From contig DATNQD010000007.1 in assembly GCA_036702865.1 (NCBI GenBank), positions 1-36,256 of the forward strand: a DNA stretch of 36,256 nucleotides, given 5' to 3'. The stretch comes from Trichocoleus sp. (GTDB lineage: Bacteria > Cyanobacteriota > Cyanobacteriia > Elainellales > Elainellaceae). Made by a program: the position numbers and the translations under genes. The notes beneath the pieces are model-generated. The model was not told where the DNA came from and made no database searches. It was given only the letters and a program-made list of their open reading frames with translations. Of this stretch, positions 1-36,256 are shown one piece after another (within the stretch, counting starts at the first letter, position 1; every line of letters begins with the position of its first letter).

Positions 1-2
1 CT

Positions 3-107
3 CTAGATGCACTTGAAGACACTTTAGCTACTCGTTGTGTCACGCTTTCAGCAATGCCAGAAGTGATTCGTCAGCACACGCTCTTTCACTGGTGGAAGGA
101 GACCTAA
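3..107 (+). CDS. C-terminal tail of an IS630-like transposase (partial, cut by window start)
   Basis: The only open frame entering the window from the left encodes 34 residues ending in HTLFHWWKET and a TAA stop. A tail of the form LE..LA.RC..L...PEVIR..T.FHWW is what I know from the C-termini of cyanobacterial IS630-family transposases, which are DDE enzymes that cut and paste the element. Only the last helix is visible, so the DDE residues cannot be checked and I cannot say whether the element is intact. The AT-rich stretch just after the stop (about 118-145) could contain the right terminal repeat, but its partner is outside the window. Family assignment is by pattern memory and moderately sure. 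Confidence 0.5.
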   Translation, partial: LDALEDTLATRCVTLSAMPEVIRQHTLFHWWKET

Positions 108-254
108 AATAGTGCCACTCTACCAATCGGATTTCGTATAAGACAAGGTTTCCTCTGTCTACTTAGCTCAATCCTTTGCTACCCCCAACTTCTGCACCTG
201 TACACCATCCCTAACCTCGATAACATGTGCTACAAAAACCATTGAGCGATCGAA

Positions 255-1202
255 CTACCATTCTTCAGTCCGTTCCAGCGCTGGGCGATCCCACGCACCA
301 AAATTGGCAGCCGCCTCATAGCTGCTCTGCAAAAACTCAAGCAGTGCCAAATCAGGTGATGCCGATTGTCGAACATCGTCATAGGGAAGGATGAACTCTC
401 CAAGTTCCGAATTGTAAGCCGCACCGCCAGGACTAACCTTCGCTGTAGAAAACCCTTCCGGCGCAGGGTACGCATAGGCATAAAAAACGGGTTCTGGCAT
501 TTGGTCACTTCCTGGCCAGAATCCACAACTGCTGACTTCGTGAGAATATGCCTCGCGCACAACCCAGTCTGGCAGATGAGGAACTCCACCGGGGTGTTCT
601 GGTGCTCTCCGTCCTGAAAAGCGAGTGACAGCTAGGTCGAAGCTTCCCCAGAAAAAATGCACGGGGCTGCACTTACCAATAAAGCGAGATCGGAACTGCT
701 TGAATACTCGATCGGACTGAGCCAATGTCTGCCAGAATCGGTTTGCCTGATCAGGCTCATAAGTCCTATGCTCATAATCTTGCTCAAATGGGATTGCGTT
801 TACGACTTCGTTTGGTGTTGTGTGAATCTTCACGTTAAGGCGTAACTCAGCCAATTTTGCAAACAGCTCTTGATAAAATTCAGCGACCGGGCGCGACGCA
901 AGGGATATTTCCTTCACTTCACCGCTGCTGGTCTGGATCAAGAGTTTGTGATCAATGAAATCAAAATCAATCTGAAACGATCGAGTCTCATAGGGGATTG
1001 GTGAGGTTGTGAGTCCGCGAGAAGTGACGTAAAGGGGTGTGTGCCAGGAGTGATTAGTCCAGGAAGTCTGCACCAGTCTGATTTTGCCAACAATCTGTGT
1101 CCACATATGGAGTGTCTCATAGGTGTCTTTCCACTCCCGAAAAGGCAGGGTCGGCCATGAGCCAGCATTGATAGTGATGTTTGAAGGACTTAAATCAACC
1201 AT
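255..1202 (-). CDS. DUF5996 family protein
   Basis: A 315-residue protein of unknown function. It opens with the sequence expected of DUF5996 proteins: WPxLPFxEWKDTYETLHMWTQIVGKIRL at about residues 18-45, then NHSWHTPLYVTSRGL and a strand-rich middle. Near the C-terminus come FWPGSDQMPEPVFYAYAYP and a stretch ending in LPYDDVR and a helical tail. I see no signal peptide, membrane segment or catalytic motif that would give a reaction. The ATG is well supported, because GGAGG lies at 1208-1212 (read on the minus strand) a few bases before it. The gene stands alone and points away from the defence genes, and nothing ties it to them. Family assignment is fairly sure; function is unknown. Confidence 0.8.
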   Translation of the reverse strand: MVDLSPSNITINAGSWPTLPFREWKDTYETLHMWTQIVGKIRLVQTSWTNHSWHTPLYVTSRGLTTSPIPYETRSFQIDFDFIDHKLLIQTSSGEVKEISLASRPVAEFYQELFAKLAELRLNVKIHTTPNEVVNAIPFEQDYEHRTYEPDQANRFWQTLAQSDRVFKQFRSRFIGKCSPVHFFWGSFDLAVTRFSGRRAPEHPGGVPHLPDWVVREAYSHEVSSCGFWPGSDQMPEPVFYAYAYPAPEGFSTAKVSPGGAAYNSELGEFILPYDDVRQSASPDLALLEFLQSSYEAAANFGAWDRPALERTEEW

Positions 1203-1747
1203 AGTTTCCTCCGTTTATCATCAAGCCGCGCAATGACTGCGCTCAGCAGATGAGATAGTTATTGAACTAATTAAAGGATTTTTCCTTGTACTGCAACTGC
1301 AACACAATTTGTCAGTCCAGCTCTAAAGCTTCCTGAATTGAAAACTTGATTCAGTCAAACTAAAAACAATTGCAACCAATATATATCATGGCTGCAATCG
1401 TAATTAGGATTCAATTTTAGTATGGGCAGTGAGGGACTCGAACCCGCGACATCCTGCTTGTAAGACAAAATTTCACCCCTCTTAGAGCCTAGCTTTCGAG
1501 CATTCTCAAAGCAACATTCCTTAAAAATTCCTTAATTTCTGAATGGAGTATCTTCAGCCTGCTCTTGATACTTCTACGCTTTGAAAGCAATAAGCAATTA
1601 TGCTTACAATGCTATGAACCTATCCAGAGGGGCTTGGTTCTGCTCAAAGCACAACTCATCTATTCCCCAAATTTTGTTTTGTCGGAGCGCGAAGACATTA
1701 AGAGAAGCGATCGTCCTTAGCAAGATCGAATCAACCCACTCATATTG
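1203..1747. other. 545-bp non-coding stretch containing a tRNA remnant
   Basis: This stretch lies between the DUF5996 start and the stop of the small RHH gene. It is AT-rich and carries stop codons in all frames except for one 60-codon TTG-initiated frame (1581-1763), which overlaps the RHH gene and looks like chance. The only recognisable element is the tRNA-Val 3' half, listed separately. I see no transposon ends, CRISPR repeats or clear terminator. Confidence 0.6.
1423..1465 (-). pseudogene. 3' half of a tRNA-Val(TAC) gene, likely attachment-site remnant
   Basis: Read on the minus strand, the segment gives an anticodon loop CTTACAA (anticodon TAC, valine), the 3' strand of the anticodon stem (GCAGG), a variable loop, a T-arm with the standard TTCGAGT loop, and the 3' acceptor strand ACTGCCC followed by discriminator A. 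One T-stem pair is mismatched. Upstream of the anticodon loop there is no D-arm and no 5' acceptor strand, so this is not a working tRNA. A tRNA cut exactly in or near the anticodon loop is the classic footprint of tyrosine-recombinase integration into a tRNA gene. That reading is inference; decay of an old tRNA duplicate is the alternative. Confidence 0.75.
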
Positions 1748-1924
1748 CTACATGCCAGAGTGATCAGCAGCTGAGATTTTAGATTGCAGACTTCGAATAA
1801 ATTCCCGAATCACATCTGACTGCGATCGTTCAGTCTGAGCGCAGTAGCGTCTCAACAAGTCCATTTCAGCTTGGGGCAGTCGAACATTCAAATGCTCTGG
1901 ATTTCGCTTTCCTATTCTTGGCAT
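1748..1924 (-). CDS. Small ribbon-helix-helix (CopG/Arc-like) DNA-binding protein
   Basis: A 58-residue frame below the usual ORF length cut. It starts MPRIGKRNPEHLNVRLP and continues with an amphipathic helix (residues 19-31, AEMDLLRRYCAQT), a turn, and SQSDVIREFIRSL (residues 35-47). That is the ribbon-helix-helix pattern: a strand LNVRL that contacts DNA, helix A, and a second helix beginning S-x-S-D-V-I-R. Such proteins dimerise and bind operator palindromes, often next to their own gene or as antitoxins. It is divergent from the first NB-ARC-TPR gene, with 155 bp between them containing a 20-bp box seen again upstream of the small effector gene. I see no strong ribosome-binding site and no toxin partner, so it is either a lone regulator or a solitary antitoxin. 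Confidence 0.7.
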   Translation of the reverse strand: MPRIGKRNPEHLNVRLPQAEMDLLRRYCAQTERSQSDVIREFIRSLQSKISAADHSGM

Positions 1925-1937
1925 GAGTAACCAGGGG

Positions 1938-1957
1938 TGAGTTACGCTATGGGCTAG
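1938..1957. repeat. 20-bp box, copy 1, in the divergent RHH / NB-ARC intergenic region
   Basis: The sequence TGAGTTACGCTATGGGCTAG matches the copy at 4800-4819 at 19 of 20 positions. This copy lies 14 bases upstream of the RHH start and about 120 bases upstream of the first NB-ARC-TPR start, which is where an operator or promoter would be. It could also be a decayed copy of a dispersed cyanobacterial repeat, some of which contain GTTACGCT. Confidence 0.4.
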
Positions 1958-2079
1958 GCTAATACCCTATTCTGCACTGTCAATTCTTACTTCAACGCTG
2001 CCTTCATCGATCAGAGTACCTCTCGTTCAGATTTGCCCACAACGTTAGCTCATCAACAACCCTAACTTCCAGTCAGGTC

Positions 2080-4728
2080 GTGGAATCTCAAGGCAATCGC
2101 TCTCATCCTAACCTCCAGCAATCATTAAACCCGGACAATTTGGCTCTAGCGAACGGTCGTGCTGCTTCTGGGGCAAGCGCTGCCTCTTCAACTGCTCACA
2201 TAACTCAATACGTTCAGGGCGATCGGAATCAAGTGATCGGTTCGGTATCCGGTGGCAATGTTTTTGGCAATGTCGAGAACCTGAACCAGTATATTCAGCA
2301 AGCACCACCCCGATTTCTCTCAAAGCATCAGCTTCCACCTGATATTGCGGATTTTACTGGACGCACCCAAGAACAAGAGAGGTTGCTAGTAACCTTGCGG
2401 CAAGAGAATCCGCGAAAGATGGTGGCGATTTCGGGGATGGCAGGAACGGGGAAGTCGGCACTGGCAATTCGAGTTGCCTACGCGTTGAGTGCAGAGTTTG
2501 ATGAAGTTCAACTGTATGTCAACTTGCGTGGTGCGGAGGATCATCAGGCGCTAGATCCGGCAACCGTGTTGGTGGATTGGTTGCGGGCACTGGGTCTAGA
2601 TGATGCTTCGATTCCGGCTGAGCTGGAGGGACGGGTTGCAGCTTATCGATCGCTCCTGCAAGGGAAACGGGCGATTGTTTTGCTCGATAATACCCAAAAT
2701 GAAGACCAGATTCGGCCCTTGCTGCCCAATAGTGCCACCTGCGCTGTGCTAGTTACCAGTCGTAAAAAGCTGGTTGCCCTTCAAGGAACGACCTTTCTGG
2801 AATTGCCCGTTTTGCCGGAGGATGACGCACTGTGTCTGATAAAGACCCTGAGTGGCACTGCTCGCATTGATGCAGAACCAGAACAGGCAAAAGCAATGCT
2901 TGCTCTCTGTGGTTGGTTGCCTTTAGCGATTCGCATTGCCGCTGGAACCTTGAATAAACCCTCACAGCAGCGGAAAGCGCTAGCGGAGTATGTTTGCCAG
3001 TTACAGGATGAGAAACAGCGTCTGTCTCAATTGAACCTCGATTGTCTGGAGGACAACCTGGATGTTCGTACCAGTTTTAACCTCAGCTACCGGGAGTTGA
3101 GTGATGACCTTGCTGATTGCTTTCGCTGGTTGGGGTTGCTAGAGGCACCTGATTTTGGGGCAGCAGTGACCGCCGTGCTGACTGAGACTTCTGAAGAGAC
3201 GGCGCAGCAGCGGATCGATGCCCTGATTGATGCCCAGTTGTTGGAGGTGGTGAGCGAGAACCGTTATCGCCTTCATGATCTGCTTCGTCTCTTTGCACGG
3301 GAGCAGCTAGAACAAATAGAGCTGCTGGAGCAGCAGGCCAACGCACGACAACGAATTATCCAATATTTTCTGGAGTGGTCAGGTTTCATGGATAGTTGTC
3401 TGCACCCTAGAGGCCGACGCGAAATAGCAGAATCCTGGATTACAGCGGATCGAACCTTATCGTTAGAGCAGGCAGAACGAAGCTTAGAGCAAAGAGCGCT
3501 TGCTTGGTTTGAACAAGAACGCTCTATCCTTCTGATGTTGATGGAATGGATCAGTGCTGCCCAAGGCTGGGAGTACATGACACGCTTAAGCTTCAACTTA
3601 GCGTTGTTCCTCGATTGGCGTTGTTACTGGTTGGATGCTGAGCAATTACATCGTCAGGCGCTCAATGCTATTCGATGGTTGGGCAATTCCGATGAGGAAG
3701 GGGGTATCCTCAACAACTTGGGCTTAGTGTACCAGTACCAGGGGAAGTGGAACGAGTCTATCGACTGTTACCAGCAATCCTTGCAGACCTTCCGGACAAT
3801 CGACGATGTTCACGGGGAAGGACAATCCCTCAACAACTTGGGCTTAGTGTACCAGTACCAAGGGAAGTGGAACGAGTCCATCGACTGTTACCAGCAATCC
3901 TTACAAATCAAACGGACAATCGGCGATGTTCACGGGGAAGGACAATCCCTCAACAACTTGGGCTTAGTGTACCAGCACCAGGGGAAGTGGAACGAGTCCA
4001 TCGACTGTTACCAGCAATCCTTGCAGACCTTTCGGACAATCGGCGATGTCTTCGGGGAAGGACAAACCCTCAACAACTTGGGCAATTTGTACCAGTCCCA
4101 GGGTAAGTGGAGTGAGGCGATCGACTCCTATGAGCAATCCTTACAAATCTGCTGCACGATCGGCGATGTCCACGGGGAAGGAGCTACCCTCAACAACTTG
4201 GGTGCTGTGTACGATTCCCAGGGCAAGTGGAATGAAGCCATCGACTGTTACCAGCAATCCTTGCAGACCTTTCGGACAATCGGCGATGTCTCCGGGGAAG
4301 GACAAACCCTCAACAACTTGGGCAATTTGTACCAGTCCCAGGGCAAGTGGAGTGAGGCCATCGACTGCTATCAGCAATCCTTGAAAATCAAACGCACGAT
4401 CGGCGATGTTCACAATGAGGGGATAACGCTGAAGAATCTGGGCTGGTTATATCAGAAACGGGGTCGTTTCATGCAGATGACTCAATATTGGCAAGATGCT
4501 ATCGAAAAGCTGCGTCCAGACTCACGAGAGTACAGACAGTTGTATGCAATGTTGCATCCTAGCAGGCAGATGATTTTCTCTGCAGTTGGGATGCTTGTGT
4601 TAGCAGCGATCGCTCTCACCTTTATCGTGTCTAATCTGTTGGCAGGTCGTTGGCTAGTAGCACTGATCATCCTTCTGGCAACTGTTACTGCCCGGTTCGT
4701 GCTTAAGGCGATTCAGCACCAGAGATGA
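2080..4728 (+). CDS. NB-ARC-TPR STAND receptor with N-terminal amyloid-like motif and C-terminal membrane hairpin
   Basis: An 882-residue NLR-like ATPase. Order: a low-complexity lead; the shared motif GDRNQVIGSVSGGNVFGNV (47-65), followed by ENLNQYIQQ; then an NB-ARC module with P-loop GMAGTGKSA (119-127), Walker B IVLLDN (199-204), LVTSRKK (224-230), a GLPL-type segment GWLPLAI (278-284) and an MHD-equivalent LHD (398-400). Six nearly identical 40-residue TPRs follow (from about 544) plus one degenerate copy. At the end are two hydrophobic helices (about 831-852 and 857-873). NB-ARC proteins are ATP-switched sensors that oligomerise when the repeat domain detects a signal. The N-terminal motif has its closest match, 18 of 25 positions, at the C-terminus of the small gene 176 bp downstream, which suggests that protein is its output partner. 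Start is GTG with only a weak ribosome-binding site; no better in-frame start is seen. The membrane tail is unusual for this class. Confidence 0.88.
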   Translation: MESQGNRSHPNLQQSLNPDNLALANGRAASGASAASSTAHITQYVQGDRNQVIGSVSGGNVFGNVENLNQYIQQAPPRFLSKHQLPPDIADFTGRTQEQERLLVTLRQENPRKMVAISGMAGTGKSALAIRVAYALSAEFDEVQLYVNLRGAEDHQALDPATVLVDWLRALGLDDASIPAELEGRVAAYRSLLQGKRAIVLLDNTQNEDQIRPLLPNSATCAVLVTSRKKLVALQGTTFLELPVLPEDDALCLIKTLSGTARIDAEPEQAKAMLALCGWLPLAIRIAAGTLNKPSQQRKALAEYVCQLQDEKQRLSQLNLDCLEDNLDVRTSFNLSYRELSDDLADCFRWLGLLEAPDFGAAVTAVLTETSEETAQQRIDALIDAQLLEVVSENRYRLHDLLRLFAREQLEQIELLEQQANARQRIIQYFLEWSGFMDSCLHPRGRREIAESWITADRTLSLEQAERSLEQRALAWFEQERSILLMLMEWISAAQGWEYMTRLSFNLALFLDWRCYWLDAEQLHRQALNAIRWLGNSDEEGGILNNLGLVYQYQGKWNESIDCYQQSLQTFRTIDDVHGEGQSLNNLGLVYQYQGKWNESIDCYQQSLQIKRTIGDVHGEGQSLNNLGLVYQHQGKWNESIDCYQQSLQTFRTIGDVFGEGQTLNNLGNLYQSQGKWSEAIDSYEQSLQICCTIGDVHGEGATLNNLGAVYDSQGKWNEAIDCYQQSLQTFRTIGDVSGEGQTLNNLGNLYQSQGKWSEAIDCYQQSLKIKRTIGDVHNEGITLKNLGWLYQKRGRFMQMTQYWQDAIEKLRPDSREYRQLYAMLHPSRQMIFSAVGMLVLAAIALTFIVSNLLAGRWLVALIILLATVTARFVLKAIQHQR
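3709..4428 (+). repeat. Six 120-bp tandem repeats encoding TPRs (array 1)
   Basis: Six head-to-tail 120-bp units, each beginning CTCAACAACTTGGGC, are nearly identical at DNA level inside the first NB-ARC-TPR gene. A seventh unit from 4429 is degenerate. Each encodes one 40-residue TPR of the form NNLGxVYxxQGKWxEAIDCY. Differences cluster in the residues after VY and in the triplet after SLQ (TFR, IKR, ICC). Near-identity at silent positions points to recent duplication or gene conversion. This also makes the region prone to assembly collapse. Confidence 0.93.
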
Positions 4729-4799
4729 GTCGAGAGATGCCATGACCCTTAAGGGGATCTGTAATTTGTTGGTGAGATCTTGCGATCGGTAATGAAGCT

Positions 4800-4819
4800 T
4801 GAGTTACGCTATGAGCTAG
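4800..4819. repeat. 20-bp box, copy 2, upstream of the Bell-like effector gene
   Basis: TGAGTTACGCTATGAGCTAG differs from the copy at 1938-1957 at one position. It lies 84 bases before the ATG of the small effector gene, in the only long gap (175 bp) inside the receptor cluster. A 10-bp palindrome CGGTTAACCG follows at 4849-4858. The position suggests a promoter or operator that could let the effector be expressed independently of the upstream receptor. This is inference from placement. Confidence 0.4.
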
Positions 4820-4903
4820 CTACACTAGCTGCTTATGGGCTGCTTCAACGGTTAACCGAGCAATATACAAACTCTTTTACTCAAAACTAAGGATAAGCTG
4901 CTT

Positions 4904-5356
4904 ATGGACCCTGCTACTTTAACAGCGTTTCTTGCCCCTTTCCTCCCTGCTTTGCTGAACTTAGGCGCGAAGGCAGCGGCAGGTGCTGCGACCAAAGCTG
5001 GAGAAACAGCGGGTACGAAGTTGACTGAGAACGCACTCAATAAGGCGAAAGCTATTTGGGAGAAGCTGCATCCAAAAGTGGAGGCAAAGGAATCTGCCAA
5101 GGAAGCGGCTGAGGATGTGGCAAAAGCACCGGATGATGCAGATTCTCAAGCAGTATTGCGTGTGCAGCTGAAAAAGATTCTGGAAGCAGACCCTGATTTG
5201 GCAGCAGCGATCGACCAAATCCTCAAGGAAGATGCTCCTGATGGAACCTCTGGCACACAAATTGTGCAGCATGTGATGGGCAACCAGAACCAAGTGATTG
5301 GGCAAGTCACAGGTGGAAATGTGTTTGGCAATGTTACTGGCAATGTGAATCTATAG
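4904..5356 (+). CDS. Bell/HeLo-like small effector with C-terminal amyloid-like motif
   Basis: A 150-residue protein. Residues 1-108 look all-helical: a hydrophobic N-terminal helix (MDPATLTAFLAPFLPALLNL), an alanine/glycine-rich helix (23-38), then amphipathic charged helices ending near DLAAAIDQIL. Residues 126-144 carry GNQNQVIGQVTGGNVFGNV, the motif found near the N-termini of the five neighbouring large proteins. A small helical domain with a hydrophobic N-terminal helix and a C-terminal amyloid motif, next to an NB-ARC gene with the same motif at its N-terminus, is the published layout of bacterial Bell-domain effectors. Those are thought to resemble fungal HeLo/HELL pore-forming death domains. 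Expected role (inference): after a receptor oligomerises, its motif templates a fibril of this protein's C-terminus and frees the helical domain to permeabilise the membrane. AAGGA precedes the ATG by about 10 bases. It ends 18 bases before the next gene. Confidence 0.75.
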   Translation: MDPATLTAFLAPFLPALLNLGAKAAAGAATKAGETAGTKLTENALNKAKAIWEKLHPKVEAKESAKEAAEDVAKAPDDADSQAVLRVQLKKILEADPDLAAAIDQILKEDAPDGTSGTQIVQHVMGNQNQVIGQVTGGNVFGNVTGNVNL

Positions 5357-5374
5357 GGTTGGAGTTGCAGGGTT

Positions 5375-8053
5375 GTGTCCACTGATTCTGACGCTTCAGA
5401 TGATCGTTTGCCCGTTGAGCAGGTTGTGAATGGCGATCACAACCAGGTGATCGCTCAGGTCTCAGGTGGCACGGTTATTAACAGTGTCGAAACGCTGAAC
5501 CAAACTGTCCAACAATTACCTCGATCGCTAGAATCAGCGCGGTATTCCCTGCCTGTTGATGCAGCTGATTTCACTGGGCGTGAGACTGAGATCCAGCAGA
5601 TCGAAACTGACCTGCAGTCAGGATGGGTAGTGGCGATCGCGGGAATGGCTGGGGTGGGCAAGTCAGCCTTGACAGTGCGGGTGGCTCATCGGCTCAAAGC
5701 ACAGTTCCCCGGCGGACAGATTTATCTCAATTTGCGGGGTGCCGATACTGAACCGCTTACGATTGATGCAGCTTTGGAAAGTTTACTGCGAGCTTTGGGT
5801 GTTGACTCAGCCCAAATTCCAGTCGAGCAGGCAGACAAAGTGGCGCTTTATCGATCGCACATTGCCCAAACTCCGACACTGTTGTTGCTCGACAATGCCT
5901 CTGATACCTGTCAAGTAGAGGACTTACTGCCTGGCTCTGGAGCCTGTTTGATTACGAGTCGGCGACAGCTAGATGGGCTGCCTGGGAGCAAGTGTTTCAA
6001 TATAGAGGCACTCCCAGAAGAGCAAGCACTAGAACTGTTCCAAAAAGTGCTGCCGTCCCAACGAGTCCAGACGGAGATTGCTGCTGCTCGTCAGATTGTC
6101 AATTACTGTGGGCGTTTACCGTTAGCACTACGGATTGCTGCTGCAACACTTGCGATGCGCTCTTGGCAAGGAAAACGACTGGCAGACTATGCCAAGCAAC
6201 TGGTAGATGAGCGACAACGGCTCGATCGGTTCAAGCTGCAAAACCTGGATATCCGCGCGAGTTTTGAGCTGAGCTATTGGGAACTGGATGCGACAGCAGC
6301 AAACCTCCTGGGGTGGTTGGGGCTGTTGCCGGGGGACTTTGGCATTGCTATTCTAGAATCTCTGACTCAAGAGCCAACCACCTCAGTGCAGAGCGCGTTA
6401 GCAACTTTGGTGGATGGACGGCTGGTAGACCCGATCGCACAAGACTCAGCAACAGAGCGCTATGTGCTGCACGATCTGATGCGGCTCTTTGCTCTGGAGA
6501 AGCTGGAAACTCAGGCTGGGCAAGCGGCAGTACTGGCAACGAAGGTGCGGCTGGTGAACTGGTGTGGGGAACAGGCAAATTCTTGGAAGAATGCCCTTAA
6601 TCCAGTGCGACGTCGTCAGTGGGCGGAAGCCATAGCTGCAGAGGAACCAAGAGATGCCTCGCGCCGGGTTACGGAATCAGCAGCGGAGCTAGAACCTCAG
6701 TTATTCCGGGTGGGGCTGCACTGGTTTGAGGCAGAACGGCAGACCCTGGTGCAGGCATTGAGCTGGGCAGCAGAAACGCAGCAATGGCAAGACTCAGTGG
6801 AACTGGCAGCCAATCTCGTACCCTTTTTCCAGCTACGAGGGTATTGGGGAGATTGGGTGAACACCCAGCAGCAAGCTCTTGATGCTGCCCGACAGTCCGG
6901 TGACCAACGAGGGGAAGGAGCTACCCTCAACAACTTGGGCATAGTATACCGGGCTCAGGGCAAGTGGAGTGAGGCGATCGACTGCTATGAGCAAGACTTA
7001 CAAATTTGCCGCATGATCGGCGATGTCCAAGGGGAAGGACAAACCCTCAACAACTTAGGCGTAGTGTACCAGGTTCAGGGGAAGTGGAGTGAGGCGATCG
7101 ACTGCTATGAGCAATCCTTGCAAATCAAACGCACGAGCGGCGATGTCCGAGGGGAAGGAAAAACCCTGGGCAACTTGGGCGTAGTGTACCAGGCTCAGGG
7201 GAAGTGGAGTGAGGCGATCGACTGCTATGAGCAATCCTTACAGGTCTTCCGCATAATCGGCGATGTCCAAGGGGAAGGACAAATCCTCAACAACTTGGGC
7301 GTAGTGTACCAGGTTCAGGGGAAGTGGAGTGAGGCGATCGACTGCTATGGGCAATCCTTACAGATCTGCCGCACGATCGGCGATGTCCAAGGGGAAGGAA
7401 AAACCCTCAACAACTTGGGCGTAGTGTACCAGGTTCAGGGGAAGTGGAGTGAGGCGATCGACTGCTATGAGCAAGACTTACAAATTTGCCGCACGATCGG
7501 TGATGTCCAAGGGGAAGGACAAACCCTCAACAACTTAGGCAATGTGTACGATTCCCAGGGGAAGTGGAGTGAGGCGATCGACTGCTATGAGCAATCCTTA
7601 AAAATCAAACGCACGATCGGTGATGTCCAAGGGGAAGGAAAAACCCTCAACAACTTGGGCAATGTGTACCGGTCCCAAGGCAAGAGGAGTGAGGCGATCG
7701 ACTGCTATGAGCAATCCTTGCAAATCTGCCGGACGATCGGCGATGTCCAAGGGGAAGGACAATCCGTAGCAAATTTTGGGAAGGTATATGAACTTCAAAA
7801 GCACCTAGATCAAGCTATTGCCTGTTGGCACGAAGCGCTGACGAAACTTCATCCTGACTCGCCTGAACACGCCACTGTTACCCAATGGCTACAAGCCGCT
7901 CAGCAGCCCCGTCCTTCTGCTTGGTTAGGCTGGCTCCTACCCTTGGGTATTCTGCTGTTTCTAGGCTGGAACCTGTTCAACGGTCATTGGATGATAGCCC
8001 TGCTTAGTGTCCTTGCCCTTGTCGGTTGGCAATGGCTCCGCAGGCGACATTAA
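5375..8053 (+). CDS. NB-ARC-TPR STAND receptor (paralogue of the first) with amyloid-like motif and membrane hairpin
   Basis: An 892-residue paralogue of the first NB-ARC protein with a shorter lead. Shared motif GDHNQVIAQVSGGTVINSV at 20-38, where the usual central glycine is alanine, followed by ETLNQTVQQ. NB-ARC: P-loop GMAGVGKSA (90-98), Walker B LLLLDN (169-174), TSRR (194-197), GRLPLAL (246-252), LHD (365-367). Seven near-identical 40-residue TPRs start near 518 and are followed by a degenerate eighth. C-terminal hydrophobic helices are at about 851-866 and 871-887, with the GxWxxAL linker seen in the first protein. Start is GTG. It lies 18 bases after the effector gene, so the two are probably co-transcribed. 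The two NB-ARC proteins flank the effector and differ mainly in the TPRs, which suggests different triggers feeding one output (inference). Confidence 0.88.
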   Translation: MSTDSDASDDRLPVEQVVNGDHNQVIAQVSGGTVINSVETLNQTVQQLPRSLESARYSLPVDAADFTGRETEIQQIETDLQSGWVVAIAGMAGVGKSALTVRVAHRLKAQFPGGQIYLNLRGADTEPLTIDAALESLLRALGVDSAQIPVEQADKVALYRSHIAQTPTLLLLDNASDTCQVEDLLPGSGACLITSRRQLDGLPGSKCFNIEALPEEQALELFQKVLPSQRVQTEIAAARQIVNYCGRLPLALRIAAATLAMRSWQGKRLADYAKQLVDERQRLDRFKLQNLDIRASFELSYWELDATAANLLGWLGLLPGDFGIAILESLTQEPTTSVQSALATLVDGRLVDPIAQDSATERYVLHDLMRLFALEKLETQAGQAAVLATKVRLVNWCGEQANSWKNALNPVRRRQWAEAIAAEEPRDASRRVTESAAELEPQLFRVGLHWFEAERQTLVQALSWAAETQQWQDSVELAANLVPFFQLRGYWGDWVNTQQQALDAARQSGDQRGEGATLNNLGIVYRAQGKWSEAIDCYEQDLQICRMIGDVQGEGQTLNNLGVVYQVQGKWSEAIDCYEQSLQIKRTSGDVRGEGKTLGNLGVVYQAQGKWSEAIDCYEQSLQVFRIIGDVQGEGQILNNLGVVYQVQGKWSEAIDCYGQSLQICRTIGDVQGEGKTLNNLGVVYQVQGKWSEAIDCYEQDLQICRTIGDVQGEGQTLNNLGNVYDSQGKWSEAIDCYEQSLKIKRTIGDVQGEGKTLNNLGNVYRSQGKRSEAIDCYEQSLQICRTIGDVQGEGQSVANFGKVYELQKHLDQAIACWHEALTKLHPDSPEHATVTQWLQAAQQPRPSAWLGWLLPLGILLFLGWNLFNGHWMIALLSVLALVGWQWLRRRH
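6926..7765 (+). repeat. Seven 120-bp tandem repeats encoding TPRs (array 2)
   Basis: Seven 120-bp units are nearly identical at DNA level, with a degenerate unit after 7765. They share unit length, phase and long identical blocks with array 1 (for example GGCGATCGACTGCTATGAGC and the CTCAACAACTT start). Encoded differences again fall at the two residues after VY and at the residues after SLQ. The same type of variation in two paralogues suggests exchange between arrays or parallel diversification of a recognition surface. Confidence 0.93.
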
Positions 8054-8105
8054 GTAATGCCTTATCTCATTTAACCGGTTCATCTACAATCGATCGTCCC
8101 TAACG

Positions 8106-10061
8106 ATGAATACCTCAGAACCCCCTCCTAACCCAGCCAATTTCTCATCCTCACAGCAAAACATAGAGGGTAACCAGAACCAGGTAATCGGTCAGGTGTT
8201 GGGTGGCGTTGTCATCAACCAGCTCACTATCAACGATCGGGTTCCTGCCACAGCCGTACCGTCTCCCCTTTCTGTAACACTGCCCCTGACTCAGCAAGAG
8301 TATCGTCAACGGCAAGTCCTGCTCAACAAGGTAAAAGACTATTGGGTCAAGGGCGTACTCGAAACCTCGCTCCATATGAGAGTGTTGATTGAACTAGGAT
8401 TACAAGAACGACCTAACTTGGTGCAACGCCCTTTTCGCGACGTTGCTGAGTTCCCCGAAAGCGCTGAACAATCCCTACCTGAGGGCATTTCTGTTACCAC
8501 TGCCTTTAATCAGATGGGGGAAGGACGTACCCTCTTGCTGCTAGGAGAACCTGGCTCTGGCAAAACGATTACCCTCTTGAAACTGGCTCAAGACTTGATT
8601 GCCCGAACCGAGCAGGATTTAAGCCAGACTATTCCAGTGGTATTCAATCTATCTTCTTGGGCTAAGAAGCCACAGCCGATCGAGCAATGGCTGGTTCAAG
8701 AACTGCTAGAAAAATACCAAGTTTCCAAAGCACTGGGAAAAAAATGGATAGAAACAGAGAGCTTAATTCTGTTGCTAGATGGACTAGATGAAGTCAAAGC
8801 CGAACAACGCAATGCTTGTGTGCAAGCCTTAAACCAGTTCACACAAACCCATGGCACTACCGAACTCACCATCTGTTGCCGCATTAGAGATTATCAAGCA
8901 TTGACAGAACGGTTAACTCTACGCAGTGCGATTTGTATTCAACCCCTTACTCTTCAACAAATTGATCAATACTTTGCTCAAGCAGGACAACAGCTCAGTG
9001 CCTTGAGAAACGCATTGCATCAGGATCAGGAGCTACAGGGGTTAGCAACATCCCCATTGATACTGAGCATCATGAGCTTGGCATATCAAGACTGTGCGAT
9101 CGCAGACGTGGTGCAGGACGGAACAACCGCAGACTACCAGAGACACTTGTTTGACACCTATATCGATCGCATGTTTCAGCGACGGGGGACAACACAACAA
9201 TACCCAAGGCGACAGGCCCAGTCTTGGCTAATCTGGCTCGCTCAGCATATGATTGCTGCTGCTCAGACAGTTTTCCTGATTGAGCGATTACAACTGAACT
9301 GGTTGCCAACTCAGCACAGGTATCTCCGCTATCGCTTGGAAAATAGTCTTATCAGTGGACTTTTTATTGGGCTCGTTATTGGGCTGATCTTTGTTTTAGG
9401 AGATCAGTTGAGCGGTGCACTCAATGACAAATTCGTTGCTGAGTTGCTCACTAAGCTAAGTTTTGGATTCATTGTTGGGTTGGTCATTGCGCTGCTTGGT
9501 GAGTTTTCTGGGGATATCGAGCTCATCGAAATCGTGAGGTGGTCTTGGCGGAAAGCAACAGCCGGTTTTCTGGTTGGGTTTATTGTAGGGCTAGCTTCTG
9601 GATTAAATCAGGGACTATTCGTTGGGCTACTTTGTGCGCTTTATTTCGGTCCAGTTGTTGGGTTAATTGCCGGGGTTGGAAGCTCAGAAATTCAGCAGAA
9701 AGAAAAGCCGAACCAGGGCATCTATAGATCAGCCCGCAATGCTGCGATTCTCACAATAGGAGCTGGGCTAAGTTATGGGCTGTTTGTTGGATTAATAAGT
9801 GGGCCAGGTTCAGGTCTATATTTTGGGTTGACCTTCGGGCTAATTGCTGGACTGATCGGTGGTGGGTTAGTCTGCATGCGTCATTTCCTCTTGCGGCTTC
9901 TCCTTTTCCGCTTAGGGTATAGCCCGTGGAACTATGTCCGCTTCTTAGACTATGCAGTCGGTCGCCTCTTTCTACAGAAGGTAGGTGGTGGCTATATCTT
10001 CGTCCATCGCATGCTGCTAGAGCATTTTGCCCAAATGCCATTAGAGCAAGGGAGACGCTGA
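8106..10061 (+). CDS. NACHT NTPase with glycine-rich membrane domain and N-terminal amyloid-like motif
   Basis: A 651-residue protein. Motif GNQNQVIGQVLGGVVINQL at 22-40. A linker region (65-130) leads to a NACHT NTPase: P-loop GEPGSGKT (147-154), Walker B LILLLDGLDEV (220-230) with the double-acidic NACHT signature, and a sensor-like CCRIRDYQAL (257-266). From about 415 to 600 the protein is mostly membrane: hydrophobic segments at about 415-433, 448-466, 486-525 and 545-600, rich in repeated G-L-x-x-G-L and G-x-x-x-G steps. The C-terminus has VGGGYIFVHRMLLEHFA (626-642), which I know as a conserved end in cyanobacterial NACHT proteins. Unlike its neighbours it has no TPR or WD sensor, so the membrane domain may itself sense membrane damage or form the output. 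It begins 52 bases after the second NB-ARC gene and ends one base before the next. Confidence 0.87.
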   Translation: MNTSEPPPNPANFSSSQQNIEGNQNQVIGQVLGGVVINQLTINDRVPATAVPSPLSVTLPLTQQEYRQRQVLLNKVKDYWVKGVLETSLHMRVLIELGLQERPNLVQRPFRDVAEFPESAEQSLPEGISVTTAFNQMGEGRTLLLLGEPGSGKTITLLKLAQDLIARTEQDLSQTIPVVFNLSSWAKKPQPIEQWLVQELLEKYQVSKALGKKWIETESLILLLDGLDEVKAEQRNACVQALNQFTQTHGTTELTICCRIRDYQALTERLTLRSAICIQPLTLQQIDQYFAQAGQQLSALRNALHQDQELQGLATSPLILSIMSLAYQDCAIADVVQDGTTADYQRHLFDTYIDRMFQRRGTTQQYPRRQAQSWLIWLAQHMIAAAQTVFLIERLQLNWLPTQHRYLRYRLENSLISGLFIGLVIGLIFVLGDQLSGALNDKFVAELLTKLSFGFIVGLVIALLGEFSGDIELIEIVRWSWRKATAGFLVGFIVGLASGLNQGLFVGLLCALYFGPVVGLIAGVGSSEIQQKEKPNQGIYRSARNAAILTIGAGLSYGLFVGLISGPGSGLYFGLTFGLIAGLIGGGLVCMRHFLLRLLLFRLGYSPWNYVRFLDYAVGRLFLQKVGGGYIFVHRMLLEHFAQMPLEQGRR

Positions 10062-10062
10062 G

Positions 10063-13000
10063 ATGACAAACTCTGCTTCTTTCGATTCATTGCTTCCATC
10101 TCAGGGCAATACCAACCTTGAGCAATCAATTACAGGCGATCGCAATCAAACGATCGGTCAAGTTTTGGGCGGTATGGTCGTCTATGTCAGTGGTGGACAA
10201 GCGGTCTTCAATACAGGTAGGGATGAATCAGAGACTGATGCAAAACCTGCTTTCAGCATTGGGCCTAATCCTTATCGAGGGTTGATGGCATTTCAGGAAA
10301 CCGATGGCGATCGATTTTTTGGGCGAGAAAAACAAATTGTGGAGCTCTGGGCAAAACTACGTCAGTTGCACGAAACCGAATCTGCCATTCGATTGCTGCC
10401 CATCTATGGACCTTCCGGTTCAGGAAAGTCATCTCTGGCACGAGCAGGACTGATTCCGGAATTAGCTAGACGTCCTATTCCAGGATATGACCGAGCAAGA
10501 GTTGCTGTATTAGTGCCAGGAACTCATCCCTTAGAATCGCTAGCAACTGTCTTGGCGAGAATTGCCACCAACGACCTCATTCCTGTTACTAAAACTCGTG
10601 AGTTTGCGATGGAGCTAGCGCAGAAAACCCAGAGCAACCAGTATGACGGCTTGCGGCGCATTGCCAACGTACTGCCCGATATCACTATTTCTCCACTGAT
10701 TGTTCTAGTCGATCAGTTTGAGGAGGTGTATACCCTTTGCGAAAGCCAGGAGGAACGAGATGCCTTTATTGCTAATTTGCTTTGTGCCGTAAGCGATCGT
10801 GCTCGTCGAGTCTCTGTCATTATGACGCTACGGAGTGACTTCTTGGGCGAGACTCAAAAGCATCCAATATTGAATACGCTGTTTGCTGAACAAGGGTTTC
10901 TAGTGCGATCGATGAACGTAGACGAGTTGCGACAAGCGATTGCCAAACCTGCTGAGCTTGCGGGACATCCTCTAGACCAGGCAACAATCGATTTGCTAGT
11001 GAAGGACACGGAAGGACGAGAAGGAGCCTTACCCCTGCTTCAGTTTGCCCTTACTAGCATCTGGAAGGGATTAACGGAAGGGAAGGAACCTGCAGAGACG
11101 CTGAAAGCAATCGGAGGCGTAGGCGGCGCGCTAGCTGGGGAAGCTCAACGGGTTTATCAGCAGCTTAACGATGAAGAACAGGAGATCGCACGCAGGATTT
11201 TTCTGGGATTAGTGCAGTTGGGAGAAGGCACAAAAGATACTCGTCGTCGGGTTCGCTTCGACAGTTTAGTGTCGTATCAAAATCAGCCTGAGCAGGTGAA
11301 GCGGGTGATTGAGTTGTTTTCTGCTCCAGGTGCACGCTTGATTACTCTGGCTGCGATGGGCAACACAGAAACAGCAGAAGTGAGTCATGAAGCTCTTTTT
11401 GATCACTGGCAACAGCTTCAGACCTGGCTGGAGAGCAGCCGTAGTGATATTCGGTTTCAACGTCGCTTGGATGAAGCAGCGCGGTACTGGGATGAGCAGG
11501 GGCGTCCGGAAGGAAATCTGTGGCGGTCACCGGATTTAGATTTGCTGAAGCGATATCAACAGCGATCGGGTGATGACATGACGCCCTTACAGATGGCGTT
11601 TTTCGAAGCAGCTAAGGATACTGAAAACCATCGAAAGCAGAAAGAGCAGCAGCAGCACCGATTCCAGAGGTGGGCAATCCGGGGACTAACTATCCTCTCG
11701 ATAGGAGCGCTCGGTTTAGTTGGAATAGCACTGTACCAATTGCAAAGGTTACAACGGCAACGAGTAGAACAGTTGGCAACAACAGCAGCAGCCCTAGTAG
11801 CAACAAAGCCTGTGGAGGCAGAAATCAACGCGATCGCAGCAATTGGTCTAGGACAATCTACATTCGTCCACTTTCCCAACCATCCATTGCCTGTTGCTGC
11901 TTTCAATAGCTTGCTGAAAACAACCCAAGAGAATCGAGAGACAATAATTTTTCAGAGTGAGAGTCCAATCAGTTCTACTGCCGTTAGTCCTGATAGTAAG
12001 ACTGTTGCTATTGGTATGTGGGATAAAACTATTCGCCTGTTAGACATCAATACGGGAAAGCCTTTTGGGCTGCCCTTAAGTGGGCATAAACAGGGGGGAA
12101 TTTCAGTTGCCTTTAGCCCTGATGGTAAGCGAATTGTCAGTGGAAGTTATGACAATACGGTGCGCCTGTGGGATGTCAGAACGGGTAAGCCCATCGGGCA
12201 GCCTCTGCGTGGACATGGAGATGTAGTTACTTCAGTTGCTTTTAGCCCTGATGGCAAGCAAATTGCCAGTGGAAGTTATGACAATACGGTGCGCCTGTGG
12301 GATGTCAGAACGGGTAAGCCCATCGGGCAACCTTTACGTGGGCATGAAAAGCCCGTTACTTCAGTTGTTTTTAGTCCTGATAGCAAAATGATTGTCAGCG
12401 GCAGTCAGGATACAACTGTGCGCTTATGGAGTATTAGTACAGGTAAATCTATCAATCTGCCTATAGATAGCAATGAAAATGTAGAATCAGTTGCTTTCAG
12501 TCCTGATGGCAAGATGATTGCCAGTGGTAGTTGGGATAAAACTGTGCGCTTATGGGATACCAACACGGGCAAGCCTATCGGTCTGCCTTTCCGTGGACAT
12601 GAAGATGTAGTTACTTCGGTTGCTTTTAGTCCTGATAGCAAGATGATTGCCAGTGGCAGTTGGGATAAAACTGTGCGCTTATGGGATGTTCGTACTAGTA
12701 GTCCTATTGATCAACCTTTGCGCGGCTATGAGGATGCAATTTACTCAGTTGCTTTTAGTCCTGATGGCAGATTTATTGTTGGTAGCAGTTCTGGAGGTTT
12801 TCGCAGCCCTGGGACTATATATGTGTGGGATATCAGCACTAGCAAGTTCGTCGGTCAACCCTTGCATGGTCATGAAAGATGGGTTACTTCAGTTGCCTTC
12901 AGCCCTGATGGGAGGACGATTGCTAGCAGCAGCAGCGATGGGATTCGCTTGTGGGATGCTAGTGGCAATCCCATTGCTCACCCTCTGAATAAGCAAGACG

Positions 13001-13872
13001 TGAGGTTGGGCAACCCGGTTGTCTTCAATCCTAATAGTGAAACAGTTATTGGGGTTATTGGAGATGCATTACAACTATGGAGCCGCAAAACCAGTAAGCT
13101 GATTCGTCAAATTCCGCTTAAGCAAGGATACGGAATTAATCGAGCTGCCTTCAGTTTTGATGGTAAGACGATTGTTACTACTGAAGCATTTAGAACTTTA
13201 CGTTTATGGGACATCAGCACTGGTAAACCCATAGGCAAATCCTTGAACGTGCTACAGGGGGAATTTGTACAATCTTTCGCTGTCAGTTCTGATAGAAAGA
13301 TAATCATTGGTATGGAAGATGGATCATTACGCCTGTGGAATGTTGAAACGGGTAAACCTATTGGTCAACCTTTGCGAGGGCATGAAGATCCGGTTGGTGC
13401 AGTTGCTTTTAGTCGTGACGGCAAAATGATTGTCAGCGGTAGTTGGGATACAACTATACGCTTATGGGATGTCAAGACAGGTAAACCTATTGGTCAACCC
13501 CTACGAGGGCATGAGGGCTCGGTTGATGCAGTTGCTTTCAGCCCTGACGGTAAGACCGTTGCTAGTGGCAGTAATGACAATACAGTACGACTGTGGGATG
13601 CCAAGACAGGTGAGCCCATTGGTTACCCCCTACGAGGGCATGAGGGTTCGGTTAATGCAGTTGCTTTCAGCCCTGACAGTAAGACCGTTGCTAGTGGCGG
13701 TAATGACAATACAGTACGACTGTGGTCAATTGCTAGGATATCTTCCTGGCAAGGCTTGCTTCAGCTTAGCTGTGGAGAACTACGCTATCATCCTGCTTTA
13801 ATTGAGCCGAAAAATGATACTGCTAGGGAAGCCAAACGTAGCTGCCAACAATATGCCTGGAAGAACCAGTAA
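10063..13872 (+). CDS. nSTAND1-WD40 receptor with N-terminal amyloid-like motif
   Basis: A 1269-residue protein. Motif GDRNQTIGQVLGGMVVYVS at 25-43. Then the standard nSTAND1 entry NPYRGLMAFQETDGDRFFGRE (69-89), P-loop YGPSGSGKSSLARAGL (115-130) and Walker B LIVLVDQFEEVYT (212-224). A helical region runs to about 530. One membrane helix is likely at about 536-557 (GLTILSIGALGLVGIAL). From about 635 to 1225 I count 14 WD40 repeats, enough for two seven-bladed propellers, with several almost identical (GSYDNTVRLWDVRTGKPIG occurs twice in succession). Two middle repeats are degenerate. The protein ends with the W..LL..SCGEL.YHPAL tail common in these proteins. The ATG lies one base after the previous stop, with an AAGGGAG ribosome-binding site inside the upstream gene, so translation is coupled to the NACHT gene. 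Role: ATP-switched sensor with a WD40 recognition surface; the ligand is unknown. Confidence 0.9.
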   Translation: MTNSASFDSLLPSQGNTNLEQSITGDRNQTIGQVLGGMVVYVSGGQAVFNTGRDESETDAKPAFSIGPNPYRGLMAFQETDGDRFFGREKQIVELWAKLRQLHETESAIRLLPIYGPSGSGKSSLARAGLIPELARRPIPGYDRARVAVLVPGTHPLESLATVLARIATNDLIPVTKTREFAMELAQKTQSNQYDGLRRIANVLPDITISPLIVLVDQFEEVYTLCESQEERDAFIANLLCAVSDRARRVSVIMTLRSDFLGETQKHPILNTLFAEQGFLVRSMNVDELRQAIAKPAELAGHPLDQATIDLLVKDTEGREGALPLLQFALTSIWKGLTEGKEPAETLKAIGGVGGALAGEAQRVYQQLNDEEQEIARRIFLGLVQLGEGTKDTRRRVRFDSLVSYQNQPEQVKRVIELFSAPGARLITLAAMGNTETAEVSHEALFDHWQQLQTWLESSRSDIRFQRRLDEAARYWDEQGRPEGNLWRSPDLDLLKRYQQRSGDDMTPLQMAFFEAAKDTENHRKQKEQQQHRFQRWAIRGLTILSIGALGLVGIALYQLQRLQRQRVEQLATTAAALVATKPVEAEINAIAAIGLGQSTFVHFPNHPLPVAAFNSLLKTTQENRETIIFQSESPISSTAVSPDSKTVAIGMWDKTIRLLDINTGKPFGLPLSGHKQGGISVAFSPDGKRIVSGSYDNTVRLWDVRTGKPIGQPLRGHGDVVTSVAFSPDGKQIASGSYDNTVRLWDVRTGKPIGQPLRGHEKPVTSVVFSPDSKMIVSGSQDTTVRLWSISTGKSINLPIDSNENVESVAFSPDGKMIASGSWDKTVRLWDTNTGKPIGLPFRGHEDVVTSVAFSPDSKMIASGSWDKTVRLWDVRTSSPIDQPLRGYEDAIYSVAFSPDGRFIVGSSSGGFRSPGTIYVWDISTSKFVGQPLHGHERWVTSVAFSPDGRTIASSSSDGIRLWDASGNPIAHPLNKQDVRLGNPVVFNPNSETVIGVIGDALQLWSRKTSKLIRQIPLKQGYGINRAAFSFDGKTIVTTEAFRTLRLWDISTGKPIGKSLNVLQGEFVQSFAVSSDRKIIIGMEDGSLRLWNVETGKPIGQPLRGHEDPVGAVAFSRDGKMIVSGSWDTTIRLWDVKTGKPIGQPLRGHEGSVDAVAFSPDGKTVASGSNDNTVRLWDAKTGEPIGYPLRGHEGSVNAVAFSPDSKTVASGGNDNTVRLWSIARISSWQGLLQLSCGELRYHPALIEPKNDTAREAKRSCQQYAWKNQ

Positions 13873-13880
13873 AGCCAAGT

Positions 13881-16800
13881 ATGATGTGGTTAGCCAGACA
13901 ATTTAACTGCTTGCTGCATTGGCTATGTCGTCTACTCAGTCGCAAACATAGGCTACATTCACACCTACCAGCCCCCAAGGTTAAAACTCGTATTCAGCAA
14001 AGCAGTGAGGGCGATCGTAACCAAATAATTGGACAGCAATATGGTGGAATGGCGATCGCCAATCTCGAACAACACCTTCATCTGTCCCCTCAGGAAATCC
14101 TCTCCCTTGAAAGCTTCTGGCAAAACTGGTCATTTGAAACAGTCCCACTACTCAGTCCAAGTTTAGTAGTTGATGGGCGCGAGCAAGCACTCGATCGCAT
14201 TATTAGCTGGCTGCGGGGTAGCCCTAGTCCCCTCTCATTACAGGCTAACTCTCCAGAGGAGGCGATTGCCTTCTTAGCAGCCGTTATTCAAAGCTTAGAT
14301 GAGGAGGAACGTACCACAGTTTTGTCACGTGCGATTGTTGTTGATGGGGCTACTGCATGGCAAAGCTTGATTACATCATCTGACCCACTTATTTTGATTC
14401 CACGATTGGCTCAACCAGAAGGAACTGGACGAGCAGTTAACAATGGACATCATGTTTTTATTCCATTAGGGCGATCAGGGGCGAATGATGAATCTGTTTT
14501 ACCTCGAATTGTTCGGGATGCAGCAGAGCAAGCACTCAAAGAAATGGGGCTGAGTTCCGATCGAGCACGTCATCTTGCAACTCTGGCTCGACGTAGCTTG
14601 TCTGCGCTTCGGCGTAAACTAGCGATCGCTCGCAACATTCAACAACCAGAATGGGCACAGCCTAACAATGCGCGCGCATTGTTAGCTCCCCTACTTGCAA
14701 GTGCTTGGCACGATTCCTGTCTAGGCGATCGAGATGCCTTAGCGCAATTAGCAGGGATGTCTTACGAACATCTTCAAACGATTCTCGTTCGTTGGGCGAA
14801 TGAACCTAATCCGCCAGTTCGACGCGTGGGAGATATTTGGATGATCACAGCGCAAGAAGACGTTTGGCGGTTGATCGCGCGTTATCTCACGAATGATGAC
14901 CTACAGCGCTTCGAGAATGTTGCGATCGGTGTTTTGAGCGAATTGGATCCAGCTTTTGAACTTCCACCCGAACAACGTTACGCAGCAAGTATTTATGGGA
15001 AAGTCCTCACTCGGTCAGGACGCCTTCGTGAAAGTATTGCAGAAACGATCGCACTGATGGCAACCCTGAGTCCTGAAATCTCATTTACAGCAAACAGGGT
15101 AGGTGAAGATGTTGCTCACAGAATCGTTTGGCAATTGATGGAAAAGGTAAAGAATAACGAAACGCTTTGGGCATCGCTAGCCTATCAACTCCCTCTCCTA
15201 GCTGAGGCAGCACCCGGAATTTTCTTGGAAGCAGTAGATGCAGGATTGACTGGAGAAAATCCAATCTTAGTCAACCTATTTCAAGACCAAGCTTCAAAGG
15301 CAGCATTTATGAGTTCTTCTCCCCATACAGGATTGCTTTGGGCACTAGAAACGCTTGCTTGGCATCCTGACTACTTAAGCCATTCAGCTTTGAGTTTGGC
15401 GCGTCTGACACATCTAGATCCAGATGGTCGTCTTGCGAATCGACCAGCCGCGAGCCTGCGAGATATCTTTATTTGTTGGCGTCCCAATACAACAGCATCT
15501 CTTAGAAACCGCCTCAATGTTCTCGATATAATCCGTAGACGAGAACCAGAAGTTTCTTGGCATCTGTTGATGAAACTTCTGCCAAAACAGCACAGCACAG
15601 TTTCCTCAACCCACGGAACCAAATGGCGTGACTGGGTACCTGATCCTTGTCTAAAAATTACGACTCAGGAATACTGTGAGGCTACAAACGCTATTCTGCA
15701 TCGACTTCTTGCTGATGCAGGCATGAATCCAACTCGTTGGTGTAGCCTCATTGCTGCAATTGCTGGAATGTTGAATGAACAGCAAGAATCATTGCTTCGA
15801 CACTTGGAAATGCTTGATCCTCAGCAATTTTCCTCGCAAGAGCGGACTAAAATTTGTGATTGTCTTCGTTATGAGACCACACGGCATCGAGACTTTCCAG
15901 ATGCACGTTGGGCAATGCCTGCTGAACATGTTCAACGCCTAGAAGAGAGCTACGCTCGTTTTGAACCAGATAATCTGATCGATCGGCACTGTTGGTTCTT
16001 CAAACGTGGTGTGGCATTACCAGGAATGCGGGGTAGACCTTGGGAGGAGCGAGCAAAGATAGTTGACGATTTACGAGTGGCAGCACTGCAGGAAATTCTC
16101 GTGGCACAAAACTGGGATGGAGTTTTGAAGCTAGCAGAACAGTCCGAAGAGCCAGTGTTAGTTGGTGAAACTCTAGCAAAAGCAGAATTGCTACCGATCG
16201 ATTTAGGTCGATTTCTTGAAGATAATCTTGGGGCTTCAACAGTATGGCGCAGTCAAATGGCTCAGAGGTTTGTTGCAATTAATGCCCATAAACAGGGAGA
16301 GCCGTGGATTGACGCTTGTTTGAACGCCAATTTAAGAAGATGGAAACTAGGACAGTACGGAGAATTTCTGCTCTGCCTTCCGTTCAACAGATCTCTACTG
16401 GATCGACTCGACACAGCGAATGAAGAGGCTCAACACTACTTCTGGAGCCGTACACAAACTGTCAGTCTCTTGGAAACTGCTCAAGCAGAGCGCGTGCTTA
16501 CGCAACTGCTCAAATTCCACAGACCCCATTTTGCGGTCGATATTCTCGAGGAGGACATTGATCAAACCACTAGAATCCTATCACCTGAACAAATTGCTGA
16601 AGTTTTGGAGGTATCTGTTCAAACACCTCCAGGTTCGGATTTTGATGCATCAGACTTTGCCTATCGTTCTGCTGAGTTACTAAACTATCTTGAGAAGACA
16701 GAGATACCACGTGATCGCCTTGCCCAATTAGAGTTGCTGTATCTCCGAATTCACGAGCATTATCGACGTCCTCATGTACTTCACGAAGAGTTATCCACAA

Positions 16801-17375
16801 GTCCAACCCTCTTTGTTGAAGCACTCCAGTACATCTTTCGTTCAGAGAATGAGCCTTCAGAGGGGAAATCTACTGAAGCTGAAGCATTTGCACTGCTAGC
16901 ACTGGATTTTTTGGAGTCATGGAGACAGATGCCCGGAGTCCGGGAAGATGGCTCAGTTGATACTGAAGCGCTTCGAGCATGGGTGATGCGTGTAAGGGAA
17001 CTTGCTGTAGAGTTTGGTCGAACTGAAGTAGCCGATATTTACATCGGTCATGCACTCGCCTTCTCCCCGATCGATCCAGACGGGCTTTGGCCACATCAAG
17101 CTGTACGGGAAATCATTGAGGATCTAGCTAATCCGGTGATTGAGGATGGTTGGCAAACTCAAATTTCTAACAATCGTGGCGTTACTACCCGGATGCTGAC
17201 AGAGGGCGGCGAGCAAGAACGCATGCTTGTGGAGCGGTATCAAAAGGATGCAAAACAAATGAATGACCGATGGCCACGAACGGCAGCAGTTCTCCGAGAG
17301 ATAGCAGAAAGCTATCGTCGTGGCGCAATAGAACAGGATCAGCGTGCAGAACTAGTACAAGACTTCTGGCGGTAG
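13881..17375 (+). CDS. Large P-loop-less protein with N-terminal amyloid-like motif, unknown function
   Basis: An 1164-residue protein I cannot place in a named family. The first 23 residues are hydrophobic and basic (MMWLARQFNCLLHWLCRLLS), possibly a membrane anchor. Motif GDRNQIIGQQYGGMAIANL at 44-62. No GxxxxGK[ST] P-loop occurs anywhere. Residues about 95-220 have strand-helix alternation and contain AIVVDGATAW...LILIPRL, which could be a dead NTPase core where a Walker A would sit (SPLSLQANSPEEAIAF). The rest is helical and leucine-rich, perhaps an alpha-solenoid. The last 110 residues have a well-conserved look: SPIDPDGLWPHQAVREIIE, NNRGVTTRMLTEGGEQERML, and WPRTAAVLREIAESY. It starts 8 bases after the WD40 gene and closes the operon. 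By motif and position it belongs to the same signalling set, as a sensor that lost ATPase activity or as an unrecognised effector (inference). Confidence 0.75.
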   Translation: MMWLARQFNCLLHWLCRLLSRKHRLHSHLPAPKVKTRIQQSSEGDRNQIIGQQYGGMAIANLEQHLHLSPQEILSLESFWQNWSFETVPLLSPSLVVDGREQALDRIISWLRGSPSPLSLQANSPEEAIAFLAAVIQSLDEEERTTVLSRAIVVDGATAWQSLITSSDPLILIPRLAQPEGTGRAVNNGHHVFIPLGRSGANDESVLPRIVRDAAEQALKEMGLSSDRARHLATLARRSLSALRRKLAIARNIQQPEWAQPNNARALLAPLLASAWHDSCLGDRDALAQLAGMSYEHLQTILVRWANEPNPPVRRVGDIWMITAQEDVWRLIARYLTNDDLQRFENVAIGVLSELDPAFELPPEQRYAASIYGKVLTRSGRLRESIAETIALMATLSPEISFTANRVGEDVAHRIVWQLMEKVKNNETLWASLAYQLPLLAEAAPGIFLEAVDAGLTGENPILVNLFQDQASKAAFMSSSPHTGLLWALETLAWHPDYLSHSALSLARLTHLDPDGRLANRPAASLRDIFICWRPNTTASLRNRLNVLDIIRRREPEVSWHLLMKLLPKQHSTVSSTHGTKWRDWVPDPCLKITTQEYCEATNAILHRLLADAGMNPTRWCSLIAAIAGMLNEQQESLLRHLEMLDPQQFSSQERTKICDCLRYETTRHRDFPDARWAMPAEHVQRLEESYARFEPDNLIDRHCWFFKRGVALPGMRGRPWEERAKIVDDLRVAALQEILVAQNWDGVLKLAEQSEEPVLVGETLAKAELLPIDLGRFLEDNLGASTVWRSQMAQRFVAINAHKQGEPWIDACLNANLRRWKLGQYGEFLLCLPFNRSLLDRLDTANEEAQHYFWSRTQTVSLLETAQAERVLTQLLKFHRPHFAVDILEEDIDQTTRILSPEQIAEVLEVSVQTPPGSDFDASDFAYRSAELLNYLEKTEIPRDRLAQLELLYLRIHEHYRRPHVLHEELSTSPTLFVEALQYIFRSENEPSEGKSTEAEAFALLALDFLESWRQMPGVREDGSVDTEALRAWVMRVRELAVEFGRTEVADIYIGHALAFSPIDPDGLWPHQAVREIIEDLANPVIEDGWQTQISNNRGVTTRMLTEGGEQERMLVERYQKDAKQMNDRWPRTAAVLREIAESYRRGAIEQDQRAELVQDFWR

Positions 17376-17403
17376 AAAAGTGGTAGCTCTTACTTGCCAT
17401 TTC

Positions 17404-19167
17404 CTAAACCCCTTTCAGGGCTGATTGCAGAATCCGTTGATTTAATGCCAGGACAGGTTGTAACTTAGCCTGTTGTTCTTGTTGGTTATAGGTTCGAGAT
17501 TGCATGTACCGGCTATGGTGCATCCAGGCAGCAGCAGCTTCTAATTCAGTTTCAGTAGCTCCAAGATTTTTCAGGTGAGTTATATACATCTTTCTAAACT
17601 CTTTTGGAGTTACAGGTACTCCCGTAAATCTCATGAAGATAGTCCGGATATACTGAGCCAAGCTGTTAGCTACAAAAGGACGCCCATCCTGTTGAGTGAA
17701 GAAGCGATCGTGTTGAGGATTGAGATAAGCACGTTCTTCTTGTAACCAGCGAGCAATATACTCGTAAAACGTCTTGCCATCTGGAAATTGAGTGTTAGGC
17801 ACTTCACCCCACCATTCTCCATACGTTTTTCCAGTTTTGTAATCATTGGGCCTCAAGTGGATATACCAACGGGCTTGTAGGGGATCTTGCATCCGTTCAA
17901 TTGGAATAAATGTAGCCATGTGAAAGATCCCTTGCTTCAAAGTCTTGCCGACTTCCAGCTCCTGGTAAGTTCTTGAGCGATCGGGAGGCATTAACGTCAT
18001 GAAGCCAACCACGAGAAATTTGTGGAGGCTGGTTGCAATAGATTTTGGAAGTCGCCGACGCTTCATAAAGCTATTACGACGTTTATCCTCATAAAACATA
18101 GAAATTAGGTCTGCTTCTACACGCAGTTTCTCTAAAACTTCTAATGCTTGAATCCAAGGCACGCTTTTTGTTTCATAAGAGACACTTGGCGCAACATTTT
18201 TAGAAATCTCTCCAACTTCACGCCATCGTTTTCGAAGACGTTGAATGACAGGAATATCTTCGTAGTTAGCAAACTCCTCAGAATCAGTTTCTTTCCGATA
18301 AACATACTTAGCAACACTAAGCATTGCATCCATAATTTGGTGATGTGTCTTAGGATGACAATTTAGGAAAGTAACGTATTCATCACAAAGTTGAACAACA
18401 TCAACAGCAAGATCTTTCGCTTCTTCCCGAGCCATTGCTTTCGCAACCCAATATTGGTTCATATCTATTTGTCCGGCTTCATCTCTAAAATCACGTAATC
18501 TGAGTTTGAGCTGAACAAAGGGGATAATCGACTGTAGACTGAGAGAGTCTAAAGGAAAACTCTTATATTGGTGTAACCAACCTAAGATACACAGAATGTA
18601 TCGAAGATTCTTTTTTACAGTTGCCTCCCTAACAGTAAGATTTTTCGTACAGAATTCACTGTAAGTATCTATTTCTGCCTGCAATTTCTTGTTAATAAAG
18701 TCGTCTTTCCGGGAGCCAAGAGTGTGAGGAGACGCAATTTTTCTATCAGTTAATCGCTTCTTATATTGCCTTCGTTGACCTCGAGGGCTAGAGAAGCGGT
18801 GAAGATTGGGTCTTTCATCAATTGGTTGTTGCCCGATCCAACCTCTCTTGGCTGCCCAATCAATTATTTTCTTAAGATAACAACGTGGACCGCGTCGTCT
18901 AGCTTTTGATATTCCCATCCGGTCAAAAACTTGATTTTGAACAGCTAACGCATTTTCAAGTTCTGATAATGGCACCTTCTCTAAAAATCTTAGTCCCTCA
19001 GCTACTGCTGCAGCAGTAGCTTTCCTTCCAGATGGAATAGGTCCACCCCATCCTCCTACGGTAAAGCGAATAAGTGCTGTTTGGGTCAAAGCATACTCTG
19101 CTTCCTTTCCCGTATCCTTCGAATATTGTTTGTAGAATTCCAATACTTCAGCAACAGTTTCAGGCAT
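17404..19167 (-). CDS. Large tyrosine-recombinase/integrase-like protein
   Basis: A 587-residue protein with a long N-terminal half (1-380) and a C-terminal half carrying the tyrosine recombinase pattern. An Arg-I candidate is in MPPDRSRTYQELEV (R397 or R399), a beta-hairpin lysine in NDYKTGKT (K444 or K447), a KxxR box (TPKEFRKMYITHL, K522/R525, with lysine where histidine is usual), H550-H551 in AAWMHHSRY, and nucleophile candidate Y560 in SRTYNQQ. These enzymes cut and rejoin DNA through a phosphotyrosine. The length is well above the usual 300-400 residues, and the extra N-terminal part may be a DNA-binding region specific to this subfamily. GAGGAG lies about 8 bases before the ATG. The gene is convergent with the receptor operon (28-bp gap) and is more AT-rich than its neighbours, which fits separate acquisition. 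Catalytic residues are inferred by eye. Confidence 0.72.
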   Translation of the reverse strand: MPETVAEVLEFYKQYSKDTGKEAEYALTQTALIRFTVGGWGGPIPSGRKATAAAVAEGLRFLEKVPLSELENALAVQNQVFDRMGISKARRRGPRCYLKKIIDWAAKRGWIGQQPIDERPNLHRFSSPRGQRRQYKKRLTDRKIASPHTLGSRKDDFINKKLQAEIDTYSEFCTKNLTVREATVKKNLRYILCILGWLHQYKSFPLDSLSLQSIIPFVQLKLRLRDFRDEAGQIDMNQYWVAKAMAREEAKDLAVDVVQLCDEYVTFLNCHPKTHHQIMDAMLSVAKYVYRKETDSEEFANYEDIPVIQRLRKRWREVGEISKNVAPSVSYETKSVPWIQALEVLEKLRVEADLISMFYEDKRRNSFMKRRRLPKSIATSLHKFLVVGFMTLMPPDRSRTYQELEVGKTLKQGIFHMATFIPIERMQDPLQARWYIHLRPNDYKTGKTYGEWWGEVPNTQFPDGKTFYEYIARWLQEERAYLNPQHDRFFTQQDGRPFVANSLAQYIRTIFMRFTGVPVTPKEFRKMYITHLKNLGATETELEAAAAWMHHSRYMQSRTYNQQEQQAKLQPVLALNQRILQSALKGV

Positions 19168-19596
19168 TCTAAATTCTCCTCGTTCACTGAGGTAATCGAT
19201 TTAGTTTTGTCTTAATAACTAGACATAAGTAGAGCAAATACTGTCAGTTTTTTACTGATTTCTAATTATATAACCTTTTCAATCTTATTTAAATATCCAC
19301 GCCGAAAGGCTACATAATTAAATTCAGAAATCAAGCCTATTATTTAGCTTTTCAAACCCCTCAATAGATAGGCTTTCAAGAAATTGGTTAAAATCAGATG
19401 TTCTAAATAACTGTTCTAAATATTTAGAACAGCATTTTTATGTCTTGATTTGTCGTATTAACTAAGTTTATAAGTAACAATTAGTTGAGCTATTTGAAGC
19501 AGCTACGCTGAAAATAATTGTGGACAAGAAATAAAATTCAGTCTGTTTTTTAGTTAATATGACAGAGCTATAGCATTTCTAATATTGCTTTTCCCT
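19168..19596. other. 429-bp AT-rich divergent intergenic region
   Basis: This region lies between the recombinase start (leftward) and the RHH gene start (rightward). It is markedly AT-rich. It contains the 22-bp palindrome listed separately and an 8-bp inverted repeat AAGCCTAT (19333-19340) / ATAGGCTT (19368-19375) with a 27-base spacer. No coding frame on either strand looks real. It is a plausible place for promoters of both genes and for a recombination site. Confidence 0.6.
19399..19432. promoter_or_regulatory. Perfect 22-bp palindrome plus direct half-site, likely operator or recombinase core site
   Basis: Positions 19411-19432 form a perfect palindrome with half CTGTTCTAAAT. Another copy of the half, TGTTCTAAATA, lies at 19399-19409, 13 bp before the same string at 19412-19422. 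Spaced repeats like this are typical operators for ribbon-helix-helix dimers, and such a protein is encoded 165 bases to the right. A tyrosine recombinase crossover site, with inverted arms around a short core, is the other reading, since the recombinase gene is divergent on the left. Confidence 0.6.
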
Positions 19597-19812
19597 ATGA
19601 AGCGTAGAGCAGCAAAACGTCCTACCTGGATGAAGAAGAGAGAGCATAAAGGACAGAAGTGTATCCGAGGTATCCCTGTCAATGAATACAGAGAGTTGAA
19701 AAAGAAGATTACGTTTAGTCTAACACCAGCAGCAATCGACAAGTTAGATGCTTTAGCAGAAAAACAAGAGGTTTCTAGAAGCGAGATATTGGAGAGGTTG
19801 TTAAGACAATAA
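19597..19812 (+). CDS. Small ribbon-helix-helix DNA-binding protein
   Basis: A 71-residue protein with a very basic N-terminus (MKRRAAKRPTWMKKREHKGQK). The C-terminal half has the RHH pattern: strand KITFSLT (about 38-44), helix AAIDKLDALAEKQ, turn, and VSRSEILERLLRQ. The S-R-S-E-I-L-E-R-L-L second helix matches plasmid CopG-like regulators. An in-frame TTG four codons earlier is possible, but ATG at 19597 is more likely; neither has a good ribosome-binding site. It is divergent from the recombinase gene with the 22-bp palindrome between them, so it may repress the recombinase or act as an accessory factor for it (inference). Confidence 0.72.
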   Translation: MKRRAAKRPTWMKKREHKGQKCIRGIPVNEYRELKKKITFSLTPAAIDKLDALAEKQEVSRSEILERLLRQ

Positions 19813-20293
19813 AATACAAGAAATTCCCTAACATTTTAGAAATGTAGGTGTAAGTGCGATTTAACAAGATAAGTGGAACTCTACAGCGTTCCCAAATAGG
19901 CTGTGAGCAGTGCAACCTTCACCTGCGCTGCCCCATCTAGGAGTTTCACCCATCCCATTCAAATTTCTAAAAGGAGCACTATAGCAGTTTAAAGCTTAAG
20001 GTTCAGGTGGCTGGCTATGAATACCACTATGCTTGTGTTTCGTGGTTCTTCTAACACTTATTAAAGATGACATCATTTAATCTCTACGATTGCGAGGCTT
20101 TGGCTCACTGAAGAGATTTAACTGACTAGGGAATTCAATTTGTAGGGCAAAAAGATGTGAGCACGATCGCTCGCTAATAACTTAAAACTCTGACATGCTT
20201 GAATTCTGGTTTATCAAGCAAGCATTGCACAGATATTTCAAGTAAAAGTCAAAATTCAAGATCCAGTTGTTAGGCAATACAGCGCAGAAGCCT
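19813..20293. other. 481-bp non-coding stretch between RHH gene and drmC
   Basis: No convincing gene is present on either strand. A weak 7-bp stem TGCTTGA/TCAAGCA (20196-20202 and 20214-20220) lies about 75 bases beyond the drmC stop and could be a weak terminator, but it lacks a clean T-run. The 3' ends of the + strand RHH gene and of the - strand DISARM operon face each other here. I see no attachment-site repeat matching the tRNA remnant at 1423-1465. Confidence 0.5.
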
Positions 20294-21091
20294 TCACACG
20301 TCTATCTGTTTTAACCTTGATCTCGCAACGAGGCTTTCAAACTGAGAACAAACTCCCTTTGCCACTACTGCATCTGCTAATAGTAAGCCTGCCTCAATAT
20401 TGCGCTCATGTGCTGCTTCTGTGAAGTTGGCAGATGTTATCAAAACACGTTCCTCGTCTACTACCACACATTTCGCATGTAGACATGCCTTCGTTTCTGT
20501 GCTCTTCTCTAATGACCGTGGGTCGTAAAACACTTCTGGTAAACGGTTTCCAACCCAAATATCCTTACGGAAGGTCACTGCGAACCGTTTTAGCAAGACT
20601 GTTTCTGGTTCGTCATTACTGTAAGGGCGCTGAACGTTTAGAAACATTCGTACTCGTAGCAATGGATTTATATCCATACGGCTTGCTAGTCCTTCAAAAA
20701 GGGCACGTGCCTTCTCACCCCGATCGATCGCAAAACTGGAAATTAGTACACTATGTTTTGCCGTGTTAAAAAGCTCACGGACAACAACTGCTGTGTCACG
20801 GCTTAAGGAACCAGCAATTCCCTGTCCTGTCCAAACTAATTCGACCCGATCGCGCACTTGTTGAGCCGTAACCCGTTCTGCTGCCAGCAGGTTTAAGGTA
20901 TAGGCAATGTGGGCAGGCAATGCTCCCAGGATATTTAGGCGATTCAGCTCGTCTGCAACATCTCGGCATAGCCCTTTTGGAATGAGGCTTTCGAGGGTAG
21001 GAACCAAGTAGGGCGGGTGTAGCCTTCCAGCTTCAAGCGCAGCAGCAAGTCCTTCTAGAGCAGGTCGGCTTAGCTTAAGGAAGGGTGACAT
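20294..21091 (-). CDS. drmC: DISARM protein DrmC, phospholipase D-like nuclease
   Basis: A 265-residue PLD-superfamily protein, the last gene of a class 1 DISARM set. The HKD signature is clear: H205-x-K207-x4-D212 in CLHAKCVVVDEERVLITSANFTEAAHERN, with the downstream S220, N222 and E233 of the family. The first half is helical and contains a second conserved stretch, HSVLISSFAID (113-123), where a degenerate first PLD motif would be. Only one HKD motif is present, so it would work as a dimer, as other single-motif PLD nucleases do. In published DISARM work drmC is the most dispensable component. Its ATG overlaps the drmB stop by one base (TGATG), so the two are translationally coupled. Confidence 0.88.
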   Translation of the reverse strand: MSPFLKLSRPALEGLAAALEAGRLHPPYLVPTLESLIPKGLCRDVADELNRLNILGALPAHIAYTLNLLAAERVTAQQVRDRVELVWTGQGIAGSLSRDTAVVVRELFNTAKHSVLISSFAIDRGEKARALFEGLASRMDINPLLRVRMFLNVQRPYSNDEPETVLLKRFAVTFRKDIWVGNRLPEVFYDPRSLEKSTETKACLHAKCVVVDEERVLITSANFTEAAHERNIEAGLLLADAVVAKGVCSQFESLVARSRLKQIDV

Positions 21092-22950
21092 CAGAGCCCT
21101 CCCATATCAAAAAATTCTGCCCCTAAACCTTCAACTGTATCTATTACAAGTGCTCGATCGAGAAATTCATTGCGGCGTTCGCAGGAAGGTTCTGCAATCA
21201 GTAAACAACCGTGGCAGGCAGCACCATGCAAGAACCGATCCTCCTGTGGGTTGTTAGGCTGATGCTGGGCACAAACGGGATCATTGGAGCAGAGCTTGCC
21301 CATCTCTAAGGCATTCATCAGGTGATACTCAATTCGTTTACCCACTTGAACTAAGCCCCCCAGCGTTCCCTCAGAGCCAGAAGTACCCGTGTAAAGCAAA
21401 ATGCCATAGCCGGATTCCCCAGTGTAAATTCGCTCTCGAACAGCACTGGCGGCATAGCCGCATTCCAATGAAACTGCTGTGATTAGCAGGTGCGACAGTG
21501 AGTGCAGCATGATGTATGGCAAACCAGGAAACTTGGCTTTATCTGGGTCAAGCCCTCGTTGATTGCGCCATTCGTCAAAACCTTTGTAGAGAGTTCGACC
21601 TCGTTTTTGTACGGCATCTCGTTTGAGCCAGCTCTCGATCGCTTCTTTTTTGAACGAGATGAAGATCCCTTCCCCTTTATTTTCAACCGCAGGTACCCAG
21701 GCTGGTTCGATATCTAGCGCAGCACGGCGCACATCTAGCGACAACTCTCCATCAATATCTGGCATTGCTGCCTCAAAGCGAGTGAAGCCAATTTGAGCGA
21801 CGACCTCCCGCAACCGATGAACCAGGACAATACGATCGATCCGAGCAGACAGGAGCGGACTGAGCCCATCTAACTGGCGAGTTCGAGCGTAGAAGTCACC
21901 CTCTGGTACGTCTTCACCCACTTCATCTGGCTGGGAAAGAAGGGTTTCAATTTCAACCTGTTTAATACTCTTTGGCTTATCTGATGAACCAGTTTGACGG
22001 CGTTTAACCTCTGCCCAGATAGCTTCATCGCTGAAACCTTCGATCGCAATTGCCACCTTTTGTTTTTTACGATCGCGTTTAACATCACTGATGTCTTCAG
22101 CAAATTGCAAATAATCCTCGTAAACTAAATCAACCGCTTTCCGTAGCGCTTCATCAGAGTCTGGTAATGAAATGACACTTAGAACCTGAGCGAAGTAAGC
22201 GTTACTGGCAGAGCGCACGAGCAGGCGGTTATTTTCCGGTTTGCCAGTGGTTGGAGAAATACAAAGTTCCTGCGCCGCAGGTCCAATCCAGGGACGATGA
22301 CCTTTACAAGAATCAAGAACTCTTCCATTTGGGACAGTCGCATCAGAGAGGGGGCGACGTGCTTTACAAGCTTCGCAGCGAACAAAGATATCCACGAAAT
22401 CATTTCCTGAGCCCCCTTCATCCAGCCAAAGTTGCCCCCGACAGTTCTTGTTTGGGCTATCGCTATGCACGAAGCGATACCAATCGATATCACTGATATG
22501 TCCATTAACGCAAGCTTGGACAAAGCGTACCGGAACTACAGGAACCTTCTTCCTTTCCAAAGTCAGGTACTTTCCCTTGACCAAGCTACCCCAAGGCAGA
22601 AGTGGCCGAGTACGATATTTTCGTTCATCAGGAGTTTTCCAAATCTCCTCAACCTGCGCCAAAAACCAAGTTGGGAATACAAAAGATGTGATGCCGCTAC
22701 GAGTTGCTTTGGGGTCTTGTTCGTCTACAGGTGGGGCATACATGGCAATCTGCTTCACTCCCAGTAGTTCACAGACCCGCCCTGCCAAACGATCTTCGTA
22801 AATGCGGCGGCGATCGCCCTTCCAGTGGTTCAGTCCCCCAATTAATACAGAATGCTTGGGCAAATCCACCATCGCTCCGGGTCCAAAGGTGGAAATTACC
22901 TGACTTTGACGAATTTCTCCAGAGGGCGGTCGTTTATTCTTTGCTTTCAT
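21091..22950 (-). CDS. drmB: DISARM protein DrmB (DUF1998, zinc-binding)
   Basis: A 619-residue protein. It opens with SGEIRQSQVISTFGPGAMVDLP (about 9-30), a hallmark of DrmB. The C-terminal DUF1998 region has GYGILLYTGTSGSEGTLGGLV followed by a cysteine cluster, C554, C560, C579, C582 and C590, likely a zinc site. A second cysteine set lies in the middle (CVNGH, NCRG, RCEACK). DrmB works in a complex with the helicase DrmA; this pair is the core of every DISARM system and blocks incoming unmodified phage DNA. Its start codon overlaps the drmA stop by one base (TAATG). Length is normal for the family and I see no broken motif. Confidence 0.9.
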   Translation of the reverse strand: MKAKNKRPPSGEIRQSQVISTFGPGAMVDLPKHSVLIGGLNHWKGDRRRIYEDRLAGRVCELLGVKQIAMYAPPVDEQDPKATRSGITSFVFPTWFLAQVEEIWKTPDERKYRTRPLLPWGSLVKGKYLTLERKKVPVVPVRFVQACVNGHISDIDWYRFVHSDSPNKNCRGQLWLDEGGSGNDFVDIFVRCEACKARRPLSDATVPNGRVLDSCKGHRPWIGPAAQELCISPTTGKPENNRLLVRSASNAYFAQVLSVISLPDSDEALRKAVDLVYEDYLQFAEDISDVKRDRKKQKVAIAIEGFSDEAIWAEVKRRQTGSSDKPKSIKQVEIETLLSQPDEVGEDVPEGDFYARTRQLDGLSPLLSARIDRIVLVHRLREVVAQIGFTRFEAAMPDIDGELSLDVRRAALDIEPAWVPAVENKGEGIFISFKKEAIESWLKRDAVQKRGRTLYKGFDEWRNQRGLDPDKAKFPGLPYIMLHSLSHLLITAVSLECGYAASAVRERIYTGESGYGILLYTGTSGSEGTLGGLVQVGKRIEYHLMNALEMGKLCSNDPVCAQHQPNNPQEDRFLHGAACHGCLLIAEPSCERRNEFLDRALVIDTVEGLGAEFFDMGGL

Positions 22951-25900
22951 TATTCGTCTTCCTCAATCTCAAAACCATCAGGATTTCGGACCCACAGATT
23001 CACTGTTCGCTCTACATCCCGCAGACTGCGTTGCGCTTTGAATTTGCGGGCTTCTAAAGGTTGACGCTCTAGCTCAGGATCAAGAGGGTCAAACAACAGC
23101 GGTGGGGCTTGTCCAACTTCCTGCTGATACTGGAGCATGATCTTCTGGCTGGCAATATGCTCCCAAGTATCCAAGAGGTTGATAACTCGTCCTTTTACCT
23201 TCTGGCGTAGCTCATCAGCATCTTTATCATCGAGTTCTTTGTCGTGCATTTCGGCTCGATTAGCAATTACATCGGCAATCCGTTCTAGATCCTTGCGGTA
23301 TTGCAGAATGTCGATCGCCCGAATGGGGGCGGTCATCCGACGATCGCCTAATCTTGCCAGGGCAACCGTAATCGCAGCAATGCCTCGATCAATGGCGCGT
23401 GGTGAAAACGGTGTGACGCTGGTAGCTTCCACTGCCCGGTAGAAGGTGGTATGCCATGCCTGGAAGCGTTCGTAGTGGGAACGATCGCGGGGACGATGAA
23501 CATTGAGAAGCGTAATCACTAAGCCAGGGCGATTCTCATCCCGCCCCACTCGGCTGGTCGCCTGAATATACTCAGCCGCCGTTTTGGGTTGCCCTAACAC
23601 CACCATTAAACCTAAGCGAGTGATATCTAGACCTACCGAGATCATGTTGGTTGCCAGGGTAACATCGACGTGTTCTTTATCCTGAAACGGTAGGGCTAAA
23701 CGACGTTTGGTATCGGCAACTTCGTTGGTGCTGACACGGGAAGTTAACTCTAGGGGCAAATCACTGATCTTGCGATCGGTGAAGGAACCCTCTTCTTCTC
23801 TAATTCGCTTATGTTGGCTGTATTGGGTCAATCGGGCATTTACCTCATCTTCCACAATGCGTCGGCTCCCGCCCAGTTCGCGCAAGGAGTTGAAGTAGCC
23901 TAACAGCGTCATATAGGGATCAGCGGGATTATTGGGATTTTCGCTACCGCCAGCCAGTTCCCAATCTTTTTGAGCAGCACCTAGCAATGCGAGATAAGTT
24001 CGTAGCAGCACTACCTTTAAACTGCGTCCCTGAGCGGCAATACCGACATACGTACGAGCGTGTTTTTCTGTGGCAGGGACAGTTTTGGCAAAGAAAGAAT
24101 CACGGCGATCGGGACCAGGTGGCGGAAATACATCTACGGCATCTCGACCAAATAGGGCACGAATCTGTTTCGTTGCTCGTCGAACCGTTGCAGTAGACGC
24201 CACGATTTTGGGGCGAATTCGTTTTCCATTTCCGTCTTGAGTAGACAGAGCATCAATAGCGGTTTCGTACAGCCCAACCATTGTGCCGAGTGGTCCTGAA
24301 ATTAGATGTAGCTCGTCTTGGATGATCAGGTCTGGTGGAGGCAGGGGTTGACCGAGTGGCTGCCCACGGCCAGCTTTGCAAGGACCATAAAAGCCATCTT
24401 TGTCGTAGCGTTCGACTTTGCCAAATAGTCCGCCTGTTTCACCTACCCAAGGCAGGCTGGCGAACTTATCTACTGTAGCGATGATGAAGCAGGGTAGCCG
24501 CCGATAGATTTGATCATCTACTGCCAGAATGGGAAGCGGTTGATTTCCTGTGAAGGAACATTGAGGTTTTCCGTCCGATCGCTTCTTACGATTGATACAA
24601 GCTATCCGAAGTTCATCTGGTTCGTCTGGGCTAGGCAACAGTTGGAAGGAGTTGCGGGTGAAGCGGGCACCGCACCAAGGGCAGTTTTCTAGTGGAATTG
24701 GAGATGGCTTCTGTTTGTCGTTATTTTGGTAGGCGATTGTTCTTGCCCGTGCGCTGTTTTCGTCGCCATCACCTTTTTTACCCAGTTTGTTTGGGGTTGC
24801 TGCCTGACCTACCCATAGCCCAATCTCAAACGGGTGCTTTCCTAATTTCTCAATGTCGTTTTGTCGCTCCAGTTCAAGGGCACAGATGAGGGTAGCTGCT
24901 CGCCCAAGTTGGTCCAAAGTGAGTAGCCGCAGTGTGTAGCGCATCAAGACACTTAGACCTGCTGAATGGATGCCAGGGTGACGTAGCCGCCGTAGCACCA
25001 GAGTAAAGGCAGCCAATCCCAGATATGCCTCGGTTTTACCACCGCCCGTCGGGAAGAAGAGGAGGTCTACCAGTTCTCGATCGCCCTGTTCTGGGTTAGC
25101 GATACCCACAATGTTCATTAGCAAAAATGCTAACTGGAAGGGTCGCCACTGCGGAGCAGACAAAGATTCTGGTGTAACTCCTTCTTTGTCGTGGGTCAGT
25201 CGTTGACGAATGGCTGTGGCAACAGCACGGTTAGCAATGCAGAATGCTTCAAACACCTGCGGGTCGTTCATCGCTTGCAGTCCAGCCGAAATCCGCTGAT
25301 TGGCAATGATGGCTCGATCCAGCAAACTACTTGCTGTTTCCGATCGATGTTGGGGGCTGCTTGGCGCTTTGGCTCGTTGTTCTACAATCCATTCTGCGTA
25401 TGCATCAATCATTGGATGCAACAAGTCGCGCAGTGCAGCAGGCGTTGGAGCAGCAGCAAGGCTCTCCATACTCAACTCAACGTTAGGAACTTTAGCTGGG
25501 ATAACTTTTTCGACATCTGCGGTCGGCGTCCAGGCAGTCCAGACTTTTTGACAAACGCCACCAGGTTCTACCAGCGCAATTGCCGAAACATTGTGCCCCA
25601 CTGCAAACTCGTAATCGTCTCGGTATTGCAGGTCTGCAACTCGCTCATCCCAGTCTTCCCCATTGCTGCCGCGCAAATCGGGACGGGGGACAAAGGAATC
25701 TTCTGTTTGAATTACCAGCTTAGTTTGAAAAGCATGGGCAGCATCGGGGGTTTTATAGGGAGCGGGACGACGCTGGTTAACCAGAAAGATAGAAACGGAG
25801 CGTGTACCTGGTGGAACCAACTCTTCTGAAGTCACTGGGCGGGCAGAGACCATTAACTTCAGTCCCTTGCTATCTGGAATATCGAATTCCACTGGAGTTT

Positions 25901-26372
25901 CGCTAATTTGAATGGGAATCGTAAGTTCTGCGTGGCGAGGAATGCGTTGCCAAGTTCCAACTCTCAGCGTGCTTTTAGATTCTTCTTCGGATTGGTCAGT
26001 GATGAATGGCTTATAGTCGCCCCAACAAACTGTGACATGGAGAGAGTCTGTGTGAGCAGCTAGTAACAGGCTCATCCCCATTGAGGAAGGGAACAAACCT
26101 TTGCGGGCAGAAGATTTATCAGGAATCGCTTCATCGTCACCTGCTCCAGAGCGGCTGACGGCATCTAGTTCATCGTCACCTGTATCATCAGATCGTACGT
26201 TCATTGGGGCATCGTAGGGCACCAAGAACCCGGTGAGATACCATTTGGAAGGCGGTTGGGGAATCATTTCTTCCGCGTGAGCCAGATCGTCGGGGGTGGG
26301 TCCCACTAAATCCAGTTGCAGCGCATCGATGAGGTGAGTGCGAACCTCAGCAGCAGCAGTAGTAGACGACAT
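22950..26372 (-). CDS. drmA: DISARM protein DrmA, SF2 helicase
   Basis: An 1140-residue helicase. An N-terminal domain of about 400 residues has no named fold that I can see. The SF2 core follows: P-loop PTGGGKT (441-447); motif II as DELH (686-689, in DLIIQDELHLISGPLG) instead of DEAH; motif III STAT; motif V ATNMISVGLDI; and motif VI QATSRVGR (937-944). Cysteines C564, C567, C592 and C605 between motifs I and II suggest a zinc-stabilised insertion. DrmA loads on DNA and, with DrmB, provides the restriction activity. The ATG at 26372 has no strong ribosome-binding site and follows the Uma2 gene by 138 bases, so it may have its own start signals. Confidence 0.9.
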   Translation of the reverse strand: MSSTTAAAEVRTHLIDALQLDLVGPTPDDLAHAEEMIPQPPSKWYLTGFLVPYDAPMNVRSDDTGDDELDAVSRSGAGDDEAIPDKSSARKGLFPSSMGMSLLLAAHTDSLHVTVCWGDYKPFITDQSEEESKSTLRVGTWQRIPRHAELTIPIQISETPVEFDIPDSKGLKLMVSARPVTSEELVPPGTRSVSIFLVNQRRPAPYKTPDAAHAFQTKLVIQTEDSFVPRPDLRGSNGEDWDERVADLQYRDDYEFAVGHNVSAIALVEPGGVCQKVWTAWTPTADVEKVIPAKVPNVELSMESLAAAPTPAALRDLLHPMIDAYAEWIVEQRAKAPSSPQHRSETASSLLDRAIIANQRISAGLQAMNDPQVFEAFCIANRAVATAIRQRLTHDKEGVTPESLSAPQWRPFQLAFLLMNIVGIANPEQGDRELVDLLFFPTGGGKTEAYLGLAAFTLVLRRLRHPGIHSAGLSVLMRYTLRLLTLDQLGRAATLICALELERQNDIEKLGKHPFEIGLWVGQAATPNKLGKKGDGDENSARARTIAYQNNDKQKPSPIPLENCPWCGARFTRNSFQLLPSPDEPDELRIACINRKKRSDGKPQCSFTGNQPLPILAVDDQIYRRLPCFIIATVDKFASLPWVGETGGLFGKVERYDKDGFYGPCKAGRGQPLGQPLPPPDLIIQDELHLISGPLGTMVGLYETAIDALSTQDGNGKRIRPKIVASTATVRRATKQIRALFGRDAVDVFPPPGPDRRDSFFAKTVPATEKHARTYVGIAAQGRSLKVVLLRTYLALLGAAQKDWELAGGSENPNNPADPYMTLLGYFNSLRELGGSRRIVEDEVNARLTQYSQHKRIREEEGSFTDRKISDLPLELTSRVSTNEVADTKRRLALPFQDKEHVDVTLATNMISVGLDITRLGLMVVLGQPKTAAEYIQATSRVGRDENRPGLVITLLNVHRPRDRSHYERFQAWHTTFYRAVEATSVTPFSPRAIDRGIAAITVALARLGDRRMTAPIRAIDILQYRKDLERIADVIANRAEMHDKELDDKDADELRQKVKGRVINLLDTWEHIASQKIMLQYQQEVGQAPPLLFDPLDPELERQPLEARKFKAQRSLRDVERTVNLWVRNPDGFEIEEDE

Positions 26373-26510
26373 AGATAGCCTATTAAGGAGCGGGCATCAA
26401 TTTCAGAGTGCCCACAAATTCCTAAGAATCCCGGATCGATATTCAGGGGTTCATCAAGGCTTGAAGAAAGTAGCCTTTTATTCGTTGAAGTTTGATGATA
26501 AAAATATTTG

Positions 26511-27098
26511 CTACAGTTTGCCTGCCAATATTTGAGCGGCTGTCAGGTTGAGATCGGGAAAGTTAGGAGATTGGATCAGATCATTTCCTTGGAATTCAGT
26601 AGAGTCATAAAACTGATGTTCCAGAATGCAGAGGGTAATTTTCTCTTCTAGCGGATCAACTATCCAGTATTCAGGAATTTCTAACAGCCCATATTCAGAT
26701 CGTTTTGAGCGGTAGTCGTCGGTTTTGGTGGAGGGGCTAACGACTTCAACTACCAGAATTGGGGGCGGCTCATTGAGGTTAATGATGGCTTCTCGATCGC
26801 TCATGGCTTCCCACTGAGCAGTTGCCAAAACAGTGACATCGGGAATGCGGGAAGTGTCCCAATTGCGACCACGGGGAGAGCGGACACCAACCAGGGCAGG
26901 CAGCGGCACCCAGGGTTGACCCGATCGCGCTAGGGCATCTTCAAACTGGCGTACCACAAAGCGAATGATTGCCCCATGTCTGCCAGTCCCTAAACTCATG
27001 GGTACGAGTTCTCCATCAACGAGTTCATAGCGGGTATCCGTGCCATCGTCGTAGGCGAGATACTCTTCAAAGGTGAGCTTGTGAGTGGCGATCGTCAT
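26511..27098 (-). CDS. Uma2-family (DUF820) PD-(D/E)XK nuclease-like protein
   Basis: A 195-residue protein of a family present in tens of copies in many cyanobacteria. It shows the usual order: LTFEEYLAYDDGTDTRYELVDGEL (8-31), then PDVTVL with D87, then LVVEVVSPSTKTDDYRSKRSEYG with E118 and K132, and EYWIVDP (143-149). D87, E118 and nearby lysines fit a PD-(D/E)XK nuclease core, although biochemical proof for the family is thin. It lies inside the DISARM operon, same strand, between the small membrane gene and drmA. It is not part of canonical DISARM, so it may be a passenger or an accessory nuclease. Confidence 0.85.
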   Translation of the reverse strand: MTIATHKLTFEEYLAYDDGTDTRYELVDGELVPMSLGTGRHGAIIRFVVRQFEDALARSGQPWVPLPALVGVRSPRGRNWDTSRIPDVTVLATAQWEAMSDREAIINLNEPPPILVVEVVSPSTKTDDYRSKRSEYGLLEIPEYWIVDPLEEKITLCILEHQFYDSTEFQGNDLIQSPNFPDLNLTAAQILAGKL

Positions 27099-27237
27099 AG
27101 AACTGGCTCGTGGTAGTCATTCACGACTCAGAGATGTCTCTAGTATAGATAGCGTTTCCGATTTAGATTGAGCAGACGAGGGAGAACTCTATCCTGTTCT
27201 GTTTCAGTTCAGCAGTAGCACCAAACATCGGGTGAAG

Positions 27238-27726
27238 CTAAACAACGCGATAGACAACCGCACCATCGCTTGCACGATTACCAGATCTCATTAAATCAGC
27301 AAGCTCAAGCTTCGAAAGGATTGCTCGAATCTCATCAATGTCTCCCTGAGTGGCAATTACACAATCTGCAAGCGTGACTTCGCCTTTTTGTTGTGCCAAC
27401 TTCAGCAACTTCACTCGTAAATCATTGGTTTCGTACTGCTGTTTCCCTTGCTGGGTTATGTTTTGAGCAGTCCCTTTTGCTCTTAAGACGGTAACAACGT
27501 TTTCAACGCAGGTTCCTATCATGAGAAAGCCAAGCAGATCGCTGGCTGTTTTATTAGAGTCGCTGGCTGATGTGAGGGGAAGCCAGATTATCAATGTGAT
27601 CATTGCTAGACGATAGCGCCCGGTATAGAGGTATCCAGCAAATGGAAGGAACAAGGTGAGAATTCCGGTACCCCAAGCGGATTTTCGGGCAAGTTTGTGT
27701 TTTTTCTGAATATCAAAACTAGACAT
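27238..27726 (-). CDS. Small membrane protein with C-terminal winged-helix-like domain, inside the DISARM operon
   Basis: A 162-residue protein. Hydrophobic segments lie at about 18-34 (WGTGILTLFLPFAGYLY) and 38-52 (YRLAMITLIIWLPLT), similar to a TM2-type hairpin, with a weaker third at about 62-80. A glutamine-rich linker leads to LRVKLLKLAQQKGEVTLADCVIATQGDIDEIRAILSKLELADLM, a pattern that fits a winged helix of the kind used for DNA or protein contact. I do not recognise a named family for the whole protein. AGAGGTG lies about 9 bases before the ATG. It follows drmMI by 48 bases. A membrane-tethered winged-helix protein could link DISARM to the envelope, the site of phage DNA entry, but that is speculation; it could equally be an unrelated insertion. 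Confidence 0.72.
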   Translation of the reverse strand: MSSFDIQKKHKLARKSAWGTGILTLFLPFAGYLYTGRYRLAMITLIIWLPLTSASDSNKTASDLLGFLMIGTCVENVVTVLRAKGTAQNITQQGKQQYETNDLRVKLLKLAQQKGEVTLADCVIATQGDIDEIRAILSKLELADLMRSGNRASDGAVVYRVV

Positions 27727-27774
27727 GAGATGACACCTCTTTAAAGGTAAGAAACAGCAAAGATGGTCAGAAAT

Positions 27775-30700
27775 TTAGCCCTCAAGGTTCAGCCCCAAAA
27801 TTGTCGGTTCAGAAGATTTCTGCCGACGGGGTTTGCGAGATGACTTTGAACCACTCTTAGATTGCCCAAGCCCCAGTATTTCTTGCTCTGCTCGTTGGGC
27901 ATTCAGGGCTAATAATCTTGCCAGCACTTCATCATGGATTTCTTCAGTCCAGCAGTAACGGTAGGGCTTTTTGCGCTGACGTTTGCCAGAGGTTTCGTCG
28001 TCGTCCTCTGCTTCATCTTCGTAGTCAAGCAGAAATTCGCATTGGGGTTGGATGTCATCCCAACCATAGGCAGCAAGAGCAGCCCGATCCATCTCCTCAT
28101 GCAGTTGGCGCAGTTTGAGAATGTCAGGGTTAAATTCATTAGGATCGTGGAAGCGGTTGTAGGTTTGGGTCAAGCCTTCGTTGTCGCGAACCATCAATTC
28201 GGCGCGGAATTCGTAGTATTGTTTGCCAATCGCTTCTAAATTGGCATTAGTTTCCCAGTTTTCGGGAAAGGGGAAAGTCTGAAAACAGTCAGACGGTGTA
28301 TAAACAGGATCATCTTTCATGGATGAACCCATAAATATTGCCCAAAGTTCGTGAACACGGGATTGCATTACTCCAAATTGTGAGAAGTGAGACAGAGAAA
28401 AGACAACAGTTTTATGGCTAAAAACGATATTTGGTGGAAGGAAAACAAACGAGAAATATTTACTTGTTTGCGAACAAACTAGTGCTCGATCGCACTCCGC
28501 GATCGCTCTAAACAATGCTGGAGTGGTTTCTCCAAATCGCCACCAGTATCTTGCACGAATCTCTCGATTTTGCTTCAGTCGTGCAGGTTTGACCTTTTCT
28601 TCAACGATAGCCATCAAATCAGGATACGATCGCGCCTCAGCCTCGCTCATTTCGCCAAAATTGATGACATAGCGATGATGAGTATGAGTCGGGCTGCTAT
28701 TCAGTTCTTCACCACCCATATAGGGAAAGATCCGTTCTTGATTGCGCAGATCTTTTTCGATTAAGCGGCGCATTTCAGCGATCGATGTAGCATCTTCATT
28801 CGTATCATCAAAAGTGAAGCCCATGCCTAAAACATAGCTGCCAATGAAACTCCTATCAGCATTCGACAGCAACGTGTTGGGATTATTATTTCCACCTTTA
28901 GGAAATAGAAACGCAGAAATTAACGGAACTTCTTTACCATCTAAGAATTTTGCTTCTTTATACAGCCCTTTGTAGACGTGAATCACACTCACTACAACAG
29001 CCGCTTGTCCCGTCCATTTCACCCGTTTGCGGGCACTGTAGATTGTGCTGCCATGCTCACAAATCCAGCGTAAACCTGTGCTGCGGGTATCTCCTTGAGC
29101 AATGGTATTGGTAGCAATCAAGCCAAAGCTGCCCCCTTTTCGCAGTAGCTCATGCGATCGTCGGAAGAAATAAGCAACTAGATCAGAATTACCGTGCGAC
29201 TCTGGATAGTGTTCCTTGAGCCAGAGCAAATAATTCTCAGCATTGCCATTAATAATGGTGTTTTTTCCAGCAAAGGGAGGATTGCCAATGATGCAATCAA
29301 AGCCTGGGTTTTCCCGGTCAAATACTTCTAAAAATTCATCTTCCCAGTTAAACGGAATTACTCCATGTTCACCCGTTCGCAGCCGTTCTGAAATTTGCCA
29401 CAACTCTGAAGCATTCACCCAACCCGATTCATAGCCGATCAGTTTGCTGCCATATTCCTGCTGTTTCTGCTGTCGCTGTTTGCGTGTTCCGCCCTCCAAC
29501 TCAGATTGAATCATCGCATCAGCAAACAAAACTTCCCTTGCTGGGTTTATGTCTAGCCCTTCAGCATCGTAAATTTTCAGCTTTGCCAAAAATTGCTCTA
29601 GCTTAGCCTCCCGCTGCTTAGCATTCGTGCCCTCAAAAAATGCCGATACCATCAAATCTGCTGCAAGGCGCGATCGACGCAATAAATCTTCTGTCTCCTT
29701 CAAATAGAGGCGTTTTGCCTCCTCATCTGCATCCGTTTGCGTATCTTCATTCTGAATTCTGCGGCGCGTTTCCAGAATTCGTGCAGTTGCCTCCGCTTCT
29801 ACTTCTACCCGTTGTCGATACTCATCTAACGTTGGCTGATAAAACGCCTTCTGACTAAACTGTAAGATTTCCTGACGCTTTACACCCACTAAAGAATCAC
29901 CACATTTGAGCGAGTGATCGAGAAACGTAAATGGCATACTCTTTGACAGCGTAAACAGCCACAGCGACAGCCGCGCCAAATTCACTGCGAACGGGTTCTT
30001 ATCCACCCCATACAAACACCGCTGCGCTACCAATCGCCGTGCATACAACAACGGTTCCTCACCCTCTGGCAATGTCTCTGGTAAACCATCTCGGTTCCAA
30101 GCTGCCTCTACTGCATCCGCCAACTGGCGACAGGCTTCTACAAGAAATGCCCCGCTCCCCATCGCAATATCCGCCACTTTCAGCGATAGGATTTGTTCAG
30201 CAGTGGGCTTGTCACCCAATGCCTCTAAAACTGGACGCAAAGCAGTCTGGACAATTGGCTCCGTGAGCGATCGCGGTGTGTAATGTGAGCCAGTTCGTCG
30301 TCGTTCCTCACCAGGCTGCAAATACAATGACCCCGCAGGTAATAAATTAGGTGTACGGGGTGATACCTTACGACCCAATGCGGCAAACACATCCGCCGCC
30401 GTTTTCGCTGCCTTTAGATCAGTTAAAGCTTTACCTGTTACCTTACATGCCGCCCATTCTTGCAGCAGTTTAGCGCGATCACTCGGTTTCGCTGCTAACA
30501 AAGTTTCTACATTGATCACCACATTCTGTGGACGCACTGCGATCGACGTGCCCTCTGCCCGCTCCACGGCAAAACCCATGATCGCGGTGTAAACAGAGCC
30601 AATTTCAGATACTCCCAATGACCGATACGACAACCGCTCCCCGTTCAGCATCAGCAGTCGATCTAATACTCGATAGACTACTCCATCGGGAATGCGGGGT

Positions 30701-31869
30701 GGTTCGATCGGTTCTCTAGAGGTGAATTGCGTGCCCTGCGATCGTCCCTCTAAAAACGCATACTCATCGGGGTTAAACAACTGCCCATGTCGCGCAGGTA
30801 AATACTCTGGCGTTTCTCCGCCACCGTCATACACCAACCGAAACAAACTCAGCAACCATGCCCAGGCTCCATACCGCTGATCCATCGTGTCAGGATAGTT
30901 GCCAGCATCAGCCCGCAGGCGCTCAAACAAGCCCGATACCGCATAGTTGTGCTGATACAGGTCATCCCCCGGCATCAGCCCCTCATCTTCGGCATACAGC
31001 AAAAACACCAGCCGCATCAGCGTGGTGAGCATTCCGCCATAGATATGCTGTGGGTTACGAGTTGCCAGTTCATTCAACAGCCTGCCATTCACTGCTGCAT
31101 CCGCCATCTGTAAGCCACGCAGGAGTTCCCACAGGGCATCTACCACCTGATTTGCTAGCGCCGTCGAAACCTCTGCCTGATACTTGCGGCTCTCCTCCAA
31201 TAAATCCTTCAGCCGTCGCCCTGAAGGAGCCGTAAAAACCTGGTAGGCAGACAACAGCATCTCCATTGCACTCAAGAGGGGACGCCCCGCCACCTCACAC
31301 ATTGCCTGCACCGGAAACGTCAAATGTCCAGATGATTCGCCTTTAGGCGCATACACCAACCGAATGTCTGTCCCGTTGCACAAAATACCGATCGGGATGC
31401 CTGTCTCGCGCAGCAATCGCTCAAACTTCGCCTGGGGACTGGCAGACCATTTTCCGGTCTTCTCATGAGTTGCATCGATCGCATCCAGGCTTGCCCCCGG
31501 AGCAACTACCTGGATGAGTATGAACCAATCCTCCCCATCCCGCACGGCATAACTGGGTGCAAGGACTTCGCTGTAATCGGGCAGCACAACCTCTAGATCT
31601 CGCAAGTTGTCGCCACTGATTAGATCATCCGGTTCCCAGCCCAACACTTTTACCATAAACGCGGAGAAGTCGAAGATCCAGGCGCGGCTATCATCAACCA
31701 ACTGCAAATCTCGGCTGATTACCGACAAGAGCGATTGTTGCAAGTCCACCACGTTCTGATTGAAGTTAACCTGTGCCTTTACCAACGCGGGAGGCGATAC
31801 CACTAACCCCACAGGTTGCAAGAAGCCCAACCACTCTTTATGCCGCAAAATCTCTGGATCGACTGCCAT
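27775..31869 (-). CDS. drmMI: DISARM N6-adenine DNA methyltransferase DrmMI
   Basis: A 1364-residue type IIG/Eco57I-like adenine methyltransferase, the host-marking enzyme of class 1 DISARM. The AdoMet-binding motif is MGSGAF (570-575, in VADIAMGSGAFLVEACRQL) and the catalytic motif IV is NPPF (863-866, in FDCIIGNPPFAGKN). The long N-terminal region and the C-terminal part with YVINFGEMSEAEARSYP and RYWWRFGE resemble target-recognition parts of this class. I prefer ATG at 31869 over a TTG 15 bases upstream, because GAGGGGAG sits just before the ATG and overlaps the drmD stop. The gap to drmD is 11 bases. It methylates host DNA so that DrmAB spares it; the recognition site cannot be read from sequence. 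Confidence 0.9.
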   Translation of the reverse strand: MAVDPEILRHKEWLGFLQPVGLVVSPPALVKAQVNFNQNVVDLQQSLLSVISRDLQLVDDSRAWIFDFSAFMVKVLGWEPDDLISGDNLRDLEVVLPDYSEVLAPSYAVRDGEDWFILIQVVAPGASLDAIDATHEKTGKWSASPQAKFERLLRETGIPIGILCNGTDIRLVYAPKGESSGHLTFPVQAMCEVAGRPLLSAMEMLLSAYQVFTAPSGRRLKDLLEESRKYQAEVSTALANQVVDALWELLRGLQMADAAVNGRLLNELATRNPQHIYGGMLTTLMRLVFLLYAEDEGLMPGDDLYQHNYAVSGLFERLRADAGNYPDTMDQRYGAWAWLLSLFRLVYDGGGETPEYLPARHGQLFNPDEYAFLEGRSQGTQFTSREPIEPPRIPDGVVYRVLDRLLMLNGERLSYRSLGVSEIGSVYTAIMGFAVERAEGTSIAVRPQNVVINVETLLAAKPSDRAKLLQEWAACKVTGKALTDLKAAKTAADVFAALGRKVSPRTPNLLPAGSLYLQPGEERRRTGSHYTPRSLTEPIVQTALRPVLEALGDKPTAEQILSLKVADIAMGSGAFLVEACRQLADAVEAAWNRDGLPETLPEGEEPLLYARRLVAQRCLYGVDKNPFAVNLARLSLWLFTLSKSMPFTFLDHSLKCGDSLVGVKRQEILQFSQKAFYQPTLDEYRQRVEVEAEATARILETRRRIQNEDTQTDADEEAKRLYLKETEDLLRRSRLAADLMVSAFFEGTNAKQREAKLEQFLAKLKIYDAEGLDINPAREVLFADAMIQSELEGGTRKQRQQKQQEYGSKLIGYESGWVNASELWQISERLRTGEHGVIPFNWEDEFLEVFDRENPGFDCIIGNPPFAGKNTIINGNAENYLLWLKEHYPESHGNSDLVAYFFRRSHELLRKGGSFGLIATNTIAQGDTRSTGLRWICEHGSTIYSARKRVKWTGQAAVVVSVIHVYKGLYKEAKFLDGKEVPLISAFLFPKGGNNNPNTLLSNADRSFIGSYVLGMGFTFDDTNEDATSIAEMRRLIEKDLRNQERIFPYMGGEELNSSPTHTHHRYVINFGEMSEAEARSYPDLMAIVEEKVKPARLKQNREIRARYWWRFGETTPALFRAIAECDRALVCSQTSKYFSFVFLPPNIVFSHKTVVFSLSHFSQFGVMQSRVHELWAIFMGSSMKDDPVYTPSDCFQTFPFPENWETNANLEAIGKQYYEFRAELMVRDNEGLTQTYNRFHDPNEFNPDILKLRQLHEEMDRAALAAYGWDDIQPQCEFLLDYEDEAEDDDETSGKRQRKKPYRYCWTEEIHDEVLARLLALNAQRAEQEILGLGQSKSGSKSSRKPRRQKSSEPTILGLNLEG

Positions 31870-31880
31870 TTCTGCTCCCC

Positions 31881-34800
31881 TCAACCCGAAATTGGATGCA
31901 AATAAACGAGACCAATCGGTTCAACTCGTGTCGCTTTGACTTGATACATGGCTTGAATGCGAGCAGGTTCACTGACGAGTTCGTCTTTTAGCGCCTGCAA
32001 TCGTCTTTCCCAATGGCGACGATCCGCCTCTAGCTGCTGTAATTCCTCAAAGATGGAGAGTTGGCGATCACCTGCCATTTCCTTTTGTCGCTTAATGATG
32101 CGATCGCGCTGCTCTTCTAAAATTGCCTGCATCTCTTTCGCTTCTTTCTGTCCCCGTGCTTCCAGCTTCTTCTGGGCACGTTCAATCAAAACGGCAGCAC
32201 GACGATCCAAATGCAGTTTCAATTCTTCTACGTCCTGTGCTGCCGCTTGGCTTAAGCGCTGCTGTACTGATTCAGGCACTTGACGCAAACGCGAACTTGC
32301 CAGGGAAGTTTCCAGAATTTGCAACACATCATCTTTTTCGCTCTCGCCCAACGGACGCAACTTCGATCGTCCCCGTGCTTCTGGTGCAATCCACTCGGCA
32401 GCAACCGCGATCACTTCATCGTGCAATCGGGAAGCATGATTGCCATACAGCGACAACCGCCCCAACACAATCACACTGGGAATAGGGCGATCGGTCAGAC
32501 AAACACAGGCTCGGGTCAATTCATCGTGCAGAAAGCCCTGTGCCAAAAACCGCGACAACAACCGCTGCACAATCCGGTGTTCCAAATGCAAATGCACCAC
32601 TTCACCATCTAGCGAACCCGGATCACGGAATACAACTGGACGAATCGGTGCTTCCCGCCGCCAATCCCACGGCTTTTGATTCCGTTTGCGTGGTGTTCTC
32701 AAGGTGTCTAGCGTTGTTGCCCAAGTGGGGTCAGCACCAAACCGTTGATCGAGGGCAGGAATCTCCCACTTTGCAGTAGCGGGTTCATGAGCCGCTTCGT
32801 TAGGGTCAATAGGTTGAAGAGAACTGGCTCCTAAAATTTCTAATGAAGCAGAGATCGCATCTCGGAAGTGGCGATCGTCCAGCCCTAACCACTTCTGCGA
32901 CTCACTCAGTATTGCCTGAAGCAGAGCATTTTGCTGTTCTAACTCCTGTCGCCGTAACCGTACTTGTTCCAGTTCCTCAGTAATGATTTCGGCATTGGAC
33001 GATGTTTCATCACTCTGATCTGCTTTATCGATCGCAGCTTCCAACTGTGCAGCTTCCCCATGCCGAATGCCATCTGCCAAGAGGCGCGTAACATTCCGCT
33101 CCAACACCAGTGATAGGCTGCCTAACTCCCGTTGAATAACGTCAGTTTTTCTAAGCAGCGTATCAAGTACCCGATCTTCAGTGCGCTGAGAAAAAACAAA
33201 ATAATGGCAATGAACCACAGGCGATCGCTGAAGTTTGCGGTCAATTCTTCCATTGCGCTGCTCTAGACGTGAGGGATTCCAAGGCAAATCAAAATGGAAC
33301 AAGTCGGCACAGTGATTTTGCAAATTCACGCCTTCTCTTGCTGCATCAGTCGCGATCAGAATCCGCAGAGGGTGCTTGGCAGGGTCACTGTTAAATGCCA
33401 GCTTGATTTCTTCCCGCCGATCGTCTCCCATGCCGCCGTGAAATACAGCGATGCGCTGATGTTCCTGATCAGAACCCGAAATGATCGCCTGTAATTGTTG
33501 CTGAAGGTAGCGTTTGGTGTCGGTGTATTCGGTGAAAATGATGAAACGGCGATCGTTCCAGGTAGCTCCATCAACCCCCAACTCATGGCATTGATTGTCC
33601 CGAATCCATTTCGCCAAATTCTGAATGCGAGGATCGGGTAAATGACGGGCTGCATTGGCAATCTGCGCCATTTCCTCCAGCAGTTCTAATTCTCGTGCAG
33701 ACGGAATAGAAGCGTCCTGCTCCGTCGCCACTCGCATCTGCGCGTTTTCTTCCGCCTCTACCTCGTCCTCAGTCAACTCAGCACGATCGTCATCTGCCCC
33801 TGCCGATTCTTGCAGTAAAGGAAATGATGGATTATTTCTGCTCTTGGGCGCTCCTGCAGAGGTTGCTGGGTTGAATTGTTTAGCGATCGGGGCTTCACTG
33901 CTACGCTTTGCGATCGCCGTTTGATGCACCTTTAACGTCCGGGCAAACGCCTCTATAGATGACAGCAACCGCTTTTGCAGCGACAACAGCACTAATGTTG
34001 CTGCCCTTTGAGCCGATTTAGGTGCAGCCTTGAGCCGTTCTTCTCGCAGTTGCCGATATTCTTGCAGCAACCGCGACAACTGAAGTTCTGGAGCATCGTT
34101 AGGTAAACCATCAATGCTCATGCGAACCACGATCCGCTCCGGAAAATCATCCCCAATCTCACGCAGATCACTTTTCAGCCGTCGTACCATGACTGCATCT
34201 AACACTTTGCGATTTCGTACAGGCACTCCCCGACAAAAACGCTGTGGATCAAGGATTTCGAGCAGTGCCGCAAAACTATTCGAGTGACCGTTGTGAGGAG
34301 TCGCAGACAGAAACAGCTTGTGCTCGAACCGAGGAGCCAAATCACGCACCGTTCGAGTCAGTTGAGAGTCGATCGCATACTTGGCTCCACTAGCAGGTGC
34401 GGCGTTATGAGCCTCATCTAAAATCAACATTGCCCCTGCTGAAAACTCTCCTAACCAATCCCTGAGTGAAGCTGCGTAGGTTTCATCCCTCAACAGTGCA
34501 TGAGAGATGATAAAGCGGGTGTGAGTTGTCCAGGGATTGATGCTATAGCCCCGCTCCCGCCGCCGACTTGCAACAAATTCGCGATCGACAATCAAAAACG
34601 TCAATCCAAAGCGGCTCTCCATTTCTTCCTGCCACTGCCGCACCACTGAAGGCGGACAGGAGATGATGACCCGCCGTACCTTCTGGCGCATCAACATCTC
34701 ACGCAGAATCAGACCTGCTTCGATCGTTTTTCCCAAGCCCACATCATCAGCAATGAACAGCCCGACTCTGGGCATCAACAACGCTTTACGCAATGGCTCA

Positions 34801-35144
34801 AGCTGATAGGCTTTCACTTCAATTCCTGCCCGATAGGGAGCCTGAAACAGCTTGGGGTCTGTGGAAGTGACGCAACTCCAGCGCAGTGTGTGCAGGTAAG
34901 CTGAAAACAGTTTGGGGTTATCGAATCCTCGTGCAGCGACAGATTCCCAGGAAGTCGTTCCAACATAGCGAGCATCGACTTCGCGTTCCCACAGTACTTC
35001 TAGCATCTCGCCTAGTGCATCATCATCCAAACAAGCAAGACGCACTCGTGTATCTTCTTGAGATGAATGTTTTTCTAGAACATCCTCGACTAAATACTGG
35101 CGTGAGCGAACTCGTACAATACTTCCAACTTCAACAACTGTCAT
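31881..35144 (-). CDS. drmD: DISARM protein DrmD, SNF2-family helicase
   Basis: A 1087-residue SNF2-like ATPase and first gene of the DISARM operon. Motifs: Q-like KAYQLEPLRKAL (111-122), P-loop DDVGLGKT (133-140), motif Ia CPPSVVRQWQEEM, DEAH (243-246, in LILDEAHNAAP), motif III LFLSATPHNGHSNSF, and in the second lobe ATDAAREGVNLQ and QRNGRID (629-635). The C-terminal third has long charged coiled-coil stretches (LEARGQKEAKEMQAILEEQRDRI). Presence of drmD together with an adenine methylase defines class 1 DISARM, as against drmE with a cytosine methylase in class 2. GAAGG precedes the ATG. The likely promoter region is just to its right, where TATACT on the minus strand (35241-35246) could be a -10 box. 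Confidence 0.9.
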   Translation of the reverse strand: MTVVEVGSIVRVRSRQYLVEDVLEKHSSQEDTRVRLACLDDDALGEMLEVLWEREVDARYVGTTSWESVAARGFDNPKLFSAYLHTLRWSCVTSTDPKLFQAPYRAGIEVKAYQLEPLRKALLMPRVGLFIADDVGLGKTIEAGLILREMLMRQKVRRVIISCPPSVVRQWQEEMESRFGLTFLIVDREFVASRRRERGYSINPWTTHTRFIISHALLRDETYAASLRDWLGEFSAGAMLILDEAHNAAPASGAKYAIDSQLTRTVRDLAPRFEHKLFLSATPHNGHSNSFAALLEILDPQRFCRGVPVRNRKVLDAVMVRRLKSDLREIGDDFPERIVVRMSIDGLPNDAPELQLSRLLQEYRQLREERLKAAPKSAQRAATLVLLSLQKRLLSSIEAFARTLKVHQTAIAKRSSEAPIAKQFNPATSAGAPKSRNNPSFPLLQESAGADDDRAELTEDEVEAEENAQMRVATEQDASIPSARELELLEEMAQIANAARHLPDPRIQNLAKWIRDNQCHELGVDGATWNDRRFIIFTEYTDTKRYLQQQLQAIISGSDQEHQRIAVFHGGMGDDRREEIKLAFNSDPAKHPLRILIATDAAREGVNLQNHCADLFHFDLPWNPSRLEQRNGRIDRKLQRSPVVHCHYFVFSQRTEDRVLDTLLRKTDVIQRELGSLSLVLERNVTRLLADGIRHGEAAQLEAAIDKADQSDETSSNAEIITEELEQVRLRRQELEQQNALLQAILSESQKWLGLDDRHFRDAISASLEILGASSLQPIDPNEAAHEPATAKWEIPALDQRFGADPTWATTLDTLRTPRKRNQKPWDWRREAPIRPVVFRDPGSLDGEVVHLHLEHRIVQRLLSRFLAQGFLHDELTRACVCLTDRPIPSVIVLGRLSLYGNHASRLHDEVIAVAAEWIAPEARGRSKLRPLGESEKDDVLQILETSLASSRLRQVPESVQQRLSQAAAQDVEELKLHLDRRAAVLIERAQKKLEARGQKEAKEMQAILEEQRDRIIKRQKEMAGDRQLSIFEELQQLEADRRHWERRLQALKDELVSEPARIQAMYQVKATRVEPIGLVYLHPISG

Positions 35145-35767
35145 CAGCCTTCACCCCAAAAATCCCCAGCAAAACCTCCCGCGTTCATATCGCGTCACTA
35201 GGAGGGAAGCGTTATGCCCACGGAGTATTTAAGGATTAACAGTATAAATACGTAGACTAATTTGATGGTTAAGCACTATATAGAACAGGTAACCATCAGA
35301 TGCGATTTATTTTTACAATGCCCTGCTTCCCACAAGTTCTAACGTTTCTTGAAATGCGTCGTCAGGTTCAAAAGTAAATACTTGGTCAAAACTTTAACAT
35401 TTTGGCTGCTCAGCAGTAATTCAAGAGGTACTGCATTTGCAAAAGTAAGTGGACGAGGAAGAGGAGAATTTTTTTCAATTGGGGGAAGCAAAAATTAAGT
35501 ACAAAACTAGACACATGAATTTTCCGCGTCTAAAAATCCTCTGGAGCGCGGAAAATTCAGCATCCAGTTCGCTATATAGCTGCTAATCCAGCACGTTCAA
35601 TTATTTGAGCGATCGTCGCGGCATTTCGTTGCATCGCCGCTATCTTTCGCTTTAAGGAGTTGGGCTATTTCCGCCTGCCATTAATCTAAACTTCAGTCTC
35701 TAGGTTTCTCTTATGTCTATTGCAGTGACGCTTAATTCAGGCAGTAGACATAAGCTCATTCATCACA
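35145..35767. other. 623-bp non-coding stretch upstream of the DISARM operon
   Basis: No believable gene on either strand. It must hold the DISARM promoter; TATACT read on the minus strand at 35241-35246, about 100 bases before the drmD ATG, is a candidate -10 box without a clear -35. The 12-bp inverted repeat at 35517-35558 is listed separately. The 3' end of the WD40 gene lies at the right edge, so a terminator is also expected here. Confidence 0.5.
35517..35558. repeat. Perfect 12-bp inverted repeat with 18-base spacer
   Basis: GAATTTTCCGCG (35517-35528) and CGCGGAAAATTC (35547-35558) are exact reverse complements around an 18-base spacer. The stem would be strong, but no T-run follows on either side, so a simple intrinsic terminator is doubtful. 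It could be an operator, an RNA hairpin, or a dispersed cyanobacterial hairpin repeat. It lies about 210 bases after the WD40 gene stop and 370 bases before the drmD start. Confidence 0.6.
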
Positions 35768-36256
35768 TTAATCGCGCTTTTTAGGGGCGATCTCAGCCAT
35801 CAACTGCCTTTGGAGAAACTGCAAAGGATTGAGTGTTTGGCGATCGTCTTTCTGTTCTCCAACCTGATTTGTCTGAATTCCACACATTGCCCGATCGTCA
35901 TTCGTTACATTAGGGCTGTAGGTGAGATACGAGTGGAGACGATCGCATGCCCGCTTTAGCAAACCGTCGAGGTCATCAACACGCCAGAGTGTAACGATTT
36001 GATTACGAGAATCAGTCAGTAAGGGATTGCTAAGCTGAACGATGGCAACCTGACTCCAATCATGATTAAATGCTTCTAAGTAGCCTTGAAACTGAGCAAT
36101 CTGCTGTCCCTGCAAATTCCAGAGTCTAGCTGTACCGTCCGCTCCACCTGTTGCCAGTCGCTGTCCATCTGGGCTAAACACGACCTGAGAGACAGGTCCC
36201 TGATGCCCCTCGAACTTGGCTAACTCCTGTCCCTGCAGATTCCAGAGTCTAGCTGT
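35768..36256 (-). CDS. C-terminal part of a WD40-repeat protein (probable nSTAND-WD40), cut by window end
   Basis: The frame is open to the right edge and has no start in the window. It shows the end of one WD40 repeat (TARLWNLQGQELAKFEGHQG), one full repeat (VVFSPDGQRLATGGADGTARLWNLQG), and a degenerate final one ending IVTLWRVDDLDGLLKRACDRL. The tail LLKRACDRLHSYLTYSPNV..DDRAMC matches the usual C-terminus of cyanobacterial STAND-WD40 proteins. The ATPase part would lie outside the window, so whether it carries the amyloid-like motif of the left-hand cluster cannot be seen. Its repeats (NLQGQ type) are a different subfamily from those at 10063-13872. Confidence 0.8.
   Translation of the reverse strand, partial: TARLWNLQGQELAKFEGHQGPVSQVVFSPDGQRLATGGADGTARLWNLQGQQIAQFQGYLEAFNHDWSQVAIVQLSNPLLTDSRNQIVTLWRVDDLDGLLKRACDRLHSYLTYSPNVTNDDRAMCGIQTNQVGEQKDDRQTLNPLQFLQRQLMAEIAPKKRD

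What the first reader, a model, noticed from the sequence alone, without database searches (positions are those of the whole stretch)
17404..19812. Oversized recombinase, 22-bp palindrome and RHH protein form a possible mobile module between two defence systems
The recombinase is about 200 residues longer than common integrases, has lysine in place of the first histidine of the HxxR box, and is divergent from an RHH gene. Between them lies a perfect palindrome with an additional half-site. The AT-rich base composition contrasts with both flanking systems. It may have brought in one of them, or it could invert or excise DNA here.
Basis: partly seen in the sequence, partly recalled or inferred. 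Interest (0 to 1): 0.5.

Follow-up and report, generated by a model that had tools for sequence, protein, structure and literature searches.

The report
Plasmid-type recombinase module on defence island
A cyanobacterial DNA island carrying anti-virus systems contains an unusual DNA-recombining enzyme, a small DNA-binding partner and a shared control region of a kind otherwise found mainly on cyanobacterial plasmids; it probably maintains the element rather than having inserted the defence genes.

Summary
A 587-aa tyrosine recombinase (R397-K444-K522xxR525-H551-Y560) lies divergent from an RHH gene across a 429-bp AT-rich gap holding a perfect 22-bp palindrome and a third half-site. The palindrome alone is only mildly unusual, but the same three-half-site array sits at a similar distance and the same orientation beside the relative on Anabaena plasmid pANACY.05. 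Relatives (20 plasmid records, no phage record) form a cyanobacterial, largely plasmid-borne family without a Pfam or NCBIfam match; an RHH gene is linked to 37 of 65 copies. The enzyme is Cre/Xer-like plus an extra N-terminal helical domain. Lysine for histidine occurs in 7 of 38 members and is known from SSV integrases. A 43-bp copy of a tRNA-Val 3' end (window 1422-1464) matches a tRNA-Val on another contig, flanked by an integrase-like gene and a CyRepA1 plasmid-replication gene. So the window is most likely part of an integrated plasmid-like element whose integrase is another gene. I read the module as a plasmid-type recombination system acting on its own control region, most likely for maintenance or multimer resolution. 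That function is inferred. Nothing found supports this recombinase having brought in DISARM or the STAND genes.

The parts
17404..19167 (-). Long tyrosine recombinase, 587 aa: extra N-terminal helical domain (1-107), low-confidence linker (about 110-158), core-binding-like domain (160-290), catalytic domain (306-587)
19597..19812 (+). RHH (CopG-type) protein, 71 aa (or 75 aa from TTG 19585), divergent from the recombinase
19168..19596 (.). 429-bp AT-rich gap (29% GC) between the two genes; where an upstream RHH gene was found in the 65 copies counted, the gap is 312-662 bp
19411..19432 (.). Perfect 22-bp palindrome (two inverted half-sites)
   Evidence: counterpart in pANACY.05
19399..19409 (+). 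Third half-site TGTTCTAAATA
19208..19221 (-). Repeat TAGTTAWTANGACA, copy next to the recombinase start
   Evidence: the only exact copies in the genome are the three listed here; weak match to the relatives' motif
19451..19464 (-). Repeat TAGTTAWTANGACA, middle copy
19551..19564 (+). Repeat TAGTTAWTANGACA, copy next to the RHH start, inverted
1422..1464 (-). 43-bp copy of the 3' end of tRNA-Val(TAC), att-like; identical to C80:19907-19949 at the intact tRNA-Val gene
1324..1421 (.). Flank resembling the stretch between tRNA-Val and the integrase-like gene on C80 (local score 51; maximum of 300 shuffles 25; four relatives' tRNA-Val flanks 15-21)
2080..17375 (+). STAND-type cluster: NB-ARC-TPR (2080-4728), 150-aa ORF (4904-5356), NB-ARC-TPR (5375-8053), NACHT (8106-10061), nSTAND1-WD40 (10063-13872), 1164-aa unknown (13881-17375)
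20294..35144 (-). DISARM genes: DrmC 20294-21091, DrmB 21091-22950, DrmA 22950-26372, DrmMI 27775-31884, DrmD 31881-35144 (class 1 by recalled definition), with a Uma2-like gene and a 162-aa ORF between

Best explanation
The module is a plasmid-type site-specific recombination unit: a long tyrosine recombinase with an additional N-terminal helical, DNA-binding-like domain, an RHH protein, and a cis-acting region of about 430 bp between them with several repeated half-sites. It rides on an integrated plasmid-like element (tRNA-Val att copy; separate 363-aa integrase-like gene and CyRepA1 replication gene on contig C80) that also carries DISARM and a STAND cluster. Most likely mechanism: the RHH protein binds the gap, controls both promoters and helps build a complex; the recombinase binds the repeats through its core-binding and N-terminal domains and recombines two copies of the same region on sister or multimeric element molecules, keeping the element monomeric and stable. 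Shown: the enzyme's predicted fold and catalytic residues, RHH linkage in over half of the copies, plasmid association, the shared three-half-site array in one relative, and the tRNA-Val duplication. Inferred: which protein binds which repeat, that strand exchange occurs there, multimer resolution as the purpose, and that C80 and C7 are two ends of one element.
For: Catalytic set kept across the family (of 38: R397 36, K444 34, R525 38, H551 30, Y560 35). Cre/Xer fold. 20 of 72,556 plasmid records, 0 of 50,697 phage records. In genomes of 10 contigs or fewer (G613, G490, G638, G042, G145) the long-ORF copies lie on contigs of 29-151 kb, while the two copies on 6.2-6.4 Mb contigs are fragments with stops. 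RHH linked in 37 of 65 copies, 28 of 54 outside the loci that seeded the profile; in 29 loci over 8 kb (542 kb) 1 of 16 RHH hits is unlinked, counting the pANACY.05 partner as linked across the record ends. Same three-half-site array and orientation in pANACY.05, 255 against 265 bp upstream. A motif from four relatives recurs in other gaps: 7 of 31 relatives' gaps at p<0.05, combined p 0.0003. The cis-region is intact in the window although the same contig carries an att copy, and on the 1.57-Mb contig G170:C2. The 14-mer repeat has no exact copy elsewhere in the genome.
Against: No recombination junctions or reads were available. The window's own repeats match the relatives' motif only weakly (p 0.083 and 0.166; 0.096, 0.082 and 0.046; in a scan of the whole window the best gap site ranks only sixth). 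The palindrome array is shared with one relative only. 28 of 65 copies show no linked RHH at the threshold used. In 7 of 14 plasmid records read, another annotated tyrosine recombinase is present in the stretch shown and could be the resolvase. Repeat orientation differs among relatives (inverted in L106 and L070, direct in L101), which fits operators as well as crossover sites. A published survey says that Oscillatoriophycideae lack Xer but have a separate 'Cyan' recombinase subgroup instead (PMC8138268, passage), so a need for plasmid-borne resolution is not established.
Confidence: 0.48

Rival explanations
1. The long recombinase is an integrase/excisionase with the RHH protein as directionality factor and the gap as attP; it moves the island or one of the defence systems.
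For: Layout resembles int-xis-attP with multiple arm-like repeats. The family sits on mobile replicons. The other module copy in this genome (contig C4) also lies on a contig with a tRNA 3' fragment. The 363-aa neighbour of the intact tRNA-Val is only a sub-threshold match to Phage_integrase (20.4 bits, cut-off 27.1).
Against: The att-like copy in the window is a tRNA-Val end about 16 kb from the recombinase gene, and a separate integrase-like gene sits next to the intact tRNA-Val. The gap is not visibly split. No exact repeat copy outside the gap. DrmA, DrmB, DrmC and DrmMI have no match in 28 relative loci.
Confidence: 0.2
2. The repeats and palindrome are operators only (RHH or recombinase autoregulation); the recombinase acts elsewhere, on a site not recognised here.
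For: One repeat lies next to the RHH start and one next to the recombinase start. A divergent pair with operators between is a common regulatory layout (general knowledge). Repeat orientation is not constant among relatives.
Against: The gap keeps several hundred bases even in same-strand arrangements, longer than simple operators need; repeats at mid-gap recur in some relatives.
Confidence: 0.22
3. A protelomerase-like enzyme that resolves the palindrome into hairpin ends.
For: Large tyrosine recombinase, lysine in the HxxR box and a 22-bp palindrome beside the gene; protelomerases share such features (recalled).
Against: No telomere-resolvase family among Pfam matches up to E 10. 12 of the 14 plasmid records read are circular; of the other two, pANACY.05 has its RHH gene at one record end and the recombinase at the other, which suggests a circle. 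Only the window and pANACY.05 have the palindrome array. Lysine is the minority state.
Confidence: 0.02
4. An inactive leftover of an integrated plasmid.
For: The element is probably integrated; contig C4 of the same genome holds a broken copy; two copies on large contigs of other genomes are broken.
Against: The window copy is full-length with all catalytic residues, an intact RHH ORF and an intact repeat array.
Confidence: 0.08

Closest known systems
Cre/loxP and XerH/difH (simple tyrosine recombinases)
   Same: Core-binding plus catalytic fold over residues 158-580 (XerH 5jjv_B Z 15.8, rmsd 4.1, 290 aligned; Cre 1f44_A Z 15.7, rmsd 4.0, 294 aligned); complete catalytic set
   Different: Extra N-terminal helical domain and linker of about 158 residues; lysine in the HxxR box; RHH partner; 13% (XerH) and 9% (Cre) identity in these two alignments
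TnpI-IRS of Tn4430 (recalled; the two papers listed were not read)
   Same: Recombinase gene next to a site that combines inverted core repeats with further copies
   Different: TnpI is much shorter and belongs to a Tn3-type transposon (recalled); no sequence relation was tested
SSV-type archaeal integrases
   Same: R...KxxR...Y signature (PMC8371274, passage)
   Different: The lysine is sporadic here (7 of 38); cyanobacterial plasmid family; not compared by sequence
Arm-binding (complex) tyrosine recombinases such as lambda and Tn1549 Int
   Same: An additional N-terminal domain before the core-binding domain (the simple/complex distinction: PMC8138268, passage); several repeats in the site
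   Different: The extra domain is all-helical and weakly resembles integrase N-terminal or core-binding domains (2khv Z 6.1; Tn1549 Int residues 81-170 Z 5.5), not the beta-rich arm-binding fold (recalled)
CyRepA1 cyanobacterial plasmids
   Same: The C80 end of the element carries a CyRepA1 protein (NF042913, 461.2 bits, cut-off 200); plasmid pGM3709_07, which holds a relative, carries an annotated CyRepA1
   Different: Here the element appears integrated at tRNA-Val
'Cyan' subgroup of simple tyrosine recombinases (PMC8138268, passage)
   Same: Cyanobacterial tyrosine recombinases
   Different: Described there as simple (core-binding plus catalytic); relation to this family was not tested

Membership tests
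Tyrosine recombinase superfamily | Catalytic R-K-(H/K)xxR-(H/W)-Y set | tested here: met
Tyrosine recombinase superfamily | Core-binding plus catalytic fold | tested here: met
   (predicted structure)
Tyrosine recombinase superfamily | Recognition by a curated sequence model (helpful, not defining) | tested here: inconclusive
   PHROG_1 integrase at 4.5e-07; 0 Pfam families at E 0.001, only DUF4096 at E 0.25 up to E 10; 0 NCBIfam families up to E 10
Multimer-resolution system (Cre/lox, TnpI/IRS type) | Recombinase gene adjacent to a cis region with inverted and direct repeats | tested here: met
   plasmid association
Multimer-resolution system (Cre/lox, TnpI/IRS type) | Recombination between two copies of the site, multimers to monomers | not testable with these tools
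   needs reads or bench work
Telomere resolvase (protelomerase) | Sequence family membership | tested here: inconclusive
   no such family in Pfam matches up to E 10; the presence of the model in the library was not checked
Telomere resolvase (protelomerase) | Linear replicon with hairpin ends | tested here: inconclusive
   12 of 14 relative plasmid records circular; topology of the window's element unknown
Integrase of the tRNA-Val island | Gene beside the att site | tested here: not met
   recombinase gene about 16 kb from the att copy; a 363-aa integrase-like gene (Phage_integrase 20.4 bits, below the cut-off of 27.1) lies next to the intact tRNA-Val
DISARM class 1 (right flank) | drmD, drmMI, drmA, drmB, drmC together (definition recalled) | tested here: met

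The most novel reading that the evidence does not exclude
An undescribed plasmid-maintenance recombination system of cyanobacteria: an RHH-controlled recombinase with two tandem core-binding-like domains acting on a multi-half-site region, doing for these replicons what Xer/dif-type resolution does elsewhere, with a subgroup in which the enzyme is encoded by two overlapping genes (DNA-binding and catalytic parts apart).
Probability: 0.25. Interest if true: 0.6.

Novelty: new variant of a known kind. Interest (0 to 1): 0.4.

Why it matters
It gives a testable role and a testable cis site to a recurrent family on cyanobacterial plasmids that the searched libraries do not name. It shows that the window is most likely an integrated plasmid-like defence island with its own, separate tRNA-targeting integrase-like gene. 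If the resolution reading is right, it would help explain how plasmids are kept monomeric in cyanobacteria, some of which are reported to lack Xer (PMC8138268, passage), and would offer a new recombinase/site pair for cyanobacterial genetics.

Tried and rejected
Rejected or weak: (1) the palindrome as evidence by itself. (2) One shared motif in every gap: of 32 gaps not used for training (the window among them; 7 near-duplicates dropped before the count) 7 reach p<0.05 for the best site, and the window itself p 0.083; without the window and one further near-duplicate 7 of 30, combined p 0.0004. Three-copy 13-mers score above the highest of 20 shuffles in 9 of 43 gaps, near-duplicates included; pANACY.05 scores 0 in that test. 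(3) A second palindrome in the genome: no exact second copy; 7 places with up to 3 mismatches against 3 for the reversed control. (4) A contig that closes on itself: no end overlap. (5) An empty site in relatives: a tRNA-Val lies beside DUF2227 in 10 of 13 relative loci scanned, of 26 found, but in five neighbourhoods read the other flank does not match window 1-1430; DUF5996 lies near a tRNA-Val in 1 of 24 relative loci scanned. (6) The recombinase as a CyRepX replication protein: CyRepX is described as helicase-like (PMC10899382, passages). (7) Relatives in phages and viral contigs: none. (8) The palindrome as a terminator: it scores as terminator-like on the + strand, but it lies upstream of the RHH gene on that strand. 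(9) Solved relatives by sequence: none meaningful. Protelomerase structures were not among the 50 rows shown; that is no exclusion. Papers: passages only of PMC8371274, PMC10899382 and PMC8138268; listings only for the other papers (empty). In these searches I saw no paper describing this family.
Full report
What is there. The window is one whole 36,256-bp contig (C7) of a 5.93-Mb draft genome of 90 contigs. The recombinase's named relatives are cyanobacterial. The finding's features are real: a 587-aa ORF on the minus strand at 17404-19167, a divergent RHH gene at 19597-19812, and between them a 429-bp gap of 29% GC with a perfect 22-bp palindrome at 19411-19432 and a third half-site at 19399-19409. 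A second repeat, TAGTTAWTANGACA, occurs in the gap three times (19208-, 19451-, 19551+); these are its only exact copies in the genome, with 8 further one-mismatch copies, against 30 matches of the reversed control at up to one mismatch. That pattern was written from these three copies, so the count shows absence elsewhere, not enrichment. The flanks are a DrmD-DrmMI-DrmA-DrmB-DrmC set on the right and a STAND-type cluster on the left.

Is it more than chance. The palindrome alone is weak evidence: arm 11 or more in 3 of 2000 shuffles of the gap and 1 of 100 of the window, and a longer perfect palindrome exists elsewhere in the window. The strong evidence is comparative. In the best-scoring plasmid relative, Anabaena cylindrica pANACY.05 (recombinase 36.2% identical over 94%), the same order of two inverted half-sites plus a third direct one, GTTCTAnnnATTTAGAACnnTTATTTAGAAC, lies 255 bp upstream of the recombinase ORF, against 265 bp in the window, in the same orientation. 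No other locus then in hand has it, apart from re-fetched copies of the window.

The enzyme. No Pfam family matches at E 0.001 (one irrelevant match at 0.25), no NCBIfam family up to E 10; PHROG_1 (integrase) matches at 4.5e-07. A model built with 38 family members has mean pLDDT 91.3. Residues 158-580 match XerH and Cre (5jjv_B Z 15.8, rmsd 4.1, 290 aligned; 1f44_A Z 15.7, rmsd 4.0, 294 aligned). The extra length is an N-terminal helical domain (pLDDT 95.1 when folded alone) and a low-confidence linker. The domain's best structural neighbours include 2khv (Z 6.1, rmsd 2.9, 88 aligned), the Tn1549 integrase residues 81-170 (Z 5.5, rmsd 3.3, 86 aligned) and a prophage integrase N-terminal domain (3lys, Z 5.0), with MRG-type domains at Z 4.9-5.7 among them. 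Foldseek gave nothing at E 0.001 for it, so 'second core-binding-like domain' is a weak assignment. Over 38 aligned members: R397 36, K444 34, R525 38, H551 30, Y560 35; position 522 is H in 23 and K in 7, with other residues in 8. The lysine is therefore a sporadic variant; KxxR is known from SSV-type integrases (PMC8371274, passage).

The family. tblastn finds relatives in 20 of 72,556 plasmid records, all with cyanobacterial names, and in 0 of 50,697 phage records; two scans of viral contigs found none. In whole genomes, the window's own counted where sampled: 6 of 386 from the phylum at E 1e-8, 10 of 36 in the order by profile at 1e-15, 17 of 291 and 11 of 42 in two orders chosen around earlier hits, at 1e-40. 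Of 53 places whose contig length I read, 3 lie on contigs over 1 Mb; two of these are fragments with stops (G638:C1, G042:C1) and one is intact (G170:C2). Draft contigs are short anyway, so the genomes of 10 contigs or fewer matter most: G613, G490, G638, G042 and G145 carry their long-ORF copies on contigs of 29-151 kb; some of these are the plasmids again. Of 14 plasmid records read, several only in part, 12 are circular, 7 show a second annotated tyrosine recombinase, and at least 4 show annotated restriction-modification genes. In 28 longer relative loci DrmA, DrmB, DrmC, DrmMI and the 1164-aa protein have no match; DrmD matches in 2, NACHT in 3 and nSTAND1-WD40 in 1.

The partner and the cis region. 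A profile from 11 module RHH proteins finds an RHH gene within 700 bp upstream or 100 bp downstream in 37 of 65 distinct copies (ORF of 450 aa or more, at least 700 bp of upstream DNA or, for pANACY.05, counted across the record ends; 3 of 68 such ORFs were dropped for lack of upstream DNA), or 28 of 54 without the seed loci. Many scanned loci are only about 5 kb, so the background must be read on the longer ones: in 29 loci over 8 kb (541,903 bp) there are 16 RHH hits, of which one is unlinked, the pANACY.05 partner being linked across the record ends. The upstream gap, where present, is 312-662 bp, in both divergent and same-strand arrangements. Repeats in the gaps differ by lineage: GTYTATACGC-type in L011 and related ones in L015, TATCCAACTTTTA in L089 and L076. 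A motif from four relatives was tested on 32 gaps not used to build it: 7 have p<0.05 for the best site and 8 for the second-best; combined p 0.0002 and 0.0006; the window itself 0.083 and 0.166. Without the window and one near-duplicate it is 7 of 30, combined p 0.0004 and 0.002.

The wider setting. Reading beyond the given coordinates, I found the 3' end of a tRNA-Val(TAC) without its 5' part at 1422-1464, 43 bp identical to a stretch at an intact tRNA-Val on contig C80; a 32-base stretch of it occurs exactly twice in the genome with up to 3 mismatches allowed. On C80 the side next to the tRNA 3' end holds a 363-aa integrase-like gene (Phage_integrase 20.4 bits, below the cut-off of 27.1; no NCBIfam match at 0.01; a tyrosine-recombinase-like C-terminal motif by eye), then a CyRepA1-family plasmid replication protein (461.2 bits, cut-off 200) and an FtsK-like protein (30.5 bits, cut-off 24) (coordinates). 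The other side holds DUF2227, whose neighbourhood with tRNA-Val is kept in the order (10 of 13 relative loci scanned, of 26 found). The 98 bp left of the copy in the window also resemble the tRNA-integrase spacer of C80, so the junction looks like two element ends meeting (tandem elements or a free circle), not simply an element end against chromosome. In the versions that I considered, window DNA right of 1464 is element DNA. No empty site was found, and contigs C7 and C80 were not joined.

How it most likely works. The cis region is intact although the contig bears an integration-type scar elsewhere, so it is probably not the integrative att site. Its exact repeats have no copy elsewhere in the genome, so recombination, if any, would be between copies of the region itself, as in multimer resolution. 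Oscillatoriophycideae are reported to lack Xer, but to have a separate 'Cyan' subgroup of recombinases instead (PMC8138268, passage); whether this genome belongs there was not determined, so the need for plasmid-borne resolution is an open point. The presence of a second recombinase on half of the plasmids read and the variable repeat orientation are the main further points against it.

Verdict. It belongs to a conserved, largely plasmid-borne cyanobacterial recombinase family with an RHH partner, inside what is most likely an integrated plasmid-like defence island. It is a new variant of a known kind, of moderate interest.

Noticed in passing
L059 6936-9225, L080 794-2913, L103 642-2931, L108 651-2415; L013 4322-5146: In several relatives the recombinase is split into an N-terminal ORF (233-295 aa) and an overlapping catalytic ORF, at about the same place in L059, L103, L108 and L013 (in L013 most of the catalytic part is missing). 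This could be a split-gene subgroup or programmed frameshifting.
   Followed up: partly
G000 contig C4 (L013): Second, broken RHH plus recombinase module in the same genome; the contig also holds a 42-bp tRNA-Thr 3' fragment (C4:167-208) identical to a stretch at an intact tRNA-Thr on C67.
   Followed up: partly
L228 2545-3036 (G000 contig C67): The C-terminal part of a Cas12k (NF038191, 204.5 bits, cut-off 150) lies about 1 kb from that tRNA-Thr, suggesting a type V-K CRISPR-associated transposon there.
   Followed up: no
L057 2367-6145, L058 7599-11356: Two tandem long recombinases followed by an RHH gene, in two copies within one genome.
   Followed up: no
window 13881-17375: 1164-aa protein with no Pfam, NCBIfam or PADLOC match at the end of the STAND cluster.
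   Followed up: no
window 26511-27098 and 27238-27726: A Uma2-like gene (PADLOC PDC-S03, 268.1 bits) and a 162-aa ORF without a Pfam or PADLOC match sit between drmA and drmMI.
   Followed up: no
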